Shown here piece after piece: positions 1 through 64,000 of a stretch of 64,000 bases of DNA. Below the pieces are notes generated by a model that saw only the letters and a list, made by a program, of their open reading frames with translations, searched no databases and was not told the DNA's origin. The stretch comes from Pseudochrobactrum asaccharolyticum (GTDB lineage Bacteria > Pseudomonadota > Alphaproteobacteria > Rhizobiales > Rhizobiaceae). Each line of letters starts with the position of its first letter. The stretch's first letter is position 1. The stretch spans positions 310,001-374,000 of the forward strand of contig NZ_QNRH01000001.1 in the NCBI RefSeq assembly GCF_003314995.1, in the 5' to 3' direction. A program made the position numbers and the translations under genes.

Positions 1-14
1 ATAGGAACCTTTAT

Positions 15-38
15 CCTGCTTATCAGTTGATAAGCAGG
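15..38. promoter_or_regulatory. Perfect 11-bp palindrome at the copA ribosome binding site
   Basis: Arms CCTGCTTATCA (15-25) and TGATAAGCAGG (28-38) are perfect inverted copies separated by GT. The right arm runs into the AGGAGAGG ribosome binding site (36-43) of the copper ATPase. It could be an operator for a metal regulator, or an RNA hairpin masking the ribosome binding site. The sequence before position 1 is not available, so the promoter position is unknown. Confidence 0.55.
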
Positions 39-48
39 AGAGGTTTTT

Positions 49-2415
49 ATGGCACAGACTGCATCGCATACAGCCCATGCGCATGATGCACATCACGGGC
101 ATCACCATGACGGACATGAAAGCGGCAATCGGGTTAAAGACCCTGTTTGCGGGATGATGGTTGATCCGGCTGCAGGCAAGCCGCACATGACCTATAAGGG
201 GCATGAATATCATTTCTGCTCGGATAGTTGTCACAGTAAATTCAAAGCCGATCCCGAAAAATATCTCACTGCACAATCTGCCGCTGCGCCTACGATTAAA
301 GGGGCGCAATATACCTGTCCGATGCATCCGGAGATTATTCGTGATGAACCGGGCTCCTGCCCGATTTGCGGAATGGCGCTGGAGCCGGTTATGCCGTCGC
401 TTGATGACGGGCCTAATCCTGAATTAGTGGATTTTACACGTCGCTTCTGGGTGAGCGCGATTTGTTCCGTTCCCTTGTTGATCATCACTATGGGGCCGAT
501 GGTCGGTCTATCTGTGCGTGAGTGGATTGGCGAGCAAACGGCTTTATGGCTGGAGTTTTTGCTGGCAACGCCGGTGGTGCTCTGGGCAGCGCTGCCGTTT
601 TTCAAACGCGGGGTCGACTCGTTTAAAAACCGCAGCCCGAATATGTGGACGCTGATTATGATCGGTGTCGGAGCCGCCTATCTTTACAGTGTGGTTGCTG
701 TGCTGTTTCCGGAAATGTTCCCGCATTCCTTCCGTGGTCATGGCGGTTCGGTTCCGGTTTATTTCGAGGCCGCTGCCGTTATTGTCACGCTGGTCTTTCT
801 TGGGCAAGTGCTGGAACTACGTGCCCGCGAGCGTACCGGCTCGGCGATCCGCGCCCTGCTTGATCTGGCGCCGAAAACTGCACGACGTATTGCTGCTGAT
901 GGCAGTGAAGCCGATGTGCCTCTGGATGAAGTACAGGCAGGTGACAAGTTGCGTATCCGCCCCGGTGATAGTGTGCCGGTGGATGGCATTGTGGTGGAAG
1001 GCCGCTCCTCCGTTGATGAGGCGATGATTACCGGTGAACCGGTGCCGGTTGAAAAGACCGAGGGCGATAAAGTCATCGGCGGCACCGTTAATAAAAACGG
1101 TTCTCTGGTCATGCAGGCAGAGAAAATCGGCGCAGAAACCATGCTGTCGCAGATTGTCGATATGGTTGCCAAAGCCCAGCGTTCCCGTGCGCCTATTCAG
1201 GGGCTGGCTGACCGGATTTCATTCTATTTTGTACCGATGGTTATTGTCGTTGCACTCTTGTCCTTTATCGGCTGGGCGCTGTGGGGGCCGGAGCCGAGCA
1301 TGATCTATGCTATTGTGGCGGCGGTTTCGGTGCTGATTATCGCTTGTCCCTGTGCGCTGGGGCTGGCAACGCCAATGTCGATCATGACAGCAACAGGACG
1401 CGGCGCGCAGGCTGGTGTGCTGATCAAAGATGCCGAGGCGCTGGAGCGCATGGCGAAAGTGGATACGCTGATCGTTGATAAAACCGGTACATTGACGGAA
1501 GGCCGACCGAAGCTGACGGATGTGGTGGCGGTTTCCGGTGTCGATGGTAACATGCTGTTGCAACTGGCTGCAAGCCTAGAGAAAGGCTCGGAGCATCCGC
1601 TGGCGGAAGCCATTGTTGCCGGTGCCGAAGCAAAAGGGTTGAAGACCGATAATGTTGATGCCTTTGAAGCGATTACCGGTAAAGGTGTTGCCGGTACAGT
1701 GAAGGGGCGGGCAGTTGCACTCGGCAATCCTGCGATGATGCAGGGTATGGGGCTGGATATTGCCGCCATTCAGGCACAGGCCGATACATTGCGGGCAGAA
1801 GGTAAGACCGCGATGTTTGTTGCCGTTGATAACAAGCTGGCAGGTCTGGTTGCCGTGGCCGATCCGATTAAGGAAACAGCGGCAGAAGCCATCCGCACGC
1901 TCCATGCGCGCAGTTTGAAAATCATTATGGCCACCGGAGATAATGAACGCACAGCACGAGCTGTGGCCGCAAAGCTCGGCCTTGATGATGTGCGTGCCGA
2001 TGTGCTGCCGGAAGATAAAAAAGCGCTGGTTGATGAATTGCACAAACAGGGTAAAAAAGTCGCTATGGCGGGGGATGGTGTGAATGATGCACCGGCACTG
2101 GCTGCCGCCGATGTGGGTATTGCTATGGGCACCGGTGCTGATGTGGCAGTGGAAAGTGCGGGGATTACGCTGCTTAAAGGCGATCTCACCGGCATTGCCC
2201 GTGCGCATCATCTGGCAGAGGCGACAATCCGTAATATTAAGGAAAACCTGTTCTTTGCCTTTGTCTATAATGCGCTGGGTATTCCGGTGGCCGCAGGGCT
2301 GCTCTATCCGTTCACCGGCACTTTATTGTCGCCGATGATTGCAGCGGCAGCAATGAGCCTGTCCTCGGTCTCGGTGATTGCCAACTCATTGCGGCTGAGA
2401 GCGTTGAAGCTTTGA
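49..2415 (+). CDS. copA: Copper-exporting P1B-type ATPase (CopA/SilP-like)
   Basis: An integral inner-membrane ATPase that exports monovalent copper (or silver). The N-terminus is histidine-rich (residues 8-23). It is followed by a YHS-type metal domain around DPVCGMM (31-77) and a heavy-metal-binding CPMHPE...CPICGM domain (88-113), in place of the classical CxxC ferredoxin-like domains. The core has the TGE actuator motif (about 328), the metal-site CPC in IACPCALG (about 434), the phosphorylated Asp in DKTGT (about 477), GDGVND (about 675) and the MSLSS motif typical of Cu(I) pumps near the C-terminus. At 788 aa it is full length. The start is set by AGGAGAGG 5 bases upstream. No adjacent copper regulator is visible; the upstream neighbour lies outside the window. 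Confidence 0.93.
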
Positions 2416-2431
2416 CTAAAACAAATTTAAT

Positions 2432-2458
2432 AAAAAGCGGGCAAATTGCCCGCTTTTT
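2432..2458. terminator. Bidirectional terminator between copA and betB
   Basis: GCGGGCAA (2437-2444) and TTGCCCGC (2446-2453) form a GC-rich stem flanked by an A-run on the left and a T-run on the right. It can stop both copA and the convergent bet genes. Confidence 0.85.
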
Positions 2459-2477
2459 ATTTAGCTGGAAACGGATG

Positions 2478-3941
2478 TTAGTAAGGACTGTCGACCTTAC
2501 CGGTTTCTACATAGACCGTTTTGATCTGGCTGTAGTGGGAGAGAGCGGCGAGGCCGTTCTCACGGCCGATACCGGAGTTTTTATAACCGCCGAACGGCAC
2601 TTCCACGGGTGTCAGATTATAGGCATTGATCCAACAGGTACCGGCCTTGAGTGCTGCAATCACACGATGACCGCGGGCGCTGTCTGCGGTGAATACACCG
2701 GCAGCAAGGCCGAATTCCGTATCATTGGCGCGGGCGATGACTTCACCTTCATCCTTAAAGGTCAGAATGCTCATCACAGGGCCGAAGATTTCTTCCCGTG
2801 CAATACTCATATCATCACTGACATTGGTGAAAATCGTCGGCTCAATATAGAAACCGTTTTCCAGTCCCTGCAAGGCCGGCACAGCGCCGCCGCAAACCAG
2901 ATTTGCGCCTTCAGCTTTGCCCTTCTCAATATAGGACAAAACCTTGTCGCGCTGGGCAAGGCTCACCATTGGCCCCATCTGGGTGTTCGGATCAAGCGGA
3001 TCACCGATCTGAATAGCGCGGGTGCGCTCAACCAGACGGCTAACAAAAAGCTCGGCAACGGCCTCATGCACAAAAACGCGGGTGCCGTTGGAGCAAACCT
3101 GACCGGTGGAGTAGAAATTGCCGAGCATCGCGCCGCCAATGGCATTTTCCAGATCGGCATCATCGAACACGATCAGCGGGGATTTGCCGCCGAGTTCCAT
3201 GGTGACCTGTTTCATCTCGCTACCGGCCTGCGCCATGATTTTCTTGCCTGTCGGTACAGAGCCTGTGAGTGAAACCTTGGCAACCTTAGGGTGGCTGATC
3301 AGTGCGCTACCTGCATCGCCAAAGCCCTGAACCACGTTGAAAAGCCCGTCCGGCAGACCGGCATCTTTGTAGAGCTGTGCGAGTGCCAGAGCTGACAGCG
3401 GTGTGTTCTCGGATGGTTTGAACACCACCGCATTACCCATTGCCAGAGCAGGGGCAGATTTCCATGATGCGATCTGGATCGGGTAATTCCATGCGCCGAT
3501 ACCGACGCAAACGCCCAGTGCCTCACGGCGAGTATAGGCAAAAGGTCCGCCAAGTTCGACAAACTCGCCATTGAAACCGGAAATTACACTGCCGAAATAT
3601 TCCATCGCATCGGCACCGGAAGCCGCATCGGCCACCAGAGTTTCCTGAATGGCTTTACCGGTATCCAGTGTTTCCAGTTCCGACAATTCCTGATTGCGCT
3701 CGCGCATCAGGTCTGCGGCACGGCGCAGAATGCGGCCACGCTCAACAGGCTTGAGTTTTGCCCATTCAACCTGCGCTTTGGCAGCGGCTTCAACAGCCTG
3801 ATCGACAATGGCTTGTGTCGCGCCGTGCAAACGGGCAATCACTTCGCCGGTGGCAGGATAGATCACATCAAAAGCACGGCCTGCCGTGTCTTCAACAAAC
3901 TGACCATTGATAAAATGTGAGGCTTGCGGCTGTGCGCGCAT
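2478..3941 (-). CDS. betB: Betaine aldehyde dehydrogenase
   Basis: Cytoplasmic NAD(P)-dependent oxidation of betaine aldehyde to glycine betaine, the second step of osmoprotectant synthesis from choline. The protein has the aldehyde dehydrogenase superfamily fold, with the catalytic-base region MELGGKSPL and the nucleophile Cys (about residue 283) in GQVCSNGTR. The 487-aa length is normal for BetB. The reading frame opens 5 codons earlier at a TTG, but ATG at 3941 is preceded by GAAGGA at proper spacing and was chosen. It lies in the same direction as betI and betA, separated from betA by a 177-base spacer carrying a palindromic element. The family assignment rests on the operon context as well as on sequence. 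Confidence 0.93.
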
Positions 3942-3978
3942 GGGAAATTCCTTCAAACTCTTAGAATTTTATAAATGA

Positions 3979-4118
3979 GAGCATAGCTCAAAAAGTGTCA
4001 GGCCGTGGCGAAAAGGGTGTTTTCGAGAACCGGAACGCAATGTACTTGTCGTGTACATGAGTACCGGAAGCGCAGAAAATGCCATTTGCAGACCGGCATG
4101 GCGGTTTTTAGTATGCTC
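3979..4118. repeat. Palindromic intergenic element in the betA-betB spacer
   Basis: Outer arms GAGCATA (3979-3985) and TATGCTC (4112-4118) enclose A-run/T-run flanks, a central hairpin ATGTAC...GTACAT, and a near-direct repeat (GAGAACCGGAACGCA, then GAGTACCGGAAGCGCA). The overall plan resembles the mosaic palindromic intergenic elements of Rhizobiales. It is the only copy seen in this window. Transcribed as RNA between betA and betB, it would fold strongly and might alter betB expression or stability. Confidence 0.6.
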
Positions 4119-5768
4119 TTAGCGATCGGATACTTGCCAGCGCGGATTGATCCAAGGTTCTTGGTTCGAGCGCGGCAGCGGTGTTTTGCCTAAGATATGA
4201 TCTGAAGCCTTCTCACCGGTCATGATCGACGGGCCGTTGAGATTGCCGTAAGGCACGCGCGGGAAAATTGAACTGTCAGCCACGCGCAGACCTTCAACAC
4301 CAATCACACGACACTCCGGATCAACCACGGCCATAGGGTCATTGACTGAACCCATTTTACAGGTACCGCATGGATGGAATGCACTTTCTGCATGATCGCG
4401 GATGAAATTATCCAGCTGTTCGTCTGTGACCTGATCATCACCCGGCTGAATTTCCCGGCCACGATATGGGGCAAAAGCCTGCTGGCCAAAGATTTCGCGG
4501 GTGAGGCGGATGCAATGACGGAAATCGCGCCAGTCATCGGGATGTGACATATAATTGAACAGGATTTTCGGTTTCTCTTTCGGATCACTGGAGCGCAGCG
4601 TGACCGAGCCGCGCGACTTGGAGCGCATCGGCCCCACATGCGCCTGAAAACCGTGGCCGCCTGCTGCTGCCTTGCCGTCATAGCGGATCGCAACCGGCAG
4701 GAAGTGGAACTGAATATCCGGATATTCCACACCGGCAGATGAGCGCACAAAAGCAGCACCTTCAAAATGGTTGGTTGCGCCGAGACCGGATTTGAAGAAC
4801 AGCCATTCCGCACCGATACGCGCTTTGGAAAACAGGTTGAGACTGGAATAAAGCGTAATTGGCTGCAGGCATTCCTGCTGCACATAGACTTCCATGTGAT
4901 CCTGCAAATTCGCGCCGACACCGGCACGGTCTGCCACGACTTCAATACCGTGTTCGCGCAGATGTTCCGCAGGGCCAATGCCGGAAAGCATCAGCAGCTT
5001 TGGTGAATTGATGCTGGAAGCAGCGATAATCACTTCACGCTTGGCTTTGATAACGCTGACCGTACCGGATTTTTCGATCTCAACGCCAGTCGCGCGGCCA
5101 TTCTCGATCACCACTTTGCGGGCGAAAGCATTGACCAAGGTCACATTACGGCGCTTGAGGGCAGGACGCAGATAGGCATTGGCGGTTGACCAGCGGCGGC
5201 CGTGATGGATGGTTTGCTCCATCGGGCCGAAACCTTCCTGTTTCGAACCGTTATAGTCATCTGTTGTTTCAAAGCCTGCTTGTTTTCCGGCGTCGTTGAA
5301 AGCTTTGAACAGCGGGTTGCTTCGCTTGCCGCGCTGCACATGCATCGGGCCATTGGTGCCGCGCCAGCCCTCTTCACCACCATGGGAATGTTCCATGCGC
5401 TTGAAGTAAGGCAACACATCCGCATAGGACCAGCCACTGGCGCCGCTCTCAGCCCAATGGTCAAAATCCTTGGCGTGTCCGCGTACATAGACCATGCCAT
5501 TGACGGATGAAGAACCGCCGATGACCTTGCCGCGTGGGGTGACGAGACGACGGCCGTTAAGGTGCGGCTCCGGTTCGGTGTTAAAGCCCCAGTCATAGGT
5601 GGACATATTCATCGGGAAAGACAGAGCCGCAGGCATCTGGATCAGCGGCCCCATATCGGTGCCGCCATATTCGATGACGATTACAGAATATTTGCCGTCT
5701 TCCGACAGGCGGTAGGCCATGGCAGAACCGGCAGAACCGGAGCCGATAATAACGAAATCTGCTTCCAT
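4119..5768 (-). CDS. betA: Choline dehydrogenase
   Basis: FAD-dependent, membrane-associated GMC-family oxidoreductase that oxidises choline to betaine aldehyde. The N-terminal Rossmann motif is IIGSGSAGS (residues 6-14). The GMC signature [14 protein letters not shown] follows at roughly residue 80, and the C-terminal [13 protein letters not shown] holds the catalytic His. The frame stays open 70 codons further upstream, but that part is the betI gene in another frame. ATG at 5768 has an AAGGA-type ribosome binding site and gives 549 aa, the usual BetA length. It starts 10 bases after the betI stop, so the two are co-transcribed. Confidence 0.93.
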
Positions 5769-5778
5769 ATTGGTTTCC

Positions 5779-6387
5779 TTAATGCTGGTTGCTGACGGTT
5801 TTCGACCGGTTCTGTGCCAGTTGCACGGTGATGTAATCCTCAACCAAAGCAATGGCTTTGGGCGCTTCCGGTGCGTCGGCACCGAGCGCATGGCGGATAT
5901 AAAGACCGTCGATGAGAGCGCCGGTACCTTCAGCAATATGTTGCGCGGTCTGTTTGTCTGTGAGCTGCTCAAGAGCAAAGCTCAGGTTGGAATGCAGGCG
6001 GCGGGCATAAATCCGCAACAGACGGCGCATCTCTAATGATTGCTGGGCATGGGCATAGAAGGTGAGCCATGCAGCAATCGTTTCATGGGCAAACTGTGAG
6101 GCGGAGAAATTCACGCTGATAATTGCGGAAAGCCTTGCACGCGGGCTGTCTGCTGCCTGTAAGGCATGGCGCAGATCAGAGCCGAGTTCGCTCAGTAAGT
6201 GGCGCATAGTGGCTAAGAGTAACTGGTCTTTGCCGCCGAAGTAGTGATGCGCCAGCGCTGCCGATACACCGGCCTTGCGTGCGATTTGTGCAACAGTCAC
6301 ATCAAGCGAGCCGCGCTCACCGATTGTCTGAATGGCGGCCGAGATCAGGTCTTTCCGGCGCAATTCTTCCATTCCCACTTTAGGCAT
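5779..6387 (-). CDS. betI: TetR-family choline-responsive repressor
   Basis: DNA-binding repressor of the bet operon; in characterised systems choline relieves repression. The N-terminal TetR helix-turn-helix covers about residues 25-55 ([20 protein letters not shown]), followed by an all-helical ligand domain. The 202-aa length is normal for BetI. It is the first gene of betI-betA-betB, and a symmetric operator lies 46 bases upstream of its start (6433-6452), which fits autoregulation. Confidence 0.9.
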
Positions 6388-6432
6388 GTCTGTCTCACAA
6401 AATTGTTTGGATTGGACTGATTATCGTTTTTA

Positions 6433-6452
6433 TTGATTGATCAGTCAATCAA
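6433..6452. promoter_or_regulatory. Probable BetI operator
   Basis: TTGATTGA (6433-6440) and TCAATCAA (6445-6452) are perfect inverted arms around TCAG, in the divergent betI/asparaginase region. Position and symmetry fit a TetR-family operator; BetI sites in other proteobacteria are also TTGA/TCAA-rich. Binding here could also affect the divergent asparaginase gene. Confidence 0.7.
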
Positions 6453-6590
6453 GAGTTTATTATCGTTTTATTTCAATGCTATGACGTGATTTGAAAATGA
6501 GAAAATCCTCCACCTGCTGAGATGGGCGCGTTTTGACGGCATAAGACTATTTTGCTAGAGCAACGGCAGTGAATGATGCGGAGTTTTAAA

Positions 6591-7619
6591 ATGGCAAATC
6601 CGGTTTTGGTTGAAGTTGTGCGCGGTAAAGTGGTGGAAAGCCGCCACAGCGGTGCGCTGACGCTGTTCGATGGTGACGGTAAGACCGTTCTGAACATCGG
6701 CGATGTAACGCGCCCGACCTATCCCCGTTCGGCAATCAAGGCTATTCAGGCGCTGCCATTTGTGGAAAGCGGTGCTGCTGATGCCTATGGTTTTGGCAAT
6801 GAAGAACTGGCTATGGCTTGCGCTTCCCATTCCGGTGAGCCGGAGCATGTGGCGCGTGCGGCCTCGATGCTGGCGAAAGCCGGTTTGTCCTGTGATGATC
6901 TGGAATGCGGTGCCCATTGGCCGTCTGACCAGAAAGTGCTGATCGAAGTTGCCCGCAGCGGCAAGGAGCCGACTGCGCTCAATAATAACTGCTCCGGTAA
7001 ACATGCCGGTTTTCTCTGCACCTGCGCGCATATGGGTTTGAAGGTCAAAGGTTATGTGCAGGCCAGTTCGCAGATCCAGACCATTGTGCGTGAAACCATG
7101 CAGGAAGTGACCGGCGCGGTGCATAATGCTGATGAATATGGCACCGATGGCTGCTCCATTCCGACCTATGCTATTGGTCTGGATGCTATGGCGCGTGGTT
7201 TTGCCCGCATGGCAACCGGCACAGGTCTGGCACCTGTTCGTGCACAAGCCGCCAAGCGTCTGCTGGATGCTTGCATGGCAGCGCCGTTTTATGTGGCCGG
7301 TAGCCGTCGTGCCTGCACTGAGCTGATGGAACTCGCACCAGGCCGTATTTTCGTGAAAACCGGTGCGGAAGGTGTGTTCTGCGGTGCGGTACCTGAATTG
7401 GGTGTAGGTTTTGCCATGAAATGCGATGACGGCACCACCCGTGCGGCAGAAATAATGGTGACACGTTTGCTGGCGCAGCTTTTTGCAAAAGATGCAGAAC
7501 TGTCAGGCAAGCTGGAAGCACGTGCAACGCGCCGTATGAGCAACTGGAATGGTATTGACTTCGGTTATATTGCACCATCAGCTGCTCTGGTTGATGAATT
7601 GAAAGCCGTTTCTTTCTGA
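6591..7619 (+). CDS. L-asparaginase II family (rhizobial type)
   Basis: A 342-aa protein of the Rhizobium-type asparaginase II family, which is unrelated in fold to the E. coli enzymes and is a serine-hydrolase-like amidohydrolase. Family marks are YPRSAIKAIQALPF near residue 48, the ASHSGEP motif near 76, NNCSGKHAGFL near 128 (with the conserved Ser-Gly-Lys and paired Cys) and GTDGCSIP near 182. It hydrolyses asparagine to aspartate and ammonia in the cytoplasm. ATG at 6591 is preferred over the one 18 bases upstream because GCGGAG lies 7 bases before it. It is divergent from betI. Confidence 0.88.
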   Translation: MANPVLVEVVRGKVVESRHSGALTLFDGDGKTVLNIGDVTRPTYPRSAIKAIQALPFVESGAADAYGFGNEELAMACASHSGEPEHVARAASMLAKAGLSCDDLECGAHWPSDQKVLIEVARSGKEPTALNNNCSGKHAGFLCTCAHMGLKVKGYVQASSQIQTIVRETMQEVTGAVHNADEYGTDGCSIPTYAIGLDAMARGFARMATGTGLAPVRAQAAKRLLDACMAAPFYVAGSRRACTELMELAPGRIFVKTGAEGVFCGAVPELGVGFAMKCDDGTTRAAEIMVTRLLAQLFAKDAELSGKLEARATRRMSNWNGIDFGYIAPSAALVDELKAVSF

Positions 7620-7733
7620 GAAGAAAAAATACTATAAGTATTTGATAATTAAGCCGTGCGTCATAAAGATGTGCGGCTTAATTGTTTCGCTGCATGGCTT
7701 GCTTTTATTTCGGTTCCTTCCTAGGCTCTGTGA

Positions 7734-8204
7734 ATGAGCAGAGCTTTTACAAAAGAACAGGACGATGTTCCTGCCGGTCTGGTGGAGCGTCCGGTCAGTC
7801 CCCACCGCAATTTAGTCACTCAAAACGGTCTCAGACTGATTGAGGCTGAACTGGCACGTCTGCAGACGGAGCTGGGGCAGGCAACTGCGAGCGGGGATAA
7901 GGCCTCAATTGCCCATGTCTCACGGGATTTGCGCTATTGGACAGCGCGACGTGAGACCGCAGAACTCAATCTTGCAGACCAAGACGGCGATGTAATCCGC
8001 TTTGGTATGCAAGTCACTGTTGAGAATGAGGACGGTCGTCAGCAGAGCTGGATGATTGTCGGCGAGGATGAGGCGGAGCCGTCCAAAGGTACGGTTTCCC
8101 ACATCTCACCGCTTGCTGTTGCCCTTTTTGGTAAGAGCAAGGGTGATCTGGTGACTGTGAATGGCCGCGGGCTGGAAATTATCAGCTTTAAAGCCATTAA
8201 CTAA
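7734..8204 (+). CDS. GreA/GreB-family transcript cleavage factor
   Basis: A 156-aa protein with a short N-terminal coiled-coil (about residues 30-75) and a C-terminal FKBP-like Gre domain. The latter is recognisable from VGEDEAEPSKGTVSHISPLAVALFGKSKGD (quoted in part: VGEDEAEPSKGTV, then SPLAVALFG). Gre proteins enter the RNA polymerase secondary channel and stimulate cleavage of backtracked RNA. The coiled-coil is less canonical than in housekeeping GreA, so this may be a GreB-like paralogue. The ribosome binding site is weak. Confidence 0.78.
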   Translation: MSRAFTKEQDDVPAGLVERPVSPHRNLVTQNGLRLIEAELARLQTELGQATASGDKASIAHVSRDLRYWTARRETAELNLADQDGDVIRFGMQVTVENEDGRQQSWMIVGEDEAEPSKGTVSHISPLAVALFGKSKGDLVTVNGRGLEIISFKAIN

Positions 8205-8205
8205 A

Positions 8206-8309
8206 GCATGTCGCAGCTAAATGTATTCATTTAGCGTTCGCGAACATGCGATAATTAAAAGAATCTAGAGCGATCGCAGTGGGTACGATTAAACGTAACA
8301 CGCTCTAGA
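8206..8309. repeat. Palindromic repeat family A, copy 1
   Basis: Two hairpins in tandem. The first has GCATGTCGC...GCGAACATGC as outer arms and GCTAAATG/CATTTAGC as inner stem (8206-8250). The second is TCTAGAGCG (8264-8272) paired with CGCTCTAGA (8301-8309). Related elements lie at 16483-16583 and 51993-52048. It sits between the convergent 3' ends of the Gre-family gene and corA, where it could also act as terminator or 3'-end protection. Confidence 0.8.
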
Positions 8310-8325
8310 TCATTGCCGGCTCTGT

Positions 8326-9339
8326 TCAGAGCCAGCCTTTTCTGCGGAAGAAATAGAGCGGGATCAGTGCGGAGATGACCATCAGGCCGAGCGCCGCGGG
8401 ATAGCCCCATTGCTCGGTCAGTTCCGGCATAAAGCTGAAATTCATGCCGTAGATCGAGGCAATCAGTGTCGGCGGCATGAAGCCAACCGCGGCCACTGAG
8501 AAGATTTTGATAATCGCGTTTTGCTCTACCGAAATCAGGCCGACAATTGTATCGAGCAGGAAGTTGATTTTATTATTGAGAAAATCGACGTAATTTTCCA
8601 GCGACTGCGCATCGCGCTCCAGCGTTTTCAGCCATGAGCGTGTGTCTTTGGCTTGCGTTTTTGGTGAACTATTGGCGGTAATATAAACCAGCAGACGACG
8701 GACACCGGCAAGACTTTCACGCATTCTCGACAGAAAAGTACCATGCGCACCGATCTCATTGAGAATCTCGCGGAAATCATGGGTCGACATTGGCCGTGTA
8801 TTATTCGGACGGCGATAAATCCGGTGCGAAGCGGTGTCGATTTTTTCGCTGACACCTTCGATGAAGTCGGCGAGCCTGTTGGTATTGGCTTCGATAATGC
8901 CAAGCAGAATGCACAGGCTGTTGGTACGGCTGTTGATCAGACCATTGCCGCTTTTGGCCGTACGGCTGGCATAAAGTACAAAAGATTTAGGCTCGGCATA
9001 ACGCACGCTGATAAGCACTTTATCTGTCATGATAAAGGTGATCGGGCTGACAATACGATGGTCATCAGTGGTGAGATGCAGAAATGGTGCGGTCAGATAT
9101 TGCGCGCCGTTTTCGCTATAAAACCGATTGGATTCTTCAATTTCACCCATGTCTTCACGTGTTGGAATGGGAATGCTTGCCCATTGTTCAACCTGTGCTT
9201 CTTCTTCTGGCGTCGGGTTTACAAGGTCGATCCATAGTGCATTTTGCGGCAGGTCTGCCGGTGCATGTGTGGCCGGATCAGTATCGGCACGGTCGTAGGG
9301 AGTGAGAATGTCACCATTGCGGTAATATACTGTCAGCAT
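8326..9339 (-). CDS. corA: CorA-family magnesium/divalent-cation channel
   Basis: Inner-membrane pentameric channel for Mg2+ (Co2+, Ni2+). It has a long cytoplasmic N-terminal domain, a charged stalk helix (about residues 200-275) and two C-terminal membrane helices. The family-defining selectivity motif is YGMNF, at the end of the first helix (about residue 297). The C-terminus is positively charged (RRKGWL). At 337 aa it is full length. It stands alone on the minus strand, divergent from the MFS gene. Confidence 0.9.
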   Translation of the reverse strand: MLTVYYRNGDILTPYDRADTDPATHAPADLPQNALWIDLVNPTPEEEAQVEQWASIPIPTREDMGEIEESNRFYSENGAQYLTAPFLHLTTDDHRIVSPITFIMTDKVLISVRYAEPKSFVLYASRTAKSGNGLINSRTNSLCILLGIIEANTNRLADFIEGVSEKIDTASHRIYRRPNNTRPMSTHDFREILNEIGAHGTFLSRMRESLAGVRRLLVYITANSSPKTQAKDTRSWLKTLERDAQSLENYVDFLNNKINFLLDTIVGLISVEQNAIIKIFSVAAVGFMPPTLIASIYGMNFSFMPELTEQWGYPAALGLMVISALIPLYFFRRKGWL

Positions 9340-9612
9340 CTTTGGGTATAACCCCTGTCATGAAAGCATGTGCCCCTCTGTGTGAGGGCAGATATGCATA
9401 AAACAAAAATAAGCAGGCGCAACTGGCCGGAACTATAACTATAGCGTCATTATAAATATAGAAGTGTAAACAGCGCATGTCATTGTTTGCAGGGACATCA
9501 TGGTTGTGTATCTGCTTCACAGAGCATGATTGTGTTCGATAGACAGGATTGCCGGATATAGATATATCAATACTGATTGAATGATCAGCGCAGAAACAGA
9601 AGGTTTGATTTT

Positions 9613-10887
9613 ATGTCTGTAATGAATGAGCCATTGCGGGCAGAGGGGCATGCGACTGCGGAGATGCAAGCAGCAGTCGGGGCGCAGAAAATACCGGTTA
9701 AGCAACCGGCCATGAGCCCTGCCTATCGCCTTCTGGCAGGCATTTTTCTGGTGCTGATCGCGCTTAACCTGCGCCCGATATTTTCCAGCTTTGCGGCTTT
9801 GCTGCCGGAGATTGTTGGTTCAACGGGTATCAGTTCTTTAACTGCGGGATTGCTGACGACATTGCCGGTCTTTTGTCTGGGATTTTTTGCGCCATTGGCA
9901 CCGAAATTCGGCGAGCGCATCGGCATCGAACGGACATTGCTGATCGCGGCTCTGTTGCTGGCTTTGGGGACATTTTTACGCGGTGTCGGCCCCGTGAGCA
10001 TGATGTTTGCCGGTACTATGCTGGCCGGTGCCTGTATTGCGGTGTGTAATGTGTTGTTGCCGGGGATCGTGAAGCGGGACTTTCCTGATAAGGCTGCTTT
10101 GCTGACCGGATTTTACACCATGGCGCTGAGCGGGGGAGCGGCGCTGGCCGCAGCTTTTACCGTGCCGCTTTACAAAGCGCTCGATAACTCATGGCAGCAG
10201 GCATTGGCTCTCTGGGCGCTTCCGGCACTTGTTGCTGCTTTGCTGTGGGGTGCTCTGACATGGCGTATCAAACATCAGCCCGCAGCGACTAAAGGCAAGG
10301 TGACTGGTCTGTGGCGGGATAAGATCGCATGGCAGCTGACATTCTTCATGGGTTTGCAATCATCGCTGGCTTATACGGTTTTCGGTTGGCTGTCGCCGAT
10401 CCTGCGCGAGCGCGGGCTGGATGGTCACACCGCCGGTGTGGTGGTTTCTGTTGCAATCGGGATGCAGCTTTTTGCCTGTCTGATTGTGCCGACAATTGCA
10501 GTGCGCTCCCGTAATCAGAGCCTGCTCAATGCTGTGCTGATTGCCTGTGCCTCTGTTTCTATGCTGGCGATGTTGTTTATGCCGCTCTGGTCGGTTTGGT
10601 ATTGGGCGGTTCTGCAAGGTATCGGTTTGGGCGGGCTGATTGCAGCCGCTATGACCGAGATTGTGCTGCGTTCGCCTAACCCGCGTGTGGCGGCACATTT
10701 GTCCGGCATGGTGCAATTTGTCGGTTACATGATTGCGTCAATCGTGCCGTTGCTGATCGGTATTATCCGTGACTGGACGGGCTCTTATGATGCGACTGCG
10801 TTCTTGTTTGTGATTATCGGTATCGTTGCGGCATGGAATGGTTGGGGCGCAGGCCGCGCTATCTATGTCAAAGCGAAGAGTGAGTAA
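9613..10887 (+). CDS. MFS transporter, CynX/NimT-like
   Basis: A 424-aa major facilitator with about 12 membrane segments, of the group containing E. coli CynX (cyanate) and NimT/YeaN (2-nitroimidazole). Visible marks are LIALNLRPIFSSFAALLPEI at the first segment and a drug-exporter-like middle. The substrate cannot be inferred from sequence. ATG at 9613 follows AGAAGG at 8 bases; a start 36 bases upstream is possible but has no ribosome binding site. It ends at a strong terminator. Confidence 0.8.
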   Translation: MSVMNEPLRAEGHATAEMQAAVGAQKIPVKQPAMSPAYRLLAGIFLVLIALNLRPIFSSFAALLPEIVGSTGISSLTAGLLTTLPVFCLGFFAPLAPKFGERIGIERTLLIAALLLALGTFLRGVGPVSMMFAGTMLAGACIAVCNVLLPGIVKRDFPDKAALLTGFYTMALSGGAALAAAFTVPLYKALDNSWQQALALWALPALVAALLWGALTWRIKHQPAATKGKVTGLWRDKIAWQLTFFMGLQSSLAYTVFGWLSPILRERGLDGHTAGVVVSVAIGMQLFACLIVPTIAVRSRNQSLLNAVLIACASVSMLAMLFMPLWSVWYWAVLQGIGLGGLIAAAMTEIVLRSPNPRVAAHLSGMVQFVGYMIASIVPLLIGIIRDWTGSYDATAFLFVIIGIVAAWNGWGAGRAIYVKAKSE

Positions 10888-10889
10888 AC

Positions 10890-10920
10890 AAAAAAGCCCC
10901 GCATTTTGCGGGGCTTTTTT
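10890..10920. terminator. Strong bidirectional terminator
   Basis: A perfect 14-bp stem: AAAAAAGCCCCGCA (10890-10903) with TGCGGGGCTTTTTT (10907-10920), loop TTT. It separates the MFS gene from the convergent DUF2267-like gene. Confidence 0.92.
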
Positions 10921-10938
10921 ATGCGAATGACAGGCAGA

Positions 10939-11301
10939 TCAGATGAACTGACCGAGACCCGGAATCGAGTTTACGACATCATCAACGGTTTGCGCACCGG
11001 CTTTTTCTTTTGCAAAAGCAATGGTTTCTTTGGCAACGCCGGAAATTTCACCCATGCCGAGGCCTGCGCCCATCAGCTTGGAGCCGAGACCCATAACGCC
11101 ACCCATCATATTGGAGAGGAAGCCACCCTTATCGGCGGAAGCGATCAGTTCCTGTGCACCCGGAATACCGGCGATCAGCGCGCCGACTTTATCCTGCGGG
11201 CCTTCTTTTTCGAGAAAGGCAAGGATCAGGCCAACAGCTTTTTCTGCAGTTGCACTGTCAACACCGACATTATTGGCAATACGTGTAATCAGCTCTTCCA
11301 T
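10939..11301 (-). CDS. Small DUF2267-like protein of unknown function
   Basis: A 120-aa acidic helical protein with a glycine- and methionine-rich middle (GGFLSNMMGGVMGLGSKLMG). It resembles short rhizobial proteins annotated as DUF2267; the family assignment is tentative. No signal peptide is seen. ATG at 11301 is 6 bases from GGGAG; the adjacent ATG at 11304 and an upstream extension to 11385 are less likely. The function is unknown. Confidence 0.7.
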   Translation of the reverse strand: MEELITRIANNVGVDSATAEKAVGLILAFLEKEGPQDKVGALIAGIPGAQELIASADKGGFLSNMMGGVMGLGSKLMGAGLGMGEISGVAKETIAFAKEKAGAQTVDDVVNSIPGLGQFI

Positions 11302-11604
11302 CATAGTCTCCCAAAAATTGACGTTTACGTAATAAGCATTATGGAATGATGAAATCAAGTCCTGCTTTATCCGTTTCTGTAACATAAATTGCCTTAGAGC
11401 GGTTTACGTTCATGGAGGGCGCAGTGCTCGCTCTGACATTTTAAAATTAGAGCATAATTCCTTAAACTTGAAACAGTTTAAGGAATTATGCTCCGGGTCG
11501 GGGCTAAAATATTGTCCCGTTGCGCTCTGATGGCTATAAACTTAAAATAGCTCTGCCGTTTGGTGTATATTCGGCGTGAAGATGAACGGATGAGGAGTTA
11601 CTCT
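11302..11604. repeat. Intergenic region with perfect 18-bp inverted repeat (element D)
   Basis: This 303-base gap lies between divergent genes. It holds GAGCATAATTCCTTAAAC (11450-11467) and its exact inverse GTTTAAGGAATTATGCTC (11476-11493) around an 8-base loop. A larger AGAGCGG...GCGCTCT frame (about 11397-11529) encloses it. The arms begin GAGCAT..TTCC, like the hairpins in elements B and C, suggesting a shared family. The rest should contain promoters for both genes, but none stands out. Confidence 0.75.
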
Positions 11605-13116
11605 ATGCCCGCAGATGGAAGCATCTTTCTTGGTGCCAGCCGCAAACCGGATGACAGCTATCAGCAACCGGAAGAACTGGCGCTGAAATATGCCAACCGG
11701 CACGGGCTGGTGACCGGTGCGACCGGTACGGGTAAAACCGTCAGCCTGCAGGTGATGGCTGAGGCCTTTTCTGCTGCCGGCGTGCCGGTATTTTGCGCTG
11801 ATGTGAAAGGCGATCTTTCCGGCATTGCCGCAATCGGTGAGAAGAATGATTTCTCGGTGAAGCGCGCGCAGGAAATTCATCTTGAACCTTATGATATGCA
11901 TGCGACGCCGGTGATCTTCTGGGATATTTTTGGCGAGCAAGGGCATCCGATCCGTGCAACGATTTCAGAAATGGGGCCTTTGCTGCTGGCGCGGCTGATG
12001 AACCTGACGGAAGCGCAGGAAGGCGTGCTGAATATTGCATTCCGCGTGGCCGATGAAGAGGGGCTGCTGCTTCTCGACATGAAAGACCTACAATCCATAC
12101 TCAGCCATGTTGCCGAGCGGTCTTCAGAACTCTCTGCTCAATATGGCAATGTCAGCAAGGCATCTGTGGGTGCTATTCAGCGCTCGCTACTGGTATTGGA
12201 ACAGCAGGGTGGCTCTTTCTTCTTTGGTGAGCCTGCGCTGAATATTTCCGATCTGATGCGCACCACCACAGACGGACGCGGTATTGTCAGTGTTCTGGCA
12301 GCCGATAAGTTGATGATGAACCCGCGACTGTATTCTACCTTTCTGCTCTGGCTGATGTCGGAGCTGTTTGAGCAATTGCCGGAAATCGGTGATCCGGAAA
12401 AGCCGCGTCTGGTGTTCTTCTTTGACGAAGCGCATCTGCTGTTTGATGAGGCGCCGAAAGCGCTGCTGGATCGTATTCAGCAGGTTGTCCGTCTTATCCG
12501 CTCAAAAGGTGTGGGTGTTTATTTCGTTACACAGAATCCGCTCGATGTGCCTGAAAGTGTCCTGGCACAGCTCGGGAACCGTGTGCAGCATGCCTTGCGT
12601 GCCTATACGCCGCGCGAAACAACAGCGGTGAAAACCGCCGCGGGCACATTCCGGCCAAATCCAGATTTTGATACATTCAAAGCGATCACCATGCTGTCGA
12701 CAGGGGAAACACTGGTTTCAACCTTGCAGGCTAAGGGTATTCCATCGATGGTGCAGCGCACCTTGATGCGTCCGCCTGCGTCGCGCATCGGCCCGCTGAC
12801 GGCAGATGAACGTGCAAAACTGGTCGCAACCAGCCCTGTCTCCGGCCAGTATGACCGTGTAATTGATCGTGAATCCGCGTTTGAAATTTTGCAAAAGCGT
12901 GCCGAGGATAAAGTTGCCTCAGCTGAGCAGCAGCAACAGGCGGAACAGGGCGGCGGTAGCTGGACAGATTATCTGACATCTACACTTGGCGGTGGGGGCA
13001 AGCGCGGTGGCCGTCAGACAGTTGCAGAGACGGCTGTCAAAAGCGTGGTGCGCACTGTGAGTAACTCGCTTGGCCGTGCCATTGTGCGCGGCATTCTGGG
13101 TGGCTTTAAACGCTGA
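11605..13116 (+). CDS. HerA/DUF853-family ATPase
   Basis: A 503-aa P-loop ATPase of the DUF853 group (HerA/FtsK-like helicase fold, YjgR-like). Walker A is GATGTGKT (about residue 39-46) and Walker B is LVFFFDEAH (about 269-277). The C-terminal 70 residues are low-complexity (Gln- and Gly-rich, with an AVKSVVRTVSNSLGRA segment) and may mediate oligomerisation. HerA relatives move or unwind DNA, but the role of this branch is not established. ATG at 11605 was chosen because GAGGAG lies 7 bases upstream. Confidence 0.85.
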   Translation: MPADGSIFLGASRKPDDSYQQPEELALKYANRHGLVTGATGTGKTVSLQVMAEAFSAAGVPVFCADVKGDLSGIAAIGEKNDFSVKRAQEIHLEPYDMHATPVIFWDIFGEQGHPIRATISEMGPLLLARLMNLTEAQEGVLNIAFRVADEEGLLLLDMKDLQSILSHVAERSSELSAQYGNVSKASVGAIQRSLLVLEQQGGSFFFGEPALNISDLMRTTTDGRGIVSVLAADKLMMNPRLYSTFLLWLMSELFEQLPEIGDPEKPRLVFFFDEAHLLFDEAPKALLDRIQQVVRLIRSKGVGVYFVTQNPLDVPESVLAQLGNRVQHALRAYTPRETTAVKTAAGTFRPNPDFDTFKAITMLSTGETLVSTLQAKGIPSMVQRTLMRPPASRIGPLTADERAKLVATSPVSGQYDRVIDRESAFEILQKRAEDKVASAEQQQQAEQGGGSWTDYLTSTLGGGGKRGGRQTVAETAVKSVVRTVSNSLGRAIVRGILGGFKR

Positions 13117-13141
13117 TTGTAACTTTTTCAGAGTGAATAAG

Positions 13142-13176
13142 ATGCGCCTTGTCTGTCCGACAGGGCGCATTTTTTA
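13142..13176 (+). terminator. Intrinsic terminator of the HerA-like gene
   Basis: TGCGCCTTGTC pairs with GACAGGGCGCA (one G-U pair), followed by a run of T. It lies 25 bases after the stop codon. Confidence 0.88.
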
Positions 13177-13183
13177 TGCCTGT

Positions 13184-13777
13184 TTACTTGGTAGCAGTCA
13201 CATGGAGCCAGTTGGTTGGCTCATTGTCATAACCGCTGCCGGTCAGTTCGGTAATTTCAATTTTGCTCCAGCCGAACTGCGCATAGAGTTCGCGCAGCCA
13301 TTGTTCTGAAGGGTAGTTGTAGAACCGGTCGAAGCGATCACGGCCTTCCGCTTCACCCGCTTTATAACTGGCATAGAAGGTGCCGGATGGTTTTAAGGCT
13401 ATGTGAATCTTACCGATAATGGCAGGCAAGGCCGCGCGCGGAACATGCAACAGGCAGGCATTGGCGAAAATGCCGTGATATTGCGCCTGCGCGTCAATAT
13501 CTTCAAATAATAGCACGCCGACCGGATGGTTAAGGCGTTTGGCGGCCTCTGCGGCAAGTTCCGGAGTGCCGTCTGTCGGATGCACATCATAACGGCGATC
13601 CAGCATATAGCGGCTATCCTGACCGCCGCCGCAACCGAGTTCCAGAATAGAGGCGCCGGCAGGCAGGTGCGCAAGAAACTGATCAAGCTGAATGACGGCC
13701 GGTTCACGTCTGCGCGATGCATAAGTTTCAGCTTCGCGGGCATAAAAACCAATCGTGTCCGTATCTTTAGCAGTCAT
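13184..13777 (-). CDS. Class I SAM-dependent methyltransferase
   Basis: A 197-aa cytoplasmic methyltransferase. The SAM-binding motif I is ILELGCGGGQDSRYML (about residues 44-59) and motif II is the acidic region at DVHPTDGTPELA. A conserved NACLLHVPRAAL segment follows. The substrate is unknown; the layout resembles tellurite-resistance/UbiE-like small methyltransferases. ATG at 13777 follows GAAGGA at 6 bases; the TTG two codons upstream was rejected. Confidence 0.85.
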   Translation of the reverse strand: MTAKDTDTIGFYAREAETYASRRREPAVIQLDQFLAHLPAGASILELGCGGGQDSRYMLDRRYDVHPTDGTPELAAEAAKRLNHPVGVLLFEDIDAQAQYHGIFANACLLHVPRAALPAIIGKIHIALKPSGTFYASYKAGEAEGRDRFDRFYNYPSEQWLRELYAQFGWSKIEITELTGSGYDNEPTNWLHVTATK

Positions 13778-13872
13778 ATGCAATCCTTCAATCTCTTGAC
13801 TGTTTATACGCGCTTTTAAGCTCTTTTACGGACTTGTAAATCCGTGGGGTGAGGGGGCGAATGGAGCCAATA

Positions 13873-13899
13873 AAAAGCCGGACTGCTGAACAATCCGGC
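13873..13899 (-). terminator. Terminator of the L,D-transpeptidase gene
   Basis: GCCGGA (13877-13882) pairs with TCCGGC (13894-13899). On the minus strand the hairpin is followed by a T-run (13872-13876), 27 bases past the stop. Confidence 0.75.
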
Positions 13900-13925
13900 C
13901 TTTATAAAATTTTTGATAGTTCCGA

Positions 13926-14636
13926 TCACATAACCAGAATTGGCGTCTTATTTGGAACGCGGTCATAGAGATCCATGACGTCCTGATTGACCATGCGTAC
14001 ACAGCCGGACGAGACGGCTTTACCGATCGACCACCATTCAGGATTACCGTGGATACGATACAGTGTATCAACGCCGTCTTTGAAGATATACAATGCACGG
14101 GCACCGAGCGGATTGTTCAGACCCGGAGCCATGCCGCCGTTGCGGGCGCTGTATTTTTCCAGTTCCGGCTGACGGCCGATCATGTCATCCGGTGGTGTCC
14201 AGCGCGGCCATTTGCGCTTCCACTGAATAACTGCGCGGCCTGACCATGAGAAACCTGCACGGCCGATACCCACACCGTAGCGCAGAGCCTGTCCGTCCTG
14301 CATCACCAGATAGAGAAAGCGGTTTGCGGTATCCACCACAACTGTACCCGGCATTTCACCGGTCGGGTCCTGTACCAGCTGGCGGTAATATTTCGGATCA
14401 ATTTTTTGAAACGGCACTGCAGGAATCGCATAGCCCTCATCTTCGACAGCTGCATACATGCTGGCGTAAGGGCCGATCGCTGCGCCATTATTGACCGGAG
14501 GGGCGACGGGAGCCGGACCGCCGGTCATGTCGATCACCGGAATATTGCGGCTGATCTGTGTACAGCCTGCCAGTCCGGCAGCGGCTGTCACGGACATTGC
14601 CGACATAAAAGAACGGCGGGAGAGGGATTTTTCCAT
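13926..14636 (-). CDS. L,D-transpeptidase (YkuD/ErfK family), putative Tat lipoprotein
   Basis: A cell-envelope enzyme that makes 3-3 peptidoglycan cross-links or attaches proteins to peptidoglycan. The YkuD domain spans about residues 95-236, with the catalytic signature HGNPEWWSIGKAVSSGCVRM (active Cys in SSGCVRM). The N-terminus SLSRRSFMSAM carries a twin-arginine-like motif followed by a lipobox LAGC (Cys about 25). It may therefore be exported folded and lipid-anchored. The 236-aa length is typical of Rhizobiales members. Confidence 0.88.
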   Translation of the reverse strand: MEKSLSRRSFMSAMSVTAAAGLAGCTQISRNIPVIDMTGGPAPVAPPVNNGAAIGPYASMYAAVEDEGYAIPAVPFQKIDPKYYRQLVQDPTGEMPGTVVVDTANRFLYLVMQDGQALRYGVGIGRAGFSWSGRAVIQWKRKWPRWTPPDDMIGRQPELEKYSARNGGMAPGLNNPLGARALYIFKDGVDTLYRIHGNPEWWSIGKAVSSGCVRMVNQDVMDLYDRVPNKTPILVM

Positions 14637-15209
14637 ATTTAAACCAGTCTTTTCAGAGCGTTTTTAAATGATGAGTATAATACCTGACAAATGAAAACCG
14701 GCGGGGGTAAGCCGCAGATAATCTGTGTTCAGGCACGACCCGAAAGAGCCGTTAAATCAGCGCCCTAACAGGCACAGACGGAACGGTAGTGCGGCCGCAA
14801 GGCCGGAATAATGGATCTGCCGGATGGATCCGCTATTGTGAGTCCTGACAGAGAGCCTCGTATAAAACTGATGAAAAACTGCCATAATATGGCTAACAAC
14901 TTATGAATTTTTAAGAATAGATAATTGCTTATATACCTGTTGCCTCATCGCAACATTATGCATTCTCTTGTTCTTGCTCATCTATTGTTCAGCAGACAGA
15001 TTGCTGCTGCAACACATGGTCGCGGATTATGTGTTTGAAAGGCAGAAATTCCCATGTTTTCATGGGATAATAACTTAAAATTTCCGTGATTTTTCACAGA
15101 ACTTAACTTCTCTGCATTGCCCGCGTGCCTGTGTCGGCCTATGTAGTATAGGCATGAAGACTTTGGGTGGCGGAAACTTGAAGCCGCCCACACCAAGAGG
15201 AGAAATACC
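14637..15209. ncRNA. 573-base region upstream of sodB with an unidentified structured segment
   Basis: Positions 14699-14860 are GC-rich and highly foldable. GCGGCC and GGCCG form a hairpin closed by a GCAA loop (about 14791-14805). GGATC...GATCC forms a second hairpin (about 14813-14831). End-to-end pairing of CTGT.TTCAGG with CCTGACAG is also possible. On the minus strand a TATACG -10-like hexamer precedes it, so a transcript of about 150 nt running leftward is conceivable. It matches no riboswitch, tmRNA, SRP RNA or RNase P consensus known to me, and 6S RNA cannot be excluded. Positions 14880-15130 are AT-rich with no gene seen. Confidence 0.35.
15164..15190 (+). promoter_or_regulatory. 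Hairpin in the sodB leader
   Basis: TGGGTGGC (15164-15171) pairs with GCCGCCCA (15183-15190), one G-U pair, ending just before the GAGGAG ribosome binding site. A smaller stem GCCTAT/ATAGGC lies at about 15138-15153. These could influence sodB mRNA stability or translation. Confidence 0.5.
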
Positions 15210-15806
15210 ATGGCTTTTGAATTGCCTGCTCTGCCTTACGACTATGATGCACTGACACCTTATATGTCCCGTGAAACCCTTGAGTTTCACCATGATAAGC
15301 ATCACATGGCTTATGTAACCAACGGCAACAAACTGCTCGAAGGTTCAGGTCTTGAAGGCAAGAGCCTCGAAGATGTCGTTAAAGAAAGCTACGGCAAAAA
15401 TCAGGCGCTCTTCAACAATGCCGGCCAGCATTACAACCATATCCATTTCTGGAAATGGATGAAGAAAAACGGCGGCGGCAACAAACTGCCTGCTAAGCTG
15501 GAAGCTGCAATCAAATCCGATCTCGGCGGCTACGACAAGTTCCGCGAAGATTTCATCGCTGCCGGTGCCGGTCAGTTCGGTTCGGGCTGGGCATGGCTGT
15601 CGGTTAAGGATGGCAAGCTGGAAATTTCCAAGACACCAAACGGCGAAAACCCGCTGGTACACGGCGCGACCCCAATTCTTGGCGTCGACGTATGGGAACA
15701 TTCCTACTACATCGACTACCGCAATGCGCGTCCTAAATATCTCGAAGCTTTCGTCGATAGCATGATCAACTGGGATTATGTGCTTGAGCTTTTCGAAAAA
15801 GCATAA
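15210..15806 (+). CDS. sodB: Iron-type (Fe/Mn) superoxide dismutase
   Basis: Cytoplasmic dismutation of superoxide to hydrogen peroxide and oxygen. Metal ligands are visible: His in LEFHHDKHH (about 27), His in NHIHFW (about 77), and Asp and His in DVWEHSYY (about 160-164). Gln in FNNAGQHYNH is the position that favours iron. At 198 aa it is the normal bacterial length, with no signal peptide. A strong GAGGAG ribosome binding site sets the start. It is monocistronic, ending in a terminator. Confidence 0.93.
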   Translation: MAFELPALPYDYDALTPYMSRETLEFHHDKHHMAYVTNGNKLLEGSGLEGKSLEDVVKESYGKNQALFNNAGQHYNHIHFWKWMKKNGGGNKLPAKLEAAIKSDLGGYDKFREDFIAAGAGQFGSGWAWLSVKDGKLEISKTPNGENPLVHGATPILGVDVWEHSYYIDYRNARPKYLEAFVDSMINWDYVLELFEKA

Positions 15807-15827
15807 GCTGAATTGACTTAGCTATCC

Positions 15828-15860
15828 GGCGCCGTCTGTTCTCAGACGGCGCCATTTTTA
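15828..15860 (+). terminator. sodB terminator
   Basis: A perfect 11-bp stem, GGCGCCGTCTG (15828-15838) with CAGACGGCGCC (15843-15853), followed by ATTTTTATTT. Confidence 0.93.
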
Positions 15861-15902
15861 TTTCAGCGCTTCAATGACTATTTCTACCTGTTTGAGGCAA
15901 TT

Positions 15903-16346
15903 ATGCAGTTGAGAAAGCTCTGTCGCGAAGACTGGCAATGGATACAGCTATGGTTTCAGGATGAGTATCTTAATGCTGAGCTGGGGCCGCTGGATGAAGA
16001 GTGGCTTAATCATGTTCTCAATGAAGTTGGGGGCGTTCAGCTGGTTGTTGAATGCGGAGATAGACCTGTTGGTCTGATTGGTTGCGTTTGGGGGAATGGC
16101 ACGGACCTGCCTCATGCCATAACAGATATTGCCGTTGCGCCTGATCTGCGCCGTACAGGTTTGGGGCAGAGGATTGTTGCAGAGGTTATGAACTGGGAGG
16201 GGCATCCGCTTGCCCGAAACTGGGTAGCCTATGTGGCACAGGATAATGACAGGGCATGCCGGTTTTTCATACATATTGGCTGGAAATATTGCGGAATTGA
16301 GGATGAAATGCACTGTTATCAGCTGGCTATCCCGGTACGTTCTTAA
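15903..16346 (+). CDS. GNAT-family N-acetyltransferase
   Basis: A 147-aa cytoplasmic acetyltransferase. The acetyl-CoA pyrophosphate-binding region is visible at IAVAPDLRRTGLGQRIV (about residues 76-92, R-x-x-G-x-G/A type) and the C-terminal motif B at ARNWVAYVAQDNDRACRFF. The substrate is unknown. It is likely a single gene, following the sodB terminator. Confidence 0.8.
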   Translation: MQLRKLCREDWQWIQLWFQDEYLNAELGPLDEEWLNHVLNEVGGVQLVVECGDRPVGLIGCVWGNGTDLPHAITDIAVAPDLRRTGLGQRIVAEVMNWEGHPLARNWVAYVAQDNDRACRFFIHIGWKYCGIEDEMHCYQLAIPVRS

Positions 16347-16482
16347 AATAAACTGATCTGAGAGCGGCCTTCTCCGCATTTTTCAGACTTATTTTTATTG
16401 TTACAAAAAATTAATACGCCAACCTGACGTTTTTATAGATATTCTAAATACCAACACTATAATAATTCTAAAATAGCGCTCA

Positions 16483-16583
16483 GCATGTCGCAGCTAAATG
16501 GGTGCATTTAGCGTTCGCGAACATGCGACAATTATAAAACTGGAGCGAGCGCTATGGCTTCGATTAAATGAGACACGCTCCAG
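16483..16583. repeat. Palindromic repeat family A, copy 2
   Basis: Same plan as the copy at 8206: GCATGTCGC...GCGAACATGC outer arms, GCTAAATG/GCATTTAGC inner stem, and a second hairpin CTGGAGCG (16540-16547) with CGCTCCAG (16576-16583). The second-hairpin arms differ from copy 1 (CTAGAGCG) but pair perfectly with each other. It occupies most of the 297-base gap upstream of the cytochrome c gene; the rest (16347-16482) is AT-rich and unassigned. Confidence 0.8.
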
Positions 16584-16643
16584 GCACGATTGTACTGAGA
16601 GCGCTGTTAGGAAACAGGTATTTCAGATTAAAGGACAAGGTTT

Positions 16644-17078
16644 ATGAAAAAATCTTTGGCGGTATTTTCTGCTTTATTCATGCTGACAAGTGTTGCTTCA
16701 GCTTCACCGGTTGCAGATCGTCAGGCGCTGATGAAAGACGTTGGCCGCTCAATGGGTGTTCTTGGACCTGTGATGAAAGGTGAAAAGCCTTTTGAAGCAG
16801 AAGCAGTACAGGCCGCTCTGGAACAGCTGAAAGCAGACGCCGTTAAGATGGACGCTGATACCATGTTCCCTAAAGGCTCGGAAAGCGGTGACACTGCTGC
16901 TGCGCCAAAAATCTGGGAAGATGAAGCCGGTTTCAAAGCTGAGATTGAAAAATTCCGCACAGCAACTGCCGCTGCTGCCGATGCCAAACCGCAGGATATT
17001 GATGCTCTGCGCGTTGCAATGAAAGATGTTGGCGCGAGCTGCGGCACTTGCCATCAGGCCTACCGCGTAAAGAAATAA
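16644..17078 (+). CDS. Cytochrome c'/c556 family protein
   Basis: A 144-aa periplasmic monohaem cytochrome with a cleavable signal peptide (about residues 1-20, ending ASA-SP) and a four-helix cytochrome c' fold. The single haem-binding motif CGTCH is at the C-terminus (about 134-138), as is usual for this class. The ribosome binding site is AAAGGACAAGG. Haem attachment would need the Ccm system encoded at 55.0-59.3 kb. It lies 94 bases before a dihaem cytochrome gene and may be co-expressed with it. Confidence 0.87.
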   Translation: MKKSLAVFSALFMLTSVASASPVADRQALMKDVGRSMGVLGPVMKGEKPFEAEAVQAALEQLKADAVKMDADTMFPKGSESGDTAAAPKIWEDEAGFKAEIEKFRTATAAAADAKPQDIDALRVAMKDVGASCGTCHQAYRVKK

Positions 17079-17172
17079 GTGATTTTGCCTGCACGTGCTC
17101 TGTCATGTGCAGGCTTTCTGAATTTTTGCCGGTGCGCAGTCCGGTACCCATGAATTTGGACAAGAGCTTGAT

Positions 17173-18111
17173 ATGAAACGTAAATTGATATCCGCTGCTT
17201 TGCTTTGTGCTGTTACCGGTGCCGGTGTGTTCTGGTTTCTGACGCAGCCTGTGCATGTTGACCGCACGGCACTGGACAAGCTGGCGGCAGGGGATGTCAA
17301 AAACGGCGAGCATGTTTTCTATGCAGGTGGTTGCGCATCTTGTCATGCGGCACCCGGCGCTACGGGCGATGCGAAGCTTGTGCTGGCGGGCGGGCATGAG
17401 CTGAAGACTGATTTCGGCACATTTATCGCACCGAATATTTCTCCTTCCTCTCATGGCTTGAAAGATTGGACATTAGGCGAGTTTGCCGATGCCATGCTGG
17501 AAGGCGTGGGGCGCAATGGCGAACATCTCTATCCGTCTTTTCCGTATACATCCTATACACGGATGAAATTGCAGGATGTGGCGGATCTCTACGCCTTTAT
17601 GGAAACTTTGCCAGCCTCGGATGAAGCATCAAAGCCGCATGAACTGGGCTTTCCGTTCAATATCCGCCGCGGACTTGGTCTGTGGAAAATGCTTTACCTG
17701 AATAATGCGCCAGCTGTTGCATTGAATAATCCGGATGAACAGCTCAAACGCGGACAATATCTGGTTGAAGCAATGGGGCATTGCGGCGAATGTCATACAC
17801 CGCGCAATGCTTTGGGTGGCGCAGATACGACACAATGGCTGGCTGGCGCACTTTCTGCGGAAACAGATGCACAGGGTAAACGTGGTATTGTACCGAATAT
17901 TACCAGCGGTGAGGGCGGGATTTCCAGCTGGAGTGCCAGCGATATTGCCTATGGTCTGGAGAGCGGATTTACGCCGGATTTTGATTCTATGGGCGGCTCC
18001 ATGACCGATGTGATTGCCAATACATCCAAACTGACAGCAACAGATCGTGAGGCAATTGCTGCCTATCTGAAAGCTATTCCTGAGCATAAGAATGGTTATT
18101 CTTCTCAGTAG
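17173..18111 (+). CDS. Dihaem cytochrome c
   Basis: A 312-aa protein with an N-terminal hydrophobic segment (about 7-25) that is a signal anchor or signal peptide. Two haem-binding motifs follow: CASCH (about 54-58) and CGECH (about 202-206). Each is followed by a distal Met-containing region, as in the cytochrome subunits of alcohol/aldehyde-type dehydrogenases. The electron donor is not encoded nearby. It probably passes electrons from a periplasmic dehydrogenase to the respiratory chain. Confidence 0.87.
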   Translation: MKRKLISAALLCAVTGAGVFWFLTQPVHVDRTALDKLAAGDVKNGEHVFYAGGCASCHAAPGATGDAKLVLAGGHELKTDFGTFIAPNISPSSHGLKDWTLGEFADAMLEGVGRNGEHLYPSFPYTSYTRMKLQDVADLYAFMETLPASDEASKPHELGFPFNIRRGLGLWKMLYLNNAPAVALNNPDEQLKRGQYLVEAMGHCGECHTPRNALGGADTTQWLAGALSAETDAQGKRGIVPNITSGEGGISSWSASDIAYGLESGFTPDFDSMGGSMTDVIANTSKLTATDREAIAAYLKAIPEHKNGYSSQ

Positions 18112-18291
18112 TTTAACTGGGATTTATCCTCACAGTTTTGTCATCGTTTAAATCGGATGCAATCCTTTAGTATCATGGCGGGTGTGATAGTATCTGTCTG
18201 CGGAAGCACAATGCTGTTATGATCCGCAATGTTATAAGGTCAGTCTGTCTGGACTGCGTTCCGGCTGACGCAACCGACCGGAGGATGCAAA

Positions 18292-19620
18292 ATGCAAAAC
18301 AATAAAACCCAGCAAAACAGTGGTGCATGTCGCACAGTTTACGTAACCGAGCTGACAGATGGTATTCTTGATCCGTCGCGCCCGATGCTCGGACCTGTTG
18401 CCGATGGCGGTACGATTATTGCTAATACGGCTCCCGGCTGCTGGGGCCCGATGATTACACCTGCCATTCGTGGCGGCCATGAGGTTACACGACCGGTAGC
18501 TGTGGAAGGTGCGGAAATCGGTGATGCTATTGCTATTCGTATCCGCTCGATTGTTGTGACCTCGAATGCCACGGCATCCGGCTCGGACAGTGTTGTTGCC
18601 GGTCGCAATAATGGCGACCCGTTCTGCGCAGCTGTTTGTGCGGAATGCGGCACAGAATGGCCTGCAACCCATATTGAAGGCATCGGCCAGAGCGCAATCC
18701 GCTGCGATAAATGCGGTGCGGATGCTACGCCGTTTAAGATTGAAAACGGCTATACAATTGTTTTTGACGATGCACGCAGCATTGGTGTGACGGTCGGTAA
18801 GGACAGAGCAGAAGCAATGGCACCGGATGCCGCCAAGATCATGGCGCTGCCGGATACATCCATGCAAAATCCGGTCATGACTTTTGCACCGGCCGATCTG
18901 GTTGGTGTTGCCACGCGTTTACGTCCGTTCCTCGGTCAGCTTGGTACAACGCCGTCCAAAGCAATGCCGGATTCCCACAATGCCGGTGATTTTGGTTCAT
19001 TCCTGCTCAATGCACCGCATAAATATGCCCTGACACCGGAAGAGCTGCTGCGCAATAAAACCGACGGCCATCTGGATGTGAATACTGTGCGGCAGGGTGC
19101 AGTACTGATCTGTCCTGTTAAAGTGCCGGGTGGCGGTGTCTATCTTGGCGATATGCATGCATTGCAAGGCGATGGTGAAATCGCCGGTCATACCTGTGAC
19201 GTTGCCGGTGTGGTGACGCTGGAAGTCAGTGTGATCAAAGGTCTGGCTATTGACGGGCCGCTGTTATTCCCTGTGGCTGATGATGTGCCTTATCTGGCAC
19301 GTCCGTTGAATGCAGTTGAAAAACAGCGTGCCGAGGCGCTCGCAAAAGCCAATGGTCTGGCTGAAATCGAGCAGGATGCACCGATCACTGTGATCGGCAG
19401 TGGTGCAACGCTGAACGAAGCTACCGATAATGGTTTGAAACGGGCAGCCGATTTGTTCGGTGTAACTGTGCCAGAAATCATGAACCGCGCAACAATGGCC
19501 GGTGCAATCGAGATTGGTCGTCATCCGGGGATTGCGCGCGTGACTTTCCGCATGCCTTTGAAAAAGCTTGAGGAAAAAGGCTTGGCCGGTTTTGCCCGTT
19601 CGCAATATGACCTGAAGTAA
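18292..19620 (+). CDS. Acetamidase/formamidase-family protein with an inserted CxxC pair
   Basis: A 442-aa protein of the FmdA/AmdA acetamidase-formamidase family (hydrolysis of short-chain amides), judged from GDMHALQGDGEIAGHTCDVAG near residue 285 and the PSKAMPDSHNAGDFG region. Unusually it carries CAECG (about 120) and CDKCG (about 142), spaced like a small zinc ribbon, inserted between the first beta domain and the catalytic region. The substrate is unproven. The ribosome binding site is GGAGGATGCAAA. It ends in a strong terminator and has no transporter partner beside it. Confidence 0.78.
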   Translation: MQNNKTQQNSGACRTVYVTELTDGILDPSRPMLGPVADGGTIIANTAPGCWGPMITPAIRGGHEVTRPVAVEGAEIGDAIAIRIRSIVVTSNATASGSDSVVAGRNNGDPFCAAVCAECGTEWPATHIEGIGQSAIRCDKCGADATPFKIENGYTIVFDDARSIGVTVGKDRAEAMAPDAAKIMALPDTSMQNPVMTFAPADLVGVATRLRPFLGQLGTTPSKAMPDSHNAGDFGSFLLNAPHKYALTPEELLRNKTDGHLDVNTVRQGAVLICPVKVPGGGVYLGDMHALQGDGEIAGHTCDVAGVVTLEVSVIKGLAIDGPLLFPVADDVPYLARPLNAVEKQRAEALAKANGLAEIEQDAPITVIGSGATLNEATDNGLKRAADLFGVTVPEIMNRATMAGAIEIGRHPGIARVTFRMPLKKLEEKGLAGFARSQYDLK

Positions 19621-19644
19621 GCAAGCACCTTATCAGAATAAAAG

Positions 19645-19673
19645 AAAAGCACCGGAATTTCCGGTGCTTTTTA
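19645..19673. terminator. Bidirectional terminator
   Basis: AAAAGCACCGG (19645-19655) pairs with CCGGTGCTTTT (19661-19671) between convergent genes. Confidence 0.9.
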
Positions 19674-19695
19674 TTTGACGCCTTTTACGGGAAAA

Positions 19696-20610
19696 TTATT
19701 CCCATTCCATCTCGCCTTTAATGACCTTTGCACCTAGTTCAAGGCTGGAGGTGCCACCAAGATCAGGGTAGCGTTTTTTCATGGCGGCAATCAGCTCTTC
19801 GCTGTTTTGGGCTTTTACCTGTTCCTCTTCAAAAGCAACCAGATAATCCCTGGTGAATGACACAGCAGACATATCTGTTTTGGAGCCGGCAGTCATATGG
19901 GCTGGCACGACAATTTCAGGATTACGGGCAGCAATTGCATCAAGCGTTTTAATCCATGCCTGACGCTGCTCTGCCTTTGGTGTATCAGCAAGCCAGACAT
20001 GCTCACCGGCGGTAATTAACACGCCACCGAATACAGCTTTCAGGGAAGGTACCCAGAGATAGCGACGGTTCGGCATATTCTCCGCATCAATAATCTCAAT
20101 CTTTTTTCCTTCGAGATCGAGTTCTTTGGCATCAGAGACTTCAGGGATAACCACATCCGCCAATGTCTGCGGGCCGTTCTCTTTGAGCTGAGGGCCCCAG
20201 ACTTTCAGCTTGCCTTCCACATTACCTTGAATGGCTTCAACTGTTGCAGGTGCCGCAATCACTTTCGCATCAGGAAAGGCGGTTTTGACAGAGCCGAGGC
20301 TGAAGTAATAATCAGGATCACTCTGGCTCACATAGATTGTGGTCAGTGTTTTGCCGGTCGCTTTGATTTTCTCTGCAAGGGCTTTACCGTCTGAAAGTGT
20401 AAAGCCGCCATCAAGGAGAATGGCCTCTTTTTCACCGGTCAGCAGAACGGGCGTGCGGAGAAAACCGTTCTCATCTGCCTGAAAGAACTGCCAGTTCAAT
20501 GCTTTCCCATCTTGAGCATGGGCTGCAGATACGGAGAGGGCGGATGTTGCAAGTGTTGCGGCAAGAGCTGCTTTGGTCAGAAACTGCGTTGCAGCTTTGA
20601 AAATTGTCAT
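19696..20610 (-). CDS. Secreted MBL-fold protein with degenerate metal site
   Basis: A 304-aa exported protein (signal peptide about 1-32, ending SAAHAQ) with a metallo-beta-lactamase fold: strands around AILLDGGFTLSDG and PEIVVPAHM. The usual HxHxDH zinc motif is replaced by SQSDPDYYFSLG, keeping the Asp but losing the His ligands. Catalysis may use a single metal, or the protein may be non-enzymatic. ATG at 20610 follows AAGGACACGACC; a start at 20664 is less likely. The function is unknown. Confidence 0.8.
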   Translation of the reverse strand: MTIFKAATQFLTKAALAATLATSALSVSAAHAQDGKALNWQFFQADENGFLRTPVLLTGEKEAILLDGGFTLSDGKALAEKIKATGKTLTTIYVSQSDPDYYFSLGSVKTAFPDAKVIAAPATVEAIQGNVEGKLKVWGPQLKENGPQTLADVVIPEVSDAKELDLEGKKIEIIDAENMPNRRYLWVPSLKAVFGGVLITAGEHVWLADTPKAEQRQAWIKTLDAIAARNPEIVVPAHMTAGSKTDMSAVSFTRDYLVAFEEEQVKAQNSEELIAAMKKRYPDLGGTSSLELGAKVIKGEMEWE

Positions 20611-20733
20611 GGTCGTGTCCTTCACCTGAGAATGAATATCGGTGAAGCGAAAATTAAGAAGCAAAGCGCCTTTGACAAGAAGGCATGTGAAAATCCGCAG
20701 GTTACATCAAGGTAACCAACCCTAGGCGAAACG

Positions 20734-20763
20734 CAGGATTTGTCGGGTTTTTAGCAAATCCTG
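20734..20763. terminator. Hairpin between two minus-strand genes
   Basis: CAGGATTTG (20734-20742) and CAAATCCTG (20755-20763) are perfect inverted arms. The region probably ends the 117-aa gene transcript, although the T-run on the minus strand is poor. A second small stem, GGTTAC/GTAACC, is at about 20700-20716. Confidence 0.5.
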
Positions 20764-20804
20764 TTTTGTTTCTTCATTGTGAACACAGTGTATAATGCAC
20801 GGTT

Positions 20805-21158
20805 TTAGCGTTTCAGACATTTGGCAGCACGTGGCAGACCGGCGCTATAGAGGCTTTGCATCGTGTAGAGCCAGCCTTTGCACTCTTCCATAGAGCTGAA
20901 ACAGCGATAGCGGTTGATAGATTCAGGATAGTCGCTGCTGACAAAAGCGCTTTCACCAAATCCCTGAAAGATCCCGACAATAGTACCGCTACCACGTGGC
21001 GGCGGATTGCAACGCTGGCCTGCATATTCACTGACATTTTTACGCACGGCTGCCTCTGCTTGCGGTGCCGGTATTGCCAGTAATGCGGCAATACTCAAAG
21101 CGCTGAGAGCAGTCCGCAGAGGTATGCTGAAGCGAGGTTTCGCAGATATAAAGGGCAT
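20805..21158 (-). CDS. Small secreted protein with four cysteines, unknown function
   Basis: A 117-aa protein with a clear signal peptide (about residues 1-36, ending AEA-AV). The mature part of about 80 residues has four Cys (RCNPP, YRCFSS, EECKG, AKCLK), suggesting two disulphides in the periplasm. GGAAGG precedes the ATG at good spacing. I do not recognise a family. Confidence 0.75.
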   Translation of the reverse strand: MPFISAKPRFSIPLRTALSALSIAALLAIPAPQAEAAVRKNVSEYAGQRCNPPPRGSGTIVGIFQGFGESAFVSSDYPESINRYRCFSSMEECKGWLYTMQSLYSAGLPRAAKCLKR

Positions 21159-21180
21159 GGCTTAATCCTTCCCTGTTGCA

Positions 21181-21217
21181 AAAGATCAAAGCAGCATCGC
21201 TGCCTGCTTTGATCTTT
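21181..21217 (-). terminator. Long hairpin, terminator of ptrB
   Basis: A perfect 14-bp stem, AAAGATCAAAGCAG (21181-21194) with CTGCTTTGATCTTT (21204-21217), just past the oligopeptidase stop codon. Confidence 0.82.
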
Positions 21218-21234
21218 ATTACTTTATGCGCCTG

Positions 21235-23388
21235 TTATAGCTTTCCTGCAACTTTAAGCGCGAAGGCGTAAATATAGGTGACTTCTTCCAGCTGGGAGAA
21301 GCGGCCGGAAGCACCGCCATGACCGGCATCCATATTGATTTTCAGTAATACAGGGTTGTGGCTGGTGGTTTTGTCACGCAGTCTTGCAACCCATTTTGCT
21401 GCTTCCCAATAGGTCACGCGCGGGTCGGTCAGACCTGCGGTTGCCAGTACCGGCGGATAGTTTTTCGCTTCTACATTGTCGTAAGGCGAATAGGCAGCAA
21501 TGGTACGGTAGTCTGCTTCCGATGCAATGGGATTGCCCCATTCGGGCCATTCCGGCGGTGTCAGCGGCAGGCTGTCATCGAGCATGGTGTTGAGTACATC
21601 GACAAACGGCACATCGGCAATAACGCCGCCAAAAGCTTCCGGTGCCATATTGGTGATCGCGCCCATCAGCATGCCACCGGCAGAACCGCCATGGGCGATA
21701 ATGCGGTCATGACTGGTGAAGCCTTCAGCCACCAGATATTTGGCTGCGGCAATGAAATCCGTGAAAGTATTGACCTTGTGTTCACGCTTGCCGTTTTCGT
21801 ACCAGGCAAAACCTTTGTCTTTGCCGCCGCGAATATGTGCAATGGCATAGATAAATCCGCGGTCAACCAGCGACAGGCGTGAGGTGGAAAAACTGGCAGG
21901 AATTGTGCTTCCATAAGCGCCGTAGGAATAGAGCAAAGTCGGAGCTGTGCCGTCCAGCGGCGTGTCCTTATGAGCGAGAATGGAGACCGGTACGAGTTCA
22001 CCATCCGCAGCAGGTGCCAGAAGGCGACGGGTGACATAATCATCAATCACATGGCCGCTTGGTACTTCCTGCGTTTTCAGCAACACGCGTTCACGGCTGG
22101 CCATATTATAATCGAAGAGCTGGCTTGGTGTGGTCATCGATGAATAGGAAAAGCGGATAACGTCGGTATCATATTCAGCGCTGCCTTGCAGACCGAGAGA
22201 ATAGGCTTCCTCATCAAAAGCAATCGCATGTTCCGCACCGCTTGCCCGCTCGCGGATAACAATTCGCGGTAAGCCGTTGTTGCGCTCCAGCCAGACCAGA
22301 TGATTTTTATAGGCAGCAATATCCAGAATAATAGTGCCGGATTTCTCGCCGACAACTTCAGTCCAGTTTTGTTTTTGCGGCGCGCTGACCGGTGCAGACA
22401 TGATTTTGAAATCTTTGGCACCGTCAATATTGGTCAGAATATAGAAGACATCGCCGCCCTCGGTCAGACTATATTCAATGCCGGTCTCACGCGCGGCTAC
22501 AAGCTGTGGTTTGGCCTGCGGATCATTGGCCGGTATCAGCCAGATTTCCGAGGTTTCGTGATCCTGAATATCGATGAAGACATAATCATTCAAAGAACTG
22601 CCGGAGACATTCATGAAGAAGCCGGCGTCTTTTTCTTCATAGATCAATGTATCTTGTGCCTGTTCAGTGCCGATGCGGTGATAGAACAATTTGGCAGGGC
22701 GATGATTGTCATCCATTTCGACATAGAAGATGCCTTTGCTCTGCGCATCCCACACGGTACCGCCTGCTGTGGCCGTCAGGAGATCACTGCGATCTTCAAA
22801 CGAAGTCAGGTCGCGGATTTTAATGTCATAGAATTCCGAGCCTTTGGTATCTGCAGACCAGGCAAGCTGGCTGTGGTCCGGCGAGTAATCCAAACCGCCA
22901 AGGCTGAAATAGGCAAGGGATGCAGCTTCTTTATCGCCGTCGATCAGAACGGTTTTATCGCCGCCATTGCGTGGCGTTCTGAAATATTGCGGATGCTGGC
23001 CGCCGGTGACATAGGAAACGCCATAGGCATAAGCGCCGTCTTTGACTGGAATACTGGAGTCGTCTTCCTTGATGCGGCCTTTCATCTCTGCAAACAGGGT
23101 TTTTTGCAGGTCTTTGGTGTCGGCCATCAATGCGGACTGATAGGTGTTTTCTGCTTTCAGATGATTGAGAATTTGCGCATCAAGCAGCGACGGCTCGCGC
23201 AGTACATCTTGCCAGTTATCCGCACGCAGCCAGTGATATTCGTCATGGCGCGTAATACCATGACGCGTATCACTATAGGGTTTCTTTTCTGGTGCTGGAG
23301 CGGTGTGTTGAGCGAAAGAATGCTGGTTCATACTATTTCCGGTATTTGTGGCTAACATGAAGAGGGCTGAGAAAATGATGCCGATCAT
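21235..23388 (-). CDS. ptrB: Oligopeptidase B / prolyl-oligopeptidase family (S9A)
   Basis: Serine peptidase that cleaves short peptides, typically after basic residues. It has an N-terminal seven-bladed propeller (about 80-420) and a C-terminal alpha/beta hydrolase domain. The nucleophile Ser is in [11 protein letters not shown] (about 550) and the catalytic His in [10 protein letters not shown] (about 690). The start at 23388 overlaps the msrB stop (ATGA), implying translational coupling. An internal ATG at 23331 would give 698 aa, closer to the usual length, and would remove the hydrophobic [12 protein letters not shown] start, so the true start is uncertain. Confidence 0.88.
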
Positions 23389-23810
23389 GTTTCAGTAAAG
23401 TAAAGAGCGGTGCCGTTCATGCAATAACGCAGGCCTGTCGGGGCAGGGCCATCGGGAAAGACGTGACCAAGATGCGCATCACAATCTGCACAACGGATTT
23501 CCGTGCGGTTCATGCCATAAGAGAAATCCTCAAAAGCATTGACGGCTTCTGCTGCTGCCGGACGTGTAAAACTCGGCCAGCCGGTGCCGGAGTTGAATTT
23601 ATCATCTGACTTGTAAAGCAAACGGTCGCAGCAAATACAGTGATAGGTGCCGTGGCATTTCAGGTCAAAATCAGGGCTTGAGAATGCACGCTCTGTGCCG
23701 TGCTGACGGGTGATTTTATATTGCTCCGGTGTGAGCTGCTCACGCCATTCCGCATCGGTCTTTTGTACTTTCAGCGGGCGGGGATAAAGATCTTTCTCGG
23801 ACAAGGTCAT
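23385..23810 (-). CDS. msrB: Peptide-methionine (R)-S-oxide reductase
   Basis: A 141-aa thioredoxin-dependent repair enzyme that reduces methionine-R-sulfoxide in proteins. The MsrB fold is clear: two zinc-binding CxxC pairs (CICC and CADC), the GTGWPSF motif and catalytic Cys in RYCMN near residue 128. ATG at 23810 has AGGAGA immediately upstream; the frame is open 36 codons further but without a ribosome binding site. It is the first gene of a two-gene operon with ptrB. Confidence 0.94.
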
Positions 23811-24615
23811 TCTCCTGTCATTCAGAATGTATCCCTCAGACAAATCATCTTCGGGATAAGAATTAAAAGATGTGCGTTGATCTGATCCAATCAGATATGG
23901 CGACACTGTGCAGTGCAATTTTTACAATATATGGGGATATTAACTGCTTTTTAAAAGGTGAATATGGCGCTGTGCAGTCTAAATCGAAAAGGAATTTTTT
24001 ATTAGATTTATCTAATTTTAAATGCTCTGATCGTTGTTATTGTTACATATCTGCCGTTTTGATTGGTAAGATAAACTTGTGTTTATGAGGTTATGACGAA
24101 GAAGTGTTGTATAAATGATTGTTTTTCATAATCTGCCAGAAAAATGACTTAATATAGAAATAATCATTTTTTTGATAAAGCATCTTATCCTGATGATAGT
24201 GTTTTATATCGTTATATTCGTTGAGTTCTATTGGTTGTTGTTTCAACAGATGAAGTTCACAATTTTTTGTGAATTTGTTTTCAGGGATTTAAACTGGAAC
24301 ATCATTTACATCATGTGTGCGAATGGTGATTTCGAAATCGGAATTCTTGAGAGAAAATAGAAAAATTTTCTATTTTAGGCAAATTCGCAGATATTCATTC
24401 CGGCAGGTGTGAAGATTGAAATTTTATCAAACAGTCAAAAAGCGTACAGAACTTAACATTATTGTAAAATAAATTGACATTTTGCAATTTTTATAGATAT
24501 GAGAAGATCATTGGGATGGTATGCACATTTTAAACTGGTTGATTGTTGAGCGGACGGAATTATTATATATATAAAGTGCTTTTCCAATCAGCAATATATA
24601 GATGAAGGAAGTATA
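23811..24615. promoter_or_regulatory. 805-base AT-rich region upstream of mucR
   Basis: Strongly AT-rich compared with the flanking genes, with many TA steps and no convincing gene; the short open frames here lack ribosome binding sites and coding character. A TTGACA (24474-24479) and a TATATA-rich stretch (about 24562-24581) are possible promoter elements. A region like this upstream of mucR fits known MucR autoregulation, because MucR prefers AT-rich DNA. Confidence 0.55.
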
Positions 24616-25044
24616 ATGGAACATCCAGAGACTGTAGTTTCTGCCGACGAACTACTGCTCAGTCTTACAGCTGATGTTGTCGCTGCTTATGTCAGCAACA
24701 ACTCCATCCGTGCCGGCGAGTTGCCAGCATTGATTGCTGATGTTCATGCTGCTTTTGCGCGTTCCGGTGTTCGCGAAGAAGTTGTTGCAGTTGTTGAAAA
24801 GCCGAAACCGGCAATCAACCCTAAAAAATCAGTGCACGACGAGTATATTATTTGCCTTGAAGACGGCAAAAAATTCAAGTCGCTCAAGCGTCACCTGATG
24901 ACCCATTATAATCTGACACCGGAACAGTATCGTGAAAAGTGGGATCTGGATCCTAACTATCCGATGGTTGCACCAAGCTATGCTGAAGCCCGTTCTCAGC
25001 TTGCTAAGAAAATGGGTCTGGGTCGTAAGCGTAAAGCTGCCTGA
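24616..25044 (+). CDS. mucR: MucR/Ros-family zinc-finger transcriptional regulator
   Basis: A 142-aa regulator with an N-terminal helical oligomerisation region and a C-terminal prokaryotic zinc finger. The ligands are Cys, Asp and two His ([19 protein letters not shown], about residues 83-101), the CDHH type known from Brucella. A basic tail GRKRKAA follows. MucR proteins behave like H-NS: they oligomerise on AT-rich promoters and silence genes for virulence, envelope and exopolysaccharide functions. GAAGGA sets the start. It sits beside the putative gafYZ operon, whose upstream region is equally AT-rich. Confidence 0.95.
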
Positions 25045-25134
25045 TCAGAACTGTTTTTCTGAGACTATACAAAAGCAGCGGTGTAACAATATCGCTGCTT
25101 TTTATTATAAATAATTGATGGGTTTTTTTGTATT

Positions 25135-25458
25135 TTACATAGTCTGCTGCTGCATACGACTATGTACGCAATTATCTTTTGCGATCATATTTAAGATACG
25201 TTGTTGCACTTGTTTCAGTGCAATATGGCGATTGATATCGTAACTCCAGTGTTTGTTCAGCCCTTTTAATCTTTCTCTTTTGATAAGCCTGCTTAACCTG
25301 GATACAATGCTTGCCTTGGTCTCGGTCGATGCTGCTGTTATTTGCAAGAGATCTATCCCGCAACTCATTTGTAAAGCAAAAGACTGCGCTGCTTGCAGTG
25401 CATCTTCTCTGCGTTTTTCTATAAAGACTTGTCTGTCGTTTTGCAGGGTTTGTGACAT
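25135..25458 (-). CDS. Conserved-looking 107-aa protein divergent from gafY
   Basis: A charged, mainly helical cytoplasmic protein with a block typical of a conserved domain (MSCGIDLLQITAAS, then HWSYDINRHIALKQ). It has no signal peptide or membrane segment. GAGG lies 6 bases before the ATG. I do not recognise the family. It shares a 283-base divergent regulatory region with gafY, in which each side carries one arm of a mirrored TTATCCCCGT motif, so the two may share a regulator. Coding status is probable, not certain. Confidence 0.6.
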   Translation of the reverse strand: MSQTLQNDRQVFIEKRREDALQAAQSFALQMSCGIDLLQITAASTETKASIVSRLSRLIKRERLKGLNKHWSYDINRHIALKQVQQRILNMIAKDNCVHSRMQQQTM

Positions 25459-25741
25459 TGCTCCGCCTCTTGTTTGGTGAGGCGAATGATAGGTGAGGAA
25501 AAATGAACGGGGATAAGCAGATTTAAGTAATATTATGTTTTAAATTTAATGGAATTAATATTTTTTTATAAAGAAATATGTATTGTTAAATTTATTTATT
25601 GCAATTAATAAGTTAGATTTATTTTGAATATTTCATATTAATTGCAAATTATTGATATGTTTTTTATATTTAAAATAAATGGTTTGAATTTATCCCCGTA
25701 TAATCTTTTTACCTTAACCATATGTCATCTACGGAGGGCAT
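25459..25741. promoter_or_regulatory. Divergent control region of gafY: mirrored TTATCCCCGT, AT-rich core, CtrA-like site
   Basis: ACGGGGATAA (25507-25516) and TTATCCCCGT (25690-25699) are perfect 10-bp inverted arms around an extremely AT-rich core. A second inverted pair, TTGCAATTAAT (25599-25609) and ATTAATTGCAA (25637-25647), lies inside. The right arm runs into a consensus -10 TATAAT (25699-25704), and TTAACCAT (25714-25721), a CtrA half-site, follows at the expected start of transcription. GGAGGG precedes the gafY ATG. TTATCC is the core of the DnaA box, and the adjacent gene encodes a DnaA-domain-IV-like protein. Confidence 0.6.
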
Positions 25742-26293
25742 ATGTTGAATAATTTTCCTGATTTTCTATCTGGCCGTACCGATACGCTCATCGTTTTACG
25801 TAGCTTCCCGACAGCTGCACAGAGATCTTTCAACAGAGAAGAGAATAACCGCAGCATAATGGGGGAAGTAAACCGGAAAATGCGCATGACAGATGATGCG
25901 CTTTATCTCGCAGAGCTGCTGTCTCATAATCATAAGTTAAAGCGGCAGGGCAACAATAATGAACGCCAGCAATATGCGTGGACCCTGTGTGGTGCGCTAC
26001 TCTCTTTATTGTCCGTTTTCTTTCAGGTTTCATTAAAAGAATTACGCAGTGCTGAGCGGGGCAACAATCATGTTGCCCGGATCCGGCAATTCGGCATGTA
26101 TATCGCACATACGATGTTCGGACTTTCTATGTCTGAGGTGGCCGGTGCTTTCTGTCGTGAGAGAACGACAGTGAAACATGCCTGCCATCTTATTGAAGAT
26201 ATGCGGGAGAATGAAAAATTCGACCGCAATGTCAGTGATTTTGAATATCTGGTTCGTTCCCTCTATCCGGGTGTAGGGGGGATTGCGGAATGA
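25742..26293 (+). CDS. gafY: DnaA-domain-IV-like regulator, putative GTA activator GafY
   Basis: A 183-aa protein whose residues 96-160 resemble the C-terminal DNA-binding domain of DnaA: RIRQFGMYIAH helix, then ERTTVKHACHLIED, matching the DnaA signature that contacts the DnaA box. There is no AAA+ ATPase, so it is not a replication initiator. Next to a DUF6456 gene, this is the split form of GafA, the direct activator of gene transfer agent expression in Rhodobacter; the two-protein form is GafY/GafZ in Caulobacter. Its stop overlaps the next start (ATGA). The function is assigned by domain and context. Confidence 0.72.
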   Translation: MLNNFPDFLSGRTDTLIVLRSFPTAAQRSFNREENNRSIMGEVNRKMRMTDDALYLAELLSHNHKLKRQGNNNERQQYAWTLCGALLSLLSVFFQVSLKELRSAERGNNHVARIRQFGMYIAHTMFGLSMSEVAGAFCRERTTVKHACHLIEDMRENEKFDRNVSDFEYLVRSLYPGVGGIAE

Positions 26294-27081
26294 CAAAGCA
26301 AGGTCTTGGTTCGAATAGTGTCGATCAACACGTTGTTTTGCGTGTGTTGCGTTTCTTGCTCAAATCCGCAGCTCTGCCGGAGACGAGTACAGATCAACAG
26401 CGCTGGCTGCTCGTGAGCGAGCAGGGCGGCACGATAGCCTGTGATAAGCTGGTTTTGGAGGCATTAAAGTGTTCCGCATTCATCAAAATGCAAAGTGGGA
26501 AGGTTGTTTTATCTGTGGTAGGGCGTGAGTTTCTGCAAGAACTTAAAAGAGCTGCTAATTCTGTGTATAAAGATGTTGCGGTAAATAGCGCCGGGATTGC
26601 CGTCAATCATGCTGAGTCTCCGCTCGCACTGCTCTATCGCAAGAATAAGCAAACAGGTCAGCGTTTTCTCAGCGATGAGGAGTTTCAGGCCGGAGAGCGT
26701 CTGCGTGCAGATTTCACACGGGGCAATATGTTGCCGCGCATAACGGCTAATTGGGAGGCAGGCGTTACAAAACGCTCCCGCGGTGAGCAGGGCGCACAGG
26801 CAGAACTGAGCGATCATGCGCTGGATTGTCGGGACAGGGTTGAGAAAGCGCTGAAAGCTGTCGGACCCGAATTATCCGGTGTTCTGCTGGATATATGCTG
26901 TTTTCTGAAAGGGCTGGAGCTGGTTGAACGTGAGCGGTCATGGCCGGCACGCTCTGCAAAAATGATGCTGAAAACTGGTCTCAGCATTCTCCATCGCCAT
27001 TATACGGCTGGACGCAAGACGGATAAGTCAGAAGCGCCTGTCTATCATTGGGGAACACCTGATTTCCGTCCGTCCCTGTAA
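26290..27081 (+). CDS. gafZ: DUF6456 protein, putative GTA anti-terminator GafZ
   Basis: A 263-aa protein with a winged-helix-like N-terminus (about 10-90) and a DUF6456 domain (about 110-245). The domain is recognised by ESPLALLYRK, AVGPELSGVLLDICCFLKGLE and ERERSWPARSAKMMLKTGL, and ends LHRHY. The C-terminal half of GafA in Rhodobacter is of this type. Caulobacter GafZ works as a transcription anti-terminator with Nus factors so that RNA polymerase reads through the GTA cluster. The 4-base overlap with gafY implies coupled translation. A terminator in the leader of the GTA cluster 10 kb downstream supports this role by inference. Confidence 0.72.
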   Translation: MTKQGLGSNSVDQHVVLRVLRFLLKSAALPETSTDQQRWLLVSEQGGTIACDKLVLEALKCSAFIKMQSGKVVLSVVGREFLQELKRAANSVYKDVAVNSAGIAVNHAESPLALLYRKNKQTGQRFLSDEEFQAGERLRADFTRGNMLPRITANWEAGVTKRSRGEQGAQAELSDHALDCRDRVEKALKAVGPELSGVLLDICCFLKGLELVERERSWPARSAKMMLKTGLSILHRHYTAGRKTDKSEAPVYHWGTPDFRPSL

Positions 27082-27095
27082 GTGATTGCACGCTT

Positions 27096-27264
27096 CCAAC
27101 GGAGACGCGCAAATATAGCATTTGCGAGCCAAAAGTGCGAAGCGCCTCCGCAGGGAAATCAGTTCGCCGGACTGATTTTTTTCCTGCTGCGATGCGTCGG
27201 ATAATGCGTAAAAACTAATAGTTACAGCGGTTCCAACGATTCAGTCTTAACTGGGGCCGCTGTA
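27096..27264. repeat. Palindromic repeat family B, copy 1, with extra insert
   Basis: Shares AAAAGTGCGAAGCG, GCGTCGGATAATGCGTAAAA and TTACAGCGG...CCGCTGTA with the copies at 28374 and 36859. Between the first two blocks it carries about 49 extra bases with their own hairpin (GGAAATCAGT/ACTGATTTTT). An additional CGCAAAT/ATTTGCG stem lies to the left. It separates the convergent ends of gafZ and sufE. Confidence 0.8.
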
Positions 27265-27269
27265 TACTT

Positions 27270-27701
27270 TTAGGCTGCGTTTTGCAAAGCGACTTGAGCA
27301 TCATGGCGAACGCGCTGCACCATGGAGCGCAGGCCATTGGATCGCTGTGGCGTCAAATGCTCATCAAGCCCGAGGCTCTTGAGGACATTTTCCGCATCAA
27401 TTTTCAAAATCGCCGATGCTGTTTCACCGGAATAAAGCGCCAGCAAGATAGCGACCAGACCGCGCACAATATGGGCATCGGAATCGCCGAGAAATTCCAT
27501 TACCGGATCCGCACCTTGTCCCTGCGTGGTTTTCAGCCATACCTGACTGACACAGCCCGGAACTTTATGATCCGCATCACGCGCATCTTCCGGATAGGGC
27601 TGCAAATCACGTCCGAGTTCAATCACATAGCGGTAGCGGTCTTCCCAGTCGTCAAGAAACTCAAAGTCCGAAGCAATCGTGCTGATCTTTGAATTTGTCA
27701 T
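27270..27701 (-). CDS. sufE: SufE-type cysteine desulfuration protein
   Basis: A 143-aa cytoplasmic sulfur acceptor that takes persulfide sulfur from the desulfurase SufS and passes it to the Fe-S scaffold. The conserved active Cys is in KVPGCVSQVW (about residue 53). The C-terminal SRSNGLRSMV-type motif appears here as PQRSNGLRSMVQRV. ATG at 27701 follows GGAGAGACCT. It stands apart from any suf operon. Confidence 0.9.
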   Translation of the reverse strand: MTNSKISTIASDFEFLDDWEDRYRYVIELGRDLQPYPEDARDADHKVPGCVSQVWLKTTQGQGADPVMEFLGDSDAHIVRGLVAILLALYSGETASAILKIDAENVLKSLGLDEHLTPQRSNGLRSMVQRVRHDAQVALQNAA

Positions 27702-27782
27702 AGGTCTCTCCGCATCTTTATCAGTCATGCGCGGCTTATAGACCATTTTAATCGCAAAGGGAAAGTTTTCAGATAGGTACGT

Positions 27783-28196
27783 TTATCGCGGGCGCGGTGT
27801 AGGCACCGGAATTCTAACAAGAACAGATTGTGTGGCTGGTGACTGCACCGGCTGTTGCTGAGCTACTGGTGCTGGTGTTGAAAAACTGCCCAAAGCATCT
27901 TTGGCGCGCAGTAATGCCTGTTCGCCGGCCTGTTGTGCGGTGGCTTTTCCAGCCATGCAGATCGCAGGGTTGCGATCACAAAATGTGCTGATTTCCTGCA
28001 GGGTTTTACCCGCTTGTAACCATTGCTCAACCAAATCCGCAGGCGCATTCTGATCAGGCTGCGTTTGGGGCGTGGTCTGTACTGCACGACTGCTTTGGGG
28101 CTGTAATGCAGGATTATCGGCCTGCTTTCCCATAATGCCAGGCATTAGCAAAAAGACGCCTCCCAGCCAGAAAATACATTTAAGCAGAAATCTCAT
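27783..28196 (-). CDS. DUF5330-family exported/membrane protein
   Basis: A 137-aa protein beginning with the conserved MRFLLKCIFWLGGVFLLMPG membrane segment typical of DUF5330. A Gln/Pro-rich linker, a small Cys-containing helical core (FCDRNPAICMAG, two Cys) and a Pro-rich C-terminus follow. It probably faces the periplasm, anchored by the N-terminus. The function is unknown. It ends 81 bases upstream of the sufE start on the same strand. Confidence 0.8.
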   Translation of the reverse strand: MRFLLKCIFWLGGVFLLMPGIMGKQADNPALQPQSSRAVQTTPQTQPDQNAPADLVEQWLQAGKTLQEISTFCDRNPAICMAGKATAQQAGEQALLRAKDALGSFSTPAPVAQQQPVQSPATQSVLVRIPVPTPRPR

Positions 28197-28744
28197 GATC
28201 TGTGTTCCTGCCCGTTTACATTCTCTCGTGGGTGGTTGATCTCAGCAAATATATGAAATTCGTAATATTCATATATCTATAAAGCATAATCCTGTTGTCG
28301 CTATTAATATGGGCGGTCTTTCAGCACATTTCCCAGCATCGGACATATTTCTGAAGATTCTGATAAAATGTCTTTACAGCGCTTCCAGTTAAGACTGAAT
28401 CGTTGGAATCGCTGTAACTATTTGTTTTACGCATTATCCGACGCAAAACCGCTTCGCACTTTTGCTGGAAATGCTCTAACATTGTCTTTCCGTGTTTAAG
28501 TGCTGGAAATATTCCGTTTACCATAGACACAGAAGCTGCCTGTTTTTCGTGTAAAAAAGGCTTTGCGGCCTGTCTTGGGGGCGCGTTTTATCTATTCCTT
28601 AAAGTCTCAGCGTCCATTCTGTCATCGTCCGGTGACTGTTCCTTCATGTGTAAGAAGTGCGGCAGTTGAAGTGAGATTGTGTCAGAGTGAGTGTGCTGCG
28701 TGTACGGCATTTATGCGAAAACAATGAAAATGATTAAAGGCGGT
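28197..28744. other. 548-base gap between DUF5330 and the histidine kinase
   Basis: The central 100 bases are a family-B repeat (listed separately). A 69-codon minus-strand open frame across the repeat was not accepted. The remaining stretches probably hold divergent promoters for the DUF5330 gene and the kinase; no strong consensus was found. Confidence 0.5.
28374..28477. repeat. Palindromic repeat family B, copy 2 (inverted orientation)
   Basis: The reverse complement aligns closely with the copy at 36859: GCATTTCCAGCAAAAGTGCG, AAGCGGTTTTGCGTCGGATA, then ATGCGTAAAACAAATAGTTA, ending in the TTACAGCG/CGCTGTAA stem. Confidence 0.85.
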
Positions 28745-30772
28745 ATGAACAATGCCGTGACGGATCATAACCTGTTGGCGCAGACCCCGTTTGTGCAGAA
28801 TGGTGTGAAAGCGCATATTTCCTCTAAAGCTGAACATTTTTCTGCGTCCGATCTGCGTCCGGCTCTGCTGCTGTTCCCGTTGTTTCTGGCAATGGCCTTC
28901 TACAGCATTTTCCCGTTAATTTCTTTGAATGCATTGCTTGTCACTGCATTATCTTTCACTGGTGTGTCGGTGTTGATGCTGGCTGCACAGGCATCCGGTA
29001 TCCGTAACAGCCTGACCGGTATTGTCGCCCTGTCTTTCTACAGCGCTATTCTGGGATTCATGGCTTTGTTCGCTGGTGCTGATAATGCTCTGGTCTGGGC
29101 AATGGTGCTGGCGCTGCCGCTGGAACTCTGGCTGGTAACCCGTCATCGTGCTGCGGTCATGGCTGGCGGCGTGATTGCCGCTGCATTAATCGCGCTGTCT
29201 CAAGTTAAAGGTGTCAATACACAACTGGCATTGCCTGCCGGTGTGTCGACAACCTTCCTGTTTATCTATGCCGGTGCATTGCTGATGCGCGTATTACGCG
29301 TCTCTGTAGCTGCCGGTGTGAAGACACAGCAGCCTGTGGCTCAAGGTCATGCCGACAGCGATCTGGAAGCCGCATTGGATGCGCTGGTTATTCGTCTGGA
29401 TCAGGATGGCCATATCCGCTCCTTGTCAGATCGTTGTGTTGAACAATTCGGCGTGGATCGTGCAGTGCTGAATGGCACATTACTGCTGGATCGTGTGCAT
29501 GTTGCCGACCGCGTGCAATATCTCGCTTTTCTGGATGGTTTGAAGCACGGCAATGCTTTAATGAAGCTGAGCGGTAAGACGGAAATTCGTCTGCGCTGTG
29601 TCGAAGTTGCCGGTAAAACTGAACAGCCGACAATCTATTTCAATATATTTGAAATCGAAGGGCAGGTTAAATCTGTTGCTGGTCAGATGTCGGAAGGTTT
29701 TCTGATTGTTGCGCGTAATATCGCGCAGGAGCAGGCTGTGCAGCAGCAGATCATGCAGCAAAGCACAGCGATTGAGAACCTTGAAACCTCGCGCGGTCGT
29801 CTGCTGGGAACAGTAAGCCACGAACTGCGCACACCGCTGAATTCGATTATCGGTTTCTCCGATCTGTTGCTGCATGATGTGGCTGGGCCATTGCAGAGCG
29901 AGAAGCAGCGTGAATATATCGACCTGATCCGCAAATCCGGCAATCATTTGCTAGAAGTGGTCAATGGTATTCTGGAAGCATCGCGTGTGGAATCCGGTCA
30001 GTATCCGGTACAGCATGAGCGTTTCTCAGTGCGCGACAGCGTGACAATGTGCAGCTCTATGCTGATGCCTTTGGCAGAGAAAAAAGGCGTTATTCTCTGT
30101 GACCGCATTCATCCGGATGTAACGGATATGATCGCAGACCGCCGTGCTATTCGTCAGATTTTGATTAATCTGGTTTCCAATGCGATCAAATTTACAGATC
30201 GCGGCGGCTGCGTGACGATTGAAGTCATGCCGGATATGATGAAGCAGGCCTATGCAGGCACACAGCAAAATCTGGTTATCTCGGTTTCTGATACCGGTAT
30301 TGGCCTTGAGGCGCATGAGATTGAACGTCTTTGCCAGCCTTTCAGCCAGATCAATAATACGCAGACCCGTATGCAGGAAGGCTCCGGTCTTGGTCTCTAT
30401 GTGGTGAAAGGGCTCGTTAGCCTACATCAGGGAGAGATGGATATTCGCAGCCGTAAAGGTCAGGGCACAACTGTTTCTGTAACCTTGCCACAAAGTCTGC
30501 CGCAGCAGGTTGTGGATAATGGTGTGATGGTTGCAGGTCAGGCCGCAAATCAGGCACCATTGCAGCCTATGATGCAGGCGGGGCGTGTTTCAACAGATAT
30601 TCGCAGCGCTCTTGAACAAGTAAAGACAGCAATTATCAATCTTCAGGCCGGTGAAACTGAAGGTCATCAGACCGCAGCAGGACAGGCAGAAAGTAGTTAT
30701 GACGGAAAGACAGAGCCGCAGCGGTACGAAACGCAAGGGGACTTCCATGCGCAAAAACGCAAAACGGCGTAG
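28745..30772 (+). CDS. Six-TM PAS-type sensor histidine kinase (DivJ-like layout)
   Basis: A 675-aa inner-membrane kinase with about six membrane helices (about residues 35-180) and a PAS-like domain (about 210-320). The HisKA domain has phospho-His 359 in HELRTPLNSIIGFSDLL, followed by the HATPase domain with N-box (LINLVSNAIKFTD), DTGIGL and GSGLGLYVVKG. No receiver domain and no cognate regulator gene is adjacent. The layout resembles cell-cycle kinases of the DivJ/PleC group, but this is not proven. ATG at 28745 follows AAAGG; earlier GTG/ATG starts are possible. It overlaps the next gene by 26 bases. Confidence 0.85.
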   Translation: MNNAVTDHNLLAQTPFVQNGVKAHISSKAEHFSASDLRPALLLFPLFLAMAFYSIFPLISLNALLVTALSFTGVSVLMLAAQASGIRNSLTGIVALSFYSAILGFMALFAGADNALVWAMVLALPLELWLVTRHRAAVMAGGVIAAALIALSQVKGVNTQLALPAGVSTTFLFIYAGALLMRVLRVSVAAGVKTQQPVAQGHADSDLEAALDALVIRLDQDGHIRSLSDRCVEQFGVDRAVLNGTLLLDRVHVADRVQYLAFLDGLKHGNALMKLSGKTEIRLRCVEVAGKTEQPTIYFNIFEIEGQVKSVAGQMSEGFLIVARNIAQEQAVQQQIMQQSTAIENLETSRGRLLGTVSHELRTPLNSIIGFSDLLLHDVAGPLQSEKQREYIDLIRKSGNHLLEVVNGILEASRVESGQYPVQHERFSVRDSVTMCSSMLMPLAEKKGVILCDRIHPDVTDMIADRRAIRQILINLVSNAIKFTDRGGCVTIEVMPDMMKQAYAGTQQNLVISVSDTGIGLEAHEIERLCQPFSQINNTQTRMQEGSGLGLYVVKGLVSLHQGEMDIRSRKGQGTTVSVTLPQSLPQQVVDNGVMVAGQAANQAPLQPMMQAGRVSTDIRSALEQVKTAIINLQAGETEGHQTAAGQAESSYDGKTEPQRYETQGDFHAQKRKTA

Positions 30773-31757
30773 TTTTGGCAGACGGTTTTTTGATGCTTGC
30801 CTGACCGGTGTGTCACGCATGGCGCTGGCTGCCGGTGATCTTGTAGCGCGTAATCCTGTGGTTGCCGGTGGGGCAACCGCATTTCTTGTGACGCTTGGTT
30901 TTGTTGCCAGCAATGCGATCTGGTATCAGCCGCAGGCGCATGATGGTGTGTTCTTTAAAACGCGCCCTGAACAGGTTTTTCGCGCGGTTGCAAAAGATGA
31001 CAGTGAGGCCGCGCGCCGTATTACAGGAAATACCGCGCCGCAGGAAACTGTGCGTCAGATTGCAACCACAACACCTGAACAAAATCAGCCGCAGGCTGTT
31101 GCGACTTTACCGGACACTACAGTTGATGGCGGTGATCTGCCAGCTTTGGCGCCGAACGGCGACAAACAGGTTGCGATCCTGCAATATAATCTGAAGCAGC
31201 TTGGTTTCTATAGTGGTAATGTCGATGGTCTGACTGGACCGCAAACCCGCGCGGCACTGGAGCAGTGGCAAAGCGTGCAGGCAAAACTTACACCGGAGCA
31301 GGCACCAGTTCAGACAGTTGCAACCAAGCCTGTTGAAAACAAAATGACGATTGCTGAAGCAATCTCTGTGGCAGTGCCGGAAGCACGTCCGGAACACAGT
31401 TCTGCCCGCTCTGTACCGGTTGCGGAAAAACGGCCTGCACCGATCATGGTCAGAACGGAAGAAAAGCCCGTTGTTCAGCCTGTACGCACGCAACCCCAAC
31501 AGCAGGAAAGAACCGCTTCCGTTGAACCGGTTGCTGCCAGAGCGTCCGGTGGGCAGGCGGTCTCTGCTGAGGAGCTGGTGCGAATTCAGGCCGGTTTGAA
31601 AGCCTTCGGTAATGATATGGTAGTGGTGGACGGTGTTCCGGGTAAAACCACGGAAGATGCAATTCGGGAATTCCAGAAATTGTTCCGTCTCAATGTCAGC
31701 GGTAAACCTGATTCTGAACTGATCGGCAAAATGCGCGAAATCGGCCTTATCAGCTGA
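30747..31757 (+). CDS. Membrane-anchored protein with two peptidoglycan-binding domains
   Basis: A 336-aa protein with a basic N-terminus and one membrane helix (NPVVAGGATAFLVTLGF, about 37-55). A long Pro/Gln/Glu-rich periplasmic linker carries two PG_binding_1 repeats: VAILQYNLKQLGFYSGNVDG (about 142) and IQAGLKAFGNDMVVVDGVPG (about 275). It probably binds the cell wall. ATG at 30747, preceded by AAGGGGA, lies inside the kinase 3' end (26-base overlap). This suggests co-expression and perhaps a shared role in envelope or cell-cycle sensing. Confidence 0.82.
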   Translation: MRKNAKRRSFGRRFFDACLTGVSRMALAAGDLVARNPVVAGGATAFLVTLGFVASNAIWYQPQAHDGVFFKTRPEQVFRAVAKDDSEAARRITGNTAPQETVRQIATTTPEQNQPQAVATLPDTTVDGGDLPALAPNGDKQVAILQYNLKQLGFYSGNVDGLTGPQTRAALEQWQSVQAKLTPEQAPVQTVATKPVENKMTIAEAISVAVPEARPEHSSARSVPVAEKRPAPIMVRTEEKPVVQPVRTQPQQQERTASVEPVAARASGGQAVSAEELVRIQAGLKAFGNDMVVVDGVPGKTTEDAIREFQKLFRLNVSGKPDSELIGKMREIGLIS

Positions 31758-31783
31758 TTTGACGGGAACAGGTATTTATACTG

Positions 31784-32125
31784 ATGCGTCTGACGAGTGA
31801 ATTCTGGGTTTCCGCATTTATGCGGCGTATCCGCCAAGCCGATGGTTTTGCCTATCTGGTAAGGCGCGGTGCAACGGAGGCCGGTGCGATCTTTATCAAG
31901 ATACGTGATCGTGATGGTCATTTTGATCTGTATATGCCTGCACCCCAGAGCGAATATGATCCGGAGCGTGCGGATGAGCGCCGCTTCATTCTTTACAAGC
32001 AAAGTGATGACGAGCAATTGCTCAATGAACAGCTTGAGAAGGAACTACGCTTTGACCCTGACCTTTGGCTGGTCGAGGTGGAAGACTGCACGCAAGCTGC
32101 AGAATTACTGAACAGCGGATTATAA
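31784..32125 (+). CDS. DUF1491 family protein
   Basis: A 113-aa cytoplasmic protein that matches DUF1491 of alphaproteobacteria: RLTSEFWVSAFMRRI at the start, GAIFIKIRDRDG in the middle and DPDLWLVEVED near the end. The function is unknown. It follows the peptidoglycan-binding gene by 26 bases and likely shares its transcript. Confidence 0.88.
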   Translation: MRLTSEFWVSAFMRRIRQADGFAYLVRRGATEAGAIFIKIRDRDGHFDLYMPAPQSEYDPERADERRFILYKQSDDEQLLNEQLEKELRFDPDLWLVEVEDCTQAAELLNSGL

Positions 32126-32155
32126 AAAAAAGCCCGGTTTTACTGGGCTTTTTTG
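32126..32155. terminator. Bidirectional terminator overlapping the 3' end of the DUF2336 gene
   Basis: An A-run, GCCC (32132-32135), GGGC (32145-32148) and a T-run form a hairpin. Its right half encodes the last codons of the convergent DUF2336 gene (stop at 32140-32142). Confidence 0.8.
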
Positions 32156-33243
32156 TGCTGAATAGTGCTGTCGCTATTGGCGGCATGGGTGAAGCTGTCT
32201 GTTGCATTCTCCGCCATATCGCGCAATTGGTTGCGCAGCTTTTCATTCACATCATCGGCTTTCCAGCGTCTCACAGCAGCGGAAGCCTGCTCAGAGCTGA
32301 TCGAGCGATAAATATGGACGAATTCACGTAATTGCTCACGTTCACCGTGGATAGTGCCCAGAACGGCTGTGAGGATCAGATAAGTGTCCTGTGCGGTCAG
32401 GCCGATGGCTTTGAGTGCCAGCGGCAGCTGTGAGTTCGGCCAAGTCCCGATGATTGTCTCAGCGCGCATATAGCTGACATCCAGTGCATCCGCGAGCGCT
32501 GTACGGAACAGGCTGTTATCAATCAGCAATGCCATATCGATGAGATGCTCAGCCAGTGCCGGACGCAAATAGGACGTCAGCGATAAAGCGCCGAGATCAT
32601 GAGTGGCAAATGTCTGTGGTGCCTGAGCCTGCGTATTGGCAGAGCGGAAGGACGGAATGCTTGCCGGTGAACCGGCAGGCGCTTTGCTGGCCGATGGTTC
32701 ACTGGTCGCCGGAGCAGAAGCATAATGCATGCTTTGCACTTCCGGCTCTTTCGCTTCAACCACGACAGGAACTACGGGCAGGGGTTGTTCAGCATTCAGT
32801 GCCTGTTTGATGATCTCATCATCATAATTTTCTAAAAGCGGCAGCAACAGCGGATCAACCGGTTGGCGACGTGCAATCACACGCGCATGAGACAGACCGT
32901 TCTTGTCGATAATATCCATAAAGTCGCCGGTCTTAAGGATCGGGGAGCGCAGCAGCAATGGTGCGCTGACTTCGATATTATCATTGGCCAGAGCCAGAAC
33001 CAGTTTGCGCGGCGCAGCATCATGCTGCGCTAGAATAGCTGAAACCTGTCGTTTGGCGCGTGGTGTTGCAGTTTCCAGTAATGGCAGAGCCAGATCTTCA
33101 AATTGCTGGCTGTCGTGGCGTGTCGGGCGTGTCAGGGAGGTAAAGCCTGCAACAGTTGCGGCCAACAGATCGTCGGTCTTGTGGTGTACGGAATGACCAC
33201 TTCCGGATAATGTTTCCAAAGCGCGGAATTGATCAGTGGTCAC
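32140..33243 (-). CDS. DUF2336 family protein
   Basis: A 367-aa protein with the helical-repeat DUF2336 domain found in alphaproteobacteria (FEDLALPLLETATPRAKRQV region and APLLLRSPILKTGDFMDII). An Ala/Pro/Ser-rich linker (about 170-215) and a second helical block follow. Some relatives are linked to cell-cycle or response-regulator pathways, but the function here is unknown. It uses a GTG start at 33243 with AAAAGGGG upstream. A TTAACCAT half-site lies about 105 bases upstream (33349-33356), consistent with possible CtrA control. Confidence 0.82.
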   Translation of the reverse strand: MTTDQFRALETLSGSGHSVHHKTDDLLAATVAGFTSLTRPTRHDSQQFEDLALPLLETATPRAKRQVSAILAQHDAAPRKLVLALANDNIEVSAPLLLRSPILKTGDFMDIIDKNGLSHARVIARRQPVDPLLLPLLENYDDEIIKQALNAEQPLPVVPVVVEAKEPEVQSMHYASAPATSEPSASKAPAGSPASIPSFRSANTQAQAPQTFATHDLGALSLTSYLRPALAEHLIDMALLIDNSLFRTALADALDVSYMRAETIIGTWPNSQLPLALKAIGLTAQDTYLILTAVLGTIHGEREQLREFVHIYRSISSEQASAAVRRWKADDVNEKLRNQLRDMAENATDSFTHAANSDSTIQHKKAQ

Positions 33244-33428
33244 GCGTATTTACCCCTTTTACGCTTACACAACACGAATAAAACAAGAATTCCCGTCAAA
33301 AACACGGGCAGATAATGTGCACTCTAAGGGACAACACTTAGCAATCAATTAACCATCGGAGATTTTAGGGTAAATTCCAGTTTAATTAATCAAAAATTGA
33401 GAGGTTTGCCGGTGCTGGTTGTGACCGT

Positions 33429-33977
33429 TCAGTTCTCCAGAGAAACGCTCATACATTCAGCGGATTTCAGAAATTCACTGACTTCATCACGCCATGTGGT
33501 ATCCGGCTCAAAAACACGCAGAACAACAATACCTTCGCTGGCAGTCTGATTAACCAGCACTGATTGCTCAAGCTGTTGCGGCATGCTCTGTTCGAGCAGG
33601 ATTTTTTGCAGCGGTGAGACAAGCAGCAGGTCAGTTACCGGAGATACCTGATCATTAAGGCTGAAGGTAATATCGCCCTGATGATTATAGAGCGCCAGCG
33701 ACCAGAACGGTACTTTACCGATAGCACTGATATGAACAGGTCCGTTCGACAGATCAAAGCGGCAGACCGCACTGCGCATCAGCGGGTCGCTGCGCATAGC
33801 CCAGTTTTTACCTTCCAGCGGGTGGAAAGTTTCCGGCGGGCCTAATTGTTCCACGCGATTCCACAAAGTCTCCGAAGCATAGGACGGAACCAGCAAGATA
33901 ACCGTAATATGGACAATCGCGGCTCCGAGCAGGCCGAGCAGCAGGGCATAAAGAAGCTGCAACAGGGAATATCTCAT
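33429..33977 (-). CDS. DUF1254-type membrane protein
   Basis: A 182-aa protein with an N-terminal membrane helix (LLYALLLGLLGAAIVHITVI) and a periplasmic beta-rich domain. Together with its upstream neighbour it forms the DUF1254/DUF1214 pair common in Rhizobiales. The start overlaps the DUF1214 stop by 4 bases (ATGA), so they are translationally coupled. The function is unknown; envelope location is inferred. Confidence 0.78.
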   Translation of the reverse strand: MRYSLLQLLYALLLGLLGAAIVHITVILLVPSYASETLWNRVEQLGPPETFHPLEGKNWAMRSDPLMRSAVCRFDLSNGPVHISAIGKVPFWSLALYNHQGDITFSLNDQVSPVTDLLLVSPLQKILLEQSMPQQLEQSVLVNQTASEGIVVLRVFEPDTTWRDEVSEFLKSAECMSVSLEN

Positions 33978-34591
33978 CGGACCGCTCCTTTGCAAGCAAT
34001 CCGTTTTAGCTCAGGCATTTGCGGGTTCTCAAAGCCGACCGAACTACCGAGCGCGGTGTCATAGAGTGTCATTATCAACTGATAGGGGCGGGTCGCGTTG
34101 ATCGCCAGCCAGTTGCCGGATTGTGCATCGGATGAAACAGAAATGAGCAAGCTGGAATCATCGCGATACCAGATCATCTGGCTATGCAATGCCTGCGGCA
34201 GTCCTTGTTTGCTTAACAGAGGATGGTCGGTTAGGTCGCTGGCGTGAAGTGTCCAGAAACGTGAGGGCGGTACCTGACCTTGCAGACTATAGTCACAGCG
34301 GGGATCAAGCTTTGCACCATCCGTATCATAGCGCAGCACAAAGCGTTGTCCCTCTGCTGCGCCAAGCGGCAACAAAGCAGCACGGCTGCGCTGCGCACGG
34401 GCATAAGGGTCGGCATCTGCGCTGCCATAAAGGGGCGATGCTTGCCATTGGCCGATGGTCAGATGGTTAAAACCTTCAAAATTATTGAGAGCATAAAGCG
34501 CACTGGCTGTGCCGCCTGCAAGGGCGATGGCACAGATCACGATTGTCAGAAATATGGTTCTGATATTGCTCATACAGAATCTATAAAACAT
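33974..34591 (-). CDS. DUF1214-type membrane protein
   Basis: A 205-aa protein with one N-terminal membrane helix (IFLTIVICAIALAGGTASALYAL) and a periplasmic domain containing PSRFWTLHASDL and NWLAINATRPYQLIMTLYD, the pattern of DUF1214 C-terminal domains. It is first in a two-gene operon with the DUF1254-type gene. ATG at 34573 is an alternative start. Next on the same strand upstream is the penicillin-binding protein terminus region, but they converge on different transcripts or a long operon. Confidence 0.78.
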   Translation of the reverse strand: MFYRFCMSNIRTIFLTIVICAIALAGGTASALYALNNFEGFNHLTIGQWQASPLYGSADADPYARAQRSRAALLPLGAAEGQRFVLRYDTDGAKLDPRCDYSLQGQVPPSRFWTLHASDLTDHPLLSKQGLPQALHSQMIWYRDDSSLLISVSSDAQSGNWLAINATRPYQLIMTLYDTALGSSVGFENPQMPELKRIACKGAVR

Positions 34592-34644
34592 GTCCGGTTA
34601 ACATTGCCTGTCATTCTGTCATAACAGGCTTATTAAAATGAGCT

Positions 34645-36819
34645 TCAGAGTAAGGTGATGGTTGTGCGGAGTTGCTGCGGCGTTTCGTAAGTGCGAAACT
34701 TCTCGTTCAGACCACGCATGAAACGGGTGGTTTCCGAAGAAAGAACGCGCGGATAATCCGGCACTGCGTTTTGTGGTTTGTCACCGTTGCTCGTGTTGTT
34801 CTGTGCCACCAGTTTCGGATCAGTTGCAGGCGCCTGTTTAGGAAACGGATTGCTGATGCCCGGAATTGGTTTCAGATCAATATTCTGATGCGCCTGCATC
34901 ATCATCATCTGCCATGTCATGGCCGGAATAATACCGCCGGTCAGATTATTCATCGGCGCATAGCTGTCATTGCCAAACCAGACGGCCGCTGTGTAATTGC
35001 CGGTATAGCCGACAAACCACGCATCGCGATAACTCTGTGTCGTGCCAGTTTTACCAGCAACGCGGGTCATCGGCAGAGCCGCACGCCGCGCAGTACCGCG
35101 CTCCGGTACCTGAACCAGCATGGAGTTCATTTCAGAGGCTGCTTTTTCCGACAATACGCGTTTTGGCTCCGGTGTGTCGCGTTTAAAGTCCCAGAGAATT
35201 TTGCCTGACGGATCAGAGATTTGCACAATACCGTGACGCCTCCCTGCAAAGCCGCCATTGGCAAAAACGCTGAAACCGGTTGCCTGATCCATCACTGTCA
35301 TGCCGGATGTGCCGAGCACCATAGTTTTGTGATCGGATATTTCTGATTCAATGCCCATGGCTTTGGTCAGCGCCACAATCGGCTTGGTAGTCAGGTAGTC
35401 TTTGGCAAGGCGTACCGGCACCGTATTATAGGATTTGACCAGTGCAGTTGTGAGGTCAACACGACCGGCAAAGGAACGTCCGTAATTGCGCGGCATCCAG
35501 TTGCCCCATGCAATCGGCGCATCGGAAATGATCGTGTTCGGCGTCAATCCCTTTTCCATTGCGGCAGCATAGACATAGGGCTTGAACGAGGAGCCGGATT
35601 GCCGCAAGGCTTTGGTTGCACGGTTGAACTGGCTCATCCCATAGTCGCGGCCACCGACAATTGCACGTACAGAACCGTCATCGGCAATCACCACGGTTGC
35701 AGCTTCGGTCACTTTATACTCAGCACCATATTGGCGCAGATGAAATTCAATCGCGTCTTCCGCAGCTTTCTGAAGATTGCGATCCAGCGTGGTACGCACA
35801 ACCAGATTATGCTGCGGAATAGAGCGGGTGATTTTCTTCACCTCATCAAAAGCCCAGTCCAGAAAATAATCGGGATTATCGCCTTTGGCGCGGTCAACAA
35901 CACTGGCCGGATTGCGGCGTGCATAGGCCAACTGACCTTCGCTCATGAAGCCCGCATCGGCAAGGTTGGACAATACAACATTGGCGCGGGCGCGGGCGGC
36001 TGGCAGATTAACATGCGGTGCATATTTCGCCGGTGCCTTGAAAAGACCTGCAAGCATGGCGGCCTCGGCAAGATTGACGTCTTTTACGCTCTTGCCGAAA
36101 TAAAATTCAGACGCCGCCGCAATGCCGAAAGTACCGCCGCCCATATAGGCACGGTCAAGGTATAGCTGCAGAATTTCCGTCTTACTTAAATTGGCTTCGA
36201 GCCACAGCGACAGAAAAGCTTCATTGATCTTGCGCTTCAATGTTCTTTCATTGGACAGAAACAGATTCTTGGCCAGCTGCTGGGAGAGGGTGGAGCCGCC
36301 CTGAACCACACCATTAGCGCGCATATTTTGAGTGAGCGCACGGCTCAAGCCCCAGAAGTCGATACCGATATGTTCAAAAAAACGACGGTCTTCAGTTGCA
36401 AGAACGGCCTTGATTACATGATCCGGCAATTCGGCAATCGGAACCGCATCGCGGTGCATGATACCGCGCTGACCGATTTCATTGCCGTAGCGGTCTAAGA
36501 ATGTAACGGCATAATCGTCCTGCGCACGCCAGTCTTTTTTGGTTTCTTCAAAAGCCGGCATGGCGAGTATCAGCATCACCACGCTACCCAGCACACCTAG
36601 TGTGAAGCCTTCATCGGCAATTTCAACGAACAGGCGTTTCCAGCCGCGCACACGAAACTTGAACGAAAACAGACTGGCGCTTTTCCAGAAAGACGCAAAA
36701 GCCGAGCGCAAACGATACAGGCTGTTATCGAGCCAGGCGTCAATCGCCATCAGAAACGGGCTGCGGGTAAGGCGGCGCGCTTTCTTTTTCGGCAAATTAT
36801 TGTCAGCCTGCTTGTTCAT
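34645..36819 (-). CDS. Class A penicillin-binding protein (PBP1A/1C-like)
   Basis: A 724-aa bifunctional peptidoglycan synthase with a cytoplasmic basic N-terminus and one membrane helix (about 75-95). The GT51 transglycosylase domain is marked by ATEDRRFFEHIGID and QGGSTLSQQLAKNLFL. The transpeptidase domain has the active Ser in SGSSFKP, SYN and KTGTT. The C-terminus is a Pro/Asn-rich tail. It polymerises and cross-links cell-wall glycan. It is transcribed divergently from the GTA cluster, sharing a 467-base intergenic region. Confidence 0.9.
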   Translation of the reverse strand: MNKQADNNLPKKKARRLTRSPFLMAIDAWLDNSLYRLRSAFASFWKSASLFSFKFRVRGWKRLFVEIADEGFTLGVLGSVVMLILAMPAFEETKKDWRAQDDYAVTFLDRYGNEIGQRGIMHRDAVPIAELPDHVIKAVLATEDRRFFEHIGIDFWGLSRALTQNMRANGVVQGGSTLSQQLAKNLFLSNERTLKRKINEAFLSLWLEANLSKTEILQLYLDRAYMGGGTFGIAAASEFYFGKSVKDVNLAEAAMLAGLFKAPAKYAPHVNLPAARARANVVLSNLADAGFMSEGQLAYARRNPASVVDRAKGDNPDYFLDWAFDEVKKITRSIPQHNLVVRTTLDRNLQKAAEDAIEFHLRQYGAEYKVTEAATVVIADDGSVRAIVGGRDYGMSQFNRATKALRQSGSSFKPYVYAAAMEKGLTPNTIISDAPIAWGNWMPRNYGRSFAGRVDLTTALVKSYNTVPVRLAKDYLTTKPIVALTKAMGIESEISDHKTMVLGTSGMTVMDQATGFSVFANGGFAGRRHGIVQISDPSGKILWDFKRDTPEPKRVLSEKAASEMNSMLVQVPERGTARRAALPMTRVAGKTGTTQSYRDAWFVGYTGNYTAAVWFGNDSYAPMNNLTGGIIPAMTWQMMMMQAHQNIDLKPIPGISNPFPKQAPATDPKLVAQNNTSNGDKPQNAVPDYPRVLSSETTRFMRGLNEKFRTYETPQQLRTTITLL

Positions 36820-36858
36820 TACAGGAAAAGCCCGTTTTTATTTAAATTGGAGTTTATA

Positions 36859-36960
36859 GCATTTCCAGCAAAGGTGCGAAGCGGTTTTGCGTCGGATAAT
36901 GCGTAAAAACAAATAGTTACAGCGGTTTCTACGATGCAGACTTAACTGAAGCCGCTGTAA
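36859..36960. repeat. Palindromic repeat family B, copy 3
   Basis: GCATTTCCAGCAAAGGTGCG opens the element and TTACAGCGG/CCGCTGTAA closes it as a 9-bp stem. It is nearly identical to the copy at 28374 read on the other strand. Confidence 0.85.
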
Positions 36961-37107
36961 CGAACCCATTCTACCACATTCTTATGAATGACCAATAAAA
37001 CAGAAGTGCCAAGGAAGGGTTTAGAAATATGCTTAATCAGGGAAGGTGTGATATTTCAAAATGTTAAATATCTTACTGATTGAGCAGGTAAGAATGTGTG
37101 TCGGAGA

Positions 37108-37159
37108 GGATAAAAATAGGAATTTTATCCTTGACTGCGTGACGGTGTTGCAGTAGCTT
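37108..37159 (+). promoter_or_regulatory. Putative GTA cluster promoter with inverted TTATCC operator
   Basis: GGATAAAA (37108-37115) and TTTTATCC (37123-37130) are perfect inverted arms. They abut TTGACT (37131-37136), a good -35. A weak -10 (TAGCTT, 37154-37159) lies 17 bases further. An activator bound at the inverted repeat would sit directly against RNA polymerase. TTATCC is the core of the DnaA box, which suits GafY. The promoter call is an inference. Confidence 0.5.
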
Positions 37160-37211
37160 TCAGATACAGTCAGAGAAGTGTGGCTGAGACAATTCAATAG
37201 AATTTGATGGG

Positions 37212-37238
37212 GCGTAGCATTTGGTGCTGCGCTTTTTT
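37212..37238 (+). terminator. Intrinsic terminator in the GTA leader
   Basis: GCGTAGCA (37212-37219) pairs with TGCTGCGC (37225-37232), one G-U pair, loop TTTGG, followed by six T. No plus-strand gene lies upstream (the PBP gene is divergent), so it can only act on transcripts started in this gap, ahead of the first GTA gene. Confidence 0.75.
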
Positions 37239-37286
37239 GTTTTGAAATTCTGAAACCGGTTATGCGTTTGGAAAAGAACGGAGCCG

Positions 37287-37781
37287 GTGCAATCGATGCC
37301 AAAAAATATCGGGCCGGAAAACAAAGAGACGACAAAGCTGCAACATAATGCGGCTCATGAGCGTTTGCAGGTGCAGGCTGTTTATCGTTTGCAACGGCGT
37401 TACCGGATTGCCGGACAGGACATGGCTTTTCTGTTAGGGCTGCAACCGGACATCTACCTCAGGCGGTTGAAAAAGGCAGGGCTGAACAGCAATGCAAATA
37501 GCCCGCCGCAGCTCGATATCGAAGACCTGCTGATTAAAATTAATACGGAATTGCAAAACTTCTCCAAAGCCGATGGCCTGCCGGAAAAGAGTGCGGTTGA
37601 AGCTTTGGCGTCATTGGCAAAAGCGGTGAAGAGTATCAGCGAATTGTCCAGGGAAACACGGGCAGAGCAGGCCGGAAGCCAGCCGGAACAAGGCCGTGAG
37701 ACAGGCGGTGTGAAGCCGGAGGATGTGCGTGAAGCCCTCAGCATCATCAGCGCCAGAATTACCGAACTCCGATCTGCTTGA
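37287..37781 (+). CDS. GTA small terminase subunit (g1-type)
   Basis: A 164-aa basic/helical protein at the position of g1 in RcGTA-type clusters, which encodes the small terminase subunit that selects DNA for packaging. It has an N-terminal helix-turn-helix-like stretch (YRIAGQDMAFLLGLQPDIYL) and a helical C-terminal half. GTG at 37287 has GGAG at short spacing; ATG at 37296 is an alternative. Its 3' end overlaps the large terminase gene. Identification rests mainly on position. Confidence 0.7.
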   Translation: MQSMPKNIGPENKETTKLQHNAAHERLQVQAVYRLQRRYRIAGQDMAFLLGLQPDIYLRRLKKAGLNSNANSPPQLDIEDLLIKINTELQNFSKADGLPEKSAVEALASLAKAVKSISELSRETRAEQAGSQPEQGRETGGVKPEDVREALSIISARITELRSA

Positions 37782-39060
37782 ACTGCTGACCAACGCGGGA
37801 GTTGATGCGCAGACCATTGTTGCAACGAGTCAGGAGTGGCTGTTTCAGGGGCGGTTGGCGCAGCTTCCGGTTTTTCCACGTAATGACTGGCGCAGCTGGG
37901 TGATTATGGGCGGGCGAGGCTCCGGCAAAACCCGTGCCGGTGCCGAGTGGATCAGCGGCATGGCGCAGGGACTTGCGCCTTTCAGCGATAAAGCTTGCGG
38001 CAACATTGCTTTGGTGGGGGAGACGCTTGCCGATGTGCGTGAGGTGATGGTTGAAGGGCCTTCTGGTATTCTCTCTGTATCACGGTTGCAAAGGCCGAGG
38101 CTGGAAAGCACGCGGCGCAGACTGGTCTGGGAGAGCGGGGCGGTAGCTTCCTTCTATTCATCAGAAGATCCTGACAGTTTGCGCGGGCCGCAATTTTCTG
38201 CTGCGTGGTGCGATGAACTGGCGAAATGGAAAAATCCGCAACAGACATGGGACATGCTGCAATTCGGCTTACGGCTAGGAGATAACCCGCGACAGGTGGT
38301 GACGACTACACCGAAAATGCAGGCTCTGCTGCGCGATCTGTTGAGTGATCCGACTACGATCATGACACATATGCGTACTGATGAAAATGCAGCACATCTG
38401 GCACCGGCCTTTCTGCTGGCGATGCAGCAGCGTTATGCTGGCACATCTCTGGGGCGGCAGGAACTCGATGGTGTGCTGATCGCGGATCGTGAGGATGCGC
38501 TGTGGTCGCGGGAGCAGTTGGGGGCACTTTATGATCCACAAGTGCCGGAATTGCAGCGCATTATTATTGCAGTTGATCCGCCTGCCACGTCCACCAAAAA
38601 TTCGGATGCTTGCGGGATTATTGTGGCGGGTCTGGATGTGCATGATCAGGCATGGGTGCTTGAAGATGCGACCGTGCAAGGTGTGAAGCCCCATCAATGG
38701 GCAGCTCAGGTTGTGCAGTTCTATCATCGTTATCAGGCTGATCTGGTGGTGGCGGAGGTCAATCAGGGCGGCGATATGGTGATGGCTGTGATCCATGCAC
38801 AGGATACGTCTGTTGCGGTGAAAGCAGTGCGCGCGCAACGCGGCAAATATCTGCGCGCCGAGCCGGTTGCTGCACTCTACGAGCAGGGACGTATTCGCCA
38901 TGCACAGCGTTTTCCGGAGCTGGAAGATGAGATGTGTGACTTTGCTGTGAACGGGCTGTCGTCAGGACGCTCGCCCGACAGAATGGATGCGCTGGTCTGG
39001 GCGCTACATACGCTTTTGCTTCAGGACACGCATAAACCACGCATTCGGCAGCTTCGATAA
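37723..39060 (+). CDS. GTA large terminase subunit (g2)
   Basis: A 445-aa packaging motor that translocates DNA into GTA heads. The ATPase part has Walker A GGRGSGKT (about residues 63-70) and an acidic Walker B near FSAAWCDELAKW. The C-terminal RNase H-like nuclease begins at IIIAVDPPATSTKNSDACGI, with further Asp residues around PDRMDALVWAL. It overlaps g1 by 59 bases. The start codon is uncertain: ATG 37723 touches GGAGG, and GTG 37729 has better spacing. Confidence 0.92.
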   Translation: MCVKPSASSAPELPNSDLLELLTNAGVDAQTIVATSQEWLFQGRLAQLPVFPRNDWRSWVIMGGRGSGKTRAGAEWISGMAQGLAPFSDKACGNIALVGETLADVREVMVEGPSGILSVSRLQRPRLESTRRRLVWESGAVASFYSSEDPDSLRGPQFSAAWCDELAKWKNPQQTWDMLQFGLRLGDNPRQVVTTTPKMQALLRDLLSDPTTIMTHMRTDENAAHLAPAFLLAMQQRYAGTSLGRQELDGVLIADREDALWSREQLGALYDPQVPELQRIIIAVDPPATSTKNSDACGIIVAGLDVHDQAWVLEDATVQGVKPHQWAAQVVQFYHRYQADLVVAEVNQGGDMVMAVIHAQDTSVAVKAVRAQRGKYLRAEPVAALYEQGRIRHAQRFPELEDEMCDFAVNGLSSGRSPDRMDALVWALHTLLLQDTHKPRIRQLR

Positions 39061-39087
39061 ATTACATTACAATCTCGTGAGGTGAAC

Positions 39088-40326
39088 ATGGCTTGGAAAT
39101 GGCCGTGGCGGCATCGTGCTGCCCAAATGCAGGCGCAAAAAGCAACCGCGCCGTCGCAGGCGCAAAAAGTAACTGTGCCGCCTTCCGCAAAAATGCAGCA
39201 GGGTTTTGTCGCCCTGCATATGGATGCACAGGCTCGCTGGACAACCCGCAATTATATGGCGCTGTCGCAACAGGGTTTCATGCGTAATCCGATTGTGCAT
39301 CGCTGCGTGAAAATGATTAGCGATGCCGCAGCCAATGTGCCGTTACTGCTCTATCAGGGTGAGACGGAGCTTGGAGATCATCCGCTTTTGAAGCTGCTGC
39401 GCGCACCACACGAAGGTGCTTGCGGCTCCGGATTTTTCGAACAGCTTTACGGGCATTTACTGCTATCCGGCAATGCTTATATCGAACGGCTTGATTATGA
39501 CGGGCAGGCCAAAGAGTTGCATCTTTTGCGCCCTGAACGGGTGACGATTGAAAGCGACAGTAACGGCTGGCCGCAAGCTCTGCTCTATCGCAATAATACG
39601 GCCAGCCGCCGAATTAGCCTCAATGCCGGTTTCGAGACTGGCCTGTCGGCACGGGCTTTACACCTGCGGCTGTTTCATCCGCTGGACGATCATTATGGTT
39701 TTCCGCCTTTGGAGGCCGCATTGATGGCGCTGGATATTCACAATGCTACCGCTGCATGGAACAAGGCGCTGCTTGATAATTCTGCCCGTCCTTCCGGTGC
39801 GCTGGTCTATGCGCCGAAAGATGGTGGCAATTTGAGCGAAGAGCAGTTTGACCGGCTGAAGACGGAGCTGGAAGAGGGGTATACCGGAGCCGGTGGAGCA
39901 GGCAGGCCGCTGCTGCTGGAGGGCGGGTTGGACTGGAAGGCGATGGGACTTTCGCCCAAGGATATGGATTTCATCGAGGCCAAACATGTGGCGAGCCGCG
40001 AGATTGCATTGGCTTTTGGCGTGCCGTCCATGCTGCTTGGCATTCCCGGTGATAATACCTATGCCAATTATGCCGAGGCCAATCGTGCTTTTTACCGTCT
40101 GACCATTCTGCCGCTTTTGAACCGTACCGCACAGGCGCTGAGCAACTGGCTCTGTCCGCAATATGGTTCCGATCTGCGATTGGAGCATGATCATGACCGG
40201 ATTGACGGATTGGCGGAAGAGCGCGAGGCGCTGTGGCGGCGGATTGGTGCAGCTGATTTCCTCAGCGATGCGGAGAAACGGCAGGCAGTTGGCTATTCTC
40301 TTGAACCGGAGGGGAGGGAGGCATGA
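39088..40326 (+). CDS. GTA portal protein (g3, HK97 family)
   Basis: A 412-aa protein that forms the dodecameric portal ring through which DNA enters and leaves the head. HK97-type marks are the CVKMISDAAANVPLLLY region near residue 75, GNAYIERLDYDG and FGVPSMLLGIPGDNTYANY near 320. ATG at 39088 follows GAGG. An Ala/Gln/Lys-rich repeat (QAQKATAPSQAQKVTVP) near residue 15 is unusual for portals. Its stop overlaps the next start (ATGA). Confidence 0.92.
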   Translation: MAWKWPWRHRAAQMQAQKATAPSQAQKVTVPPSAKMQQGFVALHMDAQARWTTRNYMALSQQGFMRNPIVHRCVKMISDAAANVPLLLYQGETELGDHPLLKLLRAPHEGACGSGFFEQLYGHLLLSGNAYIERLDYDGQAKELHLLRPERVTIESDSNGWPQALLYRNNTASRRISLNAGFETGLSARALHLRLFHPLDDHYGFPPLEAALMALDIHNATAAWNKALLDNSARPSGALVYAPKDGGNLSEEQFDRLKTELEEGYTGAGGAGRPLLLEGGLDWKAMGLSPKDMDFIEAKHVASREIALAFGVPSMLLGIPGDNTYANYAEANRAFYRLTILPLLNRTAQALSNWLCPQYGSDLRLEHDHDRIDGLAEEREALWRRIGAADFLSDAEKRQAVGYSLEPEGREA

Positions 40327-40694
40327 ACCTGTTCAACCAGACTGGAGAATTAACGCAGGAACAATGGATTTGGCTTGCCAAAATCACCGGTGCCGTCAGC
40401 GGTTCTGCCGTCTCACTGGCTTATATGCTGCCAAAGGGCAAGCGCGAGGCGGCGATCCGTTTTGCTGTAGGCCTAATTTGCGGCATGATTTTCGGCGGAG
40501 CGGCGGGCGTTAAAATCGCAGAACAACTGACATTAAGCAACAGTCTCGGACAAGCGGAACTGATGCTGATGGGTTCAGCCGCTGCGAGTTTTGCTGCATG
40601 GACAGCGCTTGGTTTCTTCAAGCGGTTTACCGACAGGCTTAAAAATCAGGACAGCATGATTTTCCGTAAAAGGAGTGCTGCCGATGACAATTAA
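40323..40694 (+). CDS. GTA small membrane protein (g3.5, DUF6107-like)
   Basis: A 123-aa protein with two or three hydrophobic segments (ITGAVSGSAVSLAYML, FAVGLICGMIFGGAAGV, LMGSAAASFAAWTALGFF). It sits where RcGTA-type clusters encode the small DUF6107 protein. The role is unknown. ATGA overlap with the portal gene; its end overlaps the protease start by 11 bases. Confidence 0.8.
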   Translation: MNLFNQTGELTQEQWIWLAKITGAVSGSAVSLAYMLPKGKREAAIRFAVGLICGMIFGGAAGVKIAEQLTLSNSLGQAELMLMGSAAASFAAWTALGFFKRFTDRLKNQDSMIFRKRSAADDN

Positions 40695-41181
40695 TACCGG
40701 TCAGGGCTTGTGGTTCAGTGGCTATGCCAGCCTGTTTTCCCTCACGGATTTGAGCGGTGATATTATTGAGCGCGGGGCTTTCGCGGCCAGTCTCAAGCGG
40801 GGCGGGACAGTGCGGATGCTCTGGCAGCATCAGGCAGATAATCCCATCGGCATCTGGACGAAGATAATGGAAGATCAGCGCGGCCTTTATGTGGAAGGGC
40901 AACTGGCCGAAGGCGTGGCGCGGGCTGATGAGGCATGGCGCTTGCTCTCGGAAGGGGCGCTGGATGGGTTGTCGATCGGATTTTGGGCTGTGCGCAGCAA
41001 GAAAGCCACGGCCACCGGCCAACGGCATATTCTGGAAGCGGAGCTTTGGGAAATCTCGCTGGTGACATTTCCGATGCTGCCACAGGCGCGCGTCACCGCT
41101 GTTCAGCATAAACAGCATGATGAAAACAGTACTGCGCGGATCATCCGGCAGGCTACATTTCAGCTCCATAGCAACAAATAA
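40684..41181 (+). CDS. GTA prohead protease (g4, HK97 family U35)
   Basis: A 165-aa serine protease that cleaves the capsid delta domain during head maturation. Catalytic-triad candidates are His in LWQHQADNPIG (about 44), Ser in LDGLSIGFW (about 96) and Glu in ILEAELWEISLV (about 116). AAGGAG lies 7 bases before the ATG. The substrate is the neighbouring capsid gene product. Confidence 0.92.
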   Translation: MTINTGQGLWFSGYASLFSLTDLSGDIIERGAFAASLKRGGTVRMLWQHQADNPIGIWTKIMEDQRGLYVEGQLAEGVARADEAWRLLSEGALDGLSIGFWAVRSKKATATGQRHILEAELWEISLVTFPMLPQARVTAVQHKQHDENSTARIIRQATFQLHSNK

Positions 41182-41238
41182 TCTCATCCGGTCGGTTTGC
41201 ATCGGTTCATTATACTTCAACTGTAAAAAGGACAGGCA

Positions 41239-42516
41239 ATGACGATCAAGCAGATGCACAAAGCAGCTAAGATGCCGGCTCTGGAAATCAAAGCGCTGAA
41301 TAGTCAGCAGGAAGTCGGGCAGGCTTTCGGTGAATTTATGCAAGCCTTTGAGGGCTTTAAACAAGCCAATGATGAGCGCCTCACACAGATTGAAAAACAT
41401 GTTGGTGCGGATGTTCTGACTGTTGAAAAAGTGGAGCGTCTTAACCGTGCCATGGATGAGCAGAAAGCGGCGCTGGATCAATATGTGTTGAAACAGGCAC
41501 GCCCTGCGCTGGGAGGTGAGGAGCGTTCCATCCACAGCCCTGTAGTTCGGGAACATAAACAGGCTTTTGACCGCTATGCCCGCCGTGGTGATGAGCAGGC
41601 GCTGCGCGGACTTGAACAGAAAGCGCATTCCTATGGTTCGGGGCCGGATGGCGGTTATCTCGTGCCGTCTGAACTGGAAACGGCAATCGGCACGCGTTTG
41701 GCGGCACTTTCGCCGGTGCGTGGTTTGGCAACCGTGCGTCAGGTTTCCGGTGCGGTTTTGAAGAAACCATTTTCTATCAGCGGACCGGGTACGGGCTGGG
41801 TTGGTGAAGAGGGCGCACGCCCGCAGACCACCAATGCCAAACTGGCAGAATTGCAATTCCCGACCATGGAGATTTATGCCATGCCTGCGGCAACCGCCAG
41901 CTTGCTGGATGATGCGGCGGTGGATGTGGAACAGTGGATTGCTGCCGAGGTTGAAACAGCTTTTGCCGAACAGGAAAGCGCTGCTTTTATCAATGGTGAT
42001 GGTGTGAACAAGCCGCATGGCTTTTTAGCCTATGATACGGTTGATGAAGCGTCATGGGCATGGGGCAAACTTGGTTGTCTGAAGACCGGTGTTGCCGGTG
42101 CCTTGCCTTCTTCCAGCCCGTCTGATCTGCTGATTGATCTGGTCTATGCGCTCAAATCCGGCTACCGCCAGAATGCTCATTGGATGATGAACCGTAAAAC
42201 ACAATCGGCACTGCGTAAGCTCAAAGACAGCAATGGCAATTATCTCTGGCAGCCGCCGGCATCGCTTGGCCAGAAAGCGTCCTTCATGGGCTTCGGTCTG
42301 GTGGAAGCCGAGGATATGCCGGATATTACAACCGACAGCACACCGATTGCCTTTGGTGATTTTGGCCGTGGTTATTTGATTGTTGATCGCATTGGTATCC
42401 GCGTGCTGCGCGATCCGTATTCTGCCAAACCATATGTATTGTTCTACACCACCAAACGTGTGGGCGGTGGTGTGCAGGATTTTGATGCGATCAAACTGCT
42501 CAAATTTGCAGCTTAA
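41239..42516 (+). CDS. GTA major capsid protein (g5, HK97 fold)
   Basis: A 425-aa major head protein. The N-terminal ~110 residues are helical/coiled-coil (the delta domain normally removed by the protease). The HK97-fold core follows, with GGYLVPSELETAI at about 138, FPTMEIYAMPAATASLLDDA at about 208 and WMMNRKTQSALRKLKD at about 315. It assembles the shell that carries random host DNA. AAAAAGGAC precedes the start. A 107-base gap follows, the largest inside the cluster apart from spacing around g15. Confidence 0.95.
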   Translation: MTIKQMHKAAKMPALEIKALNSQQEVGQAFGEFMQAFEGFKQANDERLTQIEKHVGADVLTVEKVERLNRAMDEQKAALDQYVLKQARPALGGEERSIHSPVVREHKQAFDRYARRGDEQALRGLEQKAHSYGSGPDGGYLVPSELETAIGTRLAALSPVRGLATVRQVSGAVLKKPFSISGPGTGWVGEEGARPQTTNAKLAELQFPTMEIYAMPAATASLLDDAAVDVEQWIAAEVETAFAEQESAAFINGDGVNKPHGFLAYDTVDEASWAWGKLGCLKTGVAGALPSSSPSDLLIDLVYALKSGYRQNAHWMMNRKTQSALRKLKDSNGNYLWQPPASLGQKASFMGFGLVEAEDMPDITTDSTPIAFGDFGRGYLIVDRIGIRVLRDPYSAKPYVLFYTTKRVGGGVQDFDAIKLLKFAA

Positions 42517-42563
42517 GTTTACTGAGAGAAGGCGGTTTTGCCTGTTCTTGCAGGGCAACATGA

Positions 42564-42600
42564 ATCATTCTGTCAGAGAGTGATTTTATCATATTGTTTT
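42564..42600 (+). terminator. Possible internal terminator between capsid and g6
   Basis: ATCATTCT (42564-42571) pairs with AGAGTGAT (42577-42584) with one G-U pair, followed by a T-rich stretch (TTTATCATATTGTTTT). A further stem TTGCC/GGCAA lies just upstream (about 42539-42557). It is weak, but it sits after the most highly needed gene product. Confidence 0.4.
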
Positions 42601-42623
42601 TATTATAAATTACGGGAGATAGC

Positions 42624-43193
42624 ATGGTTCTCCGTCTTATAACGCCGCCGGTCAGCGAGCCGGTGACGACAGCATTGCTGCGCGATTTTTTACGTTTGCC
42701 ACTAGGGCAGGAAGAAGATTTGCTGGAACGGCTGATCTGTACTGCGCGTGAGGTGATTGAGCAACATTGTAATCTGGTGATGTTGCCGCAGTGCTGGCAT
42801 TTACAGCTCGCCAACTGGCCGCAATCGGGCAGAATTGCACTCTATAAAGCGCCGGTCATTTCCATCGATAAAGTACAGGGTTTTGCTGCCGATGGCAGTG
42901 AGGTTTTGTTTAGTAAGGATGATTGGCGTCTGGATACGGAGAGCCGTCCGCAGCGGGTTTATCTCCGTAGACCTCCGTATATCACCATTGCCCGTGGGTT
43001 GGAAATTGAGCTGACTGCCGGTCTGGCGAGTGAGCCGTCAGGTCTGCCTGAAACATTGCGCCATGCCTGTGTGATACTGGCGGCGCATCTCTATGATAAC
43101 CGTAACTCTGCCGAGGCAGGCGGGCTGATGAGCAGTCTGCCGGATATGGTTGCACAATTGGTGGCACCGTGGTTGCGGCGGGGGCGGCTATGA
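42624..43193 (+). CDS. GTA head-tail connector protein (g6)
   Basis: A 189-aa protein of the phage conserved head-tail connector type (gp6-like): the helical DFLRLPLGQEEDLLERLICTAREVIEQ region near residue 20 and RHACVILAAHLYDNR near 150. It binds under the portal. GGGAG precedes the ATG. It ends in an ATGA overlap with g7. Confidence 0.85.
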   Translation: MVLRLITPPVSEPVTTALLRDFLRLPLGQEEDLLERLICTAREVIEQHCNLVMLPQCWHLQLANWPQSGRIALYKAPVISIDKVQGFAADGSEVLFSKDDWRLDTESRPQRVYLRRPPYITIARGLEIELTAGLASEPSGLPETLRHACVILAAHLYDNRNSAEAGGLMSSLPDMVAQLVAPWLRRGRL

Positions 43194-43525
43194 ACCTGCA
43201 ATTCATTGATGCGGGACAGTTCAAAATATTTCTGAGCCTGCAAGAGAACCGTCCGCTGTTTGATGACAGTGGCAGCTATCAGGAGCAGTGGACAGAAGTT
43301 GCCACGCTCTGGGGCAGAATTGAACCTAAGAAAACCGGCAGCCAATCCTTCGCATTGCAGGCCATTCCCAATCTGACACATCGCATCATAACCCGTTATC
43401 GCAGCGATATAGCTGTTTCTATGCGGCTGACGCAGGGGACAAGGCATTTCACGGTGCTCGGTTTGCATGACCCCGATGAAAGCCAACGCTATCTCATCTG
43501 CTCAGTTAGAGAGGAAATCCGATGA
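43190..43525 (+). CDS. GTA head closure / head-tail adaptor (g7)
   Basis: A 111-aa beta-rich protein of the phage head-tail adaptor family: VATLWGRIEPKKTGSQSFALQ and ILxx-type C-terminus RYLICSVREEIR. It closes the portal channel. Start and stop both overlap neighbouring genes by ATGA. An upstream start (43169) lies within g6 and was not chosen. Confidence 0.82.
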   Translation: MNLQFIDAGQFKIFLSLQENRPLFDDSGSYQEQWTEVATLWGRIEPKKTGSQSFALQAIPNLTHRIITRYRSDIAVSMRLTQGTRHFTVLGLHDPDESQRYLICSVREEIR

Positions 43526-43689
43526 ATTTTTCTATGCGTTTTATATTTGAAGCCTTGTTACGCACGCTGCGTCTTGTCGGTTTGCAGGCCTGTGAGCAAG
43601 CTTTGTCCAACAAACGTGACGGGCTGTTTTTGAAAAGTCCCGACACTAAAACACCGCCAGCCAATCCTGAACAGGATAATAAGGTATGA
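43522..43689 (+). CDS. 55-aa protein embedded in the GTA operon
   Basis: A short open frame with ATGA overlaps at both ends: its ATG overlaps the g7 stop, and its stop overlaps the g8 ATG (43686). The first 30 residues form an amphipathic basic helix (FIFEALLRTLRLVGLQACEQ), followed by a Pro/Asn/Asp-rich tail. GAGGAAATCC precedes the ATG. The coupled arrangement argues that it is translated. I know of no named counterpart in RcGTA, so its function is unknown. Confidence 0.7.
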   Translation: MNFSMRFIFEALLRTLRLVGLQACEQALSNKRDGLFLKSPDTKTPPANPEQDNKV

Positions 43690-44117
43690 CGGGTGCGGCG
43701 CTCGCTCTACAAAAGGCAATATTGGCGTGGCTGCAAGCCGCGCCTTTGCTGATGGAAAAACTGCAGGGACAGGGCATCTATGATCATGTGCCACCCCATG
43801 CAGTGTTTCCTTATATCAGCCTTGGCCAAAGTCAGGTCTATGCCTGGGATACCGATACCGGCACCGGCGAGGAACATAGTCTGGTGCTGCATGTCTGGGC
43901 GCGCTCCAATGGCCGCAGACAGGTGCTGGAACTGATGATGCTGGTGGAGGAGTTGCTGGAGGCTTTGGGGAGCAATGCTTTGAGGCCGGATATCGGTGGA
44001 TTTCATCTGGTCAATCTGACTTTGCAATCTTCACAAACTCGTAATGACGAATTGCGCGATGGTTATAGCGGGCAATTGCGCTACCGCGCGGTAACCGAGA
44101 AAATTGAAGGGATGTAA
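43686..44117 (+). CDS. GTA tail terminator protein (g8, DUF3168)
   Basis: A 143-aa protein with the DUF3168 pattern: ALQKAILAWLQAAPLL at the start, PYISLGQSQVYAWDTDTGTG in the middle and HSLVLHVWARSNGRRQVLELM after. By analogy with phage tail terminators it forms the ring at the head-proximal end of the tail. It overlaps the 55-aa gene by 4 bases. Confidence 0.87.
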   Translation: MTGAALALQKAILAWLQAAPLLMEKLQGQGIYDHVPPHAVFPYISLGQSQVYAWDTDTGTGEEHSLVLHVWARSNGRRQVLELMMLVEELLEALGSNALRPDIGGFHLVNLTLQSSQTRNDELRDGYSGQLRYRAVTEKIEGM

Positions 44118-44120
44118 CGA

Positions 44121-44534
44121 ATGGCAGCCCAGAGAGGGAAAGACCTGTTGCTGAAAATTGCAACAGGCGACGACACATTTCAGACCTGTGCAGGTTTGCG
44201 CAGCAAGCGCATTGCGTTCAATGCGGAGACTGTTGATGTGACTGATGCCGATGCTTCAGGGCGCTGGCGGCAATTGCTGGCTGGCAGCGGTGTACAGCGT
44301 GCATCGGTCAGTGGTGCGGGTATTTTCAAAGATGCAGCATCTGATGCACTGATCCGCACAGCATTTTTCAATGGTGATATTCTGAACTGGCAGATTGTTG
44401 TGCCTGACTTTGGCACGGTTAGCAGCTTGTTTCAGATCACTGCGCTGGAATATGGCGGTGCGCATGATGGTGAAGTGACCTTTGAAATTGCCTTGGAATC
44501 CGCTGGTTTTGTCAGTTTCGGAGCGCAGCTATGA
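44121..44534 (+). CDS. GTA major tail protein (g9)
   Basis: A 137-aa tail-tube subunit of the TP901-1-like major tail protein family: GKDLLLKIATGDDTFQTCAG at the start, VDVTDADASGRWRQLLAG and YGGAHDGEVTFEIALESAG near the C-terminus. It stacks as hexameric rings. Its stop overlaps the next start. Confidence 0.88.
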   Translation: MAAQRGKDLLLKIATGDDTFQTCAGLRSKRIAFNAETVDVTDADASGRWRQLLAGSGVQRASVSGAGIFKDAASDALIRTAFFNGDILNWQIVVPDFGTVSSLFQITALEYGGAHDGEVTFEIALESAGFVSFGAQL

Positions 44535-44881
44535 TGGTCAATGCCAGACGGGGTGAAATTGCAGCAGTCTTGAATGATAAGGACTGGGTTTTGTGCCTGA
44601 CACTGGGCGCATTGGCTGGACTCGAAGCTGCATATGAAGCAGAAGACTTGTCGGCTCTGATTGCCCGTTTTTCAACGGGCAGTTTGAAAGCGGAAGATAT
44701 GATCCGCATTGTCACTGCGGGATTGCGTGGTGGTGGTCATGATGTGGCGGAAGATGATGTGGCCGATATGCGCATTGATGGTGGTGCTGTCGGTTTTGCC
44801 CGTCTTGTCGCGCAATTGCTGGAAGTGACTTTTGGTGTGAGCACCGAAAAGTCGGAAAACGTAGCACAATCAAAAAATTAG
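44531..44881 (+). CDS. GTA tail assembly protein (g10)
   Basis: A 116-aa protein of the gene-transfer-agent gp10 family: MVNARRGEIAAVLNDKDWVL then LTLGALAGLEAAYEAEDLSA. Equivalent phage genes encode tail assembly chaperones that coat the tape measure protein. ATG at 44531 or the adjacent in-frame ATG 44534 may be used; both overlap the g9 stop. Confidence 0.85.
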   Translation: MMVNARRGEIAAVLNDKDWVLCLTLGALAGLEAAYEAEDLSALIARFSTGSLKAEDMIRIVTAGLRGGGHDVAEDDVADMRIDGGAVGFARLVAQLLEVTFGVSTEKSENVAQSKN

Positions 44882-44898
44882 AAGCCGCAATTGAATCA

Positions 44899-45087
44899 AT
44901 GTCTTTCCCCTGGGATGCGCTGATGCATTTCGGGTTGGGACAATTGCGGCTGTCATCACAGCATTTCTGGCAACTTAGTCTGCCGGAGATCAGAGCGCTA
45001 ACCGGCGCTATGCGTGGCGGCAGGCAGGCGCCGTCTCGCGTCATTCTCAACAGCCTGATGCAGGCTTTTCCTGATGGTGAAATATGA
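44899..45087 (+). CDS. GTA tail assembly chaperone (g10.1, rcc01693-like)
   Basis: A 62-aa protein matching the small conserved protein after g10: FPWDALMHFGLGQLRLSSQ, HFWQLSLPEIRAL and LMQAFPD at the end. The frame stays open upstream across the g10 end. As in phages where the two chaperones can be made by frameshifting, a g10/g10.1 fusion product is conceivable. No strong ribosome binding site was seen. The stop overlaps the tape measure start (ATGA). Confidence 0.8.
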   Translation: MSFPWDALMHFGLGQLRLSSQHFWQLSLPEIRALTGAMRGGRQAPSRVILNSLMQAFPDGEI

Positions 45088-45656
45088 ATGATACAGGCAC
45101 GCAGCAGCAGTCGGTCACGGTTTCTGTCGAGGCGGATACCAGCGGTTTTGACCGTGCGCTGGATAATTTACAAAAGCGCTCCGGCGCGTTCGGGCAGAGC
45201 CTGACCTCGGCTTTTAAAAGCGCGGTTACATCCGGTAAAGGACTGGATGATGTGCTGCGAGGGCTGGCGTCGAATATGGCCTCCATGGCGCTTGATGCAG
45301 GGATGAAGCCGCTTCAGGGCTTATTCTCTTCGATGTTCTCCGGTCTGATGGGCGGGCTTGGTGGCCTGGGCGGAGTGAAACCTTTTGCCAAAGGCGGGGT
45401 GGTTTCCAGCCCGACTTATTTCGGGCTCGGGAGTGGTTTTGGCGTGGCCGGTGAGGCGGGTGCCGAGGCGATTTTACCCTTGGCGCGAGGCAGTGACGGC
45501 AGTCTTGGCGTGGCGATGGGCAGTGGCGGAAGAGGACGAAGTATGCAGATCAATTTTAATATGTCCTCACCGGATGCTGCCTCGTTCAGTCGTTCCGAAG
45601 CGCAGATCAGTGCCATGCTGGCGCGCGCTGTGCACCACGGCACCAGATGTATGTGA
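45084..45656 (+). CDS. GTA tail tape measure protein (g11)
   Basis: A 190-aa short tape measure with an N-terminal helical part (FDRALDNLQKRSGAFGQSLT) and a hydrophobic segment (MASMALDAGMKPLQGLFSSMF). A Gly-rich part containing FAKGGVVSSPTYFGLGSG and GVAGEAGAEAILPLARG, a signature of tail proteins of this class, follows. The short length fits the short GTA tail. Confidence 0.88.
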   Translation: MNDTGTQQQSVTVSVEADTSGFDRALDNLQKRSGAFGQSLTSAFKSAVTSGKGLDDVLRGLASNMASMALDAGMKPLQGLFSSMFSGLMGGLGGLGGVKPFAKGGVVSSPTYFGLGSGFGVAGEAGAEAILPLARGSDGSLGVAMGSGGRGRSMQINFNMSSPDAASFSRSEAQISAMLARAVHHGTRCM

Positions 45657-45667
45657 AGGGACGGGAC

Positions 45668-46300
45668 ATGCAGGATTTATCTTCATTCCATGATGTGTCT
45701 TTTCCACTCGGCGTTTCTTTCGGTGCAACCGGCGGGCCGGAATGGCGCAATGAGATTGTGGGGCTGACATCCGGCCATGAAAAACGTAATGCGCGCTGGT
45801 CGATGTCGCGCCGCTTTTATGATGCCGGAACAGGATTACGCTCGCTCAATGATCTGCGCGATGTGCTGCGCTTTTTCGAAGCTCGGCGCGGGTCGCTTTA
45901 TGCTTTCCGGTTTCGTGATCCGTTTGATCATCTCTCATCGGAACAGGATGCGCCGCCACAGGCAACAGATCAGTTTTTGGGTCGTGGTGACGGCACAATA
46001 CGGCAGTTTCAGCTGGCAAAACATTATGGCGATTATCAACGCATTATTACCAAGCCGGTGCCGGAGACCGTGCAACTCGCCGTGGACGGGGTGACGCTTG
46101 CGGCTGATGCATTCAGCGTGAATTGGCAGAACGGCATTGTTGAGTTTCACGAAGACCATGTGCCGCCGCCGCAGGCAAAGGTGACGGCGGGTTTCCTGTT
46201 CGATGTGCCAGTGCGTTTTGATACGGATCGTCTGAGCGCCAGTATTGCCAGTTTCAAAGCCGGTGAAATTCCGTCTATTCCGATTGTTGAGGTGAAGTGA
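45668..46300 (+). CDS. GTA distal tail protein (g12, DUF2460)
   Basis: A 210-aa protein of the DUF2460 family: FPLGVSFGATGGPEWRNEIV near residue 13 and FFEARRGSLYAFRFRDPFDH near 72. It forms the distal tail hub ring. ATG at 45668 follows GAAGGGACGGG; an upstream ATG at 45647 lies inside the g11 end and was rejected. Confidence 0.9.
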   Translation: MQDLSSFHDVSFPLGVSFGATGGPEWRNEIVGLTSGHEKRNARWSMSRRFYDAGTGLRSLNDLRDVLRFFEARRGSLYAFRFRDPFDHLSSEQDAPPQATDQFLGRGDGTIRQFQLAKHYGDYQRIITKPVPETVQLAVDGVTLAADAFSVNWQNGIVEFHEDHVPPPQAKVTAGFLFDVPVRFDTDRLSASIASFKAGEIPSIPIVEVK

Positions 46301-47187
46301 TGCTGACACTGGCTCCGGAATTTGAATCACATTTGCAAGGTGATGTGACAACGCATTGTTTCGCATGGATTTTAAGGCGCAAAGACGGAGCGGTTTTCGG
46401 CTTCTGCGATCACGATAAATCCTTGCCAGTTAAGGGCATAAATTGCTTTCCCCAAAGCGGAGTGAATGGTTCTGAAGCCGGAAGTCAGATGGGGCTTTCC
46501 GTAGACAGTTCCGAGATCGAAGGCGCACTGACCAGTGATATGTTGAGTGATGCGGATATTGAGCGCGGACTTTACGATGGTGCAACAGTGGAGACTTATC
46601 TGGTCAACTGGGCGCAGCCGCAGCAATTCGTGCTTTTACGCAGCAGCGTGATTGGCAAAATTACCCGCAGTGGTATGAAATTTATTGCCGAGCTGAAAAG
46701 CAGTGCGGCTTTGCTTGACCGCGTATTCGGGCGACGTGCCAAGCGGGGCTGTGATGCAGAATTTGCAGACAGGCGCTGTGGTATCAATCCGGCCGATCCG
46801 CGCTATGCCGGTGCGGGGATCGTGGAAGTTGTGAACGGACAGGATGTGATTGTCTCAGGCTTGAGTGCTTTCGCAACGCACTGGTTTGAGCGGGGGAGGA
46901 TCACTTGGGCAAGTGGTCAAAATAAAGGCAGTGCGAATAGTATTGTTTCGCATCTGCGTCAGGGAGAAGCTGCCAGTCTGATCCTGCAGGATTTGCCGGT
47001 CTATGACATTCAGGTCGGGGATCATTTTCGTATATTGGCAGGTTGTGACAAGAGTTTTCAGCAATGCCGTGACCGCTTTGCCAATCATGAGAATTTTCGT
47101 GGTTTTCCGCATATTCCCGGTAATGATGCTGCCTATTCCTTTGCTGGTGGTGAGGGCAATTTCGACGGCGGGGTGCTGGTGCCATGA
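46300..47187 (+). CDS. GTA hub protein (g13, DUF2163 / phage_BR0599)
   Basis: A 295-aa protein with DUF2163 in the first part (CFAWILRRKDGAVFGFCDHD) and the phage_BR0599 domain at the C-terminus (GCDKSFQQCRDRFANHENFRGFPHIPGND, quoted in part: CDKSFQQCRDRFANHENF). The latter is named for a Brucella suis locus. Cys residues in this domain may bind an iron-sulfur cluster in related hub proteins. It starts in a TGATG overlap with g12. Confidence 0.9.
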   Translation: MLTLAPEFESHLQGDVTTHCFAWILRRKDGAVFGFCDHDKSLPVKGINCFPQSGVNGSEAGSQMGLSVDSSEIEGALTSDMLSDADIERGLYDGATVETYLVNWAQPQQFVLLRSSVIGKITRSGMKFIAELKSSAALLDRVFGRRAKRGCDAEFADRRCGINPADPRYAGAGIVEVVNGQDVIVSGLSAFATHWFERGRITWASGQNKGSANSIVSHLRQGEAASLILQDLPVYDIQVGDHFRILAGCDKSFQQCRDRFANHENFRGFPHIPGNDAAYSFAGGEGNFDGGVLVP

Positions 47188-47624
47188 CAATAGTGCCCGT
47201 TAATGAAAGGGTTTTAGCAATTGCGCAGACATGGCTTGGTACACCTTACCGGCACGGCGCCAGCCGTTTGCAGGTTGGCTGTGATTGCCTCGGATTGATA
47301 CGTGGTATCTGGCGGGAGCTTTATGGTACGGAGCCTGAGGATGCGGGTACCTATTCCCGCGATTGGGCTGAGCTCACACAGGATGAGCCGCTGATCAGCG
47401 CCGCACGGCGGCATATGCATTTAAAACCGCTCTCCGATATGCAAGCCGGTGATCTGATGATCTTTCGTTGGCGGGACGGTGTAGCCGCCAAGCATTTAGG
47501 TATCATGGCGGAGAGTAATCGTTTCATTCATGCCTATGAGGGGCATAGCGTGACACTTTCTGCAGTGGTTCCACAATGGCGACAGCGGATAGCCGCAGTC
47601 TTTGCATTTCCAGAGAGTTGTTAG
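47184..47624 (+). CDS. GTA NlpC/P60 cell-wall peptidase (g14)
   Basis: A 146-aa peptidase thought to open peptidoglycan at the recipient or help release. The catalytic Cys is in VGCDCLGLIRGIW (about 34) and the His in AAKHLGIMAESNRFIHAYEG (about 102). Normal length for this GTA gene. ATGA overlap with g13. Confidence 0.9.
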   Translation: MTIVPVNERVLAIAQTWLGTPYRHGASRLQVGCDCLGLIRGIWRELYGTEPEDAGTYSRDWAELTQDEPLISAARRHMHLKPLSDMQAGDLMIFRWRDGVAAKHLGIMAESNRFIHAYEGHSVTLSAVVPQWRQRIAAVFAFPESC

Positions 47625-47657
47625 AATCCTTCGGTTTGAAGACAGGTCATCTTTTTC

Positions 47658-50600
47658 ATGAGTACACTGGTTCTTCAGGCGGCGGGCGGCATGATTGGCG
47701 GGCTGTTCGGCCCCGTTGGCGCGGCAATCGGCAGTGCCATCGGTGCGATGGGCGGCTATATGGTCGATACTGCGCTGATCAACTCAACGCGGCGTATTGA
47801 AGGGCCACGGCTTTCCGGTACACGTCCGATGCAGGCGGAGGAAGGGGCGGCACTACCTGCTGTCTACGGCACAATGCGTGTCGGTGGTACGCTGATCTGG
47901 GCGACACGTTTTGAAGAACAGAAAGCCACCACCCGTCAGGGTGGCAAGGGCGGCCCGAAAACGACAACCTACAGCTATCATGCCAATGCGGCTTTTGCGG
48001 TGGCGCAGGGCGAGATTTCCGGCATCCGGCGGATTTGGGTTGACGGTCAAGAGCTTGATCAGACGCAGGTAACAATCCGTATTTATAAAGGCACGGAAAC
48101 ACAGCAACCCGACCCGCTGATTGAAGCACGTCAGGGGGCTGGTAAGGCGCCAGCCTATCGTGGCACGGCCTATGTGGTGTTTGAACGCCTGCCGATTGAT
48201 GCCTATGGCAACCGGTTGCCTTTGTTGCAATTTGAAGTAATGCGCAGTGTGGGCAGACTGGCGCAGGATATTCAGGCCGTAGCACTGATCCCCGGAGCAA
48301 CGGAATTCGGCCTATCGCCGCAAATGGTGAGGGATGAACCGCGTCCTGGTGAAACACGGGCGCTCAACCGCAATACTCTGCGCGCGCAAAGTGACTGGAC
48401 AGCATCGCTGGATGAGTTGCAGGCATTGTGTCCTAATCTGAAAACTGTGGCACTGATCGTACCATGGTTCGGCACAGATTTACGTGCAGGAGAATGCCGG
48501 ATTATGCCCGGTGTGACAGCACGTGGAGCGCGAAAACCAAGTCATAGCTGGCGGGTAAATAACGTTGACCGTTCCGGTGCGCATCTGATTTCCGACAACG
48601 GGACTGAAAAAGCCTATGGCGGTACGCCTGCTGATTTTTCCGTGATTGCTGCGATCAAAGATGCAAGGCAACGCGGACTGAAAGTCACGCTCTATCCGTT
48701 TATTATGATGGATATTCCAGCCGATAATCAGTTGCCTGCGCTGGATCATGACGGTTTTCAACCGGTCTATCCGTGGCGCGGCAGAGTAGGTTTGCCTGCT
48801 GGAACGGATAAGACAACGGAAGCCGGAGCGCAGCTTGAGCGCTTTGCCAATGGTGTCTGGGGCTACAGGCGTTTTATCCGTCATTATATTGATCTTGCGC
48901 GCAGTGCCGGTGGTGTTGATGCACTCCTTATAGGCTCGGAACTGCGTGGTCTCACGCAAATCCGCAATGAGCAGAACGAATTTCCTTTCGTCAGTCATTT
49001 ATGTGAGCTGGCTGAAGCCGCACGCACCGCTTTAGGAGCGGGTTGCAAAATCACCTATGGTGCCGACTGGTCAGAATATTTTGGCTATCACCCACAGGAT
49101 GGCAGTGGTGATGTCTATTTTCATCTTGATCCGCTTTGGGCGCATCCGGCCATAAATGCCATCGGCATCGATAATTACATGCCTCTGAGCGATTGGCGTG
49201 ATGGTGATGAGCGCAGTATTGATCCTGCTTTGCCACCTTCCGCCTATAATGAGGCTGCTTTGCAAAGTGCCATTGCCGGAGGTGAGGGCTATGACTGGTA
49301 TTATGCCTCCGATGCGGACAGGCGTGAGCGCAAACGCACGGCAATAACAGACGGGCTGGCGGGCAAACCATGGGTATTTTGCTATAAAGACTTGCGCTCA
49401 TGGTGGCAAAATCAGCATTTCAACCGCATCAACGGTGCAGAGCAGGCGCAGCCGACAGCTTGGCAACCAATGTCCAAGCCATTCTGGTTTACCGAACTTG
49501 GTTGCGCAGCCGTCGATAAAGGGCCGAACCAGCCAAATGTATTCCCTGATCCGAAATCATCTGAAAATGCCTCGCCTTATTTTTCTGACGGGTCGCGCAG
49601 TGATCTTGCGGCGGATCGTTTCTTACGGGCGCATTTTTCCTATTGGCAAAAGGCCGGTGAGCATAATCCAGTTTCACCTGTCTATGGTGGCACCATGCTT
49701 GATGCGGCGCAGATTTATATCTGGGCGTGGGATGCGCGACCATTTCCGGAATATCCGTTGAAAGCTGACATCTGGGGGGATGCCGCCAATTGGGCGACAG
49801 GGCATTGGCTCAATGGACGTCTGAGTGGTGTGGCGCTGGAAGAATTGCTGCTGGCATTGCTGAAAGATTTTGGTTTGGAAGGATTAGCTGATTGTCGTGG
49901 CGTTGAGGGTTATTTGTCGGGGTATATTGCCGACAATCCGGCCAGTGGGAGGGCATTGCTGGAGCCGCTGATGGATATATTTAGTGTGGTGGCTTTTGAA
50001 CAGGCCGATGAACAGCATAAGCTGGTATTTCGCAGTCTGTCACAGCGTCTGCAACCGCTTGTGCTGGATGATTATGCACTGGAACGTGATGACCAGTGGC
50101 CGGTTCGCACATTGGAAGATGTCGAGGAACTGCCTGCCAGTGCTGAAATCTATTTCAGTGATCCCTTGCGCGATTATCAGTCAGCCAGTGCACTGGCACA
50201 GCGCTCCGGCTGGCAACGTGCAGGGCATGAAAGCCTGTCTCTATCTGCCGCAATGGAACGCGGACAAGCACAGGCACTGGCTGAAAGCTGGCTGGAGCGA
50301 AAACGTGCGGAACGCAGGACAGTCAGTTTCTCTCTGCCGTGGACGCAGGCTCAATTGACAATCGGTGACAGGGTGCGTGTACCCGAATTGGCTGGCAATC
50401 GCGATTTTCTTATCGTGAGTTTTGAAGATGGCGCGGCGCGGCGTGCTAAAGCTGTGGCACTGGCTCCTGTTTTGCGGCGACCTGACCGTACGCGTATGCC
50501 GTCACTGCCGCAGTCTGAAGGAGGCATTGCTGCGGGGCCTCCATTGTTTCATATGCTTGATCTGCCGATGTGGTCAGGCATTGAAAATGAACAAAATCAG

Positions 50601-51467
50601 CTTCGGGTCGCCTGTTATGCAAAGCCGTGGCGGGAGGTGTTACTTTATGTTTCACCGGAAAATAGCGGCTATCAATTGCGTACAGTGATTCCCTATGCGG
50701 CGGTTATGGGGGAGCTGATCACAGAACTCCATGCTTCAGATAGTGGTCGTTTTATGCATGAGCAGAGTTTTGATGTGCGGCTTTATCACGGTGAGTTACA
50801 TAGCGGCTCACAAGTGCAAATTCTCAATGCAGGCAATACCGCTTTGGTGCAAACCGCAACCGGTAGCTGGGAGGTTTTGCAATTCATGCATGCGGAAGAA
50901 ATTGCCGCAGGTCATTGGCGGCTGAGGACATTGTTGCGGGGGCAGGCCGGTACTGAAACGGAAGCGCAACTTGTCAAGCAGTCCGGTGCTACTTTTATTG
51001 CGCTGGATGATCGTGTTGTGCCAGCCGGATTGCAGCAATCAGAGAACGGTTTAATGCTGAACTGGCGTGCAGGGCTTGCTGGTCGCGATTTTACGGATGA
51101 ATATTTTACTACTCAGTCGCTGACAGGCGGCATACGTGCTTTAAGGCCGCTGAGTCCCGTTCATTTGCGTTATAAGCGTCAGACCAATGGAGATTTGCGT
51201 TTTCAGTGGATTCGTCGCGGGCGCATCGATGCGGATAGCTGGATGGGGGAAGATATCCCGCTTGGTGAAGTTACAGAAAAATATCAGGTGGAGATGTGGC
51301 ATGGTGAAACTCTGTTACATTCAGGAGTCGTCACTGAACCACAGTTTATATATTCCGGAGCAGTGCCTGAAGGTGCAGAACTGCAGTTCAGGGTAGCACA
51401 GATCAGTCAGGCTTGCGGGGCAGGGGATGTTAGCCTCGTCAGATTGAATGGCAAAAAGGGCAATTGA
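47658..51467 (+). CDS. GTA tail tip / host-specificity protein (g15, TIM-barrel domain)
   Basis: A 1269-aa baseplate protein. A hydrophobic Gly-rich N-terminus (GPVGAAIGSAIGAMGGYMVD) is followed by a tail-fibre region. A GTA TIM-barrel-like domain (about residues 280-730) has WWQNQHFNR and FWFTELGCAAVDKGPNQPN. Phage-tail_3-type and beta-rich receptor-contact parts follow to the C-terminus. The length is close to RcGTA g15. It is the last structural gene. A small hairpin (AGTCT/AGACT, 51499-51511) with T-rich flank may end the transcript. Confidence 0.93.
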   Translation: MSTLVLQAAGGMIGGLFGPVGAAIGSAIGAMGGYMVDTALINSTRRIEGPRLSGTRPMQAEEGAALPAVYGTMRVGGTLIWATRFEEQKATTRQGGKGGPKTTTYSYHANAAFAVAQGEISGIRRIWVDGQELDQTQVTIRIYKGTETQQPDPLIEARQGAGKAPAYRGTAYVVFERLPIDAYGNRLPLLQFEVMRSVGRLAQDIQAVALIPGATEFGLSPQMVRDEPRPGETRALNRNTLRAQSDWTASLDELQALCPNLKTVALIVPWFGTDLRAGECRIMPGVTARGARKPSHSWRVNNVDRSGAHLISDNGTEKAYGGTPADFSVIAAIKDARQRGLKVTLYPFIMMDIPADNQLPALDHDGFQPVYPWRGRVGLPAGTDKTTEAGAQLERFANGVWGYRRFIRHYIDLARSAGGVDALLIGSELRGLTQIRNEQNEFPFVSHLCELAEAARTALGAGCKITYGADWSEYFGYHPQDGSGDVYFHLDPLWAHPAINAIGIDNYMPLSDWRDGDERSIDPALPPSAYNEAALQSAIAGGEGYDWYYASDADRRERKRTAITDGLAGKPWVFCYKDLRSWWQNQHFNRINGAEQAQPTAWQPMSKPFWFTELGCAAVDKGPNQPNVFPDPKSSENASPYFSDGSRSDLAADRFLRAHFSYWQKAGEHNPVSPVYGGTMLDAAQIYIWAWDARPFPEYPLKADIWGDAANWATGHWLNGRLSGVALEELLLALLKDFGLEGLADCRGVEGYLSGYIADNPASGRALLEPLMDIFSVVAFEQADEQHKLVFRSLSQRLQPLVLDDYALERDDQWPVRTLEDVEELPASAEIYFSDPLRDYQSASALAQRSGWQRAGHESLSLSAAMERGQAQALAESWLERKRAERRTVSFSLPWTQAQLTIGDRVRVPELAGNRDFLIVSFEDGAARRAKAVALAPVLRRPDRTRMPSLPQSEGGIAAGPPLFHMLDLPMWSGIENEQNQLRVACYAKPWREVLLYVSPENSGYQLRTVIPYAAVMGELITELHASDSGRFMHEQSFDVRLYHGELHSGSQVQILNAGNTALVQTATGSWEVLQFMHAEEIAAGHWRLRTLLRGQAGTETEAQLVKQSGATFIALDDRVVPAGLQQSENGLMLNWRAGLAGRDFTDEYFTTQSLTGGIRALRPLSPVHLRYKRQTNGDLRFQWIRRGRIDADSWMGEDIPLGEVTEKYQVEMWHGETLLHSGVVTEPQFIYSGAVPEGAELQFRVAQISQACGAGDVSLVRLNGKKGN

Positions 51468-51621
51468 TCTGATTTCGCAATTCTGGCAGCTTTGCCGCAG
51501 TCTGAGAGACTTTCGTTTTGTAAAAACAAATGTTAACGAAAGAAAAATAATTAGATATCGTCAGTCTGATACACAAAATTGTTCATTCAACATTCAGATT
51601 AAAAGCGTTAAAGTGAGCGTT

Positions 51622-51975
51622 ATGATGACACAAAAACCAGTTCGCACATTTTTCGCTGCTTCTGCACTGTTTGCCGGTATGACCGCGGCAGTTTTGACAA
51701 GCATTGTTCCATCTGCGGGCGCCGCAGGTTTGCAGCGGCATATTCCTGCCGCTTCGCAACCGGCACAGTCCGCTCAAGCTCAGCCGCGTGTGCTGCGCGT
51801 AGCCGGTGATTGTGCTGCTATCGGGCAGCAGGTCGCAGCGCAGCAGGGCGGCACATTAACCAAAGCAACCGCAGCTGTTCAGAACGGTGCGCCGGTTTGT
51901 ATCGTGGTTGTGCTGGTACCGGGACGCGACGGTGAACGTCCTCGCCGTGTGGAAGTTGCTGTACCGGCTAAATAA
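51622..51975 (+). CDS. Small secreted protein, unknown function
   Basis: A 117-aa protein with a signal peptide (about residues 1-34, ending AGAAG). It has a Gln/Ala/Pro-rich linker and a compact C-terminal domain containing two Cys (AGDCAAIG, APVCIVVVLVPGRDGER). It probably resides in the periplasm. ATG at 51622 (or 51625) was chosen because the frame upstream lies in the g15 3' end and lacks a signal peptide. It lies after the GTA cluster, but nothing links it functionally. Confidence 0.75.
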   Translation: MMTQKPVRTFFAASALFAGMTAAVLTSIVPSAGAAGLQRHIPAASQPAQSAQAQPRVLRVAGDCAAIGQQVAAQQGGTLTKATAAVQNGAPVCIVVVLVPGRDGERPRRVEVAVPAK

Positions 51976-51992
51976 CCGATTTTCTTTAGCCC

Positions 51993-52048
51993 GAACATGT
52001 CGCTCTCAAACGGATTTACTTGAGTTGCCGTGAACATGCGACTCGCTC
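51993..52048. repeat. Palindromic repeat family A, divergent copy 3
   Basis: Keeps GAACATGTCGC...TGAACATGCGA as in the copies at 8206 and 16483, but the inner stem is CTCAA/TTGAG instead of GCTAAATG/CATTTAGC. The stem is retained while its sequence has changed. Confidence 0.65.
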
Positions 52049-52162
52049 TGGCGGCTAACCCGTTTGTTTGCCCGTTTTTACAATCTGCTGTAAAAACAGG
52101 TGTTGCCTGTTAAACCGGCAAGATTTTGTGCTGTCATTCCGAAATGCTGAAAAGGTTTGCTG

Positions 52163-52843
52163 ATGAGAATTCTGATTGTTGAAGATGATAAGGATCTTAA
52201 CCGTCAGCTTGCTGAAGCTCTCCGTGATGCGGATTATGTCGTTGACTGCGCCTTTGACGGCGAAGAGGGGCATTTTCTCGGTGATACCGAGCCTTATGAC
52301 GCGGTGATACTGGATATCGGCCTGCCCCAGATGGATGGTATCAGTGTTGTTGAGCGCTGGCGCCGTGAAGGACGCACGATGCCGGTGCTGATGCTGACTG
52401 CGCGTGATCGCTGGAGTGACAAGGTTGCCGGTATTGATGCCGGTGCCGACGATTATGTGGCCAAGCCGTTTCATATTGAAGAAGTGCTTGCGCGTTTGCG
52501 TGCATTGATCCGCCGTGCTGCGGGGCATGCCTCTTCTGAAATTACCAGCGGTAAACTGGTTCTGGATACAAAAGCCTCCAAAGCGACCATTGACGGTGCG
52601 GCACTAAAGCTGACCTCTCATGAGTTCCGGCTGTTGTCTTATCTCATGCATCATATGGATGAGGTGATTTCCCGTACAGAATTGGTTGAGCATTTATACG
52701 ATCAGGATTTTGATCGTGATTCCAACACGATCGAAGTTTTTGTCGGTCGTCTGCGCAAGAAAATGGGTGTTGATATAATCGAGACCGTACGTGGTATGGG
52801 CTATCGTATTCGCTCCGATAATTCTGATGGCAGCAAAGATTAA
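52163..52843 (+). CDS. feuP: OmpR-family response regulator (FeuP-like)
   Basis: A 226-aa two-component regulator. Receiver domain with acidic pocket EDD (7-9), phospho-acceptor Asp51 in VILDIGLPQMDG and Lys in AKPFHIEEV (about 101); winged-helix DNA-binding domain (about 130-222). It is close to Brucella/Sinorhizobium FeuP, which acts with FeuQ in control of cyclic glucan export and iron-related genes. ATG at 52163 follows AAAGG. Confidence 0.85.
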   Translation: MRILIVEDDKDLNRQLAEALRDADYVVDCAFDGEEGHFLGDTEPYDAVILDIGLPQMDGISVVERWRREGRTMPVLMLTARDRWSDKVAGIDAGADDYVAKPFHIEEVLARLRALIRRAAGHASSEITSGKLVLDTKASKATIDGAALKLTSHEFRLLSYLMHHMDEVISRTELVEHLYDQDFDRDSNTIEVFVGRLRKKMGVDIIETVRGMGYRIRSDNSDGSKD

Positions 52844-54260
52844 GATGCAGTTGTTTTCCGGGAAAGTCTTTGCTCTCGGTATGCGCTCACTGGCATTGCG
52901 TGTTGTCACGCTGTCGACATTCTGGGTGATTATTGCCCTTGTCGTTGTTGCGACGCTGATTCAGTCTCTCTATCGGGATGCCGCAGAGCGCAGTTTTCAG
53001 CGCCTTTTATCTGCCCATCTTTATAGTCTTGTCGGTGCTGTTGGATTGACGCCAGAGGGCGCGCTGCATGGACGGCCGGAACTCGGTGAAATACGTTATG
53101 CGAGTGCAGGATCAGGCTGGTATTGGTCGGTTGATCCGGTGTCGTCCAATGTGCAGGGCCATTTAGGCTCGGTTTCACTGGGTGCGAAACAAATCCCTGT
53201 AAAATCTGTTGCTGAAGAGCCTTTTGATCAGGCATTTATGCGCAGCTATGTGGTGGAAACCAATGACGGTGAAGAACTGTCTGTGGTTGAAACGGAAGTT
53301 GTGCTTGATAGTTCTGACAAGATTGCGCGTTTTCGGGTGATGGGAAACCTCAATGAGGTCAAAGCGGAAATCAGTGATTTCCGCAACACGCTGTATATTT
53401 ATCTGGGACTGTTCGGCCTCGGTAGTATTCTGATTAATGCGGCAATTATCCTGTTCGGTTTACGGCCGCTCGATCATGTACGGCGCACTCTTGCGGATAT
53501 TCGCGAGGGGCGCAGCAATCGTGTTGATACAGACCTGCCGCTTGAGATTGCGCCTTTGGCTCAGGAAATGAATGCGCTGATTGAGAACAATCATCGCATA
53601 ATAGAGCGTTCACGCACGCAGGTTGGCAACCTTGCGCATTCTCTGAAAACACCGCTTTCAGTTTTGATGAATGAGGGTCGGAATATCGGCGGCCGTCAGG
53701 GGCAATTGGTCAGTGAGCAGAGCGATGCAATGCAGGTGCAGATTCAGCATTACCTGCAACGTGCACGCGTGGCCGCGCAGCGTGATAGTGTTGTGTTCCG
53801 TGCGCCTGTAACGCCGATATTGGAGCGCATGATTCGTGTTACAGCCAAACTCAATCCGCATTTGAAGATTACATTTTCCAATCATCTGTCTGACGCGATT
53901 TTTGCCGGAGAAAAGGAAGATCTCGAAGAGATTATCGGCAATATTATGGAAAATGCCTCTAAGTGGGGGCGGTCAAAAATTCATCTGAATTTACGTGCCG
54001 TACAGAAGCAAGGTGCTACGGAAGGCAGCAACAATGCTTTTGAAATTCTGATTGAAGATGACGGAGAGGGTTTGCCGGCAGAGAAAATGGCCGAAGCATT
54101 AAAGCGCGGTAAGCGTATTGATGAGAGTAAACCCGGCACAGGATTGGGGCTGGCAATCGTTCAGGATACTGTAAGGGAATACGGCGGGCATCTTGGATTG
54201 ATGCAGGCATCTCTTGGCGGGCTGGCTGTGCAGATTACTTTACCGGCTGTTGCGAGCTGA
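52827..54260 (+). CDS. feuQ: Sensor histidine kinase (FeuQ-like)
   Basis: A 477-aa inner-membrane kinase with two membrane helices (about 28-47 and 190-212), a periplasmic sensor between them and HAMP. HisKA has His271 in LAHSLKTPLSVL, and HATPase has N-box (IIGNIMENASKWG) and GTGLGLAIV. It partners the preceding regulator; the genes overlap by 17 bases if ATG 52827 is used, or abut if ATG 52845 is used. Confidence 0.85.
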   Translation: MAAKIKMQLFSGKVFALGMRSLALRVVTLSTFWVIIALVVVATLIQSLYRDAAERSFQRLLSAHLYSLVGAVGLTPEGALHGRPELGEIRYASAGSGWYWSVDPVSSNVQGHLGSVSLGAKQIPVKSVAEEPFDQAFMRSYVVETNDGEELSVVETEVVLDSSDKIARFRVMGNLNEVKAEISDFRNTLYIYLGLFGLGSILINAAIILFGLRPLDHVRRTLADIREGRSNRVDTDLPLEIAPLAQEMNALIENNHRIIERSRTQVGNLAHSLKTPLSVLMNEGRNIGGRQGQLVSEQSDAMQVQIQHYLQRARVAAQRDSVVFRAPVTPILERMIRVTAKLNPHLKITFSNHLSDAIFAGEKEDLEEIIGNIMENASKWGRSKIHLNLRAVQKQGATEGSNNAFEILIEDDGEGLPAEKMAEALKRGKRIDESKPGTGLGLAIVQDTVREYGGHLGLMQASLGGLAVQITLPAVAS

Positions 54261-54418
54261 CCTTTGCTTTTATCTGGTTTCAGGTATAAATACGTAGTTC
54301 AAGAAACGCGTGTTTCTGATTTTTGTTTTGTTTTGAGATGTCAATGGAATGATTGCAGAGCAAATGGCGGTGGTCATATTGCTTTGTAAAGTGTTGCTGA
54401 CAGGATGTTGAGTTGCTC

Positions 54419-54868
54419 ATGAAGTCGTCTTCCGGAAGTGCATTGCGTAAAATCATTTTCATTTTGCCGCTGTTGTCTTTGACAGCCTGTTCTTCTCTGA
54501 ACGCGACCAAATCGACCGGCGCATCAACCGGAAATGTTTTTACACGCGGCTCTGTCAGTAATGCCGTTCTTGCGCCTATGGGTAATGGTATTCTAGGCTC
54601 GGCAGCGGCTCAGCTTGCAGCCTCTGATCGCAGAGCTGCAATTGAAGCTGAGTATAAAGCGCTGGAATATGCACCGAAAGGTGAAGCCGTGGCATGGAAG
54701 GGCCGTTCCGGCCGGACTTCCGGTGAGGTGACAGCTGCGCAGCCTTATCAGGTCGGCTCGCAGAACTGCAGACAATATAGCCACAGCTACACAGTGGATG
54801 GTGCTCCGCAAATGGTGCGCGGCACAGCCTGCCGCAATGATGATGGCAGCTGGACTCCGCTGACCTGA
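54419..54868 (+). CDS. Surface-antigen-type outer-membrane lipoprotein
   Basis: A 149-aa lipoprotein with signal peptide and lipobox LTAC (Cys about 24). The C-terminal domain of the RT0821/Lpp0805 surface protein type carries CRQYSHSYTVDGAPQMVRGT then ACRNDDGSW. The middle segment AALAPMGNGILGSAA-type Gly-rich stretch is typical of 17-kDa antigen relatives. ATG at 54419 was preferred over the TTG two codons earlier. Function unknown. Confidence 0.82.
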   Translation: MKSSSGSALRKIIFILPLLSLTACSSLNATKSTGASTGNVFTRGSVSNAVLAPMGNGILGSAAAQLAASDRRAAIEAEYKALEYAPKGEAVAWKGRSGRTSGEVTAAQPYQVGSQNCRQYSHSYTVDGAPQMVRGTACRNDDGSWTPLT

Positions 54869-55011
54869 TTTTCACCACTCAAGATCGCCGTTTTTTTAGT
54901 TTCACTTTTCACTCTGAAAAGCCGGAACGCTTTGCGGCCAAATGACCTACACACCATTAATTTGACTGCAGACAGTTGGTTTTGTTGAGCAGGTAGATTA
55001 AGTCTCCGGTC

Positions 55012-56217
55012 ATGGATTTCTGGCTTGTTTCTGCACTTTTAACTTTCGTTGCAATTCTTATCGTCATGCTGCCTCTGACGCGAAAAGAAGTCGTGTCAGC
55101 TGCTCAGGGCGAGGAGGATCGCTCGGTCTATATTCAGCAATTAAAAGAGATTGATTCCGATCTGTCGCGCGGGCTGCTGGACGAGCAGTCGGCTGCGCAG
55201 GCGCGGCTTGAGATTTCTCGACGCATTCTGAAAAATGATCGTCGCATGACAAGTTTAGCAGGTAGCGACAATGCAGGTACTGATGGAGCAGAAAAGAAAT
55301 ATCTGCTGAGTGCAAGCATCCGTTGGGTCGTTGTTCTGGTGCTGTTGTTTATTCCGGCATTGAGCTGGGGTATCTATGCGGCTGTCGGTACGCCTGATCT
55401 GCCGTCACAGCCACTGGCTGATCGCAAAGGAAATACTATACAGGATAAGAGCGCGGTTGAACTGATTGCACAGGCTGAAGCGCATCTGGCAAATGCCCCC
55501 GATGACGGGCGTGGCTGGGCTATTCTGGCGCCGATCTATATGCGTCTTGGACGTGTGGATGATGCAATTAATGCTTACCGTAAAGCGCTGGAACTGCTTG
55601 GCAAAGATGTTGATCGTCTGATCGGTCTTGGTGAAGCTCTGACAGTGAAAGCCAATGGTCAGGTGACTGCAGAAGCGCTGGCACTTTTTGAAGAAGCCGG
55701 AAAAGTTGAGCCGACGGATTTGCGTCCGCCTTTGATGAAGGCGCGGGCTCTGTTGCAGGCCGGTAAACGCGATGATGCAATTGATGTTTTACAGATCATT
55801 CTGAATACCTCGCCGGAAGATGCGCTGTGGCGTGCGGATATCGAGCAGACAATCGCTAATCTGAAATCTGGTAATGGATCAGTGACACCATCGGCACCGG
55901 CGCAGAGTGATCGCCCAACAGAGCAGCCACGCGGGCCATCAGCTGAAGATGTTGAAGCCGCTGCATCCCTCGATGAGCAGGGGCGTAAAGATATGATCCG
56001 CTCTATGGTGGATGGTCTTGCGGAAAGATTACGGGAAAATCCGGCAAATGTAGATGGTTGGGAGCGTCTGCTGCGTGCTTATGTCGTTCTGGGGGAGCAG
56101 GATAATGTGAAAGAGGCTTTGCGCAATGCTGCAAAAGCCCTGCCGGAAAATGATATGCGCCGCCTCACTGATACGGCAACTCAGCTGGGCGTTGATGTGA
56201 CAGGAGTTCTGAAATGA
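55012..56217 (+). CDS. ccmI: Cytochrome c maturation protein CcmI (CycH)
   Basis: A 401-aa inner-membrane protein with two N-terminal membrane helices (about 3-22 and 103-123) around a cytoplasmic leucine-rich loop. A periplasmic TPR domain (about 150-400) holds apocytochrome c for haem ligation by CcmF/H. First gene of ccmI-ccmE-ccmF-ccmH; overlaps ccmE by 4 bases (ATGA). Confidence 0.92.
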
Positions 56218-56717
56218 GCCATAGTCAACTATCTGCTTCAACCTCTGCGGAAAACCGCGCGCCGCGTGTTTCGCAGGTGATGCGTAATCGCAAACGTAAG
56301 CGTTTGATTTTAATTTCCGGTGCTATGGCGGTTCTGGCGCTGGCGATTGGTCTGGTGCTGATGGCCTTCAGTCAGGATATCCGTTATTTCCGCACGCCTG
56401 ATGATGTGACGGCTGAAGATATTGCCTCCGGTGCTCGTTTCCGCCTTGGCGGACTGGTCGAAGCCGGTTCTGTGGTGCGCGGTGCTGATAAGCATGTAAG
56501 CTTTGGTGTAACAGACACACTGAAGCAGGTCACAGTGACCTATGAGGGCATTCTGCCGGATCTGTTCCGTGAAGGGCAGGGCGTTGTGGCAGAAGGTCGC
56601 TTTACACCGGATGGCGTGTTTATCGCAGATAATGTTCTTGCGAAGCATGATGAAAATTACATGCCAAAAGATGTCGCGGATAGTCTGAAAGAAAAAGGTG
56701 TCTGGGAAGGTAACTAA
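56214..56717 (+). CDS. ccmE: Haem chaperone CcmE (CycJ)
   Basis: A 167-aa periplasmic, membrane-anchored haem carrier. Membrane helix about 32-52; OB-fold with [16 protein letters not shown]. Covalent haem-binding His is in [14 protein letters not shown] (about 144, HxxxY motif). ATGA overlap with ccmI. Confidence 0.95.
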
Positions 56718-56815
56718 GCTGCGCTTAAGCAGGCTGTGTTTGAAACTCCCATACCAGAAGCTGAATGTTGCAGCCATAAACTGATGCGCAATTTTCACCG
56801 GACAGGATACTAAGA

Positions 56816-58810
56816 ATGAGCGTTGAAATCGGACATTTCGCATTGGTTCTGGCTTTAGCTTTGGCTTTAGTGCAGTCATTGTTGCCGGTTGTAGGGGCAA
56901 AGCGGAATGATTTCCGGTTGATGAGCGTGGCAGAACCTTGTGCTGCGGCCGTGTTTGCGCTGATTTTGCTGTCTTCTGCAATGCTGGTTCGCGCTTATGT
57001 CGCGTCTGATTTCTCTGTTCTCAATGTGGTGGAAAACTCACATTCGCTGAAACCATTGCTGTTTAAGATTACCGGCGTATGGGGCAATCATGAAGGCTCC
57101 ATGATGCTCTGGGTGCTGATCCTGTCGTTCTTCAGCGCTCTGGTTGCAGTATTCGGCGGCAACCTTCCGAATACATTGCGCGCCAATGTGCTGGCAGTGC
57201 AGGGCTGGATTGCTACGGCCTTCTTAAGCTTTATTCTTTTTACATCTAACCCATTTGTACGCGTTATTCCTGCGCCGATCGAAGGTCAGGATCTCAACCC
57301 GATCCTTCAGGATATCGGTCTGGCCATTCATCCGCCATTGCTCTATCTCGGTTATGTCGGATTCTCAGTTTGTTTTTCTTTTGCTGTTGCTGCACTGATC
57401 GACGGACGTGTGGATGCTGCATGGGCGCGCTGGGTGCGCCCGTGGACGCTGACCGCATGGATTTTCCTCACCGGTGGTATCTCAATGGGCTCTTACTGGG
57501 CTTATTATGAGCTCGGCTGGGGTGGCTGGTGGTTCTGGGATCCGGTTGAAAACGCATCATTTATGCCATGGCTGATTGGTACTGCCTTGCTGCATTCCGC
57601 GATTGTGATGGAAAAACGTGGTGCGCTGAAAATCTGGACGATTTTGCTGGCATTGCTGACTTTCTCCCTGTCGCTGCTCGGAGCTTTCCTCGTGCGTTCA
57701 GGCGTTCTGACTTCAGTACACAGCTTTGCGACTGATCCGGGACGTGGCCTGTTCATTCTTGCTATTCTGGTGTTCTTCATCGGTGGTTCGCTGACGTTGT
57801 TTGCCCTCCGCGCTCAGACATTGACCACCGGTACAATGTTCCAGCCGGTGTCGCGTGAAGGTGCATTGGTACTCAATAACCTGTTCCTGAGCACTGCAAC
57901 CGCAACAGTTCTGATTGGCACGCTGTATCCTTTGTTACTGGAAGCGATGACTGGAACGAAAATTTCCGTTGGTGCGCCGTTCTTCAATATGACATTCGGC
58001 CCTTTGATGATCCCGCTTTTGGCTGCCGTACCCTTTGGTCCTTTGCTGGCATGGAAACGTGGTGATCTCTACGCAGTTGCACAACGCCTGATGTGGGTGT
58101 TCGGTCTCTCTCTGGTCAGTATTGGCTTGGTCTTGATCCTGGTTGATCCGCGCGCCGTTTGGGCGGCCTTCGGTATTGGTCTGGCCGCGTGGGTAATCCT
58201 TGGCAGCCTGATGGATATTGTAACCAAAGCCGGTTTTGGCAAAGTTGAACTCTCGCGGGCATTCCCGCGTTTGCTCGGTCTGCCGCGTTCCGTTTTTGGT
58301 ACAGCACTGGCACATATGGGGCTGGGTATCACTCTGTTGGGTGTTGTGGTCGTCACCAGCTTTGGCACAGAGCAGGTCGTGATTATGAAGCAGGGAGAAA
58401 GCGTTGCTTTCTCTGGCTATCAGTTGCGCTATGATGGTCAGCAGCCATTTGCCGGTTCCAATTATACGGAAGATCAGGGGCTGTTTACTCTGCTGCATCA
58501 GGATGGCCGCGTTGCTAATAAGGTTACAGCCGCAAAGCGTTTCTATCCGGCACGCAATATGCCGACAACTGAGGCCGGTATTATCACCCGTGGCGTCAAC
58601 CAGTATTATGTAGCATTGGGCGATGCGATTGACGGCGGTGGTATGGTTGTCCGTCTTTGGTGGAAACCGTTTGTTACACTGATCTGGCTCGGAACTGTTG
58701 CTATGATTATCGGCGGCTTCCTGTCTCTGATGGACAGACGTCTGCGGGTTGGCGCACCGGCTAAGGCAAGTGCCAAGAAGCCGGTTAAGGCAGTCAGCGG
58801 GGCAGTATGA
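56816..58810 (+). CDS. ccmF: Cytochrome c-type biogenesis protein CcmF (CycK)
   Basis: A 664-aa polytopic inner-membrane haem lyase subunit with about 15 membrane segments. The WWD domain is [19 protein letters not shown] (about 237-255), and conserved His residues lie in [11 protein letters not shown] and HPPLLYLGY. It joins haem from CcmE to apocytochromes. It lies 98 bases after ccmE and overlaps ccmH (ATGA). Confidence 0.95.
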
Positions 58811-59319
58811 TGATCACCTTGAAGGCTCTCTCAGTCCGGTCGTTGAGCACGCTTTTGCTGGCAGCTTTCATTGCGGTTGCCGGTATGACTTCGGTCAATA
58901 TCCGTTCTGCCTGGGCAGTTAATCCGGATGAGGTTTTGTCTGATCCGGTTTTGGAGAAACGCGCCCGTAATCTGTCTACAGGCTTGCGCTGTATGGTGTG
59001 TCAGAACCAGTCGATTGATGATTCTGACGCCGATTTGGCGCGCGATCTCCGTCTTCTGGTTCGCGAAAGACTGGTACAGGGCGATACGGATGAACAGGTT
59101 ATTGATTTTCTTGTTGATCGGTATGGCGAGTTTGTCTTGCTTAAACCGCGTTTAGACAAGCAGACAATCATTCTGTGGAGCTTTCCGGTGTTCATTCTGA
59201 TCATCGGTATCGGCGTTATCTGGTATTCGCGTCGCAAGGGTGGCACGACACCGACTCAAATTGCGCCACTGAGTGAAGAAGAAACCAAGCGTCTGGAAAA
59301 ACTGCTGGATGGACAGTAA
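58807..59319 (+). CDS. ccmH: Cytochrome c maturation thiol protein CcmH (CycL)
   Basis: A 170-aa periplasmic thiol-oxidoreductase anchored by a C-terminal membrane helix (about 120-140). Signal peptide at the N-terminus. The redox motif is [19 protein letters not shown] (about 60-78, LRCxxCQ). Keeps apocytochrome CxxCH reduced. ATG 58807 overlaps the ccmF stop; a second ATG at 58810 is in frame. Confidence 0.95.
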
Positions 59320-59445
59320 CCAGTTTTCGTAACCTTACGAAAGTTTCATCTTTCAGAAATTATCCGGTAATGTTGGTTGAGCTATCTCTTGTCAGGAATA
59401 ATTGATAATCTGCTACAGGTTATCTGCCCTCTCAGGAGATATTTT

Positions 59446-60978
59446 ATGTCTGATACTAAGTCATTTTCCCGACGCCCGCTCAGCCGCATTTTCTTGTCCG
59501 CCGCTCTGGCTGGCACAATGCTGGCAACCGGCCCTCTGGCATCAATTTCGACTGCACAGGCAGCTCCTGTCAGTGTTACTGCTCAGGCGCAGCCTGGTTT
59601 TTCCGAGCTGGTTGAAAAAGTTCGTCCGGCCGTTGTGAGTGTTCGCGTTAAAAGCGACGTACAAAATACCCGCAATGACCGCACTCAGTACTTTGGCGGC
59701 AATGGCCTTGACCAGCTGCCGGACGGCCATCCTCTGAAGCGTTTCTTCAAAGAATTCGGTAACCCATATGGTCCGGACGGCGAACAGGCACGCCCGAACA
59801 AGCGCCAGAAGCGCGGTGAACGCGGCCATGCCCGTCCGCTTGCACAGGGCTCCGGCTTCTTCATTTCTGAAGATGGCTATGTTGTCACCAACAATCACGT
59901 TGTGACAGACGGCGATTCATTCTCTGTTGTGATGGACGATGGTACAGAGCTTGATGCCAAGCTGATCGGCACCGATGCCCGTACAGATTTGGCGGTGCTG
60001 AAAGTCGATGACAAGCGCAAATTCACTTATGTTGCCTTTGATGATGAAGGCACAGTAAAGGTTGGTGACTGGGTTGTTGCAGTCGGTAATCCTTTTGGTC
60101 TTGGTGGCACGGTTACTGCCGGTATTGTTTCTGCCCGCGGTCGTGATATCGGCGCAGGCCCTTATGATGACTTTATCCAGATTGATGCTGCGGTAAACAA
60201 GGGTAACTCCGGTGGTCCTGCTTTTGATCTGAGTGGTAAGGTTGTCGGTATCAATACTGCGATCTTCTCGCCATCAGGTGGCAGCGTTGGTATTGCCTTT
60301 GCTATTCCGGCATCCACGGCCAGCAAGGTTGTTGATCAATTGATCAAGAAGGGCTCGGTTGAGCGTGGTTGGATCGGCGTACAAATTCAGCCGGTCACAA
60401 AGGAAATTGCTGATTCACTTGGTCTGGCTGAAGATAAAGGTGCAATCGTTGCTGAACCTCAGGCCGACGGTCCTGCTGCAAAAGCCGGTATTGTTGCCGG
60501 TGACGTGATCACGGCTGTTAATGATGAGACTGTTAAAGATCCGCGTGATCTGGCCAAGAAGGTTGCTGCAATCAATCCGGGTGAAAAAGCCAGCCTGACA
60601 ATCTGGCGTAAGGGTAAGGCAGAAACAGTCAGCATCGACATTAAAGCCTATCCTGATGATCAGAAAACAGGCGATAAGGGTACAGACAGCCCGTCCGGTA
60701 ATAGCGAGACGCTTGATGACTACGGTCTGACAGTAACACCGGATGACAGCGGTAAAGGTGTTGTCGTCACGGATGTTGATCCGGACAGTGATGCTGCCGA
60801 TAAAGGTCTGCGCGCCGGTGATACGATTGTGACAGTTAACAATAAGGATGTGAAATCCGCATCCGAAATTAACGCAGCAATCAAAGATGCAGTAAAGAAC
60901 GGCCGCAAAGCAGTATTGTTGCAGGTACAGCGTAACGGGCAGAACAGCTTTGTTGCATTGCCGGTTGATCAGGGTTGA
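59446..60978 (+). CDS. degP: Periplasmic serine protease/chaperone DegP (HtrA)
   Basis: A 510-aa periplasmic quality-control protease. Signal peptide (about 1-41, ending AQAAP); trypsin-like domain with His in TNNHVVTDG, Asp in DARTDLAVLKV and Ser in NKGNSGGPAFD. Two PDZ domains (about 300-390 and 415-505) recognise misfolded substrates. GCAGGAGAT-like site (TCAGGAG) precedes ATG 59446; the frame is open 23 codons upstream but without a ribosome binding site. Followed by a two-component pair, as in Brucella and Sinorhizobium. Confidence 0.94.
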   Translation: MSDTKSFSRRPLSRIFLSAALAGTMLATGPLASISTAQAAPVSVTAQAQPGFSELVEKVRPAVVSVRVKSDVQNTRNDRTQYFGGNGLDQLPDGHPLKRFFKEFGNPYGPDGEQARPNKRQKRGERGHARPLAQGSGFFISEDGYVVTNNHVVTDGDSFSVVMDDGTELDAKLIGTDARTDLAVLKVDDKRKFTYVAFDDEGTVKVGDWVVAVGNPFGLGGTVTAGIVSARGRDIGAGPYDDFIQIDAAVNKGNSGGPAFDLSGKVVGINTAIFSPSGGSVGIAFAIPASTASKVVDQLIKKGSVERGWIGVQIQPVTKEIADSLGLAEDKGAIVAEPQADGPAAKAGIVAGDVITAVNDETVKDPRDLAKKVAAINPGEKASLTIWRKGKAETVSIDIKAYPDDQKTGDKGTDSPSGNSETLDDYGLTVTPDDSGKGVVVTDVDPDSDAADKGLRAGDTIVTVNNKDVKSASEINAAIKDAVKNGRKAVLLQVQRNGQNSFVALPVDQG

Positions 60979-61004
60979 TCTTTAAATCTACTTATTAAAA
61001 GCGG

Positions 61005-61031
61005 GAGGCGGTGTTTTATTAACGCCGCCTC
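61005..61031. terminator. Hairpin after degP
   Basis: GAGGCGGTGTT (61005-61015) pairs with AACGCCGCCTC (61021-61031), one G-U pair. A strong stem, though the T-run after it is interrupted; likely ends or attenuates the degP transcript before the response regulator gene. Confidence 0.65.
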
Positions 61032-61086
61032 TCTGTTCATTTCGTCTGTTGTTGTGCATGGTGCTTTTCGGAATTGAGGGTCTCAG

Positions 61087-61797
61087 ATGCGTATTTTGAT
61101 TATTGAAGATGACCGCGAAGCGGCTCGCTATCTGGAAAAAGCTTTTGCCGAAGCCGGACATATTGCTGATATCGCCGGTGATGGTGAGGCCGGTTATACG
61201 CTGGCCGAGAATAATCATTATGATGTTCTGATCATTGACCGCATGTTGCCAAAGCGTGATGGGTTATCGGTCATTGCCGGTTTGCGCGCGCAAGGACAGA
61301 CAACGCCTGCGCTCATTCTTTCAGCTCTTGGGCAGGTGGATGACCGCGTGACGGGCTTACGTGCTGGCGGTGATGATTATCTGACCAAACCTTATGCTTT
61401 CTCTGAACTTCTGGCACGCGTGGAAGTATTGCAGCGTCGTGTCAGCCCTAAAGAAGCAGATACAGTTTATCGTGTGGGTGACCTGGAACTTGATCGCCTG
61501 TCACATACGGCTCGCCGCGCAGATACAGACATTAATCTTCAGCCGCGTGAGTTTCGCTTGCTTGAATATCTGATGCGCCATGCAGGGCAGGTGGTAACCC
61601 GTACCATGCTGCTCGAAAATGTGTGGGACTATCATTTTGATCCGCAGACCAATGTGATTGATGTGCATATTTCGCGTTTGCGCTCCAAAATTGAAAAAGA
61701 TTTCGACGAGCCTTTGCTGCACACAGTACGTGGTGCGGGCTATATGCTGAAAGCCGGTTCTCCTGCTGCTAAAGCAAAAACGGCAGACGGCCAATGA
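61087..61797 (+). CDS. OmpR-family response regulator
   Basis: A 236-aa two-component regulator: receiver with Asp51 in VLIIDRMLPKRDG and Lys in TKPYAFSEL (about 101), winged-helix effector domain (about 130-225). Located after degP and before glnE, as in related genomes. It may respond to envelope or metal stress like CpxR/CusR relatives; the targets are unknown. Its stop overlaps the kinase start (ATGA). Confidence 0.9.
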   Translation: MRILIIEDDREAARYLEKAFAEAGHIADIAGDGEAGYTLAENNHYDVLIIDRMLPKRDGLSVIAGLRAQGQTTPALILSALGQVDDRVTGLRAGGDDYLTKPYAFSELLARVEVLQRRVSPKEADTVYRVGDLELDRLSHTARRADTDINLQPREFRLLEYLMRHAGQVVTRTMLLENVWDYHFDPQTNVIDVHISRLRSKIEKDFDEPLLHTVRGAGYMLKAGSPAAKAKTADGQ

Positions 61798-63212
61798 TGA
61801 GCCGGCTGAGCGCGTTATTAAGCACGACAGCGGTCCGGCTATCGGCGCTTTATCTGTTGCTGTTTGTGCTCAGCGCAATGGCGTTGTTTTTCTATATGAC
61901 CAATTTGTCGGTCAACTTCCTCACAGCGCAAACGCAGAAAGCTTTGCTTGATGAGGTGACGAGTGTCACGCAGTCTTATGAGCGTGGCAGTATCCCGCTA
62001 TTGGTACGTACCATTGACCGGCGTTCGCGCCAGCCCGGTGCTTTTCTCTATCTCATTGCTGATCCTGCCGGTCGTATTCTGACCGGTAATGTTGAGAGCC
62101 TGGAACCGGGCGTGCTGGACATGAACGGTATGACAGACCGGCCTTTCAGCTATATGCGCTATGGTGAGCAGGGGACGGCAGAGAAGCATAAAGCGATTGC
62201 GATTATCTTTTCTATCCCGAATGGTATGCGCGTTTTGATTGGCCGCGATCTGAGCGAGCCGGAATTATTCCGCGATATCATGCGTCGCGCCTTGGTGCTG
62301 GCGCTTGGCATTATGGCCGTCGGAGCATTTCTGATCTGGTATTTTGTCGGGCGCAGGGCATTGCTGCGGCTCAAGCAGGTCTCCAGTTCTTCCCAGCGCA
62401 TTATGGCGGGTGATCTGGGCGAGCGCTTACCGGTCAGCGGTTCCGGCGATGAATTCGACCGGCTGTCGATCAATCTGAATGCCATGCTTGGCCGGATTGA
62501 AGAGCTGAATGACGGGTTAAAACACGTCTCGGATAATATTGCGCATGATCTGAAAACACCGCTGACGCGCCTGCGTAATAAGGCGGAAGCCACTTTATCC
62601 GGTCAGAAAGATAATGCGGAATATCGTTCGGCTCTGGAAGATATTATTGGTGAGTCCGATCAGCTGATCCGCACGTTCAATGCAATCCTGATGATCTCGC
62701 GCCTTGAAGCAGGCTATTCATCTGAGAATATGGAAGTGCTGCCGGTTAATCCGATCCTGCATGATGTGGCTGAACTATATGAGCCGGTGGCAGAGGATGC
62801 CGGACTGGAGCTTGTGGTCGAGGCGGAAGATGACATCAGCCTGCGGATTAATCGTGAGCTGGTCGGTCAGACGGTATCTAATCTGATTGATAACGCGATC
62901 AAATATTCCCCTGTTGCGGAAGACGGCGGCGAAAGCCGGACGAAAATCACTGTCTCGATGAAACAGGCTGGTAATCAGGTGTTGATCAGCATTGCCGATC
63001 AGGGGGCAGGTATTCCTGAAGCTCTGCGGGAGCAGGCGACAGAGCGTTTTGTACGCCTCGAAGAAAGCCGCACACAACCGGGTTCCGGTCTGGGACTCAG
63101 TCTGGCAAAGGCTGTTATGAAATTACATGGCGGCAGTTTAATGTTGGAAGATAATGCACCGGGCTTGCGGGTTGTTCTTGCTTTTCCTGCCCTGACTGAG
63201 ACAAAACAGTAA
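61794..63212 (+). CDS. Sensor histidine kinase
   Basis: A 472-aa inner-membrane kinase: two membrane helices (about 15-37 and 165-186), a periplasmic sensor, HAMP (about 188-240), HisKA with His251 in NIAHDLKTPLTRLRNKAEA, and HATPase with N-box (NLIDNAIKYSP) and GSGLGLSLAKAV. Cognate of the preceding regulator. ATG 61794 overlaps the regulator stop; an adjacent ATG at 61797 is in frame. Confidence 0.9.
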   Translation: MMSRLSALLSTTAVRLSALYLLLFVLSAMALFFYMTNLSVNFLTAQTQKALLDEVTSVTQSYERGSIPLLVRTIDRRSRQPGAFLYLIADPAGRILTGNVESLEPGVLDMNGMTDRPFSYMRYGEQGTAEKHKAIAIIFSIPNGMRVLIGRDLSEPELFRDIMRRALVLALGIMAVGAFLIWYFVGRRALLRLKQVSSSSQRIMAGDLGERLPVSGSGDEFDRLSINLNAMLGRIEELNDGLKHVSDNIAHDLKTPLTRLRNKAEATLSGQKDNAEYRSALEDIIGESDQLIRTFNAILMISRLEAGYSSENMEVLPVNPILHDVAELYEPVAEDAGLELVVEAEDDISLRINRELVGQTVSNLIDNAIKYSPVAEDGGESRTKITVSMKQAGNQVLISIADQGAGIPEALREQATERFVRLEESRTQPGSGLGLSLAKAVMKLHGGSLMLEDNAPGLRVVLAFPALTETKQ

Positions 63213-63229
63213 TCAGGCAGGAATCTAAA

Positions 63230-63379
63230 GCGCATCCCGAAAAGTGCGTAGCGGTTTTCGGATAAGATGCGCGATGAAACAAGAAACGCATCCCGAAAAG
63301 TGCGTGGCGGTGTTCGGGATGCGCGATGAAATAAAGAGAAAGAGCATTTCCTTTGTTTCTGTTTGACGGGAAATGCTCT
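63230..63379. repeat. Tandem repeat and hairpin (element C) in the glnE leader
   Basis: Two direct units beginning (G/A)CGCATCCCGAAAAGTGCGT (63230-63282 and 63287-63335), each with its own inverted arms (GCGCATC/GATGCGC). A separate hairpin AGAGCATTTCC (63341-63351) with GGAAATGCTCT (63369-63379) follows. It ends 15 bases before the glnE ATG. Confidence 0.82.
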
Positions 63380-63394
63380 GGGGTGGAAAGCAGT

Positions 63395-64000
63395 ATGACC
63401 GGTGTTTTGTTTTTTGATCGTTTTTTAAAGTCACTGACAGTTCCTGAGCCCCAAAACGCAAAAGCCTATCTGCAAAATTTAAGAGAAGCAGCGGCGGAGC
63501 ATCAATGCAATGCTCTGAGTGCTTATTTGCAAAACACCGACGAAACCGGATTTTTGGCCGCTGTGCTGGATTGCTCACCATTTTTGCGTGAGGTGACGGA
63601 GGCCAATCCTGAAATTCTGGAAAGCCTTTTTACCGCTCCGGTCAGCATCTTACTTGAACAACTGGCCGTGCAGATCAGGGCTGTTGGTGTCGATCCTGAG
63701 ATGACTGAAAGTCGTCTGATGACAGAACTGCGCCGCATCAAAAAAGCCGCCCATGTGCTGATTGCACTGGATGATCTGGCAGGGCTGGTAGATGTTATGC
63801 AGACGACCAATCGGCTGACTGATCTTGCCGAAGCCTGTCTTCGCGCAACAGTGCGTTTTCTGCTGCTGGAAAGTGATACCAAAGGCAAGCTGGCTTTGCC
63901 GGATCGCAGTGATCCTGAAAAAGACAGCGGACTTATTGTACTGGGCATGGGCAAGTTCGGTGCCGGAGAACTGAATTATTCTTCCGATATTGACCTGATC
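63395..64000 (+). CDS. glnE: Glutamine synthetase adenylyltransferase/deadenylylase, 5' part (cut by window end)
   Basis: The first 202 codons of GlnE, which adds and removes AMP on glutamine synthetase according to nitrogen status (via PII). The frame runs open to the last base. The N-terminal adenylyl-removase domain is starting: SGLIVLGMGKFGAGELNYSS then DIDLI is the nucleotidyltransferase signature, near residue 182-202. GGAAAG precedes the ATG at good spacing. Full-length proteins are about 950-1000 aa, so roughly four fifths lies beyond the window. Confidence 0.93.
   Translation, partial: MTGVLFFDRFLKSLTVPEPQNAKAYLQNLREAAAEHQCNALSAYLQNTDETGFLAAVLDCSPFLREVTEANPEILESLFTAPVSILLEQLAVQIRAVGVDPEMTESRLMTELRRIKKAAHVLIALDDLAGLVDVMQTTNRLTDLAEACLRATVRFLLLESDTKGKLALPDRSDPEKDSGLIVLGMGKFGAGELNYSSDIDLI

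Follow-up and report, generated by a model that had tools for sequence, protein, structure and literature searches.

A gafY-gafZ pair as the probable split GafA switch of a GTA cluster in Pseudochrobactrum asaccharolyticum, with a conserved promoter and a leader terminator

Gene transfer agents (GTAs) are domesticated viruses that carry host DNA from cell to cell. Two short adjacent genes in Pseudochrobactrum asaccharolyticum lie about 10 kb from a GTA cluster, which raises the question of whether they are a split GafA that switches this cluster. We analyzed the pair within a 64,000-nucleotide stretch of contig NZ_QNRH01000001.1 (positions 310,001 to 374,000, assembly GCF_003314995.1), here called the window; positions are those of the window (Table 1). 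Split gafA in Rhizobiales was described by Fogg 2019 (PMC6363796), and Gozzi 2022 (PMC9632790) reported 759 GafZ homologues, 494 of them with an adjacent GafY and the two separate more often than fused. In Caulobacter, Tran & Le 2024 (PMC11150451) described activation by GafY and IHF and anti-termination by GafZ. In Hyphomicrobiales, Brucellaceae among them, Sherlock & Fogg 2022 (PMC9638019) described a DnaA-like gene that precedes a DUF6456 gene, flanked by mucR on the upstream and sufE on the downstream side. The preliminary description of this DNA had expected automatic annotation to miss the link to GafA; in the literature the link is not overlooked, as the parts of these papers cited here already contain the split pair (the first three) and the gene order (the last). 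The pair itself is thus already known, and our additions are a promoter element, a leader terminator, a divergent gene (div107) and DnaA-box-like sites, for none of which we found a description in the open-licence PMC literature (text, without figures or supplements). We consider it highly likely that gafYZ is a split GafA that switches on the GTA encoded at 37.3-51.5 kb, with GafZ anti-terminating at the leader.

Table 1. Features of the gafYZ locus and the GTA cluster, and fusion genes in relatives.
Feature	Position	Strand	Description
MucR/Ros regulator	24616..25044	+	PF05443, 1.5e-49; upstream neighbour of gafYZ
div107	25135..25458	-	107 aa, all-helical (predicted), divergent from gafY
DnaA-box-like element GGGGATAA	25509..25516	-	ahead of div107; 7/7 genus members aligned
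DnaA-box-like element TTATCCCC	25690..25697	+	adjoins TATAAT-like -10 of gafY; 6/7 genus members
gafY-like	25742..26293	+	DnaA-domain-IV-like DNA-binding protein without AAA+; start probably TTG 25745
gafZ-like	26290..27081	+	DUF6456 protein
Genus-level conserved block upstream of GTA promoter	36965..37036	+	6 genus members aligned; candidate GafY/IHF region
GTA promoter element	37112..37187	+	alignment A2 (27 rows), model R1
Candidate GafZ-binding palindrome CTGCGTGACGGTG	37135..37147	+	between -35 and -10; imperfect, 4/6 pairs here
Intrinsic terminator in leader	37209..37245	+	before first GTA gene; 12-pair stem, T-run
RcGTA-type cluster	37287..51467	+	TerS, TerL, portal, g3.5, protease, capsid, g6-g10.1, tape, g12, g13, g14, megatron
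Fusion gene	G014 L171:3959-6436	-	TerL N-terminal ATPase + megatron C-terminal half, in frame
Fusion gene	G010 L179:639-3161		further cases L212-L216

Inspection of the sequence confirmed two plus-strand ORFs with an ATGA overlap at 26290-26293, and profile searches recovered the domains that had been named for them. The first ORF carries a DnaA-domain-IV-like region (Bac_DnaA_C, PF08299, residues 91-149, E 6.1e-12) and matched zero AAA+ families at E values up to 1; residues 90-174 also align with the DnaA domain IV structure 1j1v (E 2e-8). The second carries DUF6456 (PF20057, E 2.3e-47) and is the sole DUF6456 match in the whole 4.65-Mb genome. Among 14 control genomes, PF20057 was present in one, Caulobacter vibrioides. 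The GafZ alignment (A3, 30 rows) has 32 invariant columns, and a search of solved structures with GafZ gave zero matches.

gafY is encoded directly upstream of gafZ, the position that marks a GafY, and the two are separate ORFs in different frames rather than one polypeptide with both domains, as a fused GafA would be. GafY residues 109-165 match positions 3-59 of phrog_31864 (316 aa; E 2e-4) and GafZ residues 182-234 match its positions 245-297 (E 9e-4). As these matches fall near the start and near the end of phrog_31864, the two proteins correspond to opposite ends of one protein family. A fused gafA gene was sought at ten loci outside the family (nine from other orders, one from the same order) and found at none: GafY and GafZ matches were in separate ORFs at eight of them, and the remaining two (G214, G082) had a GafZ match only. 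The reading of the pair as a split GafA (GafY plus GafZ) is therefore supported, since both proteins match halves of the GafA/GafYZ family. The start of gafY should probably be corrected from ATG 25742 to TTG 25745, judging from the alignment: the ATG reads ATT or ATC in two of seven genus members, and the TTG, which is the next codon, is kept in all seven.

The closest named GafZ relatives are from Pseudochrobactrum kiredjianiae (72%) and from a contig titled Bacillus subtilis SK6B4 (92%; JAHREI010000009.1). The latter contig is Pseudochrobactrum-like and has the same gene order, and its title seems wrong. We rejected a phage origin of the pair because the sole strong phage match, MW462191, shows a bacterial gene order (regulator, hypothetical, DNA-binding protein, hypothetical, sulfur acceptor protein, kinase). 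This record (MW462191.1), titled 'Bacteriophage sp.', has the mucR-gafYZ-sufE neighbourhood and is probably a mislabelled bacterial chromosome contig. The second phage match to GafZ, from Rhodobacter phage RcPeripeteia, is weak (E 8e-3). Matches also came from two plasmid records (2.8 and 4.6 Mb).

The GTA cluster is real: head-tail genes run in order from terminase to megatron, 10 kb downstream of gafYZ. Families were matched for the large terminase, portal, g3.5, protease, capsid, g6, g8, g9, tape measure, g12, g13, g14 and megatron, with the tape-measure protein scoring 131.6 bits, under its family cut-off of 220. TerS, g7, g10 and g10.1 are named from position only, and the TerS ORF is without a significant family. 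In one relative (L172, G036:C31:16800-24000), the gap between TerL and portal, about 2.1-3.0 kb past the promoter, holds ORFs that by eye resemble a DUF1778/GNAT toxin-antitoxin pair, suggesting an insertion.

We compared gene order across 109 related loci, 29 of which span only about 3.4 kb. The recurrent order is MucR, div107, GafY, GafZ, SufE, DUF5330, kinase, PG-binding, DUF2336, DUF1214 and PBP1; single genes of it are absent in many of the loci, and MucR is at the matching place in many, not all. Among 61 related genomes, gafZ (PF20057) was found in 50 and the GTA marker g12 (TIGR02217) in 47. The two co-occurred in 44, with gafZ only in six, g12 only in three and neither in eight (Fisher p 1.2e-4). 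They were on one contig in 29 of the 44 genomes with both. In 21 of the 44, the two genes had the same orientation and gafZ preceded g12 by 18-34 kb; the remaining eight one-contig cases departed, in distance or orientation, from a same-strand gafZ placed 15-35 kb ahead of g12.

The six gafZ-positive genomes in which g12 is absent would fit a pair that is related to GafYZ and has taken on a different role in the host, such as control of replication via DnaA-box-like sites, with its proximity to the GTA no more than an inherited gene order. Such a function would also agree with the DnaA-box-like elements in the gap between gafY and div107 and with the first name of Caulobacter GafY, hdaB, given for replication effects according to the text of PMC9632790. 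However, five of these six genomes keep the GTA promoter together with GTA genes or remnants downstream, and the sixth (G045) is an incomplete assembly (84% complete, about 500 contigs). The promoter that tracks gafZ, moreover, has one strong copy in the genome, and it is at the GTA. We regard a change of function as quite improbable, and a switch of the GTA as the better reading of the pair.

Alignment of the region upstream of TerL from six genus members revealed one near-invariant block, and a model of this block matched eight of nine other-genus leaders at E 1e-7 or better; the ninth, from G019, was missed by the model and found later by pattern. The block contains ATAGGAA, a -35 element TTGACT (37131-37136), a 17-bp spacer, a -10 element TAGCTT (37154-37159) and a conserved initial transcribed region, where the -35, the -10 and the start (predicted near 37167) were read off the alignment. 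The consensus of 27 sequences reads ATAGGAA, CTTGAC, two free bases, CGT, one free base, ACGGTG and a TAGgTT-type -10. From this alignment (A2) we built a sequence-only promoter model, R1, and applied it with a cut-off of E 1e-3 or better.

R1 was found in 46 of the 61 genomes, namely in 45/50 gafZ-positive versus 1/11 gafZ-negative genomes (p 3e-7). With the 27 building genomes removed, the counts were 18/23 versus 1/11 (p 2e-4), one of those 18 (G002) belonging to the window's own genus. When only g12-positive genomes were considered (n = 47), R1 was present in 40/44 with gafZ versus 1/3 without (p 0.04), so that the presence of the GTA could account for most of the co-occurrence of promoter and gafZ. 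R1 gave zero matches in four genomes that have both gafZ and g12 (G024, G040, G052 and G058), and G018 has the promoter though gafZ is absent. Promoter and g12 were both present in 41 genomes and on one contig in 34. The promoter was upstream of g12 on the same strand in all 34, by 8-19 kb in 32 of them. In the genome studied here, the sole strong R1 match is the GTA promoter (second match, E 0.02). This conserved promoter provides a genome-wide marker for GafZ-type control that reaches other families of the order.

Extra R1 copies (E 1e-3 or better) were seen in G034, G051 and G055 (two each) and in G044 (one). One of those in G051 (L182, G051:C13:360800-363000) is directly before the capsid gene, as if the cluster were split into separately driven modules. 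The extra copies in G034 (L173, L174) and G055 (L184, L185) had zero GTA genes downstream within the 3-6 kb scanned, except that L184 has a 15-residue g14 match on the opposite strand. The genus-level block further upstream (36965-37036) had no significant match in the nine other-genus leaders, and an IHF site was sought by eye in the genus alignment with no conserved match.

Between the -35 and the -10, the spacer holds a 13-mer of the form CxxCGTnACGxTG, at the position where the Caulobacter GafZ element was mapped in the text of PMC11150451. We counted its pairing in 42 promoters, which are related by descent, include three extra copies and take the window as the only member of its genus; G057 was left out (register unsure), and G027, G041 and G042 were placed with low scores. 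A perfect palindrome, CACCGTnACGGTG or CAGCGTnACGCTG, occurs in nine of the 42. Five or six of the six pairs form in 21/42 promoters versus 42/9155 background 13-mers, and fewer than five form in the other 21. Covariation of the palindrome halves across the 42 promoters was rejected as support, as 1010 of 5000 shuffles reached the observed value (Fisher p 0.73).

Downstream of the promoter, a 12-pair stem followed by a T-run (37209-37235) lies about 43-69 nt past the predicted start, which fits anti-termination by GafZ. It is kept in 6/6 genus members examined. Across genera, perfect-stem terminators were found in 11 of 38 leaders (G018 and G044 dropped, and G057, of unsure register, among the 11), and 27 were without one. 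Shuffled leaders gave a mean of 1.8 and a maximum of six terminators in 100 shuffles, and upstream control stretches gave 1/38.

The lack of a simple terminator in those 27 leaders would suit a GafZ that activates the promoter in the manner of the C-terminal half of the fused Rhodobacter GafA, with no anti-termination and with the leader terminator incidental. Also in line with this are the binding of the R. capsulatus GafA C-terminal domain near the -10/-35 and the contact of GafA with RNAP omega, as given in the text of PMC9638019. Against it stand the plus-strand terminator directly past the promoter and before the first gene in every genus member examined, the enrichment of terminators in leaders across genera, and a -35 that is near consensus, unlike the degenerate -35 that PMC11150451 describes in its text for Caulobacter. 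Pure activation seems rather unlikely to us, and we favour anti-termination at the leader. The promoter, the palindrome and the terminator all fit into about 120 bp, which makes the region a compact template for GafZ anti-termination in vitro.

On the basis of the observed protein families, gene order, conserved promoter, tracking of gafZ by that promoter and leader terminator, the switch would work as follows. GafY, via its DnaA-type DNA-binding domain, would activate transcription; a GafY would be expected to bind the promoters of the GTA and of gafYZ with IHF and to contact RpoD, and the locus has candidate sites. GafZ would join RNA polymerase at the palindromic element between the -35 and the -10 of the GTA promoter, and would let the polymerase pass the terminator in the leader ahead of the first gene, an anti-termination expected to involve NusA, NusG and NusE. 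Since GafZ would be needed for read-through, the cluster would stay off without it even when the promoter fires. Binding, anti-termination and induction are predictions based on Caulobacter.

In some relatives the GTA cluster is reduced to a single TerL::megatron fusion gene. Downstream of the GTA promoter, G010 and G014 each have one long ORF in which TerL, up to its WCDE motif, is joined to the C-terminal half of the megatron. A protein search of 297 family genomes found one-frame fusions in at least seven genomes from six genera, and three of the fusion genera (g313, g260 and g11) include a congener whose megatron frame is full-length. Six of seven fusions join after WCDE/WLDE, with at least two different junctions; in the G508 fusion, WCD is joined about a dozen codons further into the megatron. 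The promoter is upstream in six of seven, low-scoring in G010, and for the G409 fusion no promoter was found in the 1.7 kb scanned. Between two congeners, dN and dS are 0.068 and 0.498 for the megatron part and 0.101 and 0.221 for the TerL part. Between the G010 and G014 fusions, dN is 0.60 and dS 0.92, suggesting weak constraint there. The fusion could have recurred without selection, through a short stretch of similarity at the two join points.

Upstream of gafY, the divergent gene div107 encodes a protein with the motif RERLKGxxxHWSYDLNRHIALKQ. Searches of Pfam, NCBIfam and PHROG returned nothing above noise, and a sequence search of solved structures found zero relatives. Ten residues around HWSYDLNRHI are invariant in the alignment (A1, 25 rows), and AlphaFold2 predicts an all-helical fold (mean pLDDT 92.8, pTM 0.76). 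div107 occurs as a single copy in 31 of the 61 related genomes, every one of them gafZ-positive, and was not matched in 19 of the 50 gafZ-positive genomes; the rows of A1 were drawn from gafZ-linked loci, and distant unlinked relatives could be missed. In 30 of the 31 it is on the gafZ contig and on the opposite strand, within 2.1 kb in 29 and within 6 kb in all 30. In a sample of 240 genomes from the class, with at most 20 candidates scored per genome, div107 was found in two (the window's genome and one of the same order) and gafZ in 41. Its presence in five of the six genomes with gafZ but no g12 indicates that div107 follows gafYZ rather than the GTA.

Within the genus, one DnaA-box-like element lies ahead of each of the divergent genes div107 and gafY. 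G006 reads TTATCTTC in place of TTATCCCC, and the 15-bp context of TTATCCCC is unique in the genome (exact match). Across 43 div107-gafY gaps (14.7 kb; loci related by descent, L097 dropped as rearranged), TTATCC[A/C]C occurs in 39 copies, compared with 0.9 in shuffles. The rest of the same loci has 14 copies in 814 kb, and the MucR-div107 gap (6.9 kb) has zero. At least one box is present in 31 of the 43 loci, none in 12, and both orientations in eight.

Judging from sequence motifs, two proteins could read the boxes: GafY, in which much of the DnaA recognition motif is preserved, or DnaA. Binding by DnaA and not GafY would couple gafYZ to replication, and we give it a chance only somewhat short of even: 13 of the 39 copies read TTATCCAC, which we take to be close to the DnaA box consensus, and the recognition motif of GafY, RERTTV, differs from the RDHTTV of DnaA. 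In GafY, the DnaA-motif residues RQ and TTVxHA are nevertheless kept, and Caulobacter GafY binds its own promoter according to the text of PMC11150451. On the other side, TTATCC in the GTA promoter is at the same place in 6/6 genus members and G009 and in 0/9 other-genus leaders. We rejected TTATCC as a general GafY site of the GTA promoter for this reason; four of the nine have one elsewhere in the kilobase upstream of TerL. CtrA control of gafY was also rejected, as the TTAACCAT stretch directly upstream of gafY in the window is unconserved in the genus.

To look for RogA, a LexA-like S24 repressor that controls gafYZ, we also searched the genome with the S24 profile (PF00717) and obtained one match, an ORF read as LexA by inspection; RogA may be missing here or have diverged beyond the reach of this profile. 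Several XRE proteins also repress gafYZ in Caulobacter, as the text of PMC10688885 reports. div107 and the DnaA-box-like sites may control gafYZ and suggest the entry point of an upstream signal in a lineage where RogA was not found. We tentatively propose, with the balance against it, that the Hyphomicrobiales GTA switch is a three-gene unit of gafY, gafZ and div107, with DnaA-box-like operators bound by GafY or DnaA on both sides and GafZ as a Q-like, palindrome-loaded anti-terminator. If true, this would tie GTA production to replication status and keep the GTA off at two levels, the operators and the terminator.

Compared with known systems, the proposed working resembles that of Lambda Q / AlpA type anti-terminators, which load at a site within the promoter, with the terminator lying further down, as described in the text of PMC11150451; Tran & Le note in the same text that GafZ models show no similarity to these proteins. 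Rhodobacter capsulatus GafA has the same two domains in the same order. Unlike the pair, it is a single polypeptide whose central region contacts omega (PMC11150451, text), and its gene usually has lipA and a GMP synthase gene as flanking neighbours (PMC6363796, text). The split gafA of Hyphomicrobiales in PMC9638019 has exactly the arrangement seen here, mucR upstream and sufE downstream, and the text of its gene-order section is silent on GTA linkage, promoter element, leader terminator, div107 and DnaA-box-like sites. Caulobacter crescentus differs in several respects from the locus studied here, where gafYZ is about 10 kb from the GTA, a conserved divergent gene (div107) is present and the sole S24-domain gene found is LexA, with RogA not identified by the S24 search. 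As far as the text of PMC11150451 goes, the palindrome sequence and the -35, near consensus here, also differ, and the terminator, which here is in the leader before the first gene, was mapped in Caulobacter past the first gene, as three GC-rich repeats after gtaT. Both nevertheless have adjacent genes for a DnaA-domain-IV protein and then a GafA C-terminal-type protein, one RcGTA-type cluster and, on the Caulobacter side as described in the text of that paper, an element (a candidate one here) between the -35 and -10 of the GTA promoter and a terminator near the start of the cluster.
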